Assembly: GCA_021325365.1 (NCBI GenBank)
Contig: JAJPHF010000018.1
Location: forward strand, 1-53,689
Direction: 5' to 3'
Source: Pseudomonadota bacterium
Lineage (GTDB): Bacteria; Chloroflexota; UBA6077; JAJPHF01
Length of the DNA: 53,689 nt
The position numbers and the translations under genes are program-made. The notes beneath the pieces are model-generated. The model searched no databases. It saw only the letters and a list, made by a program, of their open reading frames with translations, and was not told where the DNA came from. The first letter of the stretch is position 1. Each line of letters opens with the position of its first letter. Shown here piece by piece: positions 1 to 53,689 of the stretch.

Positions 1-1
1 C

Positions 2-103
2 CGGAGCGTGGGCTACTTGCAGCACGATCTCAGTCTGGACGAGGTGGTGGACAACCGCTTCTGCGAGCGCGCGGTGCAGGAGCTGGGCCGCTACCCGAGC
101 TGA
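2..103 (+). CDS. C-terminal end of an NMT1-like solute-binding protein (partial)
   Basis: Only the last 33 codons are in the window, ending in TGA at 101-103. The peptide ends LSLDEVVDNRFCERAVQELG and then RYPS. An acidic/hydrophobic stretch followed by VDNRF and a short helix is the usual end of NMT1/THI5/SsuA-like periplasmic binding proteins; the complete homologue at 1226-2371 ends with a comparable VDPQFVDYALG segment. By family it would be the extracytoplasmic binding component of an ABC importer for a nitrate-, sulfonate- or pyrimidine-like solute. The call rests on resemblance to the other three binding proteins here, since most of the gene lies outside. Confidence 0.55.
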   Translation, partial: RSVGYLQHDLSLDEVVDNRFCERAVQELGRYPS

Positions 104-187
104 GCCGCGGGCTCGACAACCGCTTGGGCGAGCGGCCCGCCCGCCTCTGGCGCGGCCGCCACGCCCACGAGCTGAGGATCATTGCGC

Positions 188-1096
188 ATGCCTGCCGTTG
201 GCCTCTTCGTGCCCACCGCCGCGCCCGACGCGCGGCCCGATATGGCGGTGGCCTTCGGCCAGCGCGCCGAGGCCGCCGGCCTGGCATCCGTCTGGCTCCC
301 CGATCGGCCGGTGTTTGCCAACCCGGACCCGCTGGTCGCCCTCGCCGCCGTGGCCGCCACTACCAGCCGCGTGCAGCTTGGCACCTGCGTGCTCCTCGGC
401 ACGCTGCGGCCCCCGGCGCTGCTGGCGAAGTCGGTGGCCTCGCTCGACGCGCTCTCGGGCGGCCGCGTCATCCTGGGGCTCGGCGTCGGCAGCCGCGCCG
501 ACGACTTCGCCGCGGCCGGGGTGCCGTTCGCCGGCCGCGGCGCGCGGGCGAGCGAGCTGATCCAGATTCTCCGCCTGGCCTGGAGTGGTGCGCCGCTGCG
601 CCACGAGGGCCGCGTCTACCAGCTTGACGTGGGGCCGGTCGGTCCCCGCCCGGTGCAGCCGGGCGGGCCGCCGATCTGGCTGGGCGGCAGCGCGCCGGCG
701 GCCCTGCGCCGGGCCGGTCGCCTGGCCGACGGCTACATCGCCAGCTCCACGAGCGGGCCGGCCGGCGTGCGTCGCACGTGGCGGGCCGTGCGCGATAGCG
801 CCGAGCAGGCGGGCCGCGACCCCGCTTCGCTCACGCTGGCGGCGCTCGTCCGCGCCTCGGTGGACGAGGATATCGAGCGGGCGATGGCGCGGACTGTCGC
901 GAACGCGCGCCACTACCGCCCGAACGCCCGCGACGACCCGGACCCGGCCGCGCTGCTGCTGGGCGCTCCGGAGGTCTGTGTCGAGCGGGCCCACGCCTAC
1001 TTCGCGGCCGGCGTCGAGCTGCTCATCGTCGCACCCGTGACCGCGGACCTCGGCCACCTCGATCGCCTGCTCGGCGAGGTGCTCACGCGGCTGTGA
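188..1096 (+). CDS. LLM-class flavin-dependent oxidoreductase
   Basis: A 302-residue bacterial luciferase-like TIM-barrel protein, expected to be cytosolic and to use FMN or F420. Family marks are the N-terminal VGLFVPT strand, LGTCVLLGTLRPPALLAKSV, the GGRVILGLGVGSR segment and the late PPIWLGGSAPAALRRAGRLADGYI region, typical of F420-dependent LLM enzymes. ATG at 188 is preferred over TTG at 182 because GAGGAT at 173-178 is well spaced from it. It follows the partial binding protein by 84 bp on the same strand, so oxidation of an imported compound is plausible. The substrate cannot be read from sequence. Confidence 0.88.
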   Translation: MPAVGLFVPTAAPDARPDMAVAFGQRAEAAGLASVWLPDRPVFANPDPLVALAAVAATTSRVQLGTCVLLGTLRPPALLAKSVASLDALSGGRVILGLGVGSRADDFAAAGVPFAGRGARASELIQILRLAWSGAPLRHEGRVYQLDVGPVGPRPVQPGGPPIWLGGSAPAALRRAGRLADGYIASSTSGPAGVRRTWRAVRDSAEQAGRDPASLTLAALVRASVDEDIERAMARTVANARHYRPNARDDPDPAALLLGAPEVCVERAHAYFAAGVELLIVAPVTADLGHLDRLLGEVLTRL

Positions 1097-1200
1097 GAGC
1101 AGCTACGCGCCTCCGGGGTTGGGCAGGCGCGCGTCAGCGGCGATCCGAGCCACGCAGGGCCGGGGCTGCGGCCTGCGGGCCGCGGGCGGCCACGAGAGCC

Positions 1201-1251
1201 GCCCCTACGAGAGGACGAGGCCCGGTTACGGCGCGGCTTCGTCGTAGGGGC
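1201..1251. terminator. Inverted repeat across the 3' end of the leftward binding-protein gene
   Basis: GCCCCTACGA at 1201-1210 is repeated inverted as TCGTAGGGGC at 1242-1251, spanning the stop codon of the leftward gene at 1226. It sits between two convergent genes, where a shared transcription end is expected. There is no uridine tract, so a role as a processed or Rho-assisted 3' end is as likely as a classical terminator. Confidence 0.35.
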
Positions 1252-2371
1252 CGAGGATGCCGAGGGCGTAGTCGACGAACTGCGGATCGACGATGGCCGC
1301 CACGTCGATCTTCCGTGGGACCAGGTCGCGCGCCGCGAACCAGTCCTGCGCGGCGATGAGGGTCGTGGGATCGACGCGGCCGTTGGGGTTGATGTAGGTC
1401 GGGGTGAGCTGCGCGTAGAGGGCGGGGTCTTTCACCGAGGTCTGGCGGATCAGGGCGCTGACCACGGCGTCGCGGCCCTTGTTCTTCACGAAGGCGTCGG
1501 TATAGTCGCGGACGCCGCGCAGGTAGGCCAGCAGCCAGCGGCGCGCGGCCTCGGGCTGCGACCGCACGAAGTCGGCCGAGTAGAGGATGAAGCCGGTCTG
1601 CAGCCCGGGGTAGAGGTCGCCGCTGCGATAGAGCTGGTGGGAGATGCCGGCCGCGACACCCTGCGTCACCAGGGGCTCGGTGAGCAAGGCCGCGTCCACG
1701 CTGCGGTTGGCGAGGGCGGCGTTCGCCTCGGGCGTCGCCAGGTCGACCACCTGCACGTCGTCGATGGTCATGCCCTGCGCTTCCAGGCCGTGCCCTAGCT
1801 CCAGCGCCAGGGTGCTGCCCGCCTGCGCGCCCGGCACCGCGACTCGGAGGCCCCGCAGGTCGGGCAGCGCGCGGACCGCGCCGCTTTCCCACAGGTCCTG
1901 CCGCACGACCAGCGCGCTCTCGCTGCGGCCCGGCGTCTCGCGGCCGCGATCGGCGACGATCCGCACGTCCACGTCGCGCCCCACGGCGTTGAACAGCCCG
2001 GCGGTGATCGCGGCGCCGATGACGTCGAGCTGGCCCGCGGCGAGCGGCTGCATCATCCGCGTCACGCCGTCGAAGCGATTGTCCTCGACGTCGAGGCCCT
2101 GCTCGGCGAAGTAGCCGCGGTCGAGCCCGATGAACATCGGCCCGTTGACGCTGGCATCGGTCACGCCCATCTGGACCTTCACGCGGGGCGCGAGCGGCGC
2201 GAGGGCCGTCGGGGCGGCGCTGGCCGGGGCGGCGGGCGCGCCGGGCGCGGCGCCCGCCGCCCCGCTCGAGGGGGCGGTGAGGGCGGGCTCCCGGGCGGCC
2301 GGGGCCGCGCACGCCGTCAGCAGCAGGGCCAGGATGACGCCGGGGATGCAAGCGCGGCCAATCGTCCGCAC
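1226..2371 (-). CDS. NMT1/THI5-like ABC transporter substrate-binding lipoprotein
   Basis: A 381-residue lipoprotein. The leader VRTIGRACIPGVILALLLTAC ends in a lipobox with Cys21, followed by an Ala/Pro-rich tether and a two-lobed binding fold. Recognisable parts are VQMGVTDASVNGPMFIGLDR, GYFAEQGLDVE near the ligand cleft, LAAGQLDVIGAAI and the late RVDPTTL..DWFAARDLV segment. The chosen GTG at 2371 has GGAGGG five bases upstream; longer forms would read through the 37-bp repeat and put residues before the signal peptide. It should capture a small organic solute outside the membrane. No permease or ATPase gene is adjacent, so it either uses a transporter encoded elsewhere or acts as a sensor. 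Confidence 0.85.
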   Translation of the reverse strand: MRTIGRACIPGVILALLLTACAAPAAREPALTAPSSGAAGAAPGAPAAPASAAPTALAPLAPRVKVQMGVTDASVNGPMFIGLDRGYFAEQGLDVEDNRFDGVTRMMQPLAAGQLDVIGAAITAGLFNAVGRDVDVRIVADRGRETPGRSESALVVRQDLWESGAVRALPDLRGLRVAVPGAQAGSTLALELGHGLEAQGMTIDDVQVVDLATPEANAALANRSVDAALLTEPLVTQGVAAGISHQLYRSGDLYPGLQTGFILYSADFVRSQPEAARRWLLAYLRGVRDYTDAFVKNKGRDAVVSALIRQTSVKDPALYAQLTPTYINPNGRVDPTTLIAAQDWFAARDLVPRKIDVAAIVDPQFVDYALGILGPYDEAAP

Positions 2372-2377
2372 GGTGGC

Positions 2378-2487
2378 CCTCCACTCTGTTCGGATCACGC
2401 GTGGCGGCGGCGCGTGTTCCACTTCCTCCCGCAAGTCCGCCAAAATGTAGCCTCCACTCTGTTCGGATCACGCGTGGCGGCGGCGCG
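2378..2487. repeat. 37-bp direct repeat pair in the leader of the leftward binding protein
   Basis: Positions 2378-2414 and 2451-2487 are identical over 37 bases, 73 bp apart, beginning CCTCCACTCTG and ending GCGGCGGCGCG. On the minus strand each copy ends with GGAGG. The copy next to the gene supplies the ribosome binding site for GTG 2371; the other repeats that signal upstream without a good start codon. Confidence 0.85.
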
Positions 2488-2506
2488 GGCACACCGCCGC
2501 GGGCGC

Positions 2507-2512
2507 ATTATA
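2507..2512 (-). promoter_or_regulatory. Possible -10 box for the leftward binding-protein gene
   Basis: The minus strand reads TATAAT here, about 135 bp upstream of the GTG start, in an otherwise very GC-rich intergenic stretch between divergent genes. I see no convincing -35 hexamer at 16-18 bp, so the assignment is weak. If used, the transcript would carry both 37-bp repeats in its leader. Confidence 0.3.
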
Positions 2513-2611
2513 CGCGTTGGGCGCGGCGTGAGCGGCACTGCGCGGGGGCGGGTGGAGCCGGGCTCGCGGCGATGGTACAGTAGGCGGCAACCTACGCATT
2601 CGGAGGCAGCC

Positions 2612-3637
2612 GTGGCCCGTTACCGTGTGGTGTACTGCGGGGCGATCGACCCGCCGCGCGATTTGCTGATGCCGATCCTGAGCCCGCTCGACGTCGAGCT
2701 GGTCGCCGCCAACCCGCGCAGCGGCGAGGAGATCGTCGCCGCGGCCGGCGAGGCCGACGCCATCATCCTGCACGGCAGCGTGCCGCTGCCTGCCGCGATC
2801 TTGCAGCAGCTGCCCCGCTGCCGCATCATCGCGCGGACCGGCGTCGGCGTGGACCGCATCGACCTGGAGGCGGCCGCGCGCCAGGGGCTGCACATCACGA
2901 ACGCCGCCGGCTGCAACGCGATCGAGGTGGCCGAGCAGACGATTGGGCTGATGTACACGCTGGCGCGCAAGCTGGTCCGCATGAACACCTACGTCCACGA
3001 GGGGCGCTGGCAGCGGCACTCGCGCGAGCTACACGCCTACCGCGGGCGCGTGCGGCGCATCACCGGCCAGACGGTGGGCATCGTGGGCCTGGGCCACGTC
3101 GGGCGCCAGGTGGCCTGGCGGGCGGCCGCGCTCGGCCTGCGCGTGCTGGCGGTCGATCCGTACCTCGACGCGGCCGAGGCGCGGGCGCGCCAGGCGGAGC
3201 TGACGACGCTCGACGCGATGCTGCCCGAGGTGGACTTCCTGACGCTCCACGCGCCGCTGACCGACGAGACGTACCGCCTGATCGGCGCGGCGCAGCTGGC
3301 GCGGATGAAGCCGAGCGCCTACCTGATCAACTGCGCGCGCGGCCCGCTGGTCGATCCGGAGGCGCTGTACGAGGCGCTGGTCGCGGGGCGACTGGCCGGC
3401 GCGGCGCTCGACGTGACCGATCCCGAGCCGATCCCCGTCGACAGCCCGCTGCTCACGCTGGACAACGTGCTGGTGACGGCGCACACCGCGGCGAACTCCG
3501 ACGAGTCGTTTGCCGACTGCCAACGCTGCGCCGCCGAGCAGGTCGCGCTCGTGCTGAGCGGCAAGCCGCCGACGAACCCGATCGACGAGCCGTGGCTGCG
3601 GCGCAGCGCGGTCGAGACGACGTTCGGCGGGGTGTGA
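2612..3637 (+). CDS. D-2-hydroxyacid dehydrogenase (phosphoglycerate dehydrogenase-like)
   Basis: A 341-residue NAD-dependent dehydrogenase of the D-isomer-specific family. It has a split catalytic domain and a Rossmann domain with GLGHVG at residues 159-164, followed by the acidic residue in LAVDPY. The catalytic trio is visible: Arg in NCARGPLVD, Glu in DPEPIP and His in VTAHTAAN. The HTAAN form and the LARKLVRMN region resemble C-terminal-binding-protein-type or SerA-like members. No ACT or regulatory domain follows, so feedback-regulated serine synthesis is unlikely. The GTG start has GGAGG five bases upstream. The next gene starts 12 bp after its stop, probably in the same transcript. 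Confidence 0.88.
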   Translation: MARYRVVYCGAIDPPRDLLMPILSPLDVELVAANPRSGEEIVAAAGEADAIILHGSVPLPAAILQQLPRCRIIARTGVGVDRIDLEAAARQGLHITNAAGCNAIEVAEQTIGLMYTLARKLVRMNTYVHEGRWQRHSRELHAYRGRVRRITGQTVGIVGLGHVGRQVAWRAAALGLRVLAVDPYLDAAEARARQAELTTLDAMLPEVDFLTLHAPLTDETYRLIGAAQLARMKPSAYLINCARGPLVDPEALYEALVAGRLAGAALDVTDPEPIPVDSPLLTLDNVLVTAHTAANSDESFADCQRCAAEQVALVLSGKPPTNPIDEPWLRRSAVETTFGGV

Positions 3638-3649
3638 GGCGCCAGGCCG

Positions 3650-4681
3650 ATGGAGTTTGGCATCTTCGACTGGATCGACCGCGATCCGCTGGTGCTGGCC
3701 GACACGTACGAGCAGCGCCTGCAGGTGATCGCCGCGGCCGACGCGCTCGGCTACTGGTGCTACCACCTGGCCGAGCACCACGGCACGCCGCTGGGCATGG
3801 CGCCCGCGCCGGGGCTGTTCCTGGCGGCCGCCTCGCAGCGCACGCGGCGCATCCGGCTTGGCCCGCTCGTCTACCTGCTGCCGCTGTACAACCCCGTGCG
3901 GCTCGCCGAAGAGATCTGCATGCTGGATCATCTCAGCCGTGGCCGGCTGGAGCTGGGCATCGGGCGCGGCGCCTCGCCCTACGAGCTAGCGATGCTGAAC
4001 GTGGACGTGGCCGAGACGAAGGCCATGTTCGACGAAGCGCTCGACATCATCTTGATGGGGCTCACCACCGGCCGCGTGGACTACGCCGGGGAGCACTACA
4101 CGTTTCGGGACGTGCTCATCCCCACGCGGCCGTACCAGCAGCCCTACCCGCCGCTGTGGTACCCGACCAGCAACCCCGCGTCGATGCCCTGGGTGGGCGA
4201 GCAGCGCTTCAACCTGCTGTTCGCCCACACCACGCGTGACCTAAACGAGCAGCAGCAGATGCTCGCGGCCTACGAGCAGGCCCTGGCCGCCGCGCCGGCC
4301 GCGGCCGCGCTGAACGCGCCCGCGGGCGCGCCGCGCTACGGGCTGGTGCGCCACGTCTGCGTGGCCGAGACGGACGCCGATGCGCTGGCGATCGCGCGCG
4401 CGGCCTGGCCGGCGTGGCACGCCAGCTTCAACTTTCTCTGGCGGCTGCACGACAACCCGCGCCACGAGGACTCGGCCGACTTCGACGGCGCGGTGGCGAG
4501 CGGCATGGCGGTCGTGGGCTCGCCCGCCACGGTCGCGGCGCGGCTGCGGGCGCTGGTCGCGGCGACGGGCGGCAACTACTTCGCGGGGTGCTTCTCGTGG
4601 GGCAGCCTGACGCTGGAGCAGCAGCTCACGTCGCTGCGGCTGTTCGCGGAGCGCGTCATACCCGCCTGCCGCACTGCCTGA
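3650..4681 (+). CDS. LLM-class flavin-dependent monooxygenase
   Basis: A 343-residue luciferase-like protein starting MEFGIFDWIDRDP. It has YLAEHH-type residues (YHLAEHHGTPLG), the RIRLGPLVYLLPLYNPVRLAEE strand and GRLELGIGRGASPYEL, all typical of the alkanal monooxygenase/SsuD-like group. The HVCVAETDADALAIARAAW segment and the final SWGSLTLEQQLTSLRLFAE helix fit the full-length family. It lies 12 bp behind the D-hydroxyacid dehydrogenase and may act with it. It differs strongly from the LLM enzyme at 188-1096 and is not a recent duplicate. A flavin reductase partner is not visible nearby. The substrate is unknown. Confidence 0.87.
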   Translation: MEFGIFDWIDRDPLVLADTYEQRLQVIAAADALGYWCYHLAEHHGTPLGMAPAPGLFLAAASQRTRRIRLGPLVYLLPLYNPVRLAEEICMLDHLSRGRLELGIGRGASPYELAMLNVDVAETKAMFDEALDIILMGLTTGRVDYAGEHYTFRDVLIPTRPYQQPYPPLWYPTSNPASMPWVGEQRFNLLFAHTTRDLNEQQQMLAAYEQALAAAPAAAALNAPAGAPRYGLVRHVCVAETDADALAIARAAWPAWHASFNFLWRLHDNPRHEDSADFDGAVASGMAVVGSPATVAARLRALVAATGGNYFAGCFSWGSLTLEQQLTSLRLFAERVIPACRTA

Positions 4682-4741
4682 CCAGCGCTTACTGGGGCGC
4701 GCCCCGGCTCCCGTGATCGGGATGGGGCCTCTCCCCCGCCC

Positions 4742-5308
4742 TCACACCTGCCGCCCCAGGAACGCGGCCAGGCGGTCGTGGATGGGGGCGTCGGCCGGGC
4801 AGGGCTGCTCGGGGCCGAATGGCCCGCCGGGGCTGCGCGCCCCGGCGGGCATCGCCTGCCGCGCGCGCTCGAGCACTGCCGCGCTCACCTCGGGGTCGAG
4901 CGTGCGGTCGCGGCCGGTGGCCTTGGCCAGGTCCCAGGTGTGGACGAGCTGGTCCGCGATGTTGAAGCCGATGGCCTGCGCGCCCGGGATCTGCCCGAAC
5001 GGCAGGTTCAGCGTGCGCTCCAGCGCGCCGGGCGTCTTCCAGGCGGCGATCGCCGCGCGGGCCGAGGCGGCGTAGGCGGCGGCTGGATCGTCGCCCGACG
5101 GCGAGCTGTCGAGCGCCGGCGCACCGACCTGGGGCTGGCCGCTCGCCCCGGCGGCGAACCGCCAGTTGACGCCGATCATGTGGTCGAGGAGCTGCCGCAC
5201 GTTCCACTCGCTGCACGGCGTGGGCTTCGACAGGTCCTCGGGGCGGAGGCTGGCGACCATCCGCTCGGCGCCCTCCAGGGTCCGCTGGCACATCTCGATC
5301 TGGTCCAT
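4742..5308 (-). CDS. TIGR03086-type metal-binding protein (DinB/maleylpyruvate isomerase-like)
   Basis: A 188-residue four-helix protein. The N-terminal TPCSEWNVRQLLDHMIG motif places a metal-ligand His at residue 43, and a second His lies in NIADQLVHTWDLAKATG; both are hallmarks of the TIGR03086 branch of the mycothiol-dependent maleylpyruvate isomerase/DinB superfamily. Such proteins bind a divalent metal and are thought to act on thiol adducts or in detoxification; the function of this branch is not established. AAGGAG precedes the ATG. It is transcribed away from the di-iron gene and converges with the LLM gene. Confidence 0.85.
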   Translation of the reverse strand: MDQIEMCQRTLEGAERMVASLRPEDLSKPTPCSEWNVRQLLDHMIGVNWRFAAGASGQPQVGAPALDSSPSGDDPAAAYAASARAAIAAWKTPGALERTLNLPFGQIPGAQAIGFNIADQLVHTWDLAKATGRDRTLDPEVSAAVLERARQAMPAGARSPGGPFGPEQPCPADAPIHDRLAAFLGRQV

Positions 5309-5394
5309 CGTTGCGCTCCTTCATGGTGTGTCGCGTGCAGCCCGCTAAGACTACCTTCGAGTAACTCCTGCCGCGGCTGCTTCGTCCGGCGCTA

Positions 5395-5409
5395 ACCTGA
5401 CGATCAGGT
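5395..5409. promoter_or_regulatory. Operator-like palindrome upstream of the di-iron gene promoter
   Basis: ACCTGACGATCAGGT is a perfect 6-bp dyad with a 3-bp centre, ending 12 bases before the -35 box of the rightward promoter. Its position between divergent genes fits a regulator site able to act on either side. No regulator gene is adjacent. Confidence 0.45.
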
Positions 5410-5421
5410 GAGGATAGCATC

Positions 5422-5450
5422 TTGACGAGGGGGCGGACGCGGCCCATAAT
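5422..5450 (+). promoter_or_regulatory. Sigma70-type promoter of the ferritin-like gene
   Basis: TTGACG at 5422-5427 and CATAAT at 5445-5450 are separated by exactly 17 bp, each one base from consensus. Transcription would start near 5457, giving a leader of about 60 bases before the ATG at 5516. This is the best-matched vegetative promoter I see in the window. Confidence 0.65.
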
Positions 5451-5515
5451 CGGCCCAGCGTCGCGGCGGACGGCGGCCGTGAGCGCGGGGCGAGGGCGCG
5501 CGAAGGGAGGGCGTC

Positions 5516-6379
5516 ATGGACATCCGCGGTGTGGGTACCCCGATCAGCTACTCCGACGACAACCCGATCACGCAGTGGGCGCACGAGTTTCGGCACCAGC
5601 GCGACGCGCAGAAGCGCGAGCCGCGCGACGAGGCCGAGCGCAAGCTGCTGGCGCGCTGGATGGGCTGGCGCGGGCGCATGGAGCTGGAGCAGATCGTGGG
5701 CTCGGCGTGCTACGCCTACAGCCATTTCAGTGGCGAGCTAGACAGCGAGTGGCGATACGTCCTGGCCGACCACATCCGCACCGAGGCCGGCCACGGCTGG
5801 GGCTACATCAAACAGGGCGATCTGATCGATCCCTCGGTAGACCACTCGCAGCCTGATCCCGACTTCGAGGACGAGTACGGCGTCACGCTCAACTATCCGC
5901 ACATGGAGCTGATGAAGCGCGACTTCCTGAGCTACCTGATCGCGGGCAACCTGTGGGCCTACGGCACCGTGACGGCGCACACGATCCAGAACATCATCAT
6001 CACCACGCCGAAGGTGCTGGACTTCGAGACGCGAGTGGTGGAGGCAGAAGAGCAGGGCCACCACGACGCCGCGCTGCAGAAGCTGCACGACTACGTGTGG
6101 CAGCTCATCGACCGCTATGGCGAGGCGCCGATCCGCCAGCGCATCGCGGAGATCGACGCGGCGGCGATCAACTGCGGCTCGCGCGTGATCTTCTACCCGC
6201 CGTGGCGCGACTTCCTGCGGCAGTACTTCGACGCGCCGATCGAGAACGCGGCGCGGTTCTTCGAGTGGCGCGAGTACCTGTACTTGAACGTGCTGGGCTT
6301 CCCGCCCGAGCCGGTGCGGCCGAAGCACTGGCCCAAGGAGGTGCCCATGCCGGCGCTCGTCGGGGCGTCGAGCAGTTAG
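5516..6379 (+). CDS. Ferritin-like di-iron protein
   Basis: A 287-residue helical protein with two ExxH motifs, E90-A-G-H93 and E179-Q-G-H182, plus E58 in MELEQIVGS on the first long helix. This spacing is the carboxylate-bridged di-iron pattern of the ferritin-like superfamily, which includes oxygenases such as the phenylacetyl-CoA epoxidase PaaA/PaaC group and manganese catalases. The central HTIQNIIITTP and C-terminal YPPWRDFLRQYFDAPIENA segments are distinctive, but I cannot name a subfamily. GGGAGGG precedes the ATG. The next gene is a binding lipoprotein 44 bp downstream in the same direction, so oxidation of an imported compound is a reasonable guess. Confidence 0.75.
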   Translation: MDIRGVGTPISYSDDNPITQWAHEFRHQRDAQKREPRDEAERKLLARWMGWRGRMELEQIVGSACYAYSHFSGELDSEWRYVLADHIRTEAGHGWGYIKQGDLIDPSVDHSQPDPDFEDEYGVTLNYPHMELMKRDFLSYLIAGNLWAYGTVTAHTIQNIIITTPKVLDFETRVVEAEEQGHHDAALQKLHDYVWQLIDRYGEAPIRQRIAEIDAAAINCGSRVIFYPPWRDFLRQYFDAPIENAARFFEWREYLYLNVLGFPPEPVRPKHWPKEVPMPALVGASSS

Positions 6380-6423
6380 CGCGCGGGACGCGCGGGCGGG
6401 GATAGCGCGGCGGAGGGAGCACG

Positions 6424-7479
6424 ATGCGATGGCCACTCGGCGGGCTCGTCGTCGCGCTCGCCGTCGCCGCCTGTAGCGCTCCGGCGGCGCCCGCGCGCCT
6501 GTCGCCCGCGAGCCAGCCGAGCGGCGCGGGGCCGCCGACGGTCGAGGGCGCCGCGTCGGCGGCCCCGCCGACGCCGGTGACACTGGCGGCGAGCGAGAAC
6601 GTTACGTCGAACGTGTTCGTGTGGCTGGCGCGCGACCAGGGGCTGTTCGAGCAGCGCCACGTCGCCATCGACCTGCAGACGATCAACGCCATCAACGCCA
6701 TCAAGGCGCTCGTCGCGGGCCAGCTCGACGGCGTGCTGCTCGGCAGCCCCGAGGTCGTGGCGGCGCGCGCCTCCGGGGTCGATCTCACGATCGTCGCCGT
6801 GTTTGTCTCGCTGTACAACCAGATCATGGTGGTGCCGCCCGAGATCACCGCCGTGGAGCAGCTCCGCGGCCGCACGGTCGGCGTCATCACCAAGACCTCG
6901 GTGAACGGGGTCGGCACGGTGGCGGGCCTGCGGGCGCTGGGCCTGGAGACGCCGCGCGACTACCAGGTGTTCGAGACGGGCGTGGCGGGCGTGTACACCG
7001 GCCTGGCGAACCAGCTCATGGCTGGCAACGTTGACGGCGCCGCCCTGGAGGCGCAGCTGGCCCGGCGCGTGGTGGCGCAGGGCTACCGCGAGCTGTACGA
7101 CCAGGCGGCGATGGGCACGCCCGGGGCGGCGGGCGCGCTCACGTTTCGGACGGACTACGTGCGCGCCCATCCCGAGGTGGTGCAGCAGGTGGTGGACACG
7201 CTCATCGCGGGCGTGAGGTATGCCAAGTCGCACCGCGAGGAGGCGCTAACCGCCCTCCGCGTACACTCGAAGCTGGATGACCCGGCCGAGCTGGACTTCG
7301 TGTACGAGCGCGTGGTGCAGCAACTGCTCTCCGCCACGCCGTACCCGGCCCCCGAGCAGTTCCCCGACGTGATCGAGGCGCTGGCCGCCGAGCAGCCCGC
7401 CGTGCGCTCGCTCGACATCTCCACCCTCATCGACCGTCGCTTCGTAGACGACGCCCTGCGGCGCTCGCGCCCGCGCTGA
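6424..7479 (+). CDS. NMT1-like ABC transporter substrate-binding lipoprotein
   Basis: A 351-residue lipoprotein. MRWPLGGLVVALAVAAC gives a lipobox with Cys17, then an Ala/Pro tether and the binding fold. LARDQGLFEQRHVAIDLQ, LVAGQLDGVLLGSPEVVAARA and LRGRTVGVITKTSVN are the usual ligand-cleft elements of NMT1/SsuA-like proteins, and the end (LIDRRFVDDALRRS) matches the partial protein at the window start. GGAGGGAG precedes the ATG. It follows the di-iron gene by 44 bp, probably in one transcript from the promoter at 5422. No transporter subunits follow; the next genes are convergent. Confidence 0.85.
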   Translation: MRWPLGGLVVALAVAACSAPAAPARLSPASQPSGAGPPTVEGAASAAPPTPVTLAASENVTSNVFVWLARDQGLFEQRHVAIDLQTINAINAIKALVAGQLDGVLLGSPEVVAARASGVDLTIVAVFVSLYNQIMVVPPEITAVEQLRGRTVGVITKTSVNGVGTVAGLRALGLETPRDYQVFETGVAGVYTGLANQLMAGNVDGAALEAQLARRVVAQGYRELYDQAAMGTPGAAGALTFRTDYVRAHPEVVQQVVDTLIAGVRYAKSHREEALTALRVHSKLDDPAELDFVYERVVQQLLSATPYPAPEQFPDVIEALAAEQPAVRSLDISTLIDRRFVDDALRRSRPR

Positions 7480-7505
7480 GGACGGCGGCTGAGGTTCCCA
7501 AGGCG

Positions 7506-7528
7506 GCCGGTGCCAGTCGACCACCGGC
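7506..7528. terminator. Hairpin between convergent genes
   Basis: GCCGGTG at 7506-7512 pairs with CACCGGC at 7522-7528 around a 9-base loop in the 57-bp gap between the binding-protein gene and the convergent toxin gene. There is no T tract. Position makes a transcription-end role likely. Confidence 0.35.
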
Positions 7529-7536
7529 AGTCGCCA

Positions 7537-7977
7537 CTACACCGTGTTAGCGTCTACCAGGGTCCAGCCGTACTGAGCAAAGTTGTGGTCCAGGGAGAAG
7601 GCGTAGCTGATCCTTAGCCGCTCCATCACCGCGAAGAAGATAGCATCGTTCAGCGAGAAGTCCTTATCGGAATATCGGGCAATGATTGCCCGCGCGCGCT
7701 GCTCATCTCGAACGCTGACGCGGACCACCGTGGTGGCCTGGCTGGCGTCGATCTCGGTCAGCACGCGTGCAGCAACCGTGCGGTTGATTCGTGTCAGAAC
7801 GAGAGCGTGCAGTTCGGCAAGCGTGAAGTTTGTAGTGAACAGGCGACGCCGCTCAGCAACCAGTCGTATCATCATCGTACTGGCATTGGAATGGCTCGTG
7901 TCGCGGCGGTTCACGAGAACGAAGTAAGCAGAAGTGTCGACAAAGACGCGGTGTCTGTGCGCCGGCGGATAGCTCAT
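7537..7977 (-). CDS. vapC: PIN-domain ribonuclease, VapC-type toxin
   Basis: A 146-residue PIN-domain protein. The four acidic metal ligands are present: D14 in VFVDTSAY, E55 in TLAELHA, D111 in SLNDAIFFAVM and D130 in SLDHNF. VapC toxins cleave tRNA or rRNA and are neutralised by a protein encoded just upstream. Here the start overlaps the stop of the upstream small gene as ATGA (7974-7977), the classic translational coupling of such pairs. The full catalytic set argues that it is active. Base composition is lower in GC than its neighbours, consistent with acquisition as a mobile module. Confidence 0.88.
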   Translation of the reverse strand: MSYPPAHRHRVFVDTSAYFVLVNRRDTSHSNASTMMIRLVAERRRLFTTNFTLAELHALVLTRINRTVAARVLTEIDASQATTVVRVSVRDEQRARAIIARYSDKDFSLNDAIFFAVMERLRISYAFSLDHNFAQYGWTLVDANTV

Positions 7978-8279
7978 CGATGTCGATCGGCATCATAAGC
8001 GTCGGCCAGATACTCCCGCTTATGATGAGCGATATCGGTTGGCTCGGCTGACTCTCCGATGCCGATGATGTTCAAGATACAATCGTGCTCGGCGCGTGCC
8101 GCCTCGGATGGACGAGCAGATTCCTCCTGGTTACCCGCTCGCTCAATCGGCGTGATCACGGCGATGTCGTGATCGCCACGCCGGAGGACGCGTCCCACGC
8201 CACTTCGCTGAACTTCTTCGGCCAGGCGCAACAACTCGGGCGATGCTGTAACGTCAATCGATAGCAGCTCTCTGCTCAT
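7974..8279 (-). CDS. VapB-like antitoxin
   Basis: A 101-residue protein encoded directly upstream of, and overlapping, the PIN toxin by 4 bp. The N-terminal part (SPELLRLAEEV and VLRRGDHDIAVITPI) resembles the short DNA-binding regions of Phd/AbrB-like antitoxins. The C-terminal EPTDIAHHKREYLADAY segment is amphipathic and probably wraps the toxin. Antitoxins of this type normally repress their own promoter together with the toxin. Assignment rests mainly on gene arrangement, since the sequence is divergent. Confidence 0.72.
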   Translation of the reverse strand: MSRELLSIDVTASPELLRLAEEVQRSGVGRVLRRGDHDIAVITPIERAGNQEESARPSEAARAEHDCILNIIGIGESAEPTDIAHHKREYLADAYDADRHR

Positions 8280-8450
8280 GGTTGTCTCCTCGCTCCGTGC
8301 CCGACTCCGACGACGCCGAGCCCGCGGGGACCGACGCCCCTTGGCCTGCCACGCAGGCTATCAGCAGCATTGTCCCAGACCATATTGTACCGGTCGTGGG
8401 CCCCGGCTGGGCGGCTCGCCGTCCGGGGCGGCGACAGGCGCACGGACGGG

Positions 8451-9752
8451 TCAGGGGAACCCCGCGGCGGTTCCCTGGCCGCCGGTGGGGTCGGCCTGCG
8501 GGGCGAGGAGCATGCCGGCGGCGACGGTTTGGTTAGTGGGCTCGTCAATGAGGATGAAGCTACCGGTGGCGCGGTTGCGCGCGTAGGCGTCGTAAAGCAG
8601 CGGCGTGGTCGTCCGCAGCGCCAGGCGGCCGACGTCGTTCAGGCCGAGCGTGGTATCGGTCGGGTCGGGCTGCGCCGTGTTCACGTCCAGCCGGTACTGC
8701 AGGCCGGCCACCAGCGCGCGGGTGGTGCGGGTCGTGTGCTTCAGCAGGTAGCGGCCGTTCGGCTGCAGCGGCGTCGGCGCCAGCCAGCAGACGAGCGCGT
8801 CGACCACCTGACTCACCGTCGGCGGGCTGTCGGGGTGGCAGAGCAAGTCGCCGCGGGACACGTCTAGCTCGTCGGCCAGGCGCAGCGTTACGTTCCGCGG
8901 CGGCGCGGCCTCGGCGAGCGGGCCGTCGAACGTCTCGACCGTCTGGACGTGCGTGCGGAGGCCGGAGGGCAGCGCCAGCACCTCGTCGCCGGGCCGCACC
9001 ACGCCGCCGACCACCTGGCCGGCGTAGCCGCGGTAGTCGGCGTGCTCCCGCCTGTGCGGCCGGATGACGAGCTGGACCGGAAAGCGGAGCCCGGTGACGC
9101 TCACAGGGGCGCGCTCCACTTGCTCTAGGTACTCCAGCAGCGGCGGGCCGTCGTACCAGGGCAGGCGGTCCGAGCGCCGCACCACGTTGTCGCCGTGCAG
9201 CGCCGAGATAGGGATGAATGTCGCGGCGCGCACGGCGAGCGAGGCGAGCAGCGGGGCGAACGCCTCGCGGATGGCGGCGAAGGCTCCCTCGTCGTAGTCC
9301 ACCAGGTCCATCTTGTTCACGCACAGCACGAGGTGCGGCACGCGCAGCAGCGACGCCAGCACGGCGTGGCGCCGCGACTGCTCGGTGACGCCCCGCCGCG
9401 CGTCGAGCAGGACCAGCGCGAGGTCAGCGGTCGAGGCGCCGGTGACCATGTTGCGAGTGTACTGCACGTGCCCCGGCGTGTCGGCCAGGATGAAGCGCCG
9501 CCGCGGCGTCGCGAAGTGGCGGTAGGCCACGTCGATGGTGATGCCCTGCTCACGCTCCGCGCGCAGGCCGTCGGTGAGCAGCGCCAGGTTCACGTAGTCG
9601 GCGCCGCGCTCCCGGCTGGCGCGCTCGACCGCCTGGTACTGGTCCTCGTAGACCTGCCGCGTCTCGTACAGCAGCCGCCCGATCAGCGTGCTCTTGCCGT
9701 CGTCCACCGAGCCCGCGGTCGCCAGGCGCAGCAGGTCCCCGCCGTGTGCCAT
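8451..9752 (-). CDS. cysN: Sulfate adenylyltransferase subunit 1 (GTPase)
   Basis: A 433-residue translation-factor-like GTPase. All G motifs are visible: AGSVDDGKST (P-loop), GITIDVAYRHF (G2), ADTPGHVQYTRNM (G3) and CVNKMDLVDYD (G4), followed by two beta-barrel domains. With CysD it adenylates sulfate to APS, with GTP hydrolysis driving the reaction. The ATG overlaps the cysD stop by one base (TGATG), so the reading frame extending upstream of 9752 is not part of the protein. It is slightly shorter than enteric CysN (about 475 residues) but has every domain. It is the last gene of the leftward cys block. Confidence 0.95.
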   Translation of the reverse strand: MAHGGDLLRLATAGSVDDGKSTLIGRLLYETRQVYEDQYQAVERASRERGADYVNLALLTDGLRAEREQGITIDVAYRHFATPRRRFILADTPGHVQYTRNMVTGASTADLALVLLDARRGVTEQSRRHAVLASLLRVPHLVLCVNKMDLVDYDEGAFAAIREAFAPLLASLAVRAATFIPISALHGDNVVRRSDRLPWYDGPPLLEYLEQVERAPVSVTGLRFPVQLVIRPHRREHADYRGYAGQVVGGVVRPGDEVLALPSGLRTHVQTVETFDGPLAEAAPPRNVTLRLADELDVSRGDLLCHPDSPPTVSQVVDALVCWLAPTPLQPNGRYLLKHTTRTTRALVAGLQYRLDVNTAQPDPTDTTLGLNDVGRLALRTTTPLLYDAYARNRATGSFILIDEPTNQTVAAGMLLAPQADPTGGQGTAAGFP

Positions 9753-10723
9753 CAGAAGTAGCCCTCCCGCTTGCGGTCCTCCATCGCCGCCTCCGACGTG
9801 CGGTCGTCGGCGCGCGTGGCGCCGCGCTCGGAGATACCGGCGCTCGCGATCTCGGCCAGCACCGCGTCGAGCGTGCGCGCGGTCGAGCGCACCGCGCCGG
9901 TGCAGGTCATGTCGCCCACCGTGCGGTAGCGCACCGTCGCCACGAACGGCTCCTCGCCCGGCAGCAGCGGCAGGTATGGCCCCGTCGCCAGCAGCAGGCC
10001 GTCGCGCGCCACGACCTCGCGCTCGTGCGCGAAGTAGATGCTCGGCAGCTCGATGCCCTCGCGGGCGACGTACTGCCATACGTCCATCTCCGTCCAGTTC
10101 GAGATCGGGAAGACGCGCACGTGCTCGCCCCGGCGCACGCGGGCGTTGTAGAGCTGCCACAGCTCGGGGCGCTGCTGCTTCGGGTCCCACTGGCCGAACT
10201 CGTCGCGGAAGGAGAAGATGCGCTCCTTGGCGCGCGCCTTCTCCTCGTCGCGGCGGGCGCCGCCGATCGCCGCGTCGAAGCCGTGGGCGGCGAGCGTGTC
10301 CAGCAGCGTGGTCGTCTGCAGGCGGTTGCGCGACGCGCGTGGGCCGCGCTCCTCGATCACTCGGCCGCGGTCGATGCTCTCCTGCACTGAGCCGACGAGC
10401 AGCCGCTCGCCTAGCTCTGCCACCCGCCGGTCGCGGAACGCCAGCACCTCCGGGAAGTTGTGGCCGGTGTCGACGTGGAGGATGGGGAAGGGGAAGCGCG
10501 CCGGGCGGAAAGCCTTCTCCGCGAGGCGCAGCAGCACCGCCGAGTCCTTGCCGCCCGAGAACAGCAGCACCGGCCGTTCGCACTCGGCGGCCGTCTCGCG
10601 CATGATGAAGATCGCCTCCGCCTCCAGCGCATCCAGGTGCCGGTACGCCCGGGCGTCGTGCGGCGCGGCGGCTACTCGCTCGGCGACCGCGGCGCCGACA
10701 GAGCGCGCGACCTGTAGACTCAT
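9752..10723 (-). CDS. cysD: Sulfate adenylyltransferase subunit 2
   Basis: A 323-residue member of the ATP pyrophosphatase family that performs the adenylyl transfer in sulfate activation. The PP-loop [10 protein letters not shown] is present, with [31 protein letters not shown] and the C-terminal KREGYF end typical of CysD. ATG 10723 is chosen because GGAGGAG precedes it and the 4-bp ATGA overlap with the upstream gene makes a coupled operon; an upstream GTG in frame would add 29 unconserved residues. It is followed by cysN with a 1-bp overlap. Confidence 0.95.
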
Positions 10724-12177
10724 GCCTTCTCCTCCTGGCCGGGCGTCGGCCCGACTAGCTCGACGGCGCAGTGCATGCCACACTCCTTGGGCGCGTCCGT
10801 CTCCCACCACCAGCGGCCTGCCCGCGCGCCTTCACCCGGCGCCACGGGCCGCGTACACGGTGCGCAGCCGATGCTCGTGTAGCCCTGAGCGTACAGCGGG
10901 TGGACGGGCACGTCGTGCGCCCGCACGTAGTCCCACACCTGGGCCTCCGTCCAGCGCGCCAGCGGATTGACCTTCACGAGGCCGCCGTGCTCGGCGTCCA
11001 GCTCGACGGTTTCCACGTGCGAGCGCGTGACGTACTGGTCGCGGCGCAGGCCGGTGATCCACGCATCCAGGCCGCCTAGCACGCGCCGCGTCGGGTGCAC
11101 CTTCCGCACCTCGCAGCAGCGCAGGCGCAGCGGCACCGAGCGGTAGAACAGGTTCGGGCCCCCCGCGCTCACCAGCGCCGCCACCTCGGCGTGGTCGGGC
11201 AGGTAGACCTCGACCGCGATGCCGTAGCGTGCCCGCACGGCCTCGATCGTGGCGTAGGTTTCGGCGGGGAGGCGGCCCGTGTCGATGGTGAACACCCGCA
11301 CGCGCGGATCGACGCGCCACGCCATATCGAGGATCGCCATGCCGTCCACCTGAAAGCTGGTACAGACGGCCAGCCGCTCGCGCGGGAAGGTGGCGAGCGC
11401 CCAGCGCAGCACGTCCTGCGGCCCGCGGTCGGCCAGCGCGCGGGCCTGGCGGACGATGGCGTCGGGTGTCCGGCGCCGCAGGGCGGCGCCAGCGGCTGGC
11501 GCCCGAGCCGGCTGCAGGGCTAGGGAGCCCCCGACTTGAAGGCTGGGCCAGCTGTCGGGCTCACTGGCCCGGCCTTCAGGCCGGCTCTTGTCCGGCGCGG
11601 CGCCATCACTCCCGGACCGGCCCGCAGGCCGGACCAGGGCTGCCGCCGGCTGCTCCAGATACCCGAGCCGCTCCAGCGCGGCGACGACCTTCGCCGCGCT
11701 CTCGTCCACCGACTCTCGCTCGGTATCCACGACGACCTCAGGGCGCAGCGGCTCCTCGTAGGGGTCGGACACGCCGGTGAAGTGGGCGACTTCGCCGCGC
11801 AGCGCGCGGGCGTAGAGTCCCTTCACGTCCCGCTGCACCAGAATGTCCAGCGAGCAGCGCACGTACACCTCGACGAACGCGCCGATCCGCTGGCGGGCGG
11901 CGTCGCGCGCCGCGCGGTACGGCGAGATGGCCGCCACGATGGCGACGGCGCCGTGGCGGGTCAGCAGCTCGGCGACGAAGGCGATGCGGCGAATATTGGT
12001 GTCGCGGTCGGCCTTGCTGAAGCCGAGCCCCTGGCTCAGGTGCTCCCGTACCACGTCGCCGTCCAGCCTCTCGACGCGCCGGCCGCGCGCGGCGAGCGTG
12101 GCTTCGAGCGCGCGCGCGAGCGTCGTCTTGCCCGCGCCCGAGAGCCCCGTCAGCCAGATCGTGAAGCCCCCGCGCAT
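10720..12177 (-). CDS. Fused APS kinase-APS reductase (CysC-CysH)
   Basis: A 485-residue fusion. Residues 1 to about 175 are an APS kinase with P-loop GLSGAGKTT (11-19), the DGD and [12 protein letters not shown] signatures and [13 protein letters not shown] Pro/Ala/Gly-rich linker of about 65 residues follows. The rest is a reductase with Cys354-Cys355 in CCEVRK, C438-A-P-C441 and catalytic Cys466 in ECGMHC. The double-CC pattern is that of 4Fe-4S APS reductases, not cluster-free PAPS reductases. One half would therefore make PAPS and the other reduce APS, both fed by CysDN. GGAGG precedes the ATG; cysD overlaps by 4 bp. Confidence 0.9.
11569..11632. repeat. Paired palindromes inside the CysC-CysH linker coding sequence
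   Basis: Two short hairpin sequences lie in the part encoding the interdomain linker: CCGGCCTTCAGGCCGG at 11569-11584 and CCGGCCCGCAGGCCGG at 11617-11632. They share both arms and differ only in the central four bases. Their position in the least conserved segment suggests the linker grew by in-frame insertion of repeated palindromic DNA. Confidence 0.6.
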
Positions 12178-12222
12178 GCTTGCCTCCTCGTATCGCGTGT
12201 TGCCCGCCCCCGCTCCTCGCGC

Positions 12223-12341
12223 GCCCCCGCTCTCCCCGCGAGCGGGCCTCGTGCTCCAGAGCTGCGTGCGGTCGCGCATCAGGGCCCCCGCTCTCCCCGC
12301 GAGCGGGCCTCGTCCTCCCCCTCTCCTAGGGGAGCGGGGGG
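12223..12341. repeat. 30-bp direct repeat pair and hairpin between tauE-like gene and cysCH
   Basis: Copies at 12223-12252 and 12284-12313 are identical over 30 bases and contain the dyad CCCGCTC...GAGCGGG. A separate GC-rich hairpin with a short AGG-type loop follows at about 12315-12341. On the minus strand this lies after the transporter gene and before cysCH, so it could end or attenuate transcription from the transporter into the cys genes. Repeats of this composition are common in Chloroflexota intergenic DNA, from memory. Confidence 0.6.
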
Positions 12342-12364
12342 CCGGGCGGTGAGGTCCCTCTCGC

Positions 12365-13246
12365 TCAGTGCAGGCTCGGGCTGCCGACCGCCAGCGCCGG
12401 CGCCCCGCTGGCGCGCTTCTGGAAGAACCGGACGAGCAGGTAGCAGTCGATCAGCGCCGCAGCCGCCAGGACTACGTATGCGCCGGGGCTCGCCAGCAGC
12501 CCGATCTCGATTAGCGTCCGGGACAGGCCGAAGCCGACGACCCAGGCGTCGAAGCTCATGCAGATGCGGCGGAACGTCTCGGCTTCGAGCCGCCGGATGA
12601 CGAACGCGCCCAGCGGGATGCCGACGATCACGCTCGGCACGATCGTCCAGAGAAGCTGCGCCGATTCGAGGGAGTACAGGCCGAGGAAGTAGTAGGCGGC
12701 CGCGGTTAACACGGACTCGACGATGCGGACCAAGCCGAGGCCGGCCCGGAAGTCTTGCCGGACGTACCCCTGGTTGTTGAACAGTAGCGCGAGCGGCGGC
12801 CCCGAGATCGTCGTCACGGAGTACAGCACGCCGAGCCCCGCGCCGAACGGCACCCCGACCGCGCGCTCGGCGTCGATGTGGCGGCGAACCCCCGATGCTT
12901 GCAGGAGGATCAGCGGCAGGAGCAGCGCGTACGTCCCCGTCTTCACGGCGCCGGGCGTGACGTGGGAGAGGGCCAGGCTGCCGACGAGAACCCCCGGCAC
13001 GAGCCCACAGACGATGGGGAGCGTCCGCCGCCAGACGCGCGGCAGGCTCTCGCGGTTGACGAACACGACGTAGCCGTTCACCGCGACTTCGACGAGTACG
13101 AGCGCCGGATTGATCAAGCGGTTGCTGTAGAAGAGCAACGCCACGGGGACGGTCAGCGAGGAGAACCCGTAGCCCAGCGCGCCGTTGACCGTGGCGGCGA
13201 GCAGGGTGACCGCGATCAGGCTCAGGACGGCAAGGTCTGCAGACAT
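12365..13246 (-). CDS. TauE/SafE family sulfite or organosulfonate exporter-like protein
   Basis: A 293-residue integral membrane protein with about eight hydrophobic segments. The N-terminal [23 protein letters not shown] and central [18 protein letters not shown] segments are the two half-repeat signatures of the TauE/SafE family, whose members move sulfite, sulfoacetate or related anions. AGGTGAGG lies about 11 bases before the ATG. It is encoded upstream of and in line with the sulfate-activation genes, supporting a sulfur-linked role, but 187 bp of hairpin-rich DNA separate them, so a single operon is uncertain. Direction of transport cannot be inferred. Confidence 0.87.
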
Positions 13247-13787
13247 CTAGCTCACGCCTCACCTTTCGAGTAAGCTCGCCCAGCGGCTTGTCCGAGCAGC
13301 GTGGAAACTGACGGCGGCGCGGGGCGCGCTCGCGCGCCGGCGTGTCGGCTGCGGAGGTGCGGTGTCTGGGCGCGCGCCGGTCCGTCGTGCAAGCCGATGG
13401 GACCGTGGCGGTCAATGGGGTGCCGGCGATGCGTCGCCGTGACGAGCCCACGCGAGCGCCAGGCCGCGAGGGGCGCCCCCGCCTCGCGGGCGGGGGCTAG
13501 CGACAGGCGGAGCCGCGGCCGATCTGGGGCCAGTAGTTGATGATGTGAGTCGAAATTATCTGGTACATCACGGCAGAGTATAGCGCGCGGTCGGCGGGGC
13601 GTCAACGGCTTTGCGGGTGCTTACTACCGGTGGCGCCCCGCTTGCTTGACGGTGCGGGCCGGGCGCGTCATACTCGCAGCGAGCAGGGTGTGGCGCGGGA
13701 CGCGAGGGCGACGGCTAACAGTCCAGCGCGGCGGTCCGCGGGAGCGTGGGGCGCCGGGCAGGCGGGGCCGCGCGGAGGAGAGCGCGC
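13247..13787. other. Intergenic region between divergent tauE-like and DinB genes
   Basis: About 540 bp without a supported gene. It contains a strong hairpin at 13475-13497 (GCCCCCGCC, loop TCGCG, GGCGGGGGC). I looked for S-box/SAM-type leader elements ahead of the leftward sulfur genes and saw none. The ribosome site GGAGGAG of the DinB gene ends the region. Short overlapping open frames here have the composition of random GC-rich DNA. Confidence 0.5.
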
Positions 13788-14315
13788 ATGGACTCGAAGG
13801 ACGTGCTGATCGAGGGCTACGGGCGCATCCCGCAGCTGCTGGGCATGGCGCTCGACGGGCTGACCGCGGAGCAGCTCGCCTACCGCCCGACCGAGCAGGC
13901 CAACTCCATCGCCTGGCTGGTCTGGCACTTGGCCCGCGTGCAGGACAAGCAAGTGTCCGACCTGGCCGGCCGCCAGCAGGCCTGGATCGGCGATGGCTGG
14001 CACGCCCGCTTCGACAAGCCCGCCGACCCCGACGACACCGGCCAGCGTTACACCGCCGAGCAAGTGGCCAGCCTGCGCCCCGCCGGCCCCCAGGTGCTGC
14101 TCGACTACCTGAACGCCGTCTACCAGCGCTCGGTCGAGTACCTCCGAACGCTGACGCCGGCGGACCTGGACCGCGAGCTGAACGAGCCGCGCTGGAACCC
14201 GCTGCCGACGGTGGGCGTGCGGCTGGTCAGCATCCTGGCCGACAATCTCCAGCACACCGGCCAGGCGCTGTACTTGCGGGGCTGCATCGAGGACCGCCAC
14301 TGGTATCCTGCGTGA
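13788..14315 (+). CDS. DinB-family protein
   Basis: A 175-residue four-helix DinB/DUF664-like protein. It begins with a helix and the LTAEQLAYRPTEQANSIAWL segment, then WHLARVQD with metal-ligand His47, and ends with LQHTGQALYLRG carrying His156. Three-His metal sites of this kind are found in bacillithiol or mycothiol transferases and in many uncharacterised stress proteins; the exact function is not known. GGAGGAG precedes the chosen ATG. It is followed by the DUF427 gene 48 bp downstream, probably co-transcribed. Confidence 0.85.
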   Translation: MDSKDVLIEGYGRIPQLLGMALDGLTAEQLAYRPTEQANSIAWLVWHLARVQDKQVSDLAGRQQAWIGDGWHARFDKPADPDDTGQRYTAEQVASLRPAGPQVLLDYLNAVYQRSVEYLRTLTPADLDRELNEPRWNPLPTVGVRLVSILADNLQHTGQALYLRGCIEDRHWYPA

Positions 14316-14319
14316 GGAT

Positions 14320-14344
14320 GGGGATAGGGGATGGGGGCTAGGGG
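14320..14344 (+). other. G-quadruplex motif ahead of the DUF427 gene
   Basis: Four G-runs of at least four bases (14320-14323, 14327-14330, 14333-14337, 14341-14344) are separated by loops of 3, 2 and 3 bases on the coding strand. This satisfies a stringent quadruplex pattern and ends ten bases before the AGAGGAGG ribosome site. In RNA it could hinder ribosome access to the downstream gene. Confidence 0.6.
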
Positions 14345-14363
14345 CGGCTAGAGGAGGATCATC

Positions 14364-15152
14364 ATGGCGCAGACGGCACCGGCGACGCGGCGCGCGCCGG
14401 ACCCGAACCACAAGGTTGAGATCGAGCCGAGCCCGCGCTGGGTGCGGGTCGAGGTGAACGGGACGACGATCGCCGACAGCAAGCGCACCATGCTGCTCCG
14501 CGAGACGAACAACCGCCCGGTCTACTACTTCCCGCAAGCCGACGTGCGCATGGACTTGCTGGAGCCGACCGAACATACCACCTACTGTCCCTACAAAGGC
14601 GACGCCTCCTACTGGACGATCCGCGTGGGCGACCGCGTGGAGGAGAACGCCGCCTGGGGCTACCTCGACCCGCTGCCGCTGGCCCAGGCCGTCAAGGGCT
14701 ACGTGGCGTTCTACTGGAACAAGGTGGACCGCTGGCTGGAGGAGGCCGAGCAGATCTACGCGCACGCCCGCGACCCGTACCATCGGGTGGACGTGCTGGA
14801 GAGCACCCGTCACGTGCGCGTCGTGATCAACGGCGAGACGGTGGCGGAGACGCGCCGGCCGCGCCTGCTGTTCGAGACGACCCACCCGACGCGCTACTAC
14901 ATCCCGCGCGAAGACGTGCGCATGGACCTGCTCACGCCGACGGACAAGCACACCCGCTGCCCGTACAAGGGCGAGGCGTCGTACTGGACGGCCAAGGTGG
15001 GAGGTGCCGAGCTGCCGGACATCGTGTGGAGCTACCTCAACCCGATCGCCGAGTGCCCGCGCATCAAGGAGTACCTCTGCTTCTTCAACGAGAAGGTCGA
15101 CATCTACGTCGACGGCGAGCTGCAGGAGCGGCCGATCACCGCCTGGTCGTAG
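14364..15152 (+). CDS. Tandem DUF427 protein
   Basis: A 262-residue protein made of two copies of the DUF427 fold. The first half has VRVEVNGTTIADSKRTMLL, YYFPQADVRMDLL and TYCPYKGDASYW; the second repeats this as VRVVINGETVAETRRPRLL, YYIPREDVRMDLL and RCPYKGEASYW. Single-domain DUF427 proteins are about 95-120 residues; two-copy forms are known. The conserved CPYKG-SYW motif suggests a small-ligand pocket, but no activity is established for the family. Strong ribosome site GAGGAGG. Located between a DinB gene and an Asp-box propeller gene on the same strand. Confidence 0.88.
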   Translation: MAQTAPATRRAPDPNHKVEIEPSPRWVRVEVNGTTIADSKRTMLLRETNNRPVYYFPQADVRMDLLEPTEHTTYCPYKGDASYWTIRVGDRVEENAAWGYLDPLPLAQAVKGYVAFYWNKVDRWLEEAEQIYAHARDPYHRVDVLESTRHVRVVINGETVAETRRPRLLFETTHPTRYYIPREDVRMDLLTPTDKHTRCPYKGEASYWTAKVGGAELPDIVWSYLNPIAECPRIKEYLCFFNEKVDIYVDGELQERPITAWS

Positions 15153-15208
15153 GCGGCTGCCGAGCCGCGCCGGCGCCTGTTGGCGGCCGGCGCGGCGTGG
15201 AGGAGGAC

Positions 15209-16195
15209 ATGGGCAACAGCGGCACACTGCTCGTCGGGACCGTGGGGCAGGGGGTCATGCGCAGCGCGGACGGCGGGGAGAGCTGGGGCCGCGCGGGCCC
15301 TGGCCAGGGGATGCACTCGGACTGCATCGTGCGCTGCCTGGTGGCCCACCCGCGACAGCCCGAGGTGCTGTTCGCCGGCACCGACCTCGGCCTCTACCGC
15401 ACGGACGACGCGGGCGCGCACTGGCAGCACCTGGATACGCCGATGAACGGCCAGGCCGTGTGGGCGGTGGCGATCGACGCGGCCGACCCCTCGCGCGTGC
15501 TGGCCGGCACCGGCACGCCCACGCCGCCCAGCATCTACCAGTCGACGGACGGCGGCGCGACCTGGGAGCGGCGGCGGGCCGAGTTCGCCGAGTCCTGCCC
15601 GGCCGTGGGCGTGCCGCGGCCCACGGCCATCGCCATCGACCCCACCGACCCGCGCTCGGTCTGGCTGGGCGTCGAGGTGGACGGCACGCGCCGCAGCCGG
15701 GATGGCGGCGCCACCTGGGAGCCGGCGGCGCCGCAGATCGTGAACCGCGACGTACACAACGTGCTGGTGACGGGCGGCGCCGACAAGCGGGTGTTCATCC
15801 TGGTGAACGACGACGTGTGGATCAGCGCCGACGACGGCGCGAGCTGGCGGAACGTCGGCGTCCGCCAGGTGTTCCCCTGGCACTACCCGCGCGGCATCAC
15901 CGTGCGCTCGGACGACCCGCGCACAGTGTTCGTGACGGTGGGCGACACCACGCCGGGCCGCACGGGCGCGGTCATGCGCACGCGCGACGGCGGCGCCACC
16001 TGGGAGAGCCTGCCGCTGCCGGGTCAGCCGAACTCGGCGATGTGGGTGGTCACTTGCTCGCGCGAGGACCCCGACCTGATGTTCGCGGGCAGCCGCTATG
16101 GCTACCTGTACCGCAGCGAGGACGGCGGCGACTCGTGGGTGCGCTACTGGCGCGAGCTGAGCGAGGTCTCGGCCATCGCCTATGTGCCCGCCTAA
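15209..16195 (+). CDS. BNR/Asp-box repeat beta-propeller protein
   Basis: A 328-residue protein with seven Asp-box motifs of the S-x-D-x-G-x-T/S-W type: SADGGESW, RTDDAGAHW, STDGGATW, SRDGGATW, SADDGASW, TRDGGATW and SEDGGDSW. Spacing matches a sialidase/VPS10-like propeller. No signal peptide is visible and no Arg triad or nucleophile of a sialidase stands out, so it is probably a binding or scaffold protein. The start has GGAGGAGG upstream; an in-frame extension overlaps the DUF427 coding end in another frame and is unlikely. Its stop codon overlaps the first bases of the palindromic repeat at 16194. Confidence 0.82.
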   Translation: MGNSGTLLVGTVGQGVMRSADGGESWGRAGPGQGMHSDCIVRCLVAHPRQPEVLFAGTDLGLYRTDDAGAHWQHLDTPMNGQAVWAVAIDAADPSRVLAGTGTPTPPSIYQSTDGGATWERRRAEFAESCPAVGVPRPTAIAIDPTDPRSVWLGVEVDGTRRSRDGGATWEPAAPQIVNRDVHNVLVTGGADKRVFILVNDDVWISADDGASWRNVGVRQVFPWHYPRGITVRSDDPRTVFVTVGDTTPGRTGAVMRTRDGGATWESLPLPGQPNSAMWVVTCSREDPDLMFAGSRYGYLYRSEDGGDSWVRYWRELSEVSAIAYVPA

Positions 16196-16264
16196 GCATT
16201 CGGCCAGGGGTGGCGTGTCTGTTTGGCTTCGCCAAACAGACACACCACCCTGAGCCGGGAGCTT
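16194..16264. repeat. Dispersed palindromic element, copy 1
   Basis: A 71-bp imperfect palindrome. The core GTGTCTGTTTGGC/GCCAAACAGACAC (13 perfect base pairs, loop TTC) is at 16215-16243; outer arms carry CGGCCAGG/CCTGAGCCG, and the ends are AAGC and GCTT. A second copy at 25750-25818 keeps the same ends, outer arms and core. The propeller gene's TAA stop (16193-16195) overlaps its left end. It may serve as a terminator, but its recurrence suggests a REP- or MITE-like element. Confidence 0.75.
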
Positions 16265-16433
16265 AGTATGACCGGGAGGGCAGGGGAGTGGCGCAGGAGC
16301 GGTTCGCCCGCCCCTGCTCTCCTGTTCGCCTGACCGCGGCCCCGTGGCGCGACTGTGACCCGGGCGCCTCGGAGCGGCGCCCGCGCCACGCGCTACCATT
16401 CTCTGGAGCGACTTCCAAAGGCTGCATCTCTGA

Positions 16434-16814
16434 ATGTCCGATGCTCCGTCCGCCCCTACTGTCGATGCTCCTGCCCTGCTGGTTGCTGACCGCGAGCGCG
16501 TGATGCGTCTGCTCGCGCGCACGGGGCTGCTGGCCAGCATGCTCGAAGGGCTGCTGGCCGAGCAGCTACGGACGCAGGCCGAGCACGCCGCGCTCCAGGG
16601 ACGCCTGCGCGAGCTGGAGGCCCGGCTGGCCGCGGCGGCGCCGGGCCCGCTGCTGTCGGCTGGCGCCTTCTCGCGTATCCAGCGCGCCCAGCGCGCCCGC
16701 GACGACCTGCGCGACGATTTGCGGCGGCTCCGCGAGCGCTACGCGGACCTCCCCGACCCTGAGCCGTCGCCCGACGATAGCTCACCGGGCGGAGAGCCGC
16801 CTGGCTCCGGCTGA
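16434..16814 (+). CDS. Hypothetical coiled-coil protein
   Basis: A 126-residue open frame rich in Ala, Leu, Arg and Glu. Residues from about 25 to 100 have the heptad character of a coiled coil (LLAEQLRTQAEHAALQGR; RARDDLRDDLRRLRERYAD), followed by an acidic/Pro-rich tail. I recognise no family. There is no good ribosome binding site, and the composition could arise by chance in GC-rich DNA. The smooth amphipathic pattern is the main support. Confidence 0.35.
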   Translation: MSDAPSAPTVDAPALLVADRERVMRLLARTGLLASMLEGLLAEQLRTQAEHAALQGRLRELEARLAAAAPGPLLSAGAFSRIQRAQRARDDLRDDLRRLRERYADLPDPEPSPDDSSPGGEPPGSG

Positions 16815-17203
16815 CCGCACCGCTCGAGGCCCGCGATGCAACCCGCGTTGGCCAACACGAGATAGCCGCGCGCACGGGCACCCTGCGGCGCTGTGGCCCA
16901 GCCCGGCGGTGTCGTGCGCCGGCGCGGGCACTGCGCCGCGGGGCGGTGCAGTTGACGGGCGGACCGGCAAGCTGGCACACTTGGGGTCATCGCGGACCCG
17001 TGCGGCGGTATCTGTCCTGGCGCGTCCGCTGGCGGGCTCGCTTACCTCGGCGGCGCCGTCTCGCCGGCTAGCACCCCCACCTCGCCGCTCCACGGCCCGC
17101 TGCCAGGGCGGCGGTGCTGCAGACCGCGCGTGCATCGTCCGAACGGCCGTGGGACCGTGGCCCTGGAGAGCAGGAGCGCCGCCAGCAGACGAAGGAGGTT
17201 CCG
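16815..17203. other. Intergenic region upstream of the GrdC-like gene
   Basis: About 390 bp without a supported gene. The strong ribosome site AAGGAGGT is at 17192-17199. I looked for glycine- or cobalamin-riboswitch elements because the downstream gene belongs to the glycine-reductase component family, and did not see a convincing one. No promoter hexamers stand out. Confidence 0.4.
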
Positions 17204-18646
17204 GTGAGCCAAGTCCCGGTGGTGCAGGGCGTAGCGTGTGTGCTCGCGCACGTGCCCGGGCTCGTGCCGCTCGGCTCCAAGCCGTGGCGCGAGCTGGCGA
17301 AAGACCCCTCGCTGCTCGGCACGCTGCGCGGCCACCTACGCGACTACCGGGAGGCCGTCGCCTACGGTCCGAACCAGGCCTTCATCGGCAACCTGCGGCC
17401 GCAGGCGCTGTTCGACGCACCCCAGCCGTGGTGGCAGCACCCCCGCGCCGAGGCGCCGCGCGCCGGTCGCTTTGGCGAGATCGTGTCCGAGGAGGAGTTC
17501 TGGGGACTCCTGAAGCTGGCCGACGACTTCGACCTCGTCCAGCTAGACGAGCAGGTGGCGGCGGCCGCCGCGGAGGGGCTGGGGCGCCACCCGTTGCTCG
17601 GCGGGACGGACCTGGCGAAGCTCGCGAGCGGCGCGGCGCCGAGCACAGTCGCGGCGGGCGCGGCGGCCCCCGGCCACCTGGCGCTTGTCGACGCGGGGGG
17701 CCGCTGCGTTGGCTACGCCGTGCCGGGCCACGAGGAAGACGCGAGCCAGACGCCCCACATCCTGCTGGAAAACCTGGCGGCGAAGGCGACCGGCGCGCTC
17801 GCAGTGCGCCACCTGCTGTCCCAGACGGGCACGGCGCCCGACCGCATCGACTACCTGCTGGGCTGCGGGGAGGAGGCGGTGGGCGACCGCTACCAGCGGG
17901 GCGGTGGCAATTTGGCGAAGGCGATGGCCGAGCTGGCCGGGCTGCCCAACGCGAGCGGCGCGGACGTCAAGGCGTTCTGCTGCGCGCCGGTACACGCGCT
18001 GGTGTTGGGCGGGGCGCTCATCGCGGCGGGCGTGCAAGAGCACGTCGTGGTCGTGGGCGGCGGCAGCCTCGCCAAGCTGGGCATGAAGTTCCGCGGCGCG
18101 CTGGCCCACGATCTGCCGATTCTGGAGGATTGCCTGGCGGCGGTGGCGATCCAGCTCGGGCCGGACGACGGCGCGGGCGACCCGCGGCTGCGGCTCGACG
18201 TGGTGGGCCAGCACAACGTGGCGGTGGGCGGGGCGCCGCGGCCGCTCTACGAGGCGCTGGTCCTCCAGCCGCTTCAGCGCGCGGGGCTGGCGATTCCCGA
18301 CGTGGACCGCTACGCGGTGGAGCTGCACAACCGCGAGATCATGGAGGCGGGCGGCAGCGGCAACGTCTCGCGCACCAACTACCGCACGATCGCCAGCCTG
18401 GCGGTCGTGAGCGGCCAGCTGCCACGCGAGCGGGTGGATAGCTTCGAGCGGGAGCACGGGCTGCCGGGCTACGTGCCGACGCAGGGGCACATCCCCGCGG
18501 CGGTGCCCTACCTGGCCCACGCGCGCGAGGAGATGCGGGCGGGCGCGATGCGCCGCGCGCTGTTCGTGGCCAAGGGCAGCCTGTTCCTGGGCAAGATGAC
18601 GAACCTGGCCGACGGCATGTCGGTCCTCGTCGAGCGCGCCCCGTAG
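17204..18646 (+). CDS. Thiolase-like protein related to glycine reductase component C beta subunit (GrdC)
   Basis: A 480-residue thiolase-fold protein. Regions that match GrdC-type proteins include HILLENLAAKATGALAVRHL, the LGCGEEAVGDRYQRGGGN segment (Cys221), FCCAPVHALVLGGAL (Cys259-Cys260) and VELHNREIMEAGGSGNV. GrdC forms acetyl phosphate from the carboxymethyl-selenoprotein intermediate of anaerobic glycine reduction. No GrdA, GrdB or GrdD gene is near, and neighbours include oxygen-using enzymes, so this copy probably has another acyl-transfer or condensing role. The GTG start has an ideal AAGGAGGT site four bases upstream. The next gene is a binding lipoprotein 67 bp downstream. Confidence 0.72.
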   Translation: MSQVPVVQGVACVLAHVPGLVPLGSKPWRELAKDPSLLGTLRGHLRDYREAVAYGPNQAFIGNLRPQALFDAPQPWWQHPRAEAPRAGRFGEIVSEEEFWGLLKLADDFDLVQLDEQVAAAAAEGLGRHPLLGGTDLAKLASGAAPSTVAAGAAAPGHLALVDAGGRCVGYAVPGHEEDASQTPHILLENLAAKATGALAVRHLLSQTGTAPDRIDYLLGCGEEAVGDRYQRGGGNLAKAMAELAGLPNASGADVKAFCCAPVHALVLGGALIAAGVQEHVVVVGGGSLAKLGMKFRGALAHDLPILEDCLAAVAIQLGPDDGAGDPRLRLDVVGQHNVAVGGAPRPLYEALVLQPLQRAGLAIPDVDRYAVELHNREIMEAGGSGNVSRTNYRTIASLAVVSGQLPRERVDSFEREHGLPGYVPTQGHIPAAVPYLAHAREEMRAGAMRRALFVAKGSLFLGKMTNLADGMSVLVERAP

Positions 18647-18713
18647 GCGTCCGGCGGCGCTGGCAGGTGGCGGGAGCGCTCAGCGCGCGCGACGTAAGGG
18701 TAGGGAGCGTAGG

Positions 18714-19787
18714 ATGCAGATGGCTCGTTGGGCGTTCGCGCTGGTGGTCATGGCCGCGACTCTCGGGTGCGCGGGCCGCTCCGCGCCCTCTGGTCCTGCG
18801 GCCAGCGAGGCGGCGCCCGCGGCCGCGGCGGCGCCCGCCAGCACGGCCGCCGGGCCGGCCGCCGCAGAGCATGAGACCATCCAGTATGGCTACAACCCGA
18901 TCCTGGCCGGCGGCCCGATGTACCTGGCGCAGGACCGCGGCTATTTCGCCGAGCAGGGGCTGAGCGTCGAGTTCACGCCGTTCGACTCGGGCGCGTTGAT
19001 GATCGCCCCGGCGTCGGCAGGCCAGCTGGACGTGATCGCGGCGGTCCCCAGCCCGAGCCTGTTCAACGCGCTCGTGCGGAACGTCGACCTGCGGGCCATC
19101 GCGGCCCAGAGCTGGTCGACGACGACCTTGCTGCTGCGGAAAGACCTGGCGGACAGCGGCCAGGTGAAGACGCTGCAAGACCTCAAGGGCAAGCGCGTGA
19201 GCTTCAACGTGGAAGGCTCGCCGGTCGATTACCAGCTGCGCAAAGTCTTCCTGTCACAGGGCATGACGCTGCAGGACCTCGACGTGGTGCGTCTGGCGAA
19301 TACTGATCTGGCGGCGGCGCTCGCCAATGGCGCGGTCGAGGCGGGCGTCGCCTCGGATCCGCTGCCCGTCATGATCGAACAGCGGGGCATTGGCGTTCGC
19401 TTCGTCAACAGCGGCGACGTGATCGGCCCGCAGCCGAGCGGGCTGCTGGTGGTGGGGCCGGGCATGGCGAGCCGCGGCGACGCGACCGCCACCCGCTTCC
19501 TGGTCGCGTTCTTGCACGGGCTGCGGGACGAGCTGGGGGCCATCCACGAGCATAAAATCACCGATCCCGACGTGCTCGCGATCCTCAGCAAGTGGACCAA
19601 GGTGCCGGCCGAGACGATCGGCGAGGTGGACACTCCGGGGGCGGACCCCTCCGGCCGCATCGACCTGGCCAACATGAAGGAGCAGCAAGAGTTCTGGGTC
19701 CAGGAGGGGCAGGTGCCCACGCGGGCCGACCTCGACCGCTTCGTAGACTACAAGTACCTCGACGCGGCGCTGGCCCAGTCCCCCTAA
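18714..19787 (+). CDS. NMT1-like ABC transporter substrate-binding lipoprotein
   Basis: A 357-residue lipoprotein. Lipobox ATLGC with Cys19 is followed by an Ala/Pro-rich spacer. YNPILAGGPMYLAQDRGYF, LSVEFTPFDSGALMI, LDVIAAVPSPSLFNALV and LQDLKGKRVSFNVEG are the two-lobe cleft elements of NMT1-like proteins; the end DLDRFVDYKYLDAALAQ resembles the protein at 1226-2371. It probably binds a small aromatic, pyrimidine- or sulfonate-like compound, by family. Co-directional with the GrdC-like gene, without permease or ATPase genes. Confidence 0.85.
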   Translation: MQMARWAFALVVMAATLGCAGRSAPSGPAASEAAPAAAAAPASTAAGPAAAEHETIQYGYNPILAGGPMYLAQDRGYFAEQGLSVEFTPFDSGALMIAPASAGQLDVIAAVPSPSLFNALVRNVDLRAIAAQSWSTTTLLLRKDLADSGQVKTLQDLKGKRVSFNVEGSPVDYQLRKVFLSQGMTLQDLDVVRLANTDLAAALANGAVEAGVASDPLPVMIEQRGIGVRFVNSGDVIGPQPSGLLVVGPGMASRGDATATRFLVAFLHGLRDELGAIHEHKITDPDVLAILSKWTKVPAETIGEVDTPGADPSGRIDLANMKEQQEFWVQEGQVPTRADLDRFVDYKYLDAALAQSP

Positions 19788-20230
19788 GGCACGCCACCGC
19801 CGCGGGCGCCCTGTGGACGAGGGTTCGTGTCGCAATCGCGACGTACCCGAGTGCAGCCTGCGCTGACGCGAGAGCGTATAATCTAGCAGATTAGCTGTAT
19901 GCGCCTTTCGGTGATAACAGTTCTTTGCGCGCCCAGGATACGGCTATAATTGACCCAAGAGTTGGTTTTGGAAGCGAGCATAGACTAGGCGACCACGGCC
20001 ACGGAGCGAGCAGGGACGTACTCGGCCCGGTGGCAGCACTGTTTTAGCGAGAGATCGGCTGGGTCTAGCTCAGCTCAGGAATGTAGGACGGCAGGAAGTC
20101 GGGGTATTTCAACAACTTCGCTACCGACAGTGAGAAGGCTGACGGGAAGATGGCCAGTGGGGGCGCTATCGGGACGTAGCCTGAGGTGATGGCACATGCC
20201 GCCCTGCCTAGGCTGACTGGAGGATACGCT
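19788..20230. other. Intergenic region upstream of the response regulator
   Basis: About 440 bp, less GC-rich than the flanks. It contains two TATAAT sequences on the plus strand, at 19877-19882 and 19945-19950. The second has TTCTTT 18 bp upstream, a weak -35 match. The sequence between 19950 and 20230 would form a long leader; I see no known riboswitch in it. The leader ends with GGAGG at 20219-20223 ahead of the GTG start. Confidence 0.4.
19945..19950 (+). promoter_or_regulatory. Likely -10 box for the response-regulator gene
   Basis: Consensus TATAAT in a locally AT-richer stretch, about 280 bp before the start codon. The -35 region is poorly conserved (TTCTTT, spacing 18). Confidence 0.4.
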
Positions 20231-21034
20231 GTGCAAGGGTTCGACGGCGGCCGCCCCACCTCGGCTGCGGTCGGGTCGCGTGTGCTGGTTGTCGAAGATG
20301 AGACCGCGCTCGCCACGCTAATCTGCACGCTGCTCACAGGCGCGGGCTATGTGGCGGAAGCCGTCGGCTCGGGGCAGGAGGCGCTTGCCCGACTGGCGGC
20401 TGGCGACATCGATCTCGTGCTCCTCGATTTGATGTTGCCTGATATCAGCGGCCTTGACGTCTGTCGGCAGGTGCGTGCGAACGCCCAGGAAGTGTATCTG
20501 CCGATCCTCATGCTGACCGCGCTTGGCGGCGACGAGCAACGGGTAGAAGGCTTCACGGCGGGGGCTGACGATTATATCACTAAGCCCTTCAACTACCGGG
20601 AGCTACTCTCGCGGGTCAGGGTGTGGCTGGAGACGCGCCAGCGCCTAGTCGCGAATCAACGGCTCCTGGCCGCGCAGGCCCAGGCCCTCCAGGAGGCCCA
20701 GCACCGTGAGTTGACGGCGCAGCTGAATGCTATCCGCATGACGGCTCGGGAGCTGAGCGACATCGTCAACAACCGGCTGGCGATCGCCTCTGGAACGCTT
20801 GAGTTGTTGCGCAACGAGGCGGACTTGCCGGCGCCGTTGGAGCGGATGGCGGCGCAGGCGCAACAGCGGTTGACCGAAGCCTCGGAGTCCATTCAGCGGT
20901 TAGGCCGCATCTGGCGCATGAAAGTACGAGCGACTGCCACTGGCCCCGCGCTCGACCTTGCCGGGTCGACGCGCGCGCGAAAGCGGGTGCCCACACGGGC
21001 CGCATCTCCCCATAGCCCCCGCGCCACGGGATGA
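20231..21034 (+). CDS. Response regulator with helical kinase-like C-terminal region
   Basis: A 267-residue protein. Residues 17 to about 135 are a CheY-like receiver: acidic pair in LVVEDE, phospho-acceptor Asp66 in LVLLDLMLPD, Thr in MLTALGG and Lys in ITKPFNY. A coiled-coil segment (VANQRLLAAQAQALQEAQ) leads to a helical hairpin with SDIVNNRLAIASGTLELL, which resembles the dimerisation helices of histidine kinases, but no ATPase domain follows and the usual His is absent. GTG 20231 is chosen for its GGAGG site seven bases upstream. It may regulate by protein contact. The cognate kinase could be the one at 28001-28768. Confidence 0.82.
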   Translation: MQGFDGGRPTSAAVGSRVLVVEDETALATLICTLLTGAGYVAEAVGSGQEALARLAAGDIDLVLLDLMLPDISGLDVCRQVRANAQEVYLPILMLTALGGDEQRVEGFTAGADDYITKPFNYRELLSRVRVWLETRQRLVANQRLLAAQAQALQEAQHRELTAQLNAIRMTARELSDIVNNRLAIASGTLELLRNEADLPAPLERMAAQAQQRLTEASESIQRLGRIWRMKVRATATGPALDLAGSTRARKRVPTRAASPHSPRATG

Positions 21035-21246
21035 CACGCGGCGCAGCACGTCGAACGCGTCCAAAGGTGTTCGAGATCGGTCCCAACCCTCCCACGGTCC
21101 TGCCAGCGGTCGGCTCTCTGTGCGTCCCGGATAACCTCGGCACGCGTCCGCTTCACTAACCCTTCACCGCGGGGTTGCTCGCTTCATCCTGGACTCTTCG
21201 TACGATGATCCCATCAAAACACCCTGTGATTGCGGTGGGACGAGGC

Positions 21247-23034
21247 ATGATCGATTCCTGGGGTGGAGGTGCCCCGCTCGCCCATCACCGCCAGGAATTC
21301 GGCCAACGTCCAAGATCGCGCGCCCAATGGCGTTTGCTAGGCCTGCTGAGCCTCTGGCTGATGGCTAGTGTCGTGGCGCCGACCGAGGGTGCCCTAAGGC
21401 CGTATGCCAGCGCCAGCGCGGCCAGCACCTGCTCTCCGCGCCCCCCTGTAGGCGTCGCTACTGTGCCGACGAATGATGGCCGGCTACAGGCCACGATCAC
21501 CGCCAACGTCAACGCGAGCACACCTGCCAACGCAATTCAGCAGCTCCAGTTCAAAAGCAATGGCTCCTCCAACGCGATCGTCGAGATTCAAGGGCAAACT
21601 CGTACTGGGAACTTTAGCATTCGCTTCGCTCCGCCGGTGCAGACCGTCGCCTTCTACGTCCGCCCCGCAAATCCCAGCCTAGCAGTTACACAAGCCTTTA
21701 CAGTGCAAGATGCGTGCGGCAACTGGGACACATTCGTCGGCGCCTCACCGAGCGCTCTATCGCTGGCGAGCCCAACCCCGACAGCAACGACTGCCCCCTC
21801 CCCGACGCCGTCACCCACGCGCACGGCGACGCCCACCCCGCTCCCTCCACCGAGCTATACGGCAACTGCTGCTCCCACGTCCGTTGTAGTCAACACCGCT
21901 ACGCCGACGCCGCTGCCGACGCGGACGCCGACGGCGACGCGCACCGCGACGCCCACCCTGCCGCCGACGCCCAGCTACACGGCCACCGCTACTGCCACGA
22001 CTGTTGTAGTCAATACGCCCACGGCGTCCCCCACCCTAACCGCTACGCCGGTGTCCGGGACCAGCCTCCCCCTGTTCAGCCTGCCGTTCCAGGGAGCGTA
22101 TGCCGTGTTCAACCCGCTCGACCACAGCGGACCGACCGGTGGCACGGGGATGGGCCCGGTGCTGACGTGGTGGGGGGAGACGATCCAGGCAGAGGCGCAT
22201 CACGAAGGGCTCGATTTTCTGATGCCCCAGGGGACGCCCATCCTCGCCGCCGCGGCGGGCCAGGTGGTGCAGGCGGGGGCCGTCGGACCGCAGTGGTGCG
22301 CTTTACTGGGGACCAACGTCACCGTCGACGAGGTCGTCATCGAGCACGACGTGGGGAGCGAGCGCATCCAGAGCGCATATCTCCACCTCAGCAGCGTCGG
22401 CGTCCAGGTGGGACAGACGGTGCAGCAGGGCCAGCAGATCGGGCTGTCGGGGAACACGGGGTGCAGCACGGCGCCACACCTGCACTTGGGCGCCTATCGC
22501 TTCGTGGCCAGCCAGAACGCCTTCGTCGTGATCGATCCCTTCGGCTGGGCGGGCAGCGGCCCCGATCCGTGGGCCACGAACCCGAGTGGCGCGCAGAGCC
22601 TATACCTCTGGCTGCCCGGGCAGGCGCCGCCCTTCTACCGGGAGGTCCAGAACACGCTCAATCCCAATGCCGGCGACAACGCGCCGGTGGGGATCACGCG
22701 CGTGCGGTACGTCGGCGTCAACGACGCGGCCAATCCGAACAACGAGTTCGTGGACGTCACGATGGACCCGCGGTACGTCTCGGGGGGCACGTTCGATCTG
22801 AGCGGCTGGCGGCTACGGAACAACAGCGGGACCACGTACACGTTCCCCTCGGGCACCAAGCTGACCACCAGCAGCCCGACGATACACGTGTTCACCGGCT
22901 CGGGGCCGAACACGACCACGCAGCTCTACTGGGGACGGGCGAGCGGCGTGTGGGACAACATGGGCGACTGCGCGCACCTGCTCAACGCGGCCGGGACCTA
23001 CAACTACGACGTGACCTACGGCCCCGCCTGTTGA
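21247..23034 (+). CDS. Secreted M23 peptidase with N-terminal CxPRPPVGV domain and lamin-tail domain
   Basis: About 595 residues. A hydrophobic leader (WRLLGLLSLWLMASVV) is followed by a domain at about 62-163 bounded by CSPRPPVGV and DACGNWDTFVG. A low-complexity TPTPT linker comes next. The M23 endopeptidase domain has H319-E-G-L-D323 and H411-L-H413, so the zinc site is complete. The C-terminal part from about 475 (NNEFVDVTMDP..FDLSGWRLRNNSG) is a lamin-tail domain. By family the enzyme cuts peptidoglycan cross-links or other glycine-rich peptides outside the cell. The start is uncertain: ATG 21247 gives a sensible leader, but TTG 21175 and ATG 21205 are in frame. Confidence 0.85.
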   Translation: MIDSWGGGAPLAHHRQEFGQRPRSRAQWRLLGLLSLWLMASVVAPTEGALRPYASASAASTCSPRPPVGVATVPTNDGRLQATITANVNASTPANAIQQLQFKSNGSSNAIVEIQGQTRTGNFSIRFAPPVQTVAFYVRPANPSLAVTQAFTVQDACGNWDTFVGASPSALSLASPTPTATTAPSPTPSPTRTATPTPLPPPSYTATAAPTSVVVNTATPTPLPTRTPTATRTATPTLPPTPSYTATATATTVVVNTPTASPTLTATPVSGTSLPLFSLPFQGAYAVFNPLDHSGPTGGTGMGPVLTWWGETIQAEAHHEGLDFLMPQGTPILAAAAGQVVQAGAVGPQWCALLGTNVTVDEVVIEHDVGSERIQSAYLHLSSVGVQVGQTVQQGQQIGLSGNTGCSTAPHLHLGAYRFVASQNAFVVIDPFGWAGSGPDPWATNPSGAQSLYLWLPGQAPPFYREVQNTLNPNAGDNAPVGITRVRYVGVNDAANPNNEFVDVTMDPRYVSGGTFDLSGWRLRNNSGTTYTFPSGTKLTTSSPTIHVFTGSGPNTTTQLYWGRASGVWDNMGDCAHLLNAAGTYNYDVTYGPAC

Positions 23035-23071
23035 GTCCCCGACACGGCGCTCGGCGCGCTCGGCCGCGCGG

Positions 23072-24682
23072 TCAGCCAGCGCAGCGGTACGTCAGCAGCG
23101 TCTCGCGGGTAAGCGGGCTAGGTTGGCCGTCGAGACGGATGGGCTGGCGGACGGCGACTACTTCGAGATCCTCCAGGCGCTCCGCGTCGGCGTGGGCCTG
23201 ATTCCACTGCCGACAGAGGTACGCTCCGTAGAACGGCCGCCGATCCTTCCAGGCGCTCGACGTGTCTAGGCCCTCAAGGTACTTGAACCAGTGGTCGTTG
23301 AGGTACGCGGCCGCGCCGGCGGCGGGGCGCGTGAAGGCCACCGGCCCGCCGCCGCGGTAGACGTCTACTTCCTGGCCATTCGCCAGAGTGCCCGGCACCA
23401 CGAACCAAGTGCTCGTCTGGGGCACGCTGGGCGCGAACATGGTCCACTTTTGGTCGAGCCCAATCGGGGCGCCGGCGCCCGCCACGATGGATGGCAGATG
23501 GAAGGGGAGCTGCGGGAGGCCGGAGACGTTTTGGAGCACGACGTACGTCAGACAGCAGGCCACGGTGAGGCGCATGGTGGGGCCGGGCTCCCAGAAGCGT
23601 CCACCAGGCAGCGCCCGGCTCGCGCCGTGCGCGGCGCGAGCGCGTAACCAGCGGAACAGGGCGTTGCCGGCGACGGCGGACTGGGCGTGGCGTAGCAGCG
23701 GATGAGAGGCCGCGCGAAGGCTGGCCCCGGCGGCGCCCCGCATTCGCAGCGCCACGAGCCGATCCCAGCACGGCGACGGCACCAGGCCGAGCATGACCGC
23801 CATGCTGATCCACGGAAACAGCCCCAAATTGGCGATCGTGAGCCAGAAGCCAGCCTGCAGCGCGACGAAGCCGAGAATCGTGACGATGCGCAGGCGTGCG
23901 GTCCAGAACGGCGCCAGCAGCAGCAGGGGGCCGATCGCCTCCCAGGCGAGCACCGCGTGAGTCAGGAGCCGAAGCGCGTCGGGATACTGCGCGAGCGCCT
24001 GGCCCAGCGGCGTGGCGAACTGGGCGAGATTCAGGACGTAATAGACGGCCGTTCCGTCAACTCGCCAGTCGCTGCCCGATTTCAGCAGCACGGCAAAGCC
24101 GTACACCATGGCGATCTGCAAGACGTAGGCGGCGCTCACGAGGTTCGAGACGCTCCGCGGGAGGCGCGCGGGCTTGCCACGCAGGAGGCTGTCCAGGGAC
24201 CATCGGACGCCGCAGGGCAGGAAGATCGCCCAGAAGAGGGCGATGCGGAGCAGTACGTCGGCGCTGCTGAGGACGAGCGGGTTGCGATACTGCAGCGAGA
24301 GCAACAGGCCCAGCGACAGCGCGGTTGTCCACCGGGTCCGGTAGCCCACCAGCATCAGGACGGCCAGGGCCCCGGCCAGCGCGAACAGGGCGGCCTGCGC
24401 CGCCTCGCCGCCGACGAGCAGGTGCAGCGACAGACGCTGGGCGAGCGGGGAGCTGGCGAACGCTTCGCGCGGGAGGACGCCCGCGTCGGTATAGTGCGCG
24501 GCCAGGTCCCAGGAGCGCCGGTAGAGGTCCACGAGAATGAGGAGCGCGAGGCCAATGCGGAGGGCGGCGAGCGAACGCAGGTCCAGCGCGAACACGGTCG
24601 TGGCGCTGGCCTTGAGGTGCGCCTCGAGCGGGCGGAGGACCGACGTCGCCGGCCACGCGGTGTGGGGTGGAGCTTGGAGCAT
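23072..24682 (-). CDS. HTTM-domain membrane protein
   Basis: A 536-residue polytopic membrane protein resembling the horizontally transferred transmembrane (HTTM) domain, which is related to vitamin-K-dependent gamma-carboxylase. It opens with LDLRSLAALRIGLALLILVDL, typical of these proteins, and has further hydrophobic segments to about residue 300, then a soluble C-terminal part with IGLDQKWTMFAPSVP, another hallmark (the WxMFAP motif). Bacterial members are of unknown function. It converges with the M23 gene and lies downstream of a TPELDS-type secreted protein gene reading the same way, though a strong hairpin separates the two. Confidence 0.85.
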   Translation of the reverse strand: MLQAPPHTAWPATSVLRPLEAHLKASATTVFALDLRSLAALRIGLALLILVDLYRRSWDLAAHYTDAGVLPREAFASSPLAQRLSLHLLVGGEAAQAALFALAGALAVLMLVGYRTRWTTALSLGLLLSLQYRNPLVLSSADVLLRIALFWAIFLPCGVRWSLDSLLRGKPARLPRSVSNLVSAAYVLQIAMVYGFAVLLKSGSDWRVDGTAVYYVLNLAQFATPLGQALAQYPDALRLLTHAVLAWEAIGPLLLLAPFWTARLRIVTILGFVALQAGFWLTIANLGLFPWISMAVMLGLVPSPCWDRLVALRMRGAAGASLRAASHPLLRHAQSAVAGNALFRWLRARAAHGASRALPGGRFWEPGPTMRLTVACCLTYVVLQNVSGLPQLPFHLPSIVAGAGAPIGLDQKWTMFAPSVPQTSTWFVVPGTLANGQEVDVYRGGGPVAFTRPAAGAAAYLNDHWFKYLEGLDTSSAWKDRRPFYGAYLCRQWNQAHADAERLEDLEVVAVRQPIRLDGQPSPLTRETLLTYRCAG

Positions 24683-24784
24683 ACTGGACCTCCCGACGCC
24701 CGCCGGTCCACAACGGGGAGACTACACCGCTTCCGGGTGGGCCCGTCACCGGGACAGCGGCCCGGCCCTCGCTGCTTAACTCGG

Positions 24785-24819
24785 AGACAGGCGCGGCCCT
24801 CGCGGGGCCGCGCCTGTCT
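24785..24819 (-). terminator. Strong hairpin terminator behind the TPELDS protein gene
   Basis: AGACAGGCGCGGCCC at 24785-24799 pairs perfectly over 15 bp with 24805-24819, loop TCGCG. It lies 17 bp beyond the stop of the leftward gene at 24837. On the minus strand the following sequence has only a short mixed T/A stretch. Confidence 0.6.
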
Positions 24820-24836
24820 GCCGAGCCGAGAGTAGC

Positions 24837-25463
24837 TTACGCGCGATGCCCGTTGCGCCGCCGCTGATAGAGCCCGAAGCCGCTCAGGGCCAGCACGCCC
24901 ACGCCGAACAGCACGATGCTATCCAGCTCGGGAGTCGCACCCGTGGTGGTAGGCCCCGAACCGGTGGTGCTGCTGGTAGTGCTGGTGGTGGTAGTGCTGG
25001 TGGTGCTGGTGGTGGAGGGCGAGTTCGTACAGGCGTGGCTCAGCACGAAATTGCCGAAGGTGATGGACGGCGTTGTGCTCAGGGTAGCAGCGAGCAGTTG
25101 AGCCGCGGTGAAGGTGCCGGTGGTCGTGAGGAACAGATGGATTGTGCCTCCGTTCTGGTCAAAGGACTGACTGGTTTGGCCGTTCACGGTCACGGTCGCG
25201 CTCGATACCGTGGCCGACGGTTGTGTGACGACGAACAGGTACTCGGTGGAGCCCACGGGAGGTGTAAGATCGGAGCAGTCTTGAGTTTCAGCGCCGTTTG
25301 CACTGGTGGAGCTGGTTCCGCACGACTGTCCCTGGCCGCAGACCAGGCCGGTGTGTGGCGTCGATGTGCTGGCCAGCGCTGGGCCTGCCACGAGTAGTAG
25401 CACGGCTAGCGCGGCAAACAGCGGCAGGACCTTGATGCCGAGAACTCCGCCCGCGTGTTTCAT
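24837..25463 (-). CDS. Secreted protein with C-terminal TPELDS sorting-like tail
   Basis: A 208-residue protein. The signal peptide LPLFAALAVLLLVAGPALAS gives export; the mature part is a beta-rich domain with four Cys (VCGQGQSC; DCSD; HACTN), then a Ser/Thr-rich wall-spanning-like linker. The last 32 residues, from T177, are TPELDS, a 17-residue hydrophobic helix (IVLFGVGVLALSGFGLY) and a basic QRRRNGHRA end. This three-part tail is the layout of LPXTG and PEP-CTERM sorting signals. ATG 25463 has GGGGAG seven bases upstream. Function unknown; probably anchored at the surface. The tail is nearly the same as in the protein at 26390-27115. Confidence 0.78.
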   Translation of the reverse strand: MKHAGGVLGIKVLPLFAALAVLLLVAGPALASTSTPHTGLVCGQGQSCGTSSTSANGAETQDCSDLTPPVGSTEYLFVVTQPSATVSSATVTVNGQTSQSFDQNGGTIHLFLTTTGTFTAAQLLAATLSTTPSITFGNFVLSHACTNSPSTTSTTSTTTTSTTSSTTGSGPTTTGATPELDSIVLFGVGVLALSGFGLYQRRRNGHRA

Positions 25464-25500
25464 TATAGTCTCCCCTCTTCGCGCGATACCCTTAGACACC

Positions 25501-25541
25501 GTGATTAGGCAGCCTGGAGACAGCGTGATTAGGCAGTCTGG
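25501..25541. repeat. 17-bp tandem direct repeats upstream of the leftward TPELDS gene
   Basis: GTGATTAGGCAG followed by C/T then CTGG occurs at 25501-25517 and 25525-25541, a 24-bp period with one mismatch. They lie 38-78 bp upstream of the ATG at 25463. Period and position suit a regulator binding the same DNA face twice, near two helical turns plus, or a duplicated leader element. Confidence 0.6.
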
Positions 25542-25749
25542 CCGCAGTATGCGCGAGCCGGGTTGAGATTGCGCTGTGGCCGGGTTGAGCCCCGGTTGCA
25601 CCCGGCTCGATCTCCAGGCGGCGTGAGGGTTTCATCGCTGCGGGGAGGGCCTCGCGGCCAACCTCGTGGAGCAGACGCTGCACACGGCGCGTATGGCGCA
25701 TCCCCCCGGGGCGTGATGCGTCCAGCCAAGGTCGGCCATCCCCGGAGCC

Positions 25750-25818
25750 AAGCACCCGGCCAGGGATGGTGTGTGTTTGGCGAAGCCGAACACACAGACT
25801 AACCTGGGCCGGCAGCTT
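25750..25818. repeat. Dispersed palindromic element, copy 2
   Basis: A 69-bp imperfect palindrome with ends AAGC and GCTT, outer arms CCGGCCAGG/CCTGGGCCGG and core GTGTGTTTGGC gaa GCCGAACACAC with one mismatch. It matches copy 1 at 16194-16264 in ends, outer arms and core layout, but the core sequence has diverged with compensating changes, so the fold appears to be conserved. Confidence 0.75.
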
Positions 25819-26287
25819 AGGCCTATGTGCGACCAGATACCCGTCCGTACGTGATCAGGTGTCTCATGATGAGCGTGCGCGGTTGGGTCGCTGTTAGGCA
25901 CCGGTTGCTGCGCCGTTGAGAGCGAGCCATGAAGAGCGGCGGGCCGCATCGAACCGGCGATCGGTGGCCCGGCGGGAGTAGACTTACCCCGCTTCGGCAT
26001 GTAGGCACCCTTCAGGGCGTCATCCCCAAGCGGTCGGGGCTCCACCAAGCTGCGGCAACTTCAACTGCAAATCGATGGGGTGTTCATAGAGTCTCAACAC
26101 TGGGCGCATATCTTTGCTGCTACACGGGGCGCTCCGTGAATCTGACCAGGAGGGGGGGCGATGGTGCCAGGGGGGCCGCCCAGCTAAAGCCGCCGTCTCG
26201 CACTAGCGCAGGCGCAGATCACGCTTGCGCCGCGGGCCCGGCGGTTGTCCCCGCCCGTGCGCCGGTGCGGCCCTCGCGAAGCGTGGA

Positions 26288-26348
26288 CTGTCAAGCTGGG
26301 CTATCTGGGGACTAGCCCGTAAAGCGCGGTGCCAGCAGCCCTTGACGG
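26288..26348 (+). promoter_or_regulatory. Structured leader candidate ahead of the rightward TPELDS gene
   Basis: An outer stem of eight pairs (CTGTCAAG at 26288-26295 with CTTGACGG at 26341-26348, one G-T) encloses an inner perfect hairpin, GGGCTA at 26298-26303 with TAGCCC at 26313-26318, and the unpaired GTAAAGCGCGGTGCC segment. It ends 41 bases before the ATG. It matches no riboswitch class I can name with confidence. Confidence 0.35.
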
Positions 26349-26389
26349 AGAGGTAGCTGCCAGGGACCCGCGTGTGAGGAGAGGCGTAT

Positions 26390-27115
26390 ATGTTCTCGTA
26401 CCTCCAACGAGGTGTAGCAGCGAGCGTGCTGATCGCAATGGTGGGATTCAGCAGCCTCCTGCTCGCGTCCGCCACGCCGGCGGCGGCCGCATCCGCGTGT
26501 GCTGGCGAACCAAACGCCATCGCGCTGTCGCTGGTGATCGACCTAGAGCCGGGGCAGAACATCACTTTGGTGGGGAGCGGCGGCCCCCCCTTCACGGCAT
26601 CGGCACACGTCACCGCGACCTGTACGCTGGACAACACCCCCGTGTCCGGGGCTGTCGTCCGCGTCTGGGCCAGCAATAGCGCGGGCATCGACGTGACATC
26701 CGCGAACGGCTCGCAAACCGGTGTGGTAATCCCGCCCGCGATGAACTTTGTCGTGACCAGCGGGACCGGTGCCACGCCGCCTTGCGGCAGCCCCGCGAGC
26801 GCGCTCAACTTCTGCGACGTCACCACGGATGCTAGCGGAGCGGCCGCTTTCACGATCACGTCCCCATCGGCCAATCCGGCGGCCCTGAACGGTCCGGTTC
26901 TGATCGGCTCCCACCGTGAGCAGGTCAGGCAGGCTTTCGGGACGACGTTGGTCGATCCAAATGGCGTGTTCATTGGGCCTGTTAACGGAGGCTCGCTCTT
27001 CGCATCGGTCCCCGCGGCGACGCCTGAGCTCGACAGCTTCGTGCTGTTCGGCGTGGGAGCCCTCGCTCTCGCCGGCGCTGTCCGAATGGGGCGGCGGGCT
27101 TCAACTGCCCCTTAG
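26390..27115 (+). CDS. Secreted protein with C-terminal TPELDS sorting-like tail
   Basis: A 241-residue protein with a signal peptide (GVAASVLIAMVGFSSLLLA, cleavage near AAAAS) and a beta-sandwich-like mature domain: VTATCTLDNTPVSGAVVRVW and the later TDASGAAAFTITSP segment are reminiscent of Big_1-type Ig domains. The last 31 residues, from T211, are TPELDS, then FVLFGVGALALAGAVRM and a basic GRRASTAP end. GAGGAGAGG precedes the ATG. Divergent from the other TPELDS gene and separated from it by repeat-rich DNA. It is probably attached to the cell envelope by a sorting enzyme encoded elsewhere; none is in the window. Confidence 0.78.
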   Translation: MFSYLQRGVAASVLIAMVGFSSLLLASATPAAAASACAGEPNAIALSLVIDLEPGQNITLVGSGGPPFTASAHVTATCTLDNTPVSGAVVRVWASNSAGIDVTSANGSQTGVVIPPAMNFVVTSGTGATPPCGSPASALNFCDVTTDASGAAAFTITSPSANPAALNGPVLIGSHREQVRQAFGTTLVDPNGVFIGPVNGGSLFASVPAATPELDSFVLFGVGALALAGAVRMGRRASTAP

Positions 27116-27129
27116 TCCGGGCCCGTATA

Positions 27130-27169
27130 GTGGGGGAGCAGCGGGCAGCTCGCTGCTCGCTTCCCCCAC
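27130..27169 (+). terminator. Hairpin terminator after the rightward TPELDS gene
   Basis: A long stem from GTGGGGGA (27130) to its complement TCCCCCAC (ending 27169), with an inner GCAGC/GCTGC pairing and a two-base bulge. It begins 14 bp after the stop codon. No T tract follows. Confidence 0.6.
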
Positions 27170-27256
27170 CGTACACCCGTCTGGTATTCTGAGCACGGTG
27201 CTCGCCACTCAACGGGAGTGCCGCGGGCCGATGAGAGCGACACGAAGGAGGCGACA

Positions 27257-27658
27257 GTGGCCAAGATGGTATTGGGGCTACTTGTACTGCTCGCCGGTGC
27301 CTTTGCCTGGAATGCACCGGCCGCGTTTGCGCAGCGCGGGCAATGTCTTAGCGGGGACTCCGGCATGGACCTGATTATGAACGGCGACGGCTTCGACGTG
27401 TCCGCCACGGCGTCGCTCGCGGTTTCTGACGATACGACGGTCGCGGCCGAGCTGCATAGGGCAAAGCAGGGGGGACCGGAAGAAATCATTGCCACGGGCA
27501 CGGCTCTCAATTCTGGGAGCGGTGTCGTAGCGTATAGCGCGTGGGTATCGCGAGACAGTCTAGGTAGCCCCGGCGACGTCGTCTCCGTGTACGGGTACTT
27601 CAACGTGCCTGGACAGTCGCCGAAGCGAACGTGCGGGATCTTGAACATCCATCTCTAA
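27257..27658 (+). CDS. Small secreted protein of unknown function
   Basis: A 133-residue protein. A signal peptide (VLGLLVLLAGAFAWNAPAAFA, cleavage before QRGQC) is clear. The mature part of about 110 residues has two Cys and a beta-rich pattern (VSATASLAVSDDTTVAAELHR; GVVAYSAWVSRDSLGSPGDVVSVYGYFN). I recognise no family. GTG 27257 is chosen for AAGGAGG five bases upstream; longer versions have no leader logic. No TPELDS tail is present, so it is probably released or periplasmic. Confidence 0.65.
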   Translation: MAKMVLGLLVLLAGAFAWNAPAAFAQRGQCLSGDSGMDLIMNGDGFDVSATASLAVSDDTTVAAELHRAKQGGPEEIIATGTALNSGSGVVAYSAWVSRDSLGSPGDVVSVYGYFNVPGQSPKRTCGILNIHL

Positions 27659-27665
27659 TAGGCCG

Positions 27666-27968
27666 TTAGCTACCCAGCTGGATCATCGTCTGAAGCTCCG
27701 CGAGCCGAGCGGTCAATAGCCGGAGGGTCTCCAAATCGTCCCGCAGCTCGGCTATCAAGCGACTCCGCTCCGGCTCGCGGAGCGCGGGCGAGCCCACCGG
27801 TGCAAGGTAGCCACACACGTCATCCCCGATGGTCCAGACATAGTCCGGCTGTCCGAGCGTGGCCTCCAGAGCCTGAGCCTTGGCTAGGAGCTGCTGGTGG
27901 ACGCGGCTGAGCTGCGCCACGATGGCGCGCCAGTCGTCAGGCCCGAAGGTGACGTGAGCGGAGGGCAT
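27666..27968 (-). CDS. Small helical protein downstream of the histidine kinase
   Basis: A 100-residue protein with no signal peptide. Helical segments AIVAQLSRVHQQLLAKAQALEA and RLIAELRDDLETLRLLTARLAELQ suggest an antiparallel coiled coil, with a short WTIGDDVCGYLAPVG segment between. GGGAGG precedes its ATG, 32 bp after the kinase stop, so it is probably co-transcribed with the kinase. It could be an accessory or phosphotransfer-independent partner. I recognise no family. Confidence 0.55.
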   Translation of the reverse strand: MPSAHVTFGPDDWRAIVAQLSRVHQQLLAKAQALEATLGQPDYVWTIGDDVCGYLAPVGSPALREPERSRLIAELRDDLETLRLLTARLAELQTMIQLGS

Positions 27969-28000
27969 CGTTGGCCTCCCTTCGTTGCGCTGACCGCCGC

Positions 28001-28768
28001 CTATCTTGCCGGCTCCTGCCGCGCGCCATCCGGGGATGGGCTGTTGTTGCCGAGAGCGGGCAGCTCGAACCAGATCCTGGCCCCGCCGCCCTTACGGTTC
28101 TCGGCGCCGACCCGTCCGCCATGCGCGTGGACGAGATCGCGGACGATGGCGAGCCCGAGCCCCACCCCTCCGTTCGAGGCAGTGTTGGGTGGCTGATAGA
28201 ACGGATCAAACAGCTGGCTGACGTCGCCTGACGGCAAGCCAGGCCCGCGGTCCGCCACCGCGAGCCGAACCCAGTCTTCCGTCCCGGTCAATCTCCCCTC
28301 AATCACGGTGCCCGGAGCGGCAAATTTGTTGGCGTTCGTCAGCAAATTGGCGCAGACGCGGGCGATCTGTGAGCGGTCGGCGAGCACTAACGGCAGGGGC
28401 GCAGGCTGCTGAATTACGCATTGTTGTTGCTTCGCGCTGAGCACCGGGCCGATCGTGCGAGCGCAGTCCTCGACCACTGCCCGCAAATCCAGAGGACGCC
28501 GGTCCAGGATGAGGCCGTGCTCCTGCATGGTGGTGAAGGTGTACAGGTTCTCCGCGAGGTGCTGGAGCCAGCGGGTGCCGCGCTGGATCGTAAGCGCCAG
28601 CTGCTGCGCCTGCGCTGCGTCCAGCTCGTCGAGATCCTCGCATAACAACTCGGCGGCCATGTGCACGGCCGCCAGCGGCGCGCGCAGATCGTGGGCCATC
28701 GCCGCGATGCACTCGGCCGCGGCCTGTGTCGTGTGCGGAAGGATAGGAGCGTTGTCCGGCTCCGGCAT
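28001..28768 (-). CDS. Soluble sensor-less histidine kinase
   Basis: A 255-residue kinase consisting of little more than the catalytic core. The HisKA helix has phospho-acceptor His26 in MAHDLRAPLAAV. The HATPase domain shows the N box NLLTNANKFA, G1 ADRGPGLP, G2 GVGLGLAIV and the final GGGARIWFELP strand. There is no transmembrane or PAS segment, so it must receive its signal from a partner protein or metabolite in the cytosol. It is divergent from the kinase-like gene at 29152 and near a response regulator at 20231, a plausible but unproven partner. Confidence 0.85.
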   Translation of the reverse strand: MPEPDNAPILPHTTQAAAECIAAMAHDLRAPLAAVHMAAELLCEDLDELDAAQAQQLALTIQRGTRWLQHLAENLYTFTTMQEHGLILDRRPLDLRAVVEDCARTIGPVLSAKQQQCVIQQPAPLPLVLADRSQIARVCANLLTNANKFAAPGTVIEGRLTGTEDWVRLAVADRGPGLPSGDVSQLFDPFYQPPNTASNGGVGLGLAIVRDLVHAHGGRVGAENRKGGGARIWFELPALGNNSPSPDGARQEPAR

Positions 28769-29151
28769 GTTGGGCTCCGGCTATTGGCTGGAAATCTCGT
28801 TCATTCGTCAACCGATTGGCAAGTGCGTTGGGGGCCTCTCACGAGCCGCGGTAGGCAGTGTCGCGATTCGCCCGGTCCAACACTAGCTTATCGTAGCAGA
28901 CAGCGCGCGCATCTGCCGCCAAAGCGGCTCGGCTCCATGGCCCGGCTCGCGGCCCGGCGACCGAGCGGGACCGAGAACGAGAGCGGCGTGCCTGGCTCGC
29001 GCGCGCCAGCAGTCCCAGGCGCCACCGGATGTCTATGGCTGTTCAACGCGAACTATATCTGACCGGACTAGGCTAAGCACACCCGCGTCTGGTGGCGCAT
29101 GGCCCCAGCTGGGTCGAGGCTGCTTGCGCCCATAGGGGGAGAAGGCGTGTG
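28769..29151. other. Intergenic region between divergent signalling genes
   Basis: About 380 bp separating the leftward kinase from the rightward kinase-like gene. A locally AT-richer spot near 28885-28900 (reading TACGATAAGC on the minus strand) may hold the -10 of the kinase, but no -35 matches. No gene or repeat seen. Confidence 0.35.
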
Positions 29152-29820
29152 ATGCCGCCCATCGGCGACCTGGAACGCTCAGAGCTGCCTGGGGATCAGC
29201 CACTGCGCGAGGCCCTCAGCGTTGTGCTGCACGGTGTGCTAGCACACGCGGTGTCGGACGAGGCCTACGACCCGGCGGCGGTTGCGGCTGCCCAGCGACA
29301 GTCACTGACGGTTGGCCGCCTATACGCCGAGCGTGGCTATTCCGTTGCCAGCCTGATTCGCGCGTATCACCAATTGCCCCACCAGATCCGGCATCTGCTG
29401 CCTCGGGCGGCGGAGCCCCGGACGCTTGAGCTATTGTGGTGGGAGAAGCAGCTGCGCGACGCCGTCAACGCGTTCCTTCTCATCGCCGTATTGGCGTTCG
29501 AGCGGGAGCAGCGGCAGCGCCGGGATGCGGAGCGGCAGGCTGCGCAAGACCAGGCCGTGCGGCACATGGCCGCGACCATCCGGGAGACCCTCCATCAGAG
29601 TCTGACGCTGCTTCGCGGCTATAGCGAGCTGCTGGCCGCTCGACCGGAGACTGATCCCGAGACGTCTCTGCTGGTGACTGAGATCCTGGAGGCGACGGAT
29701 CGACTGACCGCGGATGCCCACCGCTTAGCGGCCGCCAACCGGTATGTGACCCACACGCACAGTCCCGGGCTGCAGCAGCTAGACCTCGACCGCGCAGCCG
29801 TATCGGCACCGCTGCCGTAG
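29152..29820 (+). CDS. Kinase-like regulatory protein lacking an ATPase domain
   Basis: A 222-residue cytosolic helical protein. The first about 120 residues (LREALSVVLHGVLAHAVS; LYAERGYSVASLIRAYHQL) resemble the N-terminal helical sensor domains of RsbR/RsbRD-like proteins. The following helix pair (IRETLHQSLTLLRGYSELL and SLLVTEILEATDRLTADAHRL) looks like a histidine-kinase dimerisation domain, but the protein ends there. It could act as a phosphotransfer or docking partner. ATG 29152 is preferred because a purine-rich GGGGGAGAAGG lies upstream; a longer start at 29092 exists. It precedes the polysaccharide locus. Confidence 0.6.
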   Translation: MPPIGDLERSELPGDQPLREALSVVLHGVLAHAVSDEAYDPAAVAAAQRQSLTVGRLYAERGYSVASLIRAYHQLPHQIRHLLPRAAEPRTLELLWWEKQLRDAVNAFLLIAVLAFEREQRQRRDAERQAAQDQAVRHMAATIRETLHQSLTLLRGYSELLAARPETDPETSLLVTEILEATDRLTADAHRLAAANRYVTHTHSPGLQQLDLDRAAVSAPLP

Positions 29821-29945
29821 CACGCGCTCCTTAGTGCGCGGATACCTCGCAGGGGCGGGCGGATGCCCAGACGGGAAGCTGGCTCTCAACGTCATCTCAA
29901 CGTCGCGATAACGCTCGCACCGCCATCGCCTCGCATACTCACGAC

Positions 29946-30878
29946 ATGATGCGGCGTACAGACAGAATCGTTGTGACTGGCGGGGCTGGCTTCATCGGCA
30001 GCCACCTGGTCGATCGCTTGCTCGCAGAGAGCTGCGCCGAGATCGTGGTCCTCGACGACCTCTCCACCGGACTGCTGGCGAATCTGGCTCAGCATGATGC
30101 GGAGCGGCGTCTGGAGGTGGTCGAGGGAGACATCCGCGATCCGGCGGTCGCGGCCGCCGTCCTGCGCGGCGCCGGCGTCATCTATCATCTGGCGGCCCAT
30201 CCCGGGGGGAGCACGCCAGCAGACGCGGAACAGGCGTTCACTACTAACGTGGTGGGCACTTTCAATCTGCTGCGCGCCGCGGTGGCCCAGGAGTTTCCAC
30301 GGGTCGTATTTGCCTCGTCCTGCGCCGTCTATGGCGAACCGATCAGCCTGCCAGTGGAGGAAAGCCATCCGCTGCTCGCCGCGGATTGCTACGGCGCAAG
30401 CAAGGTGGCGGCGGAAGCCTATTGTCGCGCCTTTCGGCGCGTGTTTGGCCTGGATACGGTGGTGCTTCGGCTGGCTCACGTCTATGGCCCGCGCGACCGC
30501 GACACCGTGATCCCGACGTGGATGAGCCAGGCCGCCAGTGGGCAGGACCTGTGCGTCCAGGGGGGCAAACAGGTCCTGGACTTCATCTGGGTGGGCGACG
30601 CGGTCGAGGCGCTCGTTCGGGCGGGGCGTCCCGATGGTCCCCTGCCGGCCATCAACGTCGCGAGTGGCACCGGCACGCGAGCGCACGACGTGGCGCGCCT
30701 TATCCGCCGACTCGTCGGGGGGCAGGGCCGGATCAAGCTCCTGCCAGCACCGCCCAGCGGCGTCACCCGCTTCGTCGGCAGCGTGGAGCGCATGCGCGAG
30801 GTGTTGAAGCTGGAGCCGCCGCTCGATCCGCTGGCTCATCTTCCCAGCCTTGTGCCGACGCCGGTGGGCGCGAGGTGA
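29946..30878 (+). CDS. NAD-dependent sugar-nucleotide epimerase/dehydratase
   Basis: A 310-residue extended short-chain dehydrogenase. GGAGFIG (residues 12-18) binds NAD; the active site is S in FASSCAVYG with Y149 and K153 of YGASK. HVYGPRDRD and FIWVGDAVEALV are standard for UDP-glucose 4-epimerase-like enzymes. It probably interconverts UDP-hexoses feeding the polysaccharide pathway that begins here; UDP-galactose supply for the mutase at 33344 would fit. It is the first gene of a rightward group and couples to the next gene, whose start lies just past its stop. Confidence 0.87.
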   Translation: MMRRTDRIVVTGGAGFIGSHLVDRLLAESCAEIVVLDDLSTGLLANLAQHDAERRLEVVEGDIRDPAVAAAVLRGAGVIYHLAAHPGGSTPADAEQAFTTNVVGTFNLLRAAVAQEFPRVVFASSCAVYGEPISLPVEESHPLLAADCYGASKVAAEAYCRAFRRVFGLDTVVLRLAHVYGPRDRDTVIPTWMSQAASGQDLCVQGGKQVLDFIWVGDAVEALVRAGRPDGPLPAINVASGTGTRAHDVARLIRRLVGGQGRIKLLPAPPSGVTRFVGSVERMREVLKLEPPLDPLAHLPSLVPTPVGAR

Positions 30879-30883
30879 GCCAC

Positions 30884-32074
30884 GTGAAGCCACGAGTCCT
30901 CCTGGTGGTCAACGCGGCCGTGGCGGCCACGGGCCCGCGCCCGGCTGGCCCCCGCAAAGACTACGATGCTCTGGCCGAGCGGCTTGGCGCCGACATTCTG
31001 GATCGTGGTGCCGTGACGCGACGGCCGCTCACCCGGCTCGCCGCCCGTGCTCTCGGCAGCCCGGTTGTGCAGGCGTGGCTGGCGTTTCGCCGCTGTCACC
31101 GCTACGACGTGGTGGTTACGGACGGGGAGGGAAGCGGCATTCCGCTGGCGCTCTTGCTCAAGCTCGCCGGCGCCCGCTGCCCACACGTCACGATCGGGCA
31201 TCGCCTCTCGACGGCCAAGAAGCGCCCCTTCTTTCGCTGGCTGCGCGTCCACAGTCACTTCACACGCGTCGTTCTGCACTCGGTGCGCCAGCGTGACACG
31301 GCAATCCGCGAGCTTGGCATTCCCCCGGAGCAGTTGGCGCTGGTGCCGTACCAGGTGGACGCGGACTTCTGGCGGCCGCAGCCCGTGGCGGAGGAGCGCT
31401 TGGTGTGCAGCGCCGGGCTGGAGCACCGCGATTACCCGACGCTGTTCCGGGCCGTCGAAGAGTTGGACGTGCGGGTGGTGATCGGTGCGGCGAGCCAATG
31501 GTCGCATCAGCGCAATACCGCTGCCACGGCCACGCGCCCGGCGAACGTCGAGGTTGGCTCCTTTGATTATGTTGCCTTACGTGATCTCTACGCCCGCGCG
31601 GCGATCGTCGTGGTGCCACTGGCCGATGTGGATTTCCAGGCGGGAGTGACGACGATCTTGGAAGCGATGGCGATGGGCAAGCCAGTGGTGGTCACTCATA
31701 CCGATGGCCAGACCGATGTGGTCGAGGACCGCCGTACCATCACGCGTGGCACCCCGTCGCGGCCGCGGCCGGTGAGCCTGCTGCAGATGTTGGCGGCCAC
31801 GAGCGGCGTGGAGCTGGCGCCCAACGGCTTCTACGTGCCGCCCGACGACCCGGCGGCCATCCGCCGCGCCATCGTCTACCTGTTGGACCATCCGGCGGAG
31901 CGAGCGCGTCTGGGCGCAGCCGGCCGGCGGGCGGTCGAAGAGCTGCTCACGCTCGACCACTTCGTCGAGCATTTCCGCCGACTCATCCACGCGGCCCACA
32001 ACGCGGGGGCGACCGTCAATAGGGCGTCGCGCCGCGGCGAGCCTCTCGACGCCGGCTACTCGCAATCCGCGTGA
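30884..32074 (+). CDS. Glycosyltransferase, GT4-like
   Basis: A 396-residue GT-B-type transferase. The C-terminal nucleotide-sugar domain shows the E-x7-E type segment in DVDFQAGVTTILEAMAMGKPVV, preceded by AAIVVVPLADV and followed by GFYVPPDDPAAIRRAI. The N-terminal half has the VVVTDGEGSGIPLALLLKL acceptor-domain pattern. GTG 30884 is favoured because GAGGTGA, a perfect anti-16S match, lies five bases before it; GTG 30875 overlapping the epimerase stop is the alternative. It should add one sugar to the lipid-linked repeat unit at the inner face of the membrane. Confidence 0.83.
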   Translation: MKPRVLLVVNAAVAATGPRPAGPRKDYDALAERLGADILDRGAVTRRPLTRLAARALGSPVVQAWLAFRRCHRYDVVVTDGEGSGIPLALLLKLAGARCPHVTIGHRLSTAKKRPFFRWLRVHSHFTRVVLHSVRQRDTAIRELGIPPEQLALVPYQVDADFWRPQPVAEERLVCSAGLEHRDYPTLFRAVEELDVRVVIGAASQWSHQRNTAATATRPANVEVGSFDYVALRDLYARAAIVVVPLADVDFQAGVTTILEAMAMGKPVVVTHTDGQTDVVEDRRTITRGTPSRPRPVSLLQMLAATSGVELAPNGFYVPPDDPAAIRRAIVYLLDHPAERARLGAAGRRAVEELLTLDHFVEHFRRLIHAAHNAGATVNRASRRGEPLDAGYSQSA

Positions 32075-32087
32075 GAAGGTCGAGGTC

Positions 32088-33344
32088 ATGCTGCAATCAC
32101 TGCTCTCCAATCTCTTGACGCTGTTCGCCGCCGGGCTGTTCGTCCTCACCGCCTACCTGCTCGCGCTTACGGCCGCGGCTTTCAGCCCGCGGCGGGCGCC
32201 GCGGGCGGCGGGCGCGGCGCCGCGGCGCTTCGCGGTGCTCGTCCCGGCGCACAACGAGGAAGCGCTCATCGGGCGGCTGCTCACCAACCTGCGGCAGCTC
32301 GACTACCCCGCGCACCTGTACGACGTGTACGTTGTCGCGGACAACTGCCAGGATACGACCGCAGCCCAGGCCCGAGCGCTGGGCGCCCACGTTTACGAAC
32401 GCTTCGACCTAGCGCATCAGGCGAAGGGCTATGCCCTCCGCTGGCTGCTAGAGCGGATTCGCGAAGACGGCCCCCCTTACGACGCGGTGGTGGTGCTAGA
32501 CGCCGACTCGGTGGTGGCGCCCAATCTCTTGCGTAGCATGGACGCGCGGCTGGCCGGCGGTAGCCAGGTGATCCAGGCCTATTACTCCGTATTGAACGTG
32601 GGCGATTCGTCGGTAACCGCGCTTCGGTACACTGCCCTGGCGGCGATTCACTACCTGCGCCCGCTGGGGCGCGCGAGGCTCCGTTTGTCGTGTGGGCTCA
32701 AGGGCAACGGCATGTGTTTCGCCGCGCCGATTCTGGAACGGTTCGCCTGGCGCTGGTACACGCTCGCCGAGGACGTCGAGTTCCACCTGGCACTCGTGCG
32801 GGCGGGCGTGCGCGTGGATTTTGCGCCCGAGACCCAGGTGCTGGCCGACATGCCTGTCTCCTACGCGCAGGCGGCTAGCCAGAATACCCGCTGGGAGCGG
32901 GGGCGCCTGCAGTTGTTGCGGCGGCACGTGCCGGGCCTGCTGCTGGACGCCCTGCGCACGCGCAGCGCGATGCGGCTGGACGCCGTGGTCGAGCAGCTCA
33001 TCCCGCCGCTCTCCGTTCCTTTCGTGCTGGGCGGCTTCTGCCTGCTCGGGGGCGGGGTGGTCCATAACGAGCTTGCCGCGACGCTCGGCGGCCTCAGCCT
33101 GTTGGGCCAGGTAGGCTACCTGCTAGCCGGGCTCGTCCTGGTACGAGCGCCGCGCCGTGCCTACGTGGCCCTGCTCTACGCGCCACGCTATGTGATCTGG
33201 AAGGTTAGCTTGTACGGCCGTGCTCTCGTTAGCACCCGGGCTGCCCGTTGGATCCGGACCACACGCTTGCCGGCTGCCGGTGCTGCGCGCGAGGCGCTGC
33301 CGCTCTCCATGCCTTCGAAGGCGCGTATCGAGGGGAACAATTAA
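32088..33344 (+). CDS. Membrane-bound family 2 glycosyltransferase
   Basis: A 418-residue GT2 protein with an N-terminal transmembrane helix (LLTLFAAGLFVLTAYLLAL) and two or more helices after residue 300. The catalytic set of processive-type GT2 enzymes is visible: VLVPAHNEE, VVADNCQD, VVLDADSVV (DxD), the GLKGNGMCF loop, LAEDVEF (catalytic base) and the QNTRWERG acceptor motif of the QxxRW type. It could be a processive synthase or a non-processive cousin; one C-terminal membrane bundle argues for the latter. GAGG precedes the ATG. Its stop overlaps the next start (TAATG). Confidence 0.87.
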   Translation: MLQSLLSNLLTLFAAGLFVLTAYLLALTAAAFSPRRAPRAAGAAPRRFAVLVPAHNEEALIGRLLTNLRQLDYPAHLYDVYVVADNCQDTTAAQARALGAHVYERFDLAHQAKGYALRWLLERIREDGPPYDAVVVLDADSVVAPNLLRSMDARLAGGSQVIQAYYSVLNVGDSSVTALRYTALAAIHYLRPLGRARLRLSCGLKGNGMCFAAPILERFAWRWYTLAEDVEFHLALVRAGVRVDFAPETQVLADMPVSYAQAASQNTRWERGRLQLLRRHVPGLLLDALRTRSAMRLDAVVEQLIPPLSVPFVLGGFCLLGGGVVHNELAATLGGLSLLGQVGYLLAGLVLVRAPRRAYVALLYAPRYVIWKVSLYGRALVSTRAARWIRTTRLPAAGAAREALPLSMPSKARIEGNN

Positions 33345-34528
33345 TGCACGCTACGTTCGACTATCTGATCGTCGGTGCGGGGTTCGCTGGCAGCGTGGTG
33401 GCAGAGCGGCTCGCGTCGCAGGCCGGCCAGCGGGTCTTGCTGGTCGATCGTCGCCCGCACGTCGGTGGTAACGCCTACGACCATTACGATGACGCCGGCG
33501 TGCTCGTGCACAAGTACGGTCCGCACATTTTTCATACCAACTCCGATCGGGTATGGCAGTATCTTTCACAGTTTACTCGCTGGCGGCCCTATGAACACCG
33601 GGTGCTAGCCAGCGTGGATGGCCAGCTCGTGCCCATCCCTATCAATCTGGATACGGTCAACCGGCTGTATGGGCTCAACCTGACGTCGGCTGAGCTGGAG
33701 AGCTGGCTGGCGGCGCGTGCCGAGCCACGCGCCGCGCTCCGGACCTCCGAGGACGTTGTGGTGAGCAAAGTCGGCCGCGAGCTGTATGAGAAGTTCTTTC
33801 GCGGCTACACGCGCAAGCAGTGGGGGCTGGACCCCTCGGAGCTGGATGCGGCAGTGACCGCGCGGGTGCCGACGCGTACGAACCGCGACGACCGCTACTT
33901 CACCGACACGTATCAGGCGATGCCGCTCCATGGGTACACCCGCTTGTTCGAGAACATGCTGGCCCACCCGAACATCAAGGTCATGCTGAACACTGACTAC
34001 CGCGAGATTGCCGGCGTTATCCCGTATCGCGAACTCATATATACCGGTCCGATCGACGAGTATTTCGATTACTGCTACGGTAAGTTGCCATATCGATCGC
34101 TGACGTTCGCGTTTCGGACGTTCGATATTCCGCAATTGCAGCCCGTTGCAGTGGTGAACTACCCGAACGAGCATGAATATACGCGGGCAACGGAGTTCAA
34201 GCATCTGACCGGGCAACAACACTCGCGGACGACTCTCGTCTATGAGTATCCGGGCGCGGACGGGGACCCGTATTATCCCATACCTCGGCCTGAGAACGCT
34301 CAGCTGTATCGGCGTTACAAAGACCGTGCAGATCTAACGCCAGGCGTTCACTTCGTGGGGCGGCTTGCGACGTACAAGTATTACAACATGGATCAAGTAG
34401 TCGCCCAGGCGCTCGCCCTGTTTGATCGCTTGGTCGCTGGCAGGCGCGGCGCCCGAACAGAAGACCTAGCCGGCCACGAAGAGTCGACCGGCAGCCGGCC
34501 CGCGCGGCTGGCCCACGCTCTCGCGTGA
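33344..34528 (+). CDS. glf: UDP-galactopyranose mutase
   Basis: A 394-residue flavoenzyme that converts UDP-galactopyranose to UDP-galactofuranose. The FAD-binding VGAGFAGSVVAERL (G11-x-G13-x2-G16) opens the protein, followed by RRPHVGGNAYD, the YGPHIFHTN motif, FRGYTRKQWG, the substrate-loop RYFTDTYQAMPLHGYT and the end FVGRLATYKYYNMDQVV. All are canonical for Glf. GAGGGGA precedes the ATG, which overlaps the preceding GT2 stop by one base. Its presence says the surface polysaccharide contains galactofuranose, which the epimerase at 29946 may supply through UDP-galactose. Confidence 0.95.
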   Translation: MHATFDYLIVGAGFAGSVVAERLASQAGQRVLLVDRRPHVGGNAYDHYDDAGVLVHKYGPHIFHTNSDRVWQYLSQFTRWRPYEHRVLASVDGQLVPIPINLDTVNRLYGLNLTSAELESWLAARAEPRAALRTSEDVVVSKVGRELYEKFFRGYTRKQWGLDPSELDAAVTARVPTRTNRDDRYFTDTYQAMPLHGYTRLFENMLAHPNIKVMLNTDYREIAGVIPYRELIYTGPIDEYFDYCYGKLPYRSLTFAFRTFDIPQLQPVAVVNYPNEHEYTRATEFKHLTGQQHSRTTLVYEYPGADGDPYYPIPRPENAQLYRRYKDRADLTPGVHFVGRLATYKYYNMDQVVAQALALFDRLVAGRRGARTEDLAGHEESTGSRPARLAHALA

Positions 34529-34618
34529 CGCAGACGGCTTTAGGCGGCCGCGGAGGCCACGCGGACGACGACCTGAGGCGCGCGGTGCGGTCTCGGAACG
34601 TTCACGGGTGGAGTGGCG

Positions 34619-35974
34619 ATGCGAGGGATCAGAGGGCGTCGTATCGCCAACACGCGCTCGTCTCTGCGCGCCAGTCGGCGGCCTGAAGACCCCAGGACGG
34701 CCGGCTGGTTCGGCCTGCCGTCGATCCGTGTGCTGGCTTGTGTTCTGGCGCTTGCTATGCTTGTCGCCGGTAGGCCCGCGCGTGCCGCTCCGCCGGCCGC
34801 CGCCAGCCCGCAGCCGTTCGTCGAGACGTTCGATGGCCGGCCCGATCACCCGCAGCCGTGGCACCCCGACAACTGGGACGTCACTATCCACTCCCGTGAC
34901 CGGGAAACCTTCTACAATTTGGAGCCGATGGACGCGGGGCATAGCGCCCATTGCGGCGCTCCGCCGGCCATGCACCACGTCGACTCGTACGAGGACGCCG
35001 TCTTCCAGTGCAATGACCACGTCATGACGGCGATCAAAGCGGGCGGTTACGGCGTGATCTACTTGACGCCCAACCAGCTAGTCGACTTCAGCGATGGCGA
35101 GGCCGTCATCCGCTTCGACATGTCCACCCTGCGCACCTCGTTCAGGGACTGGATCGATCTGTGGATCACTCCCTACGACGAGGAGCTGCAGCTGCCGCTC
35201 GATCGATGGCTACCCGATCTCAACGGCGAGCCCCGCGATGCCATTCACATCAAGATGAATCAGGTTTTTTCGTCGGGCGGGAACGCCCAGACGGTCTTCG
35301 GGGGGGAGGTGATCCGCGGTTTTGACGTCCAGGACGTGCCCGCCAATGCGGGGACCGGCTACGAGAGCTTCCTTACCCCGAGTGCCACGCGGCGCGACAC
35401 GTTCGAGCTGCACATCTCTCGCACCCATCTGAAATTTGGGATGCCGGCGCACAACTTCTGGTGGATCAACGCCGACATCCGAGACCTCGGCTGGAGCCGC
35501 GGCGTGGTCCAGTTTGGGCACCATTCCTACAATCCGGCCAAGGACTGCACGCCGAGCGGCACGCTCACTTGCACGGCGAATACGTGGCACTGGGACAACG
35601 TGCAGATCTCGCGCGCGCTGCCGTTTACCATGCTGCACGCCGACCGCCGTTACGTCGACCAAAATAGCGGGTCAGCGGTGGTCTTCCCCGCGCCGGCGCC
35701 CGAAAACGCCCATCTGCGCTTCGTTGGCATCGGCAACGTGATCCAGGCGAGCTACGACGACGGAGCGACCTGGCAGGGAGTGGATCTGCAGCAGCAGCTC
35801 CGCTACGGGGATGGCAATTTCCGCTCGTACTGGACGCCCATCCCGGCCGGCACGACGAGCGTGCGCTTTCGGGGCGAAGGCTGGTATGGCGGACCGTGGA
35901 TGGTCCGCGACGTCTCCATCTGGGCGCTCGATCCCGCGATTGGTGCGGCCTGCCCCGGCTGCCCCGCCCCGTGA
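34619..35974 (+). CDS. Secreted beta-rich protein of unrecognised family, paralogue A
   Basis: A 451-residue exported protein; the leader ends near VLALAMLVAGRPARAA after a long basic N-terminus. The body is beta-rich and aromatic, with FQCNDHVMTAIKAGGYGVIY, FDMSTLRTSFRDW, GVVQFGHHSYNPAKDC (from G295) and TWHWDN (322-327). The same motifs in the same order occur in the protein at 37634-39760. The TWHWDNV-type end of a beta sandwich is common in concanavalin-like lectin and glucanase folds, so sugar binding or cleavage is a fair guess, not a finding. The next gene overlaps its stop (GTGA). It sits in the polysaccharide locus directly after glf. Confidence 0.7.
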   Translation: MRGIRGRRIANTRSSLRASRRPEDPRTAGWFGLPSIRVLACVLALAMLVAGRPARAAPPAAASPQPFVETFDGRPDHPQPWHPDNWDVTIHSRDRETFYNLEPMDAGHSAHCGAPPAMHHVDSYEDAVFQCNDHVMTAIKAGGYGVIYLTPNQLVDFSDGEAVIRFDMSTLRTSFRDWIDLWITPYDEELQLPLDRWLPDLNGEPRDAIHIKMNQVFSSGGNAQTVFGGEVIRGFDVQDVPANAGTGYESFLTPSATRRDTFELHISRTHLKFGMPAHNFWWINADIRDLGWSRGVVQFGHHSYNPAKDCTPSGTLTCTANTWHWDNVQISRALPFTMLHADRRYVDQNSGSAVVFPAPAPENAHLRFVGIGNVIQASYDDGATWQGVDLQQQLRYGDGNFRSYWTPIPAGTTSVRFRGEGWYGGPWMVRDVSIWALDPAIGAACPGCPAP

Positions 35975-37326
35975 TCGCGATGCCCGGCACCGTGCGCCGC
36001 GGCTCTGGCTCCTGGGGGCCACTGGGCCTGCTGCTCACTACCGCGGCCTGCGTGTTGCTTGGCACTGTCCTCTTTGCACCGCACGCTCGCCGTGCGGCGT
36101 CAGCGCCCGTCGCGGCCACACTGGGGGAGCTGCCCGTGGGGTGGCCGCGGACCTTGCAGCTGGGCGTCAGCGATGGGCTTAGCACGGGCGCGGCCTTACG
36201 GGCTCGTGCCCCGTTTGGCTTCCGGTATCAGTACCTGGCCGGGGGCGTCAACACCGGCAATGGCTGGGCGACCTGGAATCCGGACGGCAGCTTTGTCACG
36301 AGCTACGTTCAGGAGTCGGTGGAGAATGGGCTCATTCCGATCTTCACCTACTATATGCTTACCCAATCGCGGCCCGGCAGCGCGGCAGGCGAGAGTCAGG
36401 CCGCGTCTGCCAACCTGCAGAATACGGCCACGATGACGGCCTACTACGACGATCTGCGCCTCTTCTTCCAACGCGCCGGTGCGTTCCCAGGCACGCTGAT
36501 CGTGCTGCACGTGGAGCCGGACCTGTGGGGCTTCGCGCAGCAACGCGTGCGGGCCGATCGCGCGGACACGGTGCCGGTCCAGGTCGCTGCGACGGGGCAG
36601 CCTGAGCTGGCGGGGCTGCCCGATGACTTGCGGGGCTTCGCCCAAGGGGTCGGCCGCCTGCGTGACCGGTACGCCCCCAACGTGCTCCTGGGCTACCATC
36701 TGAGCACGTGGGGCACGGGCACCGACTTCGCCTACACCCGGCCGCCGGCGCCGGTGGTTGATGCGCTCGCCGACCGCGCGGCCGCGTACTACGCCTCGCT
36801 CGGCCAGCCGTTCGATCTCGTCTTCGCCGAGTTCAGCGACCGGGACGCGGGCTTCAAGGCGCAGATCTACGGCGATCACGGTGCCTCGTGGTGGCGCCCC
36901 GACGACTTCGACCGCCACGTCCGCTTCCTGGCGCGGTTCGCCGGTACCACGGGGCGGCGCCTCGTTCTGTGGCAGATCCCGTTCGGGAACACGAAGATGC
37001 GGGCGATGAACAATACCTGGGACCACTATCAGGACAACCGGGTGGAATGGCTGCTGGACGACCCGTCGCGGCAGCACCTCCAGGAGTATATCGACGCCGG
37101 GGTGATTGCCCTGCTCTTCGGCCGCGGTGCCGACGGGGCTACCTGCGCCTGCGATGCGGCCGGCGATGGCGTCACTAACCCCGAGCCCATCAACGGCAAC
37201 GACGGCTGGTCGCTCAACGCCGACGACGATGGCGGCTACTTCCAGCAGCAGGCGACCCGGTTCTATGGGGCTCCGCCTGTTCTGTTACCGGGCGAGTCCT
37301 CCGCTTACGAGGCCGGCGGGAGCTAG
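35971..37326 (+). CDS. Secreted TIM-barrel-like putative glycoside hydrolase
   Basis: A 451-residue protein with an N-terminal signal anchor (WGPLGLLLTTAACVLLGTVLFA). The mature part alternates strands and helices: LQLGVSDGLST, GLIPIFTYYMLTQ, GTLIVLHVEPDLWGF, NVLLGYHLSTWG, FDLVFAEFSDRD and RLVLWQIPFGNT. Acidic residues at strand ends (HVEPD and FAEFSDRD) are where clan-A-type glycosidases keep their two catalytic Glu. I cannot assign a family. GTG 35971 overlaps the preceding stop; ATG 35980 is the alternative and neither has a ribosome site, so translation is probably coupled. Lying between paralogues A and B, it may trim or process the exported polysaccharide. Confidence 0.68.
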   Translation: MIAMPGTVRRGSGSWGPLGLLLTTAACVLLGTVLFAPHARRAASAPVAATLGELPVGWPRTLQLGVSDGLSTGAALRARAPFGFRYQYLAGGVNTGNGWATWNPDGSFVTSYVQESVENGLIPIFTYYMLTQSRPGSAAGESQAASANLQNTATMTAYYDDLRLFFQRAGAFPGTLIVLHVEPDLWGFAQQRVRADRADTVPVQVAATGQPELAGLPDDLRGFAQGVGRLRDRYAPNVLLGYHLSTWGTGTDFAYTRPPAPVVDALADRAAAYYASLGQPFDLVFAEFSDRDAGFKAQIYGDHGASWWRPDDFDRHVRFLARFAGTTGRRLVLWQIPFGNTKMRAMNNTWDHYQDNRVEWLLDDPSRQHLQEYIDAGVIALLFGRGADGATCACDAAGDGVTNPEPINGNDGWSLNADDDGGYFQQQATRFYGAPPVLLPGESSAYEAGGS

Positions 37327-37327
37327 A

Positions 37328-37353
37328 CCCGACGGCGTGACGGCGTCGTCGGG
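37328..37353 (+). terminator. Hairpin behind the TIM-barrel gene
   Basis: CCCGACGGCG at 37328-37337 pairs with CGTCGTCGGG at 37344-37353 (one G-T), loop TGACGG, starting right after the TAG stop. No T tract. The following 280 bp to 37633 hold no gene; GAGGAG at 37623-37628 is the ribosome site of the next one. Confidence 0.5.
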
Positions 37354-37633
37354 CGGCTTCGCCCGCCTCCGGGTGGCATGTGCTGGCTGACACGCCGGCT
37401 GTTGCCGGACGGATGAGCCTGCTCCGTCTCTTCCGCCGCGGACCATAACCATGCCGCAACCCGCGCAAGCGCGGATGGGCCATGGCCTGGTGTCACAATC
37501 GGTTAACAGAGCGGACGGCCTTGAGCGGCGACGCTGGCAATTGCTAGCAGCGTCGGGTGGCGATCCGATAGGATAGCCGAGTTGCCCGGACTGGGCCGCC
37601 AGCTCGGAACCAATGTCAAGGCGAGGAGCCTGC

Positions 37634-39760
37634 ATGGGAATCTCTCGCGCTCTGTCGGCGCTTCTCGGCATCCTCTGTATCAGCGTGGGCGCCTGGCTCG
37701 TCGGCCCGGCCGTGCAGGCGCAGACGCCCGCCCAGTCCTACCTCCAGACGTTCGACGGCATGCCTGCCGCGCCCATGGCCTACCGCCCGCCAGGCTGGGA
37801 CGTGCAGATCCAGAGTCGTGACATGCAGACCTGGACGAGCTTGGAACCGATGACCGCGCAGCACGGCCCGGACTGCAGCCCCCCGCCGGCGACGTTTCCG
37901 CTCGGCGGCGACTACCCGAGCCATGTCTTCCAGTGTCACGATCACGTCATGACTGCCATTCAGGCGGGAGGGTACGGCGTCATCTACTTGACCCCGCCCG
38001 CGCTCGCCGATTTCAGTCAAGGCGAGGTGGTCATTCGCTGGGACATGTCCACGCTGCGCACGTCGTACCGTGATTGGACCGACGTGTGGGTAAGCCCGCT
38101 GGGGGATCACCTGGCGCTTCCGCTCGAAAACGACTTCCAGGTGGACCTGGCCGGCGCACCGCGCCGCGCCGTGCACGCGAAGATGGGCCAGTTCTTTAGC
38201 GCCGCGGGGCCTTGGACCTCCTTCGGGATCGAGACGACTCGCGACTTCATCTCCACGAGCCTGCCCAACACGCTCCAAGGCTACGAGACCGTGCTCACGC
38301 CCGACGCTGCGCGCCGCGATACCTTCGAGATGCACTTGAGTCGGACGCACGTCAAGATCGGCATGCCCGCCTACAACCTGTGGTGGACGGACACGGACAT
38401 CCCGGACCTGGGCTGGACGCAAGGCGTGGTCCAGTTCGGGCACCACTCCTACAATCCAGCCAAGGACTGCACGCCGAGCGCCACGCTCGCCTGCACGGCG
38501 GATACGTGGCACTGGGACAACGTGAGCATCAGTCCGGCCGTGCCGATCACGATCACCGCGCTGAGCCCGCGGCAGATTAGCGACCAAGCGCCCGGTGGCT
38601 GGGTACTGCCCAGCCCCGCTCCCGCCGAGAGTTACCTGCAGTTCAGCGCCAACAATGCCCCAAACAACACGCCGCAGATCACGCTCAGCTTCGACGGCGG
38701 CCAGACCTGGCAAACGGTCCAGCCCCAGCCGAGCGGCCTGCCGACAAATGATACGATCGCTGCCCGCAGCTACTGGGTGCCGCTACCGGCGGGCACGACC
38801 GCCGTCCAGGTCCGGGGCCAGGGTGGCTACTGGGGCGGCTCCTGGCAAGCCAAGGACGCGAGTGTCTGGACGGGGTCATTGACGAGCTGCACGCCCCGCC
38901 CCCCGGTTGGGGTGTCCGTCGCAGCGGCTGGAGCCGGCCGGTTAAGCGTCACGGTGAGCGCCCAGAATGCTCCCCAGACGTCGCCCAACTCCGTGCAGAT
39001 GCTCCAGTTTCTTGGCAACGGCGTGCGGATCCAGCTCGACGGGCAGACGTATAGCACGCCGTTCATGGTGAACCTGGCGGCGAGAACCTCGCAGAAGACG
39101 TTCGTTATCCAGCAGCCATCGCCGGGTCAGGCGGTGACCGTGCCGCTGGTGGTTGTCGACGCCTGTGGACCGTGGTCCACGTTTGTAGGCGGCGGCACGT
39201 CGGCAATTGCGAGTGGCGCACCGGGGACGTCCTCGGCGCCCAGTGCCGTGGCGCCCAATGTCGCAGGGACACCGCCGAGCGCGCCGAGCGCTACCCCCAC
39301 GCGTGGGCCTGCGACGGCGACGCCCACGCCCCTGACGCACGCGAGCGTGGCCAGCATGTCGGCGCAGGTAGCCACTCCCACTCCGGTGCCGAGCGTCAGC
39401 ACCAGCACGGCGCTCGCGGCCGCTCCCCTTGCGGTGCCCTCGTCGCCGAACGTGTCGGTGCCCACCAGCGTGACCCGTGGACCGAGCGTCCCGAATCCCA
39501 GTGTTGGCATAGCAAGCCCGAGCGTCGTGGCCCCCGCGGGAGGCGCCGGCGCCCCCGCCCGGCCATCGGGCCCCTGGATGCCGCTTCTTGGATCGCCGCC
39601 TGGATTGCCCGCACCGTACCCCCAACAGTGGATGCCGTTCGGCTATCCTGGTCCGCCGCCGGGTTGGCCGCCCGCGTATCCTGGCAATGCTTGGACGGTA
39701 CCGCCCGCCGACCTTCCGCCGGGTGCCCCGCTCGCACCTGACGAGCCGAACGCCCCCTGA
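37634..39760 (+). CDS. Large secreted multidomain protein, paralogue B with CxPRPPVGV domain
   Basis: A 708-residue exported protein (leader LSALLGILCISVGAWL.. ending VQAQ). Residues about 35-415 match paralogue A: FQCHDHVMTAIQAGGYGVIY, WDMSTLRTSYRDW, GVVQFGHHSYNPAKDC (from G264) and TWHWDN. Residues about 419-517 form a second domain bounded by CTPRPPVGV and DACGPWSTFVG, also found in the M23 protein at 21247. The rest is a Ser/Thr/Pro linker with TPTP runs and a Pro/Gly/Tyr-rich tail (PPGWPPAYPG). No sorting tail is present. ATG 37634 has GAGGAG five bases upstream. Probably an extracellular matrix or polysaccharide-binding protein. Confidence 0.72.
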   Translation: MGISRALSALLGILCISVGAWLVGPAVQAQTPAQSYLQTFDGMPAAPMAYRPPGWDVQIQSRDMQTWTSLEPMTAQHGPDCSPPPATFPLGGDYPSHVFQCHDHVMTAIQAGGYGVIYLTPPALADFSQGEVVIRWDMSTLRTSYRDWTDVWVSPLGDHLALPLENDFQVDLAGAPRRAVHAKMGQFFSAAGPWTSFGIETTRDFISTSLPNTLQGYETVLTPDAARRDTFEMHLSRTHVKIGMPAYNLWWTDTDIPDLGWTQGVVQFGHHSYNPAKDCTPSATLACTADTWHWDNVSISPAVPITITALSPRQISDQAPGGWVLPSPAPAESYLQFSANNAPNNTPQITLSFDGGQTWQTVQPQPSGLPTNDTIAARSYWVPLPAGTTAVQVRGQGGYWGGSWQAKDASVWTGSLTSCTPRPPVGVSVAAAGAGRLSVTVSAQNAPQTSPNSVQMLQFLGNGVRIQLDGQTYSTPFMVNLAARTSQKTFVIQQPSPGQAVTVPLVVVDACGPWSTFVGGGTSAIASGAPGTSSAPSAVAPNVAGTPPSAPSATPTRGPATATPTPLTHASVASMSAQVATPTPVPSVSTSTALAAAPLAVPSSPNVSVPTSVTRGPSVPNPSVGIASPSVVAPAGGAGAPARPSGPWMPLLGSPPGLPAPYPQQWMPFGYPGPPPGWPPAYPGNAWTVPPADLPPGAPLAPDEPNAP

Positions 39761-39799
39761 TCATAGCAAGCCAATGACGGCTGGTCCCTCAGCGCCGAT

Positions 39800-40576
39800 T
39801 CAGAAAGGCTTACGTGCTAACGCGTGTAGTCGTACAGCAAGGAGCGCAGTCGCGAAGTGCCGACCTCCCGCCGGTAAGGCGTACTTGGCTACATGCGCCG
39901 CACAGCCCCGTGCCTGTAGGTGCCGAATCCATCCTTGGTGACCATGGACCTCTATCTGGCTGAACCCAACCCGGCGTAGCATACGCCGGAGCGTGTCTGG
40001 TGTAAAGAAGCGAATATGCGGATCACGCCAGGGTTCAGCGACGGAGAGAGCATCTCCAAAAGGATTCCAGACACCGAACAACCCAAGCTCGATACGTCGC
40101 CGGAGATGCGCGGTGTTGGGCGTCGTAGCGATAAGGAAGGCCCCGGGCTTCAGTACACGAAGAATTTCCGCTGCGACCTCGTGAGGGGCGAACAAATGCT
40201 CGAGAACTTCGATGCACACTACCGCGTCGAACGTGTTCTCAGCGAACGGCAGCGGCTGATCGATATGAATGAGGCGTGCGTCTAGGCCTCGGGCTTGGGC
40301 CGTCTGAACACCAACCGCCGATACGTCCACGCCGATGTATCGGCGGCCATTTTCAGTCAGCCATATACCTGAGGTTTGGCCGTCACCGCAACCAAGATCT
40401 AGACAGAGGGCGCCACGCGGGATGAGCTTGTCCATATGGCGCCGGACTGGATCCGGCAGGTCACCATACTGGCCTCTTGCTTCACTGGCACGCAGTTCTA
40501 AGTGCTCCTCATTCCAATAGCCATCATAGTACGTCTTTACAGAGCTTTCTGGTGAGTTTGACAGGATGGAATTCAT
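39800..40576 (-). CDS. SAM-dependent methyltransferase
   Basis: A 258-residue class I methyltransferase. CLDLGCGDGQ is motif I, YIGVDVSAVGV binds the ribose, FDAVVCIEVLEHL is the Methyltransf_11/UbiG-type motif and LRVLKPGAFLIATTPN the post-motif. A C-terminal VGFSQIEVHGHQG segment completes the fold. It probably methylates a sugar or lipid-linked intermediate in the polysaccharide pathway. GGAG lies nine bases before the ATG. The gene and its upstream region are visibly less GC-rich than neighbours, suggesting acquisition from another source. It converges with paralogue B. Confidence 0.83.
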   Translation of the reverse strand: MNSILSNSPESSVKTYYDGYWNEEHLELRASEARGQYGDLPDPVRRHMDKLIPRGALCLDLGCGDGQTSGIWLTENGRRYIGVDVSAVGVQTAQARGLDARLIHIDQPLPFAENTFDAVVCIEVLEHLFAPHEVAAEILRVLKPGAFLIATTPNTAHLRRRIELGLFGVWNPFGDALSVAEPWRDPHIRFFTPDTLRRMLRRVGFSQIEVHGHQGWIRHLQARGCAAHVAKYALPAGGRHFATALLAVRLHALARKPF

Positions 40577-40778
40577 TGGATATATCTCCTTTGAACCGAA
40601 CCTTCGTATTGCTGAATCTCTCTTGACTCGTTGCCTGACACTGAACTCGCCATGTGCAGCATGGGCTACGACATTTCGTGCCGTAGGCACACCACAGCCG
40701 GGAGCGAGAACGTATTGGTGGGAATAGGAGGCTGACCACCTGCGCACTGGGCGGGAATGAGAACATCATCGATCTGCA

Positions 40779-41957
40779 CTAAGCAGCCGACGGTGCTGCT
40801 ACATTGTGTAATCTTGCATCCGCTGCTATACGTTCCAGGATCATGGTGGCCTTGGTCCCAGCTATCTCGGGGGTGAAGGTAGACTCCACTCGTTGACGGG
40901 CGGATTGTCCTAGCGTGCGGCGCAACCGGTGATCCCGGAGCAGGGCGTGCATAGCTTCGGCTAGCGCGGCAGTATCGCCCGGCGGAGCGAGCAGGCCGGC
41001 TTCGCCATCCGGTATGATCTCGGGAATTCCGCCACTGTGGAATGCAACTACCGGAAGTCCCGCGGCGGCTGCCTCGAGTACGGCTAGCGGGCACGGATCA
41101 TCGTAGGAAGGGTGGACGAAAACATCAAAGCTATTGAGCAAGCGTGGGATATCCGAGCGCCGCCCTAAGAAGTGTATCTGGCTACTCACGGACGTCTGTT
41201 GAGCCTGCATCCTTAGGGCGTGGGCGAGTTGCCCGTCGCCCACGATAACCAAATGGGCATCGACATGGCGGTGTGCCACCTTCGCGAACGCCTGGATCGT
41301 TTCACTGTGTCCCTTATAAGGGTCTAGACGTGCGACGAAGCCCAGCACCTGGGCGTCGGGCGCCAGACCTAGCTCCATGCGAACATCGATGGAAGAAGCT
41401 CGTGCGGCCGAGAGAGGCGGCATCGCGTTATGGATCGTCGTTACGCGAGCTGGAGGAATTCCAAAATCGATGGCCTGCTGGCGAATGAAGTCGCTCACCG
41501 TAATTACATGTTCGCAGGTCCGGAGGCGGGAAAGCGTTGCTGGCCGGAGCCACCAGCCGATGTTGTAATGAAGGTGGATGATCTGCGGTTTCTTCAGGAG
41601 TGTTGCGAGATAAGTTGTCGCGGAGCAGTCCCAGATCTGCTGATTTGAGATGAGCACATCGGGGTCATAGCGTCTTGCTGCTTGGTAGAGCGCGGGTAGC
41701 CGCAGCCGGAAGCGGGCACGCGCCACGAGCTTTCCGGGGATTGAGCGTAACCCGGAGGTGTGGGGGCGCCAGCCCATATCGAAGCCCGCCACGTCAGTAC
41801 GAGCCATCTGCCTGAACTGGGCGGGGCTGACTGTATCCCCGGTCCATTCATGATGAAGTACGAGGGCGTCGCCATGAGAGCGATGTGCGAGCAGCGTTGC
41901 GAGGACGCGGGCTTCTGAGGAAAAGCCATTCGCGATCTGGATAGCAAGTATCTTCAT
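40779..41957 (-). CDS. Glycosyltransferase family 4
   Basis: A 392-residue GT-B transferase. The C-terminal domain is classical GT4: LGFVARLDPYKGHSETIQAF, LVIVGDGQLAHALRMQA, IHFLGRRSDIPRLLNSFDVFVHPS and the E-x7-E segment in CPLAVLEAAAAGLPVVAFHSGGIPE. The acceptor domain has IANGFSSEARVLATLLA and LLKKPQIIHLHYNIGWW. It adds a sugar to the repeat unit on the cytoplasmic side. GGGGGTG lies before the ATG. It shares the lower GC content of the methyltransferase gene; about 200 bp of noncoding DNA separates the two. Confidence 0.87.
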   Translation of the reverse strand: MKILAIQIANGFSSEARVLATLLAHRSHGDALVLHHEWTGDTVSPAQFRQMARTDVAGFDMGWRPHTSGLRSIPGKLVARARFRLRLPALYQAARRYDPDVLISNQQIWDCSATTYLATLLKKPQIIHLHYNIGWWLRPATLSRLRTCEHVITVSDFIRQQAIDFGIPPARVTTIHNAMPPLSAARASSIDVRMELGLAPDAQVLGFVARLDPYKGHSETIQAFAKVAHRHVDAHLVIVGDGQLAHALRMQAQQTSVSSQIHFLGRRSDIPRLLNSFDVFVHPSYDDPCPLAVLEAAAAGLPVVAFHSGGIPEIIPDGEAGLLAPPGDTAALAEAMHALLRDHRLRRTLGQSARQRVESTFTPEIAGTKATMILERIAADARLHNVAAPSAA

Positions 41958-42362
41958 TGGCACCCCCTGGTGCTCGGCCCAGCCTTGGTAGTGTGACGTG
42001 TACTCGGGTGCTGCATTGGCGCTTGCGTAGGGGGGCAATTCGGGCCGAGGTCGGCGGATCGGGAATGGGCCCGAGGTGGGAGCCCAACAGAGTGAGAATG
42101 AGGAGAGATAGCGGCGCCTCCGGAAGCAGTCCGCCGAGTCGCGGGACTCGTGAGAGGTCGACGACGCTCAGATGAGAGCGAGGCGAGAATGTCGTATGCA
42201 TATGGACGGCGAGTGGGGCGGGAGCACCCGGTCGACGTCCGCAATGATTGGCTCGGCGGGCGTCGGGTCAAGGCGATGGTGTGCCAGCCCATGGGCGGCC
42301 CGTCGGCTCGTAGCGTGTCGCTATAGCGTGTGGTGGCTGGTGTGCTCGCCAACGTACGCTTC
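41958..42362. other. Intergenic region inside the leftward polysaccharide genes
   Basis: About 400 bp between two leftward glycosyltransferase genes. I see no gene, strong hairpin or promoter in it. Frames covering it overlap known genes in other frames and lack ribosome sites. Its length within a packed gene cluster could mark a junction or the remains of a lost gene. Confidence 0.4.
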
Positions 42363-43547
42363 TCACCCACTGCGGGAGCGCCCGGCGGGAGCGACCGCCG
42401 GGCGCGCGGCGGCTGGCGGGGCGCTGGTCGACCTGAGCCGGCCGGCTGCGGGGCCGGCCGCGCGCTGCACACAGGCCACGAGCTGGCCGGCGTTCCGCTC
42501 GGCGTCGAACAGCCGCTCCGCGCGCGCGCGGCCGTAAGCACCCATCGTCCGTCGGCCGACCTCGTCGGCTAGCAGGCGGTCCAGCGCGGCTGCCAGCGCC
42601 GGCGGGTCGGCCGGGGGGATCAACAGCCCCGTGTGCTCGTCCGCTACGATGTCCGTGGCACCCCCTACCCGCGTGGCGACCACCGGCAGGCCGGCGGCCA
42701 TCGCCTCGACCGAGGCGATGCCGAAACACTCTCCGAGGCTGGGCAGCACGAACACGTCGGCCTGCTGGAACAGGTTCCGCGCCACGGGGCTGTTGCCCAC
42801 GACGTTGTGGTGCACGCGGATGCCCGGCTCGGCGGCGACCGCGGTGCGGGTTACCAGGTCGAGTTCGCAGCGACCGCGGCCGTGCGCGCGGAACCAGTCG
42901 AGTAGGAGCCGCCCGCCCTTGCGCTCGAAGTCGCCGCCCACGAACAGCACGCGCGGCAGTCCGCGTCGGCCCTCGCGCGCGGGCGGCGGTCCCCAGAAAG
43001 CGAGATCGACGCCGGGCGGGATGACGTGGATCTTCGCCGCGGGCACCCCGTACTCGTCTATCAGCGAGTCACGCACCCACGTGCTCCACACGACGATCTG
43101 CTGTGCTAAGGCGAAGGTGCGCCGATTGATCCAGTGCTTCAGGCGCGCGACCGGGGTGTCGCCGTCCGGGGTATGGTCGTAGTAGGCGCCCAGGCGATCG
43201 TACTGCGCCGGGGTCACGTCCAGGCTCAGCACGGTCGGCACGCGGGCCAGGTAGTCCCACTGGAAGACGGCCGGCTTCTGCGTGTGGAAGAGCAGGGCGT
43301 CGAGCGGGCGTCGACGCAGGCCGTCGCGGACCTGCAGGAAGCCGCGCAGGGTGCCGCGGACCGAACGGGGGAGCGCCGTCAGCCGTTCGAGGCGGCCGTT
43401 ACCCGCATAGGTCACTTCCAGCCAGTGGGCATCCACCCGCTCGTCCCGCTCCAGCACGCGGCGCAGCGTGTGGTAGTGCGTCACGTGCCCCAGCACCTGC
43501 TCCATCACGAAGCCGACCCGTAGCTGGGCCGCGCGCGCCTGCGTCAT
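42363..43547 (-). CDS. Glycosyltransferase family 4, FVMEQxLGHVTH type
   Basis: A 394-residue GT-B transferase that opens with VGFVMEQVLGHVTHYHTL. The C-terminal half has RVLFVGGDFERKGGRLLL, VRVHHNVVGNSPVARNLFQ and ADVFVLPSLGECFGIASVEAMAAGLPV with the E-x7-E pair. The N-terminus, DVTPAQYDRLGAYYDH and RDSLIDEYGV segments match the transferase at 52251, so the two are paralogues. Its ATG overlaps the upstream GT2 stop as ATGA, with GGGGAG in front. A long Ala/Pro/Arg tail after residue 360 is unusual and may be unstructured. Confidence 0.86.
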   Translation of the reverse strand: MTQARAAQLRVGFVMEQVLGHVTHYHTLRRVLERDERVDAHWLEVTYAGNGRLERLTALPRSVRGTLRGFLQVRDGLRRRPLDALLFHTQKPAVFQWDYLARVPTVLSLDVTPAQYDRLGAYYDHTPDGDTPVARLKHWINRRTFALAQQIVVWSTWVRDSLIDEYGVPAAKIHVIPPGVDLAFWGPPPAREGRRGLPRVLFVGGDFERKGGRLLLDWFRAHGRGRCELDLVTRTAVAAEPGIRVHHNVVGNSPVARNLFQQADVFVLPSLGECFGIASVEAMAAGLPVVATRVGGATDIVADEHTGLLIPPADPPALAAALDRLLADEVGRRTMGAYGRARAERLFDAERNAGQLVACVQRAAGPAAGRLRSTSAPPAAARPAVAPAGRSRSG

Positions 43548-44527
43548 GGCCGGGCTCCCCGGGCAATCGAGCGCCACAGACGCGCGGCGCTGCCCAGCTC
43601 GTCGGCGACGCCCTGCCAGTAGAGCACGCTGAAGATGCCGCTCATCGCCAGCGAGGCGGGGCGGTGGGCGCCTAGCGTGTCGGCCAGGCGAGCCGCTCCG
43701 CCGAGCGCGAGCACCGCGGTGCGCACGAGCCACTGGCGGCCGACGCACCACCGTGTGAGCCACCGGGTCAGGCGATGGCGGGCGTGGAACTCGCGGAACG
43801 CCGCGCGCAGCGCCTCGTGGCCCTTGCGCGCCATCTCGACGTCATAGCGCCCGTACTGATACGGCGTGCGGCACCAGCTCACGAAGGTGCGCGTCGGGTA
43901 ATGCACCACTCGGGCCTCGCCGTGGAAGGCGAAGCGCGCGCCGCGGTCGCGCAGGCGATAGCCCAGCTCGACGTCCTCCGCCCGCTTGAAGCTCGGGTCA
44001 AACCCGCCGGCGGCGAGGAAGCGCTCGCGTCGCAGCGAGGCGTTGGCGGTGAAGAACTGGCGGGGCGTACACGCGTACTTTCCGGCCAGCATCGCCTCGT
44101 ACTGGGCCACGAGCTTCGCTTCCTCCCAGCGAATCCAGGCCGGGCGCGACCACCCGTCGGGTGGGAGCATCGGGCCTATCACCACCAGGTCGTCCTGCCC
44201 GGCCTGGGCCGCGACGTGCGCGGCGACCAGGTCCGGCGCCGGCGCCACGTCGTCGTCGAGGAAGAGGATCAGCTCGCCGCGCGCCTGCTCGACGCCCAGA
44301 TTGCGCGCCCGAGCCGGGCCGCCATGTGCCTGCTGGGCGATCCGCAGCGCATAGGGCAGCGTGAGCTGCTGTACCCGCTCTAGCGTGCCGTCGGTCGAGC
44401 CGTCGTCGACCACGACGACCTCGAAACCGCTGGCCGGGTACGTCTGGTCGGCCAGCGCGTTCAGCAGCGTGCAGAGACTGTCACGCCGATTGAACGTCGG
44501 GACGACGATGCTGACGAGCGGCTGCAC
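43544..44527 (-). CDS. Glycosyltransferase family 2
   Basis: A 327-residue GT-A transferase. VSIVVPTFNRRDSL, VVVVDDGSTDGTLERV, GGPARARNLGVEQARGELI and LFLDDDVAPAPDLV (DxD-type metal site) are standard. ANASLRRERFLAAGGFD and KRAEDVELGYRL complete the acceptor region. A hydrophobic end may associate with the membrane. GTG 44527 directly precedes the first strand and has AAGGGA upstream; the frame stays open upstream, but those residues resemble no GT2. Overlaps the next gene by ATGA, so they are translated together. Confidence 0.84.
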   Translation of the reverse strand: MQPLVSIVVPTFNRRDSLCTLLNALADQTYPASGFEVVVVDDGSTDGTLERVQQLTLPYALRIAQQAHGGPARARNLGVEQARGELILFLDDDVAPAPDLVAAHVAAQAGQDDLVVIGPMLPPDGWSRPAWIRWEEAKLVAQYEAMLAGKYACTPRQFFTANASLRRERFLAAGGFDPSFKRAEDVELGYRLRDRGARFAFHGEARVVHYPTRTFVSWCRTPYQYGRYDVEMARKGHEALRAAFREFHARHRLTRWLTRWCVGRQWLVRTAVLALGGAARLADTLGAHRPASLAMSGIFSVLYWQGVADELGSAARLWRSIARGARP

Positions 44528-44690
44528 GGCTATGGCGTTCCCTTCGGCTAGCGGCGTCGGCTTGCCGCACTTGAGACACTGGAAGTGTGACGGTTGGTGT
44601 TTGCGGTGTCCGTAGGGTGGCGGTTGAGAATCAGTTGAGCCCGCCGTGGTGCGAGGCGCGGGCGGAGTGCCGCCTACGGGGAGGGCTGCG

Positions 44691-46286
44691 TCAGTCGACG
44701 GAGTGACGCCCAAGGGCGCCGCGCGTAAGCCGCCGCGCTGCACCCAGATCGTCTACAGTCACGACGCCGAGCGCTAGCAGCGCGGACAGATACGCGAGTC
44801 CGCCACCGATTACCGCGAGCGGCAGGGACAGCGTTAAGATCGCGGCCGCAACTCCCACGAGGCAGACCGCGGCCAGCCCGATGCGCGCGCTAACGCCCAG
44901 GAATGCGCGCTCGAGCAGACCACTCGGCATCAACACCAATGCCCCGGTAAGCATCAGCAGCTCGGTGAGCACGGTCACGACGGCCGCGCCGATGGCACCA
45001 TTGCCGGCCTGGTGCTCGAAGTACGGGATGCAGAGCAGATTGAGCGCCGGGTTGAAGACGGCGGCGACAATGCCCACGATCAGCCACTTGTGCTCGCGGC
45101 CGAGCGCGATCAGCGCGGTACCCAGGACCATATCGACGGCAACCAACGGGATGTGAAGCGCCAGGATCTGGAGTAGTGGCACGGCGTGCTCGAATGGCGG
45201 GGGCCAGCCCAGGAGGCCGGGAATGGCGGGGGCGGTGGCGACGATAAGCCCACAGAGCGGGACGGTCAGCACCAGCGCCACCACCAGGCTCTGCCGGAGC
45301 GTCTGACGGGCCAAGGGGACGTCGCCGGCGCAGCGTGCGAGCACGGGCAAGAGCGGCGTTATGATTAGCGTTGGGATGAACCCCGGAATACTGATGATAC
45401 GGTAAGCCGCGGCGTACCAGCCGACCACGGCGTCCTGGGCCATGGCGCCCAAGAGCAGCTTGTCGACCTCGCCGTAGACCTGCAGAGCGACGTTCCACCC
45501 CAGGAAGGGGAGCCCGCAGCGCGCGAGGTCGAGTAGCAGTGACGGGGCAAGAGCCGCTCGGGCGAGCCGGAAGCCCGCGGAGCGCCAGCTGGCGAGCGTG
45601 ACCACTCCCGACGCAACCAGCCCGGCGACCATATAGGCGATGAGGTCCCCGCCCAATACGAGCACGGCGATGCCGGCAGCCGTGCTTCCCGTGGCCGCGG
45701 CGGCATTGAGCCAGGCGAAGCGCGCATGCCGCTCCTGGCCGACGAAGAGCGAAAATAGGACCGTCTGCGGCGCGCCGACGATCATGCCGAGCAGCGCGAT
45801 GGTGAGCGGCGCCGCCTGCGGCGCGCGGTGCCCCAAGAGCGCCGTCGCCGCGAGCAGCAGGGCCGCCACCGCGAATGCGCTGACGAGTGACAGCGCCAGC
45901 GCCGTCGAGCCCAGCCCCGCCACGCGGTCGGGCTGGCGGGCGATCTGGCGCCGCAGGTAGTTCGGTACCCCGAGCGACGCCACCAGGCCCGCGAGATTGG
46001 CTAGCGTGATGACGACCGCATAGTGCCCGAGCCCCTCGTCGCCGAGATAGCGGGGCACCAGCACGGCCGCGAGCAGGCTCGCCGTCCAAGTGACCGGCTG
46101 GGTGCTGAGGAGAGACAGGCCTCCGCGCACCAAACTGGCCGCCGGACGACGCTGGTCCGTCGCGTCTGGCGTGAACGCCCGCCCGCCGGCGGCCCGGCTG
46201 CCGCGGTCGGCGGTGCGGACAGCCGCTACGACTGCACCATCGTCGGTCACCGTACGTGACCCCCAGTTGCTACCCGAAGAGGCCAT
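44691..46286 (-). CDS. Polysaccharide flippase (Wzx-like)
   Basis: A 531-residue integral membrane protein with about 12-14 hydrophobic segments after a charged N-terminus of about 50 residues. ATLVP-type LLAAVLVPRYLGDEGLGHYAVV and the later LQVYGEVDKLLLGAMAQDAVVGWYAAAYRI and LITPLLPVLARCA are signatures of the MOP-superfamily polysaccharide exporters. It would flip undecaprenyl-linked repeat units across the membrane for Wzy. The ATG at 46286 has no strong ribosome site and internal starts are possible. It is separated from the downstream GT2 start by 163 bp. Confidence 0.87.
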   Translation of the reverse strand: MASSGSNWGSRTVTDDGAVVAAVRTADRGSRAAGGRAFTPDATDQRRPAASLVRGGLSLLSTQPVTWTASLLAAVLVPRYLGDEGLGHYAVVITLANLAGLVASLGVPNYLRRQIARQPDRVAGLGSTALALSLVSAFAVAALLLAATALLGHRAPQAAPLTIALLGMIVGAPQTVLFSLFVGQERHARFAWLNAAAATGSTAAGIAVLVLGGDLIAYMVAGLVASGVVTLASWRSAGFRLARAALAPSLLLDLARCGLPFLGWNVALQVYGEVDKLLLGAMAQDAVVGWYAAAYRIISIPGFIPTLIITPLLPVLARCAGDVPLARQTLRQSLVVALVLTVPLCGLIVATAPAIPGLLGWPPPFEHAVPLLQILALHIPLVAVDMVLGTALIALGREHKWLIVGIVAAVFNPALNLLCIPYFEHQAGNGAIGAAVVTVLTELLMLTGALVLMPSGLLERAFLGVSARIGLAAVCLVGVAAAILTLSLPLAVIGGGLAYLSALLALGVVTVDDLGAARRLTRGALGRHSVD

Positions 46287-46423
46287 GACGTCATCGACAG
46301 GTTCCCCGCAAACGTCTGAATATCCGACTCAGCGATCATGTGGATCGACGGATACTAATAGCAAGCCGTACCACGCATAGGGGGCGGTGTCTCTGGCGGG
46401 CACGCCGCTTACGCTCAGTTGAG

Positions 46424-47038
46424 CTAGAATTGGCGCACAATACGAGCTGGTACGCCGGCTACGATGGTCCGAGACGGCACATCACGCGTAACCACGCTGC
46501 CTGCGGCTACCACGGCATCATCTCCGATAGTTACCCCTTTAAGGACCGTGGCTCGGGTTCCCAGCCATACGCGATCGCCGATCGTCACCGGTCGGATCGT
46601 CAGGCCGATCCCGGGAATCTCGTGCTGATCGGTGTCCATGATGACTACATCTCGGGCAATCTTACAATCGCGCCCGATCGTTACCGATCGTGCTGCTACA
46701 ATCTCCGAATTACGGTTTAGATAGGTGCCGTTGCCAATACGGATGACCGCGCCAGCCCAGCATTCTAAGCGCGCTCCGCTAAAGAACGAACAGTTCTCCA
46801 CCTCGATTCGTCCGCCGCGATTATCAATCGTCGGCAGTGGCAGGCCGCCGATTACCAACACGATACCTGCCTTGCTAAACCGCGTACGTAGCCAATAACC
46901 GAGGATGTGGCTAAGCAGCCCATAGCGCTGAAGTCGGCGGGGACCGATGCGGACCAGGCTGATCAGCTTCCGCACCGCGCCAAATGAGTCGCCGGTACTG
47001 GCATATATCCGGCGGCAAAATGGAATGAAGGTGTCCAT
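46424..47038 (-). CDS. Hexapeptide-repeat acyltransferase
   Basis: A 204-residue left-handed beta-helix protein of the CysE/LacA/WbbJ group. Hexads run through VTIGRDCKIARDVVIMD, the catalytic-type HEIPG (His in TDQHE) and VTIGDRVWLGTRATVLKG, ending with AAGSVVTRDVPSRTIVAGVPAR. The N-terminal about 60 residues are helical. It probably O-acetylates a sugar of the polysaccharide. The next upstream gene encodes a similar protein 27 bp away. Confidence 0.86.
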   Translation of the reverse strand: MDTFIPFCRRIYASTGDSFGAVRKLISLVRIGPRRLQRYGLLSHILGYWLRTRFSKAGIVLVIGGLPLPTIDNRGGRIEVENCSFFSGARLECWAGAVIRIGNGTYLNRNSEIVAARSVTIGRDCKIARDVVIMDTDQHEIPGIGLTIRPVTIGDRVWLGTRATVLKGVTIGDDAVVAAGSVVTRDVPSRTIVAGVPARIVRQF

Positions 47039-47064
47039 GAATCCAGTAGTCCCGTCCTGCTAGG

Positions 47065-47676
47065 TCAAAATTCGCGGACGACTCGCGCCGGGACTCCGGC
47101 CACGACCGTCCGGGGCGGTACGTCTCGGGTGACGACGCTGCCGGCCGCCACCACCGCATCATGGCCGATGGTAACGCCCTTGAGCACGATGCTTCGATTT
47201 CCGAGCCAGACCTTGTTCTCCAGAACGACTGCAGCGCCGGTGGTGTCCCAGCTCTTGTCCTCCACTCGATGGAAGTCGCAGTCCATGACCATGACGTGCG
47301 TCCCAATCAGGCAGTCATCTCCGATCTTCACGTGCTTGCTAGCCACGAGGGAGGAGCCATAGTTGATGAACACGTTGTTCCCGATTTCTAAGTGCCCTTC
47401 GGGCAGGGCAACCAGCTCCAGGGTGGCCACCGTGGAAACCAGGCGAACGCGGTCGCCGAGGGTCATTTCTCCGTAGTTGACCACCGCGGGCTTTCCCCGT
47501 AGCGTCACGCGGCGGCCGAGCCGTGTCGCGCTCCGCAAGCGGAGGCGCGCGTTGAGGGCCGGCCACACCAGGTGCAACCGACTCGGTGCTGCCGCCAGCC
47601 ACCGGAGCGCGCCGAGGCAGCGGCTCTCCGACTGGCCTCCCGCGCGGGCACTCCCAAGGGCTTGCTGAGCTTCCAT
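47065..47676 (-). CDS. Hexapeptide-repeat acyltransferase
   Basis: A 203-residue left-handed beta-helix acyltransferase. Repeats include LEIGNNVFINYGSSLVA, VKIGDDCLIGTHVMVMD and VWLGNRSIVLKGVTIGHD, with the catalytic-type His in CDFHRVED. The last 40 residues are almost the same as in the gene behind it (AAGSVVTRDVPPRTVVAGVPAR), so the two arose by duplication or belong to one close subfamily. ATG 47676 is chosen because GGAG lies five bases in front; a TTG at 47697 would add seven residues. Confidence 0.86.
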   Translation of the reverse strand: MEAQQALGSARAGGQSESRCLGALRWLAAAPSRLHLVWPALNARLRLRSATRLGRRVTLRGKPAVVNYGEMTLGDRVRLVSTVATLELVALPEGHLEIGNNVFINYGSSLVASKHVKIGDDCLIGTHVMVMDCDFHRVEDKSWDTTGAAVVLENKVWLGNRSIVLKGVTIGHDAVVAAGSVVTRDVPPRTVVAGVPARVVREF

Positions 47677-47728
47677 GAGGTCTCCAAGATACTTCAAAAC
47701 CTTGATGGTAGTGACTGAGCTGGTTTCC

Positions 47729-47775
47729 GAGGCTAGTGGGTAAGGTTGGCTGGGCCAACCTTACCCATTAGCCTC
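47729..47775 (-). terminator. 22-bp perfect-class hairpin between glycosyltransferase and acyltransferase genes
   Basis: The arms 47729-47750 and 47754-47775 pair over 22 bp with one G-T and loop TGG. On the minus strand it begins 11 bp after the stop of the gene at 47786. Flanking bases show no T tract. A terminator or a strong mRNA stabiliser would fit, and its core TTGGC-N3-GCCAA resembles the cores of the dispersed palindromes. Confidence 0.65.
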
Positions 47776-47785
47776 GACCAGATGC

Positions 47786-48703
47786 TTAGGCGGCCGGTAC
47801 ACCAAGCCTGTACAGCCGCTTCCCAGCGTCGATCTCGTAGCGGAGACTCTCGCGAATCCCCACCAGGCAGGCTCGAAGGTAGACCATCTTGGATGCCCGT
47901 TGTCGGATCCGTAGGCTGCTCAGCACCTCGCGGGCGCCCAGACGCAGGAGTTGGTTCAAGAGAAGACGGAGCGCCAACAGATCGCCACAGCGAACGTGCT
48001 TGAAGTAGAACGCTCCGTCGCCCACACCGTAAGCGTAGAGAGTCGACGGCCACTGGGCGCTCGTCCGGAGACCATAATGGTCGACCTGCACATCGGGGCA
48101 GAGCAAAGTCGTGCCACCCGCGAGGTACACTCGGTACTGGAAGTCGAAATCCTGTGAGGACCGTAGGGGGCCTCCGCCGCCCAGGGCCTCGTCGAAGCCG
48201 CCGATTCGCTCAAATAGTTCCCGCCTGGCGGCAAAGTTCGCGCCCATGCCGTAGATCTGGAAGCCGTCACGCTGGCTCAGATAGCGGCGCTTCGAGATCG
48301 ACAGCGTCGGGACGATACCCTGGGCGTCGGCCAATGCTGGAGGGAGCAGCACTTGCCCGTATAGGATGTCTGCCGCCGGCGCGTCGCTGAAAGCACGGGC
48401 TACCGCGGCGACCCAGTCCGGCGGGGCGACACAGTCGTCGTCGGTGAATGCCAGGAGCTGGCCGCGGGTTTCCCGCACCCCGGCGTTATAGGCCCCGGAG
48501 AGCCCGGGGCGATTCAAGTGCAAATAGCGGAGCGCCGGATGGTCGGCGGCGAGCCGCTGCACGACCTTAGCGGTCTGGTCGTCATCGCTCTGATCGACCA
48601 CCAGGATATCGAAGTCCGGATAGGTGTTGCGCAGGACGCTGCCTACGGCATTACCAATTAGATCCGGACGATTCCGCGTAGGGATGATCACGGATACGTG
48701 CAT
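47786..48703 (-). CDS. Glycosyltransferase family 2
   Basis: A 305-residue GT-A transferase starting directly with VSVIIPTRNRPDLIG. LVVDQSDDDQTAKVV, LSGAYNAGVRETRGQLLAF and TDDDCVAPPDWV give the nucleotide and metal sites; GMGANFAARRELFERIGGFDE and SSQDFDFQYRVYLAG form the acceptor side. LVVDQSDD in place of the usual VVDDGS is a known variant in this group. Likely adds a sugar to the repeat unit. It is followed by a very strong hairpin. Confidence 0.88.
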   Translation of the reverse strand: MHVSVIIPTRNRPDLIGNAVGSVLRNTYPDFDILVVDQSDDDQTAKVVQRLAADHPALRYLHLNRPGLSGAYNAGVRETRGQLLAFTDDDCVAPPDWVAAVARAFSDAPAADILYGQVLLPPALADAQGIVPTLSISKRRYLSQRDGFQIYGMGANFAARRELFERIGGFDEALGGGGPLRSSQDFDFQYRVYLAGGTTLLCPDVQVDHYGLRTSAQWPSTLYAYGVGDGAFYFKHVRCGDLLALRLLLNQLLRLGAREVLSSLRIRQRASKMVYLRACLVGIRESLRYEIDAGKRLYRLGVPAA

Positions 48704-48739
48704 CGTAGCCTCCGTCTGTCTTCGGGGATAATCGTCACT

Positions 48740-50248
48740 CTATGCCTGGATGTCTCGCAGGATGCCGACAGTACCCATCAGGGTGCCTAGAAAGACGGTC
48801 ACCCTGCCGTCAACCAGGCCAAGATCAACGTAACAGAAAACGAGGGTCTGGATGATACCAACTAAGGCTAGGACGCCGAAGATCTTGACCGATGGGTGCG
48901 GTGATGTTCGGATCGCGGCTGCAGCATAGGCTACGGTGCTGCACATGAGTATCCAGAACGCGATAAACCCAGGAGCGCCAGTTTTGAGCCAGACCCACAT
49001 AATGTTGTGATGAGGTTCGTAGTGCCAGAATTCCCACCAGGATAAGCTGGGTAGTGGGACGACGAAGTGGAATTCGCGGCCGAACCCAACGCCGAGCAGT
49101 GGATCGGAATGAATGGTTTCGATTACGTTGACTTTTTCGAGCGCCCTGTACTCGTTGGAGCTGGCGTCGCGCGCATCGGGCTGGCTCAGGGAGCGAACAG
49201 CGCGAGCGGGTTGGCCGAGTAGGCCGGTATTATTCCAAAAGATGGGCAAGTAGATCGACGTGCCGATAAGCAGCGGCAGGATCACAATGCCGAATGCCTT
49301 GCGGTGGGTCACGGCCAAGACGAGGGCGAGCGCAAGAAGGGCGACGAGAAGAGCGATGTAACCAGCCCGGCGCTGCGTCGCCAGTAATGTAAAGAGAGTG
49401 ACTGGAGCTAGGGCTAATCCAAGCAGCCGCTGCCACGCGGGGGAGCGGTAGATCCAGAGCGCCAATACCAGGAAGAGTTCGGTCCCCAGGAAGATGACCG
49501 TGTCGTGCGTATAGACGAGTTCTTCGGGGATGCCGCTCAGGACGGTGTTGACGAGGACGATGTGTCGGTAGGCGCCCTCGATGGCAAAGGCGCCGACAGC
49601 TAGCAAGGTGATGCCGGTCAGGATGGTGACGTGGCGAGTGTTTTCGATTGTGTTGGAGGCGACGAGGTAGCAGAGAAGGACATACAGCAGCGCGCGCGCC
49701 TCCCAAAAAGCAATGTAGGCGTCACCGCCCGCAAGCGTACCGCGCACGATGCCGCCGAGGAGCGCAAGGTAGAAGAGGACCAAGGGCCAGGCAAGGCTGC
49801 CCATCCGGAAGCGGAGGTTGCGGCGCGCGATTCCCTGAATGGCCCAGCTGCCAAAACTGAATAGGAGAAGGAGCTCGAGGGGGCTGGCGATGAACCCCGA
49901 CACGCCGAACGAGCTTTGGAGACCGAAGTTCAGGTAGCGTCCGGGTAGCATGAGGTCATCGGGGCCGCCGGCCTCGAAGAGCAGCACGAGCGCAAAGAGG
50001 ACATACACGCCGAGGCGTGGTTGCCAAAAGATGGCAGCGAGAAGGAGCGAGGTCAAGAGGACGAGGGGCGGGATGAGCCCGTAGCGGAGGACGAGCCAGG
50101 ACCCGCCGCCGGTGGCAAGCAGGACGGCGATGGCCAGCAGCGCGGTCCGCCGGCGGTTCAGGGAAAGATAGCCGGCGGTAGTGAGTAGCAGTGGCTCGAC
50201 GGCCGTTTCGAGTGCGGACTGGCGTCGATGCCCTAAGAGGTTCATCAT
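48740..50248 (-). CDS. O-antigen polymerase/ligase-like protein (Wzy)
   Basis: A 502-residue polytopic membrane protein with about 12 hydrophobic segments. The large periplasmic loop ahead of the last helices carries the Wzy_C/WaaL-type signature: NEYRALEKVNVIETI, DPLLGVGFGREF and YEPHHNIMWVWLKTG with the usual His pair. It would polymerise repeat units outside the membrane. The start is ATG 50248 or 50245. No ribosome site is seen, and the small gene upstream stops four bases before, so translation is probably coupled. Base composition is somewhat lower in GC than the flanks. Confidence 0.86.
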   Translation of the reverse strand: MMNLLGHRRQSALETAVEPLLLTTAGYLSLNRRRTALLAIAVLLATGGGSWLVLRYGLIPPLVLLTSLLLAAIFWQPRLGVYVLFALVLLFEAGGPDDLMLPGRYLNFGLQSSFGVSGFIASPLELLLLFSFGSWAIQGIARRNLRFRMGSLAWPLVLFYLALLGGIVRGTLAGGDAYIAFWEARALLYVLLCYLVASNTIENTRHVTILTGITLLAVGAFAIEGAYRHIVLVNTVLSGIPEELVYTHDTVIFLGTELFLVLALWIYRSPAWQRLLGLALAPVTLFTLLATQRRAGYIALLVALLALALVLAVTHRKAFGIVILPLLIGTSIYLPIFWNNTGLLGQPARAVRSLSQPDARDASSNEYRALEKVNVIETIHSDPLLGVGFGREFHFVVPLPSLSWWEFWHYEPHHNIMWVWLKTGAPGFIAFWILMCSTVAYAAAAIRTSPHPSVKIFGVLALVGIIQTLVFCYVDLGLVDGRVTVFLGTLMGTVGILRDIQA

Positions 50249-50252
50249 GGGG

Positions 50253-50399
50253 TTAGACGAACCTCGCCGAGAGGAAGTAATACAGGGCCGTCATGAGCGT
50301 GGCGAGGAGCGCGATCGCCAAGTTGGCGCGCCGCCCGAGTCGGTGGGCCCAGAGACCGATGGCCACGGAGAGGAAGATGACCACGAGCATGAGGTTCAT
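50253..50399 (-). CDS. Small two-helix membrane protein in the capsule locus
   Basis: A 48-residue open frame. It has two hydrophobic helices (MLVVIFLSVAIGLWA and LAIALLATLMTALYYFL) joined by a basic HRLGRRAN loop. It fills the gap between the BY-kinase gene (11 bp upstream) and the polymerase gene (4 bp downstream), all leftward, with no room for another feature. Coding character, exact packing and membrane topology support a real gene. It may be an accessory subunit of the polymerase or chain-length complex. I know no named family. Confidence 0.62.
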   Translation of the reverse strand: MNLMLVVIFLSVAIGLWAHRLGRRANLAIALLATLMTALYYFLSARFV

Positions 50400-50410
50400 G
50401 CGGGCGGCTC

Positions 50411-51145
50411 CTATAGACCCGACAGCCGACGGAACCAGCTCGGCATGGCCGACTGAGTGCCGTTGAGCACGACGCCGCGGAGAAGACCGCGGGTGTCGTC
50501 GAGGTGGGCGAGGGCTTTGTGAACCACCGGGCCTGGAGTCACGCCGGCACGCACAACCAACAGCGCGCCATCGGTAATGTCAATGAGGGGGAGAGCATCG
50601 CTGTTCACCAGGATGGCCGGGACGTCGACGATGATGATGTCGTAGCTTTCGCGGAGGTGGGCGAGGACTGCCGGCATGCGCGGCGAGCGGAGGAGGCGGC
50701 CGCCGTTGGTCGCGGTCTGTCCGGCGGGGAGCAGGAAGAGATTGTCCAACAGCGTCGGGCAGACTGCGAGCTGGGGCGACAGATCCTCCAGGAGGCAGTC
50801 GGCGAGTCCCGGAGTGACTCGGACCCCAAAATCCTCCGCGAGGACTGGCCGGGCGAAATCCGTCTCCACGAGCAGGACGCGGCGATCAGGGTAATCCTGA
50901 GCAAGCGTGGTGGCCAGCCCCACCGCGACGGTGGTCTTACCTTCCCCCGCGATGGCGCTGGAGACGGCGAGCGTCTCCGAGTGGCCAACGCCCGCGCGGG
51001 TGTAAATGCTACGGAACAACTCGTCCGCGCCGTCCGGGAGCCACTCTGGTGCGGTGTCGTGGGCGGGGACATCGGCCGGCTGGGCGGAGAAGGCGCTGGG
51101 CGCAACGGTCGGTTGCCGGTCGGTCGCGTCTAGCTCAGCTACCAC
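50411..51145 (-). CDS. CpsD/CapB-type BY-kinase ATPase
   Basis: A 244-residue cytosolic P-loop protein. The Walker A AGEGKTTVAVGLATTLA, the Walker A' LLVETDFARPVLAEDF and the Walker B IIIVDVPAILVNSDAL segments are those of bacterial tyrosine kinases partnered with Wzz-like proteins. The C-terminus (QSAMPSWFRRLSGL) has no tyrosine cluster, which is the normal autophosphorylation site in this family, so it may act as an ATPase switch only. The gene lies 29 bp behind the chain-length protein, its expected membrane activator. Confidence 0.87.
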   Translation of the reverse strand: MVAELDATDRQPTVAPSAFSAQPADVPAHDTAPEWLPDGADELFRSIYTRAGVGHSETLAVSSAIAGEGKTTVAVGLATTLAQDYPDRRVLLVETDFARPVLAEDFGVRVTPGLADCLLEDLSPQLAVCPTLLDNLFLLPAGQTATNGGRLLRSPRMPAVLAHLRESYDIIIVDVPAILVNSDALPLIDITDGALLVVRAGVTPGPVVHKALAHLDDTRGLLRGVVLNGTQSAMPSWFRRLSGL

Positions 51146-51174
51146 GGTGAACCCCCGTAATCCGGTGCGGATAA

Positions 51175-52254
51175 TTAGCGCGCGTCCCCGGGTGCCGGTA
51201 GCGCCGCGCCCGCCGTAAAGCCGATAGCTCGCCGTGTGCTGTGCGGGCCGAGCAGGTGTCGGGGACGCCTCGCTTGTAGTTGCGGGATGCTTCCCACCAC
51301 CCGGGTGACGCCGGCCAAATCGTTCTCGTTCCGGATGGAGCGATCGCCAGCGACCAGCAGGATCAGGAGCCCGGTGCTTAAGCCGAGCCCGAGGAGTAGC
51401 CCGGCAATCGGGAACACCAGCACGCGCTTGCGCTCGCGGGTGGGTGCGTTCGCCGGTTGTGGGGCATCAACTACCTGGAAGCCGAGTTCTTGTCCCTGCT
51501 GCGCCACGGCGACGGCGAGCTGAGCGCGATCGAGGGACTGCTTGATATTCTCGAGGTTGCGCTGCTCGCTATCCAGCGTTCGCATCAAGTCCGCTGCTTT
51601 CGGATCGACCAGTGCCGGCGACAGCGCAGGGCGCACCACGACCGCTCCCCCACCGCTGACAACGTCGGGCATCGTGATCCGCGGATTGGCGGCAACATAC
51701 TGCCGGAGGTTCTCGCTGGCCTTGTCCAGCCGGTCTTGGGCGTCCTTGAGCTGACCTTGATAGAACGAGATGGCTAGCTCGCCCTGGCTAGCCTGATCCT
51801 CGGAGCTTTTCTCTTGGTAGGCCTCGAACAGCGCGTTCAGAACCTGAACGGTCAGCTGGGGGTTCTGCCCACGATAGCGGATGGCCAGTAAGTGGCTCCC
51901 GCTGGTGCTGATTCCCACGTTGCGCACAATCAGGTCGTATGCGCGGTCCTGGCCGTTGCGGCTTCCCAGTAAGGCCGCATACGGGGTCCGGCGAGCGACG
52001 TCGAGCACAAAGGCACGACTCCCCAACAGCTCTTGTAGCCGATCCCGTTGGATCTGCGCTGGGGTAATCCAAGTGTTAGTGTCGTTGTTGCTCTGCAGGT
52101 AGTCCGGGCGCTCCGTCCACACTGTTGCCCAGGATTCGTAGTAGCTAGGCGCCATGGCGTAGCTGACCGGGCCCACGATCAAGGGGATCACGACAACCGG
52201 CAGCAGAACCAGCAGCTTATGACGGAAGAACGCGTCCAGAAATCGCCCGATCAT
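51175..52254 (-). CDS. Chain-length determinant protein (Wzz/CapA-like)
   Basis: A 359-residue inner-membrane protein. The first helix (KLLVLLPVVVIPLIVGPVS) and the second near residue 285 (VLVFPIAGLLLGLGLSTGLL) flank a periplasmic coiled-coil domain, including GQLKDAQDRLDKASENLRQY and LDSEQRNLENIKQSLDRAQL. The PxxP-type VVDAPQPANAPTRERKR before the second helix is the family mark. It controls polymer length with the BY-kinase and polymerase. Its ATG overlaps the stop of the upstream glycosyltransferase gene (ATGA). Confidence 0.87.
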   Translation of the reverse strand: MIGRFLDAFFRHKLLVLLPVVVIPLIVGPVSYAMAPSYYESWATVWTERPDYLQSNNDTNTWITPAQIQRDRLQELLGSRAFVLDVARRTPYAALLGSRNGQDRAYDLIVRNVGISTSGSHLLAIRYRGQNPQLTVQVLNALFEAYQEKSSEDQASQGELAISFYQGQLKDAQDRLDKASENLRQYVAANPRITMPDVVSGGGAVVVRPALSPALVDPKAADLMRTLDSEQRNLENIKQSLDRAQLAVAVAQQGQELGFQVVDAPQPANAPTRERKRVLVFPIAGLLLGLGLSTGLLILLVAGDRSIRNENDLAGVTRVVGSIPQLQARRPRHLLGPHSTRRAIGFTAGAALPAPGDAR

Positions 52255-53390
52255 GCCGCCCTCCCGGCCCGGCGGTGCGTGGCCGTGACCTCGACCGTCA
52301 GAGCAAGCAGCGCTCGTCCATTGTGTTCGGCGTCAAATTTCCGCCGCGCCAATGTGTGCCCGACGCGGCTCATCTGTTGACGGCGCTGGTCGTCTCCCAC
52401 CAGCGCGCTCAGGGCCTCGTAGAGCTGCCGCCCGTCCCCGGGCCGGATCAGCAGCCCCGACCGCCCGGCCTCCACGGCCTCGCCGAGTGCGCCGACGTCG
52501 GTAGTGATTACCGGGAGAGCCGCGGCGGTGGCCTCCATCAGCACGACGGCAAGACAATCGGCCAGACTGGGCAAGACGAAGACATCCGCCTCGGCATAGA
52601 GCCGTAACAGCTCGGGGCTGTTTGGGCCGAGGCCATGGTGGACGTAGACGTTCGCCTGCGGGGGCACCGGCGCCTGGGTGACTAGGTGCAACTCGCAGCG
52701 TTCGCCCAATGGCCCGCGCATGCACTCTACGAGGGCGGGCCCGCCTTTGCGCTCGAAGTCGTTGCCCACGAACAGGATGCGGATGCGCTCGGTATCGTGA
52801 CTATCTGGCTGGCCACGGGACAAGCGCCGAGCACCGAGGTCGAAGTAAGCGGGCGCGGCACCCGGCGCCAGCACCCGAATGCGCTCGGGGGCTACACCGT
52901 AATCGTCGATTAGAGAGTCACGCGCCCAATCCGACCAGGTGACCAGTCGCGCCGCCGCCTGGAAGGCACGGCGGTTCAAGCGGTATACCTGGCGGTCCAC
53001 CAAGCCGTCGCCCGCCGGTCGGTGTCCATAGTGGCAGCCCACACTGTCGTAATTGATTGGCGTCGCATCCAACGATACGATGGAGGGCACCCGCTGCATG
53101 ATGGGCACGGAGAATAGCGACGTCACCTGAGTATGGAAGACGGCCGCGTCGAGTGGCGCGGCGGCCAGAGCCGTCGTCAGCGCGCGCCGCGCCCGCCAGC
53201 TGGCACGCACCGACCAGTTGCTGCGGAGTAGCGGGACAAAGCGGTCCACACCATTCACATCGAACGGCACCGGCAGCCAGGTCGCCGTCACGGCGCTCTG
53301 CTGCTCGACCACGGCGCGCAAGTTGCGCGAGTGCGTCACATGGCCGAGCGTCTGCTCCATCACGAAGGCAGTGTGGATCGGCTTTATCAT
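52251..53390 (-). CDS. Glycosyltransferase family 4, FVMEQxLGHVTH type
   Basis: A 379-residue GT-B transferase, paralogous to the one at 42363. Shared parts include FVMEQTLGHVTHSRNL, VSLDATPINYDSVGCHYGH, RDSLIDDYGV, IRILFVGNDFERKGG, NVYVHHGLGPNSPELLRLY and ADVFVLPSLADCLAVVLMEA with the E-x7-E pair. The two genes bracket most of the leftward cluster. GGAG lies five bases before the ATG. Like its paralogue, it should add a sugar to the lipid-linked intermediate in the cytosol. Confidence 0.87.
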   Translation of the reverse strand: MIKPIHTAFVMEQTLGHVTHSRNLRAVVEQQSAVTATWLPVPFDVNGVDRFVPLLRSNWSVRASWRARRALTTALAAAPLDAAVFHTQVTSLFSVPIMQRVPSIVSLDATPINYDSVGCHYGHRPAGDGLVDRQVYRLNRRAFQAAARLVTWSDWARDSLIDDYGVAPERIRVLAPGAAPAYFDLGARRLSRGQPDSHDTERIRILFVGNDFERKGGPALVECMRGPLGERCELHLVTQAPVPPQANVYVHHGLGPNSPELLRLYAEADVFVLPSLADCLAVVLMEATAAALPVITTDVGALGEAVEAGRSGLLIRPGDGRQLYEALSALVGDDQRRQQMSRVGHTLARRKFDAEHNGRALLALTVEVTATHRRAGRAA

Positions 53391-53521
53391 GAGTTCTCCA
53401 GGGATTCGCGCTTTGCATCATCCATTGCTGGAATTCTGCGGCTCGTCTCGTGAGCCTGCGTTCAGCACCAGTTGAGATTCGGTTGACCGTCAGAGCCTTC
53501 GTCCGGTTTCGCACTACGTCG

Positions 53522-53689
53522 TTAGGAGATCGGCGCGAGAGTCCGAGCGGTTTCGTGTGCTAGATACTCCACGGGGGACCACACCGGCTGGCCGCGGCCG
53601 ATGCCGCAGTAGATGAAGCCCAGGCGGGTCATCGCGTCCGGCTCGTAGATGTTCCGGCCGTCCACCAGCAGGGGGAAGGCCAGCGCTCG
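53522..53689 (-). CDS. C-terminal end of UDP-glucose 6-dehydrogenase (partial)
   Basis: The last 55 codons of a leftward gene running in from beyond the window; stop TAA at 53522-53524. The residues [20 protein letters not shown] followed by IYCGIGRG match the end of the nucleotide-sugar-binding UDP-binding domain of UDP-glucose/GDP-mannose dehydrogenases (DGRNIYD..GFxYxGIGR). It would supply UDP-glucuronate to the same polysaccharide pathway. The rest of the gene cannot be seen. Confidence 0.85.

What the first reader, a model, noticed from the sequence alone, without database searches (positions are those of the whole stretch)
34619..39760. Two paralogous secreted proteins flank a TIM-barrel protein inside a galactofuranose-type polysaccharide locus
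Paralogues A (34619-35974) and B (37634-39760) share ordered motifs over almost 380 residues, including DHVMTAIxAGGYGVIYLTP, STLRTSxRDW, HHSYNPAKDC and TWHWDN. I recognise no named family. The gene between them encodes a secreted barrel-like protein with Glu residues at strand ends. They follow the epimerase, two glycosyltransferases and glf on one strand and interrupt the usual Wzx/Wzy gene set. Inference: a secreted binding plus processing module acting on the exported polymer.
Basis: partly seen in the sequence, partly recalled or inferred. Interest (0 to 1): 0.75.

Follow-up and report, generated by a model that had tools for sequence, protein, structure and literature searches.

The report
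Lectin-fold proteins beside a polysaccharide-export locus
A bacterium, probably a member of the Chloroflexota, carries genes for making and exporting a sugar polymer, and beside them three secreted proteins from two large unnamed families, two shaped like sugar-binding lectins and one shaped like a sugar-cutting enzyme, which most likely hold and trim the cell's own polymer.

Summary
A (34619-35974) and B (37634-39760) are 51% identical over 413 columns (E 4e-138) and flank a third protein, T. None reaches a Pfam or NCBIfam cut-off, yet database hits are many: 1228 for A, at least 2965 for T. The A model (pLDDT 94.5) is a concanavalin-like jelly roll plus a C-terminal beta-sandwich. The T model (pLDDT 85) is a TIM barrel nearest clan GH-A glycosidases, with a near-invariant Glu ending strand 4, an acidic residue ending strand 6, and Gln on strand 7 where that clan has its catalytic Glu. 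A relatives lie with export/glycosyltransferase genes in 18 of 34 loci, against 2 of 20 hand-picked control regions. Some are fused to other carbohydrate-type modules. T is only loosely tied to A and mostly lies outside such loci. The galactofuranose (glf) link is not supported elsewhere, and A-T-B do not interrupt the Wzx/Wzy genes, which run on the opposite strand. Best reading: a secreted binding-plus-trimming module for the exported polymer; a new variant of a known kind (compare PslG, PelA). No activity or binding is shown.

The parts
34619..35974 (+). A: two-domain protein with a signal-peptide-like start; concanavalin-like lectin/GH16-type jelly roll (mature residues 7-279) plus C-terminal beta-sandwich (about 290-381)
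   Evidence: 1228 database hits
35971..37326 (+). T: TIM-barrel protein with a signal-peptide-like start (GTG 35971 or ATG 35980), glycosidase-like; E137 at end of strand 4, acidic residue 242 at end of strand 6, Q290 on strand 7 (numbering from base 36106)
37634..39760 (+). B: paralogue of A (core about 37721-38870) with a further stretch and a long Pro/Thr/Ser-rich tail; P0242 aligns to 98% of it at 64% identity, tail included
29946..30878 (+). NAD-dependent sugar epimerase/dehydratase
30880..32074 (+). glycosyltransferase, GT4 type (listed ORF opens at 30386 inside the epimerase; true start probably near 30880)
   Evidence: start inferred
32088..33344 (+). glycosyltransferase, GT2 type
33344..34528 (+). 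glf, UDP-galactopyranose mutase
   Evidence: PF03275, E 1.5e-79
39800..42038 (-). methyltransferase and GT4 glycosyltransferase at the end of the convergent block nearest B
42363..46286 (-). GT4, GT2 and Wzx-type flippase genes
   Evidence: Wzx model matched below its cut-off
46424..50248 (-). hexapeptide acetyltransferase, GT2 and Wzy-type polymerase genes
   Evidence: below cut-offs
50411..53390 (-). BY-kinase, Wzc-type chain-length protein and GT4 genes
   Evidence: (below cut-offs)

Best explanation
A and B are secreted lectin-fold proteins that bind the polymer exported by the neighbouring Wzx/Wzy machinery outside the cell, and T, co-translated with A, is a secreted TIM-barrel glycosidase that cuts or trims the same polymer. 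A and B, diverged paralogues, would recognise different parts or forms of it. Shown by computation: the paralogy, the folds (predicted models), the conserved acidic residues of T, the overlap or near-overlap of A and T, and the association of A relatives with polysaccharide loci. Inferred: secretion, sugar binding, hydrolysis, and that the substrate is the cell's own polymer.
Against: T relatives mostly do not lie in polysaccharide loci: 1 of 12 close and 2 of 20 distant T loci meet the same criterion, no more than controls. Gln replaces the strand-7 catalytic Glu of clan GH-A in 41 of 42, so T may be inactive or use another mechanism. 16 of 34 A loci show no such context; a Pfam tally of 99 of their neighbours lists 4 sugar transferases (PF02397) and 4 nucleotidyl transferases, but also 4 ABC transporters and much else. 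The A-T-B triple was not seen in any other locus I examined. TM-scores of the Foldseek matches are modest (0.3-0.5). No activity or binding data exist.
Confidence: 0.5

Rival explanations
1. The A/B module is itself an enzyme (a polysaccharide lyase or hydrolase on a jelly-roll scaffold), not a passive binder; its conserved His/Arg/Gln/Tyr set would be the active site.
For: In 54 distinct relatives (39-61% identity) R121 54 of 54, D101 54 of 54, D145 54 of 54, Q243 52 of 53, H246 52 of 53, H247 53 of 53, Y249 52 of 53, K253 53 of 53, H269 52 of 53: strong polar invariance. The fold is shared with GH16 enzymes.
Against: The GH16 ExDxE-type motif is in only 1 of 120 relatives; no enzyme family reached a Pfam cut-off for A or consistently for the 94 members; A is found as an end domain on other proteins. 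Geometry of the conserved residues could not be measured (no coordinates given).
Confidence: 0.25
2. The module forages: it binds and degrades polysaccharides of other organisms and happens to lie beside the capsule genes.
For: T relatives are mostly outside polysaccharide loci, and A modules are joined to DUF6298/Collagen_bind_2 proteins with a sub-threshold apiosidase match; apiosidases act on plant pectin (recalled).
Against: A sits within 2 kb of export, glycosyltransferase or acetyltransferase genes in 20 of 40 loci. Transporters and sugar-use genes expected of a foraging locus were not looked for.
Confidence: 0.2
3. T is a catalytically dead barrel, and A, T and B are structural or adhesive parts of the cell surface layer.
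For: Q290 on strand 7 where clan GH-A has Glu (41 of 42); the lectin domains of the adhesins SasG and Aap are among the tied best matches to A.
Against: Acidic residues at the ends of strands 4 and 6 are kept down to 31% identity, which a dead barrel need not keep.
Confidence: 0.2

Closest known systems
Glycosidases encoded in exopolysaccharide loci: PslG, PelA, PgaB (and the lyase AlgL)
   Same: A TIM-barrel glycosidase-type protein encoded beside polysaccharide genes and acting, by inference, on the polymer made there; glycosidase genes are said to be often found in such loci (PMC9075953, PMC9894940, passages seen; the PgaB paper PMC5933820 seen in a listing only). PgaB 4f9j is also a Foldseek match of T (rank 28, E 4.3e-5)
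   Different: T matches no Pfam family at E up to 1, comes with lectin-fold paralogues, and most T relatives examined are not in such loci
L-type lectins and bacterial lectin-fold adhesins (ERGIC-53, SasG, Aap)
   Different: 6-10% identity, no Pfam lectin match, extra C-terminal beta-sandwich, own set of invariant residues
GH16 glucanases (PtLam laminarinase)
   Different: Catalytic ExDxE-type motif absent in 119 of 120 relatives
Clan GH-A glycosidases (GH53, GH26, GH35, GH5, GH113)
   Same: TIM barrel, best structural matches, Glu-Pro at end of strand 4 like the clan's acid/base (clan rule recalled)
   Different: Gln instead of Glu on strand 7; second acidic residue on strand 6
GH114/GH135/GH166/GH191 endo-galactosaminidases of matrix polysaccharides
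   Same: Barrels with an Asp and a Glu as the catalytic pair, acting on matrix polymers (PMC12054363, passages seen)
   Different: Not among the 50 rows shown; strand positions of their pair not compared here

Membership tests
GH16 | E-x-D-x-(x)-E catalytic motif on a jelly-roll strand | tested here: not met
   Pattern in 1 of 120 A relatives; no GH16 Pfam match
GH16 | Concanavalin-like jelly-roll fold | tested here: met
L-type / legume lectins | Sequence match to a lectin family model | tested here: not met
   No Pfam lectin family at E up to 0.1 for the 94 members
L-type / legume lectins | Jelly-roll fold | tested here: met
L-type / legume lectins | Carbohydrate binding | not testable with these tools
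   Needs purified protein
Clan GH-A glycosidases | (beta/alpha)8 barrel | tested here: met
Clan GH-A glycosidases | Glu acid/base at end of strand 4 | tested here: met
   E137, 42 of 43, followed by P138 42 of 42
Clan GH-A glycosidases | Glu nucleophile at end of strand 7 | tested here: not met
   Q290 in 41 of 42; strand numbering from DSSP of the model, no residue-level superposition
GH114/GH135/GH166/GH191 | Asp/Glu pair in the positions of that group | tested here: inconclusive
   T has acidic residues on strands 4 and 6; no residue-level structural alignment available; group not among the rows shown
CAZy families in general | Match to a CAZy family profile | not tested

The most novel reading that the evidence does not exclude
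Two new carbohydrate-active families: T is a founding glycosidase family on a GH-A-like barrel whose catalytic pair has moved to strands 4 and 6, with a Gln fixed on strand 7, and A/B is a jelly-roll family whose invariant His/Arg/Gln/Tyr cluster is an active site, the two working in sequence on the polymer exported by the same locus.
Probability: 0.2. Interest if true: 0.75.

Novelty: new variant of a known kind. Interest (0 to 1): 0.5.

Why it matters
Placing A at polysaccharide-export loci, and T at an altered glycosidase active site, gives concrete assays for how these bacteria (Kouleothrix and Chloroflexus among them) shape their outer polymer.

Tried and rejected
Tried without result: Pfam and NCBIfam for A, T, B and Pfam for every member of the A and T alignments; the hits to the A core (Mo-co dimer in 32, BNR in 29, Reelin in 19, Tli3 in 11 of 94 members, at E up to 0.1) are weak, best E 0.0011. 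Sequence search of solved structures: nothing convincing for A; the one T profile hit (8zvk, E 1.4e-6) covers profile columns 433-554 of 570, while barrel matches end near columns 441-456, so it is taken as an accessory domain, not the barrel. T in viral contigs: none confirmed. B in plasmids: none. Viral structure library for A: jelly-roll and tail-protein matches with query TM-scores up to 0.39. Promoter/terminator scan: no more than shuffles.

Rejected: galactofuranose link (0 of 40 loci; 1 of 15 A-positive genomes, p 0.54). A and B as a recent tandem copy: the tree of 78 chosen rows puts them in separate starred clades (A with P0002/P0003, B in a clade of 9, 100/99). E242 as a fixed Glu: it is Asp in 27 of 42. 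GH16 membership: motif absent.

Weak points: by eye, 6 longest-contig lengths are shared between the listed 120 A hits and 120 T hits; for one (2955) the two proteins do not fit together on the contig, and some of the others may be chance; only those shared by top-ranked hits (P0002/P0121, P0003/P0122, P0005/P0124) look meaningful, and I could not open those contigs. In some searches at most 4 candidates per genome were scored, so counts are lower bounds; I counted as full-length A only matches with E below 1e-90 (15 of the 41 genomes reported; the other 26 match only a short part of the profile, nearly all the C-terminal sandwich). The 40 A loci were found through two peptide patterns. Control regions were picked by hand from genomes holding A or T. 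The 34 loci include four closely similar Chloroflexus ones and several loci from one genome, so the p values are optimistic. Neighbour genes were recognised by tblastn with the window's own genes, which misses other kinds. The T-neighbour Pfam tally covers 61 ORFs from 11 of the 12 close T loci. Fusion: the apiosidase model itself is below its cut-off in all three proteins; DUF6298 and Collagen_bind_2 are above theirs. Not in print: keyword searches (three of them with no paper at all) listed none whose title is about these families; I opened passages of three papers only, and the library holds only open-licence PMC papers.

Full report
What is there. On the + strand, 29946-39760 encodes an epimerase, a GT4 and a GT2 glycosyltransferase, glf, A, T and B. 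On the - strand, 39800-53390 encodes a methyltransferase, GT4s, GT2s, a Wzx-type flippase, an acetyltransferase, a Wzy-type polymerase, a BY-kinase, a Wzc-type protein and a last GT4 (the NCBIfam matches behind Wzx, Wzy, Wzc and BY-kinase are clear but below those models' cut-offs). The two blocks converge just after B. A and B are paralogues: 51% identity over 413 columns, E 4e-138. T follows A with a GTGA overlap or a 5-nt gap, so the two are very likely co-translated (sequence). All three open with a hydrophobic stretch read by eye as a signal peptide.

Families. None of the three reaches a curated cut-off in Pfam or NCBIfam. In the alignments (94 and 78 members) the A core gives only weak hits, best E 0.0011, and the T barrel of the window none; T relatives often carry extra domains such as Wzt_C (15 of 78 at E up to 0.1). 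Yet phmmer finds 1228 proteins for A, 2965 for T and 536 for B at E up to 1e-3 (for T and B only the best candidates were scored). Where a source gives a name among the 120 listed A and 120 listed T hits it is 'hypothetical protein' in all but one (P0046). In one genome per species, 40 loci encode A relatives; 34 of 40 records are titled as Chloroflexota lineages (Kouleothrix, Chloroflexus, Oscillochloris and uncultured ones), 6 as others, among them Ilumatobacter.

Context. I searched the window's own genes against the loci by tblastn. Of 34 A loci of at least 9 kb (of 40), 18 have two or more glycosyltransferase matches or a Wzx/Wzy/Wzc/BY-kinase match; 2 of 20 control regions do (p 0.0014). 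Of 8 further A loci fetched from the genome survey, 5 do. In 20 of 40 loci such a gene or an acetyltransferase is within 2 kb of A (no control). The nearest genome locus, L003, has A facing a minus-strand run GT2-Wzx-GT4-Wzy-BY-kinase-Wzc-GT4, the shared genes in the window's order, with T about 9 kb away on the same contig. For the 16 loci without this context, the Pfam tally of 99 neighbours lists 4 PF02397 sugar transferases and 4 nucleotidyl transferases, beside 4 ABC transporters and many single families. Pairs of A genes on one contig recur: of 15 A-positive genomes among 400, 4 have two or more full-length copies, and in each of the 4 two copies lie on the same contig, about 1 to 33 kb apart.

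T is different. 1 of 12 close and 2 of 20 distant T loci meet the same context criterion, no better than controls; its neighbours are varied. In 400 genomes, A (full length) is in 15, T in 38, both in 5, p 0.009. Three of the four best T hits (P0121, P0122, P0124) have the same longest-contig length as three of the four best non-self A hits (P0002, P0003, P0005), which suggests that A-T adjacency is kept in close kin, but this is inferred. The nine best non-self B hits share none of these lengths.

Glf. In the same 400 genomes glf is in 20; it meets A in one genome, on another contig; none of the 40 A loci holds it. The window's polymer may contain galactofuranose, but the module is not tied to it.

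Mechanism. The most likely account is a secreted module in which A and B hold the exported polymer and T trims it. The A module is the C-terminal part of P0293, P0298 and P0317, behind DUF6298 and Collagen_bind_2 domains with a sub-threshold apiosidase match, stands before CBM96 in P0275, and is doubled in P0246 and P0247; such arrangements are usual for binding modules of carbohydrate-active enzymes (recalled). Glycosidase genes in exopolysaccharide loci are a known kind: PslG and PelA (PMC9075953, PMC9894940; passages seen). [quoted passage not shown] What differs here is the families, the lectin-fold partners and the altered barrel.

Verdict. Observation confirmed; interpretation partly supported; novelty is a new variant of a known kind. 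Steps shown: paralogy, predicted folds, conserved residues, context of A. Steps inferred: secretion, binding, catalysis, substrate.

Noticed in passing
23072-24682 (-): Protein with an HTTM domain (PF05090, E 1e-6, just over the cut-off), a membrane domain related to vitamin K-dependent carboxylases (recalled).
   Followed up: no
17114-18646 (+) and 18714-19787 (+): A protein with a DUF5940 match (E 5e-49) next to an NMT1-like substrate-binding protein.
   Followed up: no
50411-52254 (-): BY-kinase and chain-length proteins score best against exosortase-associated (XrtA) models, below cut-off; no exosortase was looked for.
   Followed up: no
P0293, P0298, P0317: A-type module behind DUF6298 and Collagen_bind_2 domains, with an apiosidase match below cut-off.
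   Followed up: partly
L104:14017-16392: Two distant A-like stretches (27-29% identity) lie about 3.5 and 5.3 kb from a T gene and beside GT2, GT4 and epimerase genes of the window's kind.
   Followed up: no
37141-37236 (+), residues 346-377 of mature T: Invariant D350, D354 and D373-D375 loop, possibly a calcium site, partly in a low-confidence stretch of the model.
   Followed up: partly
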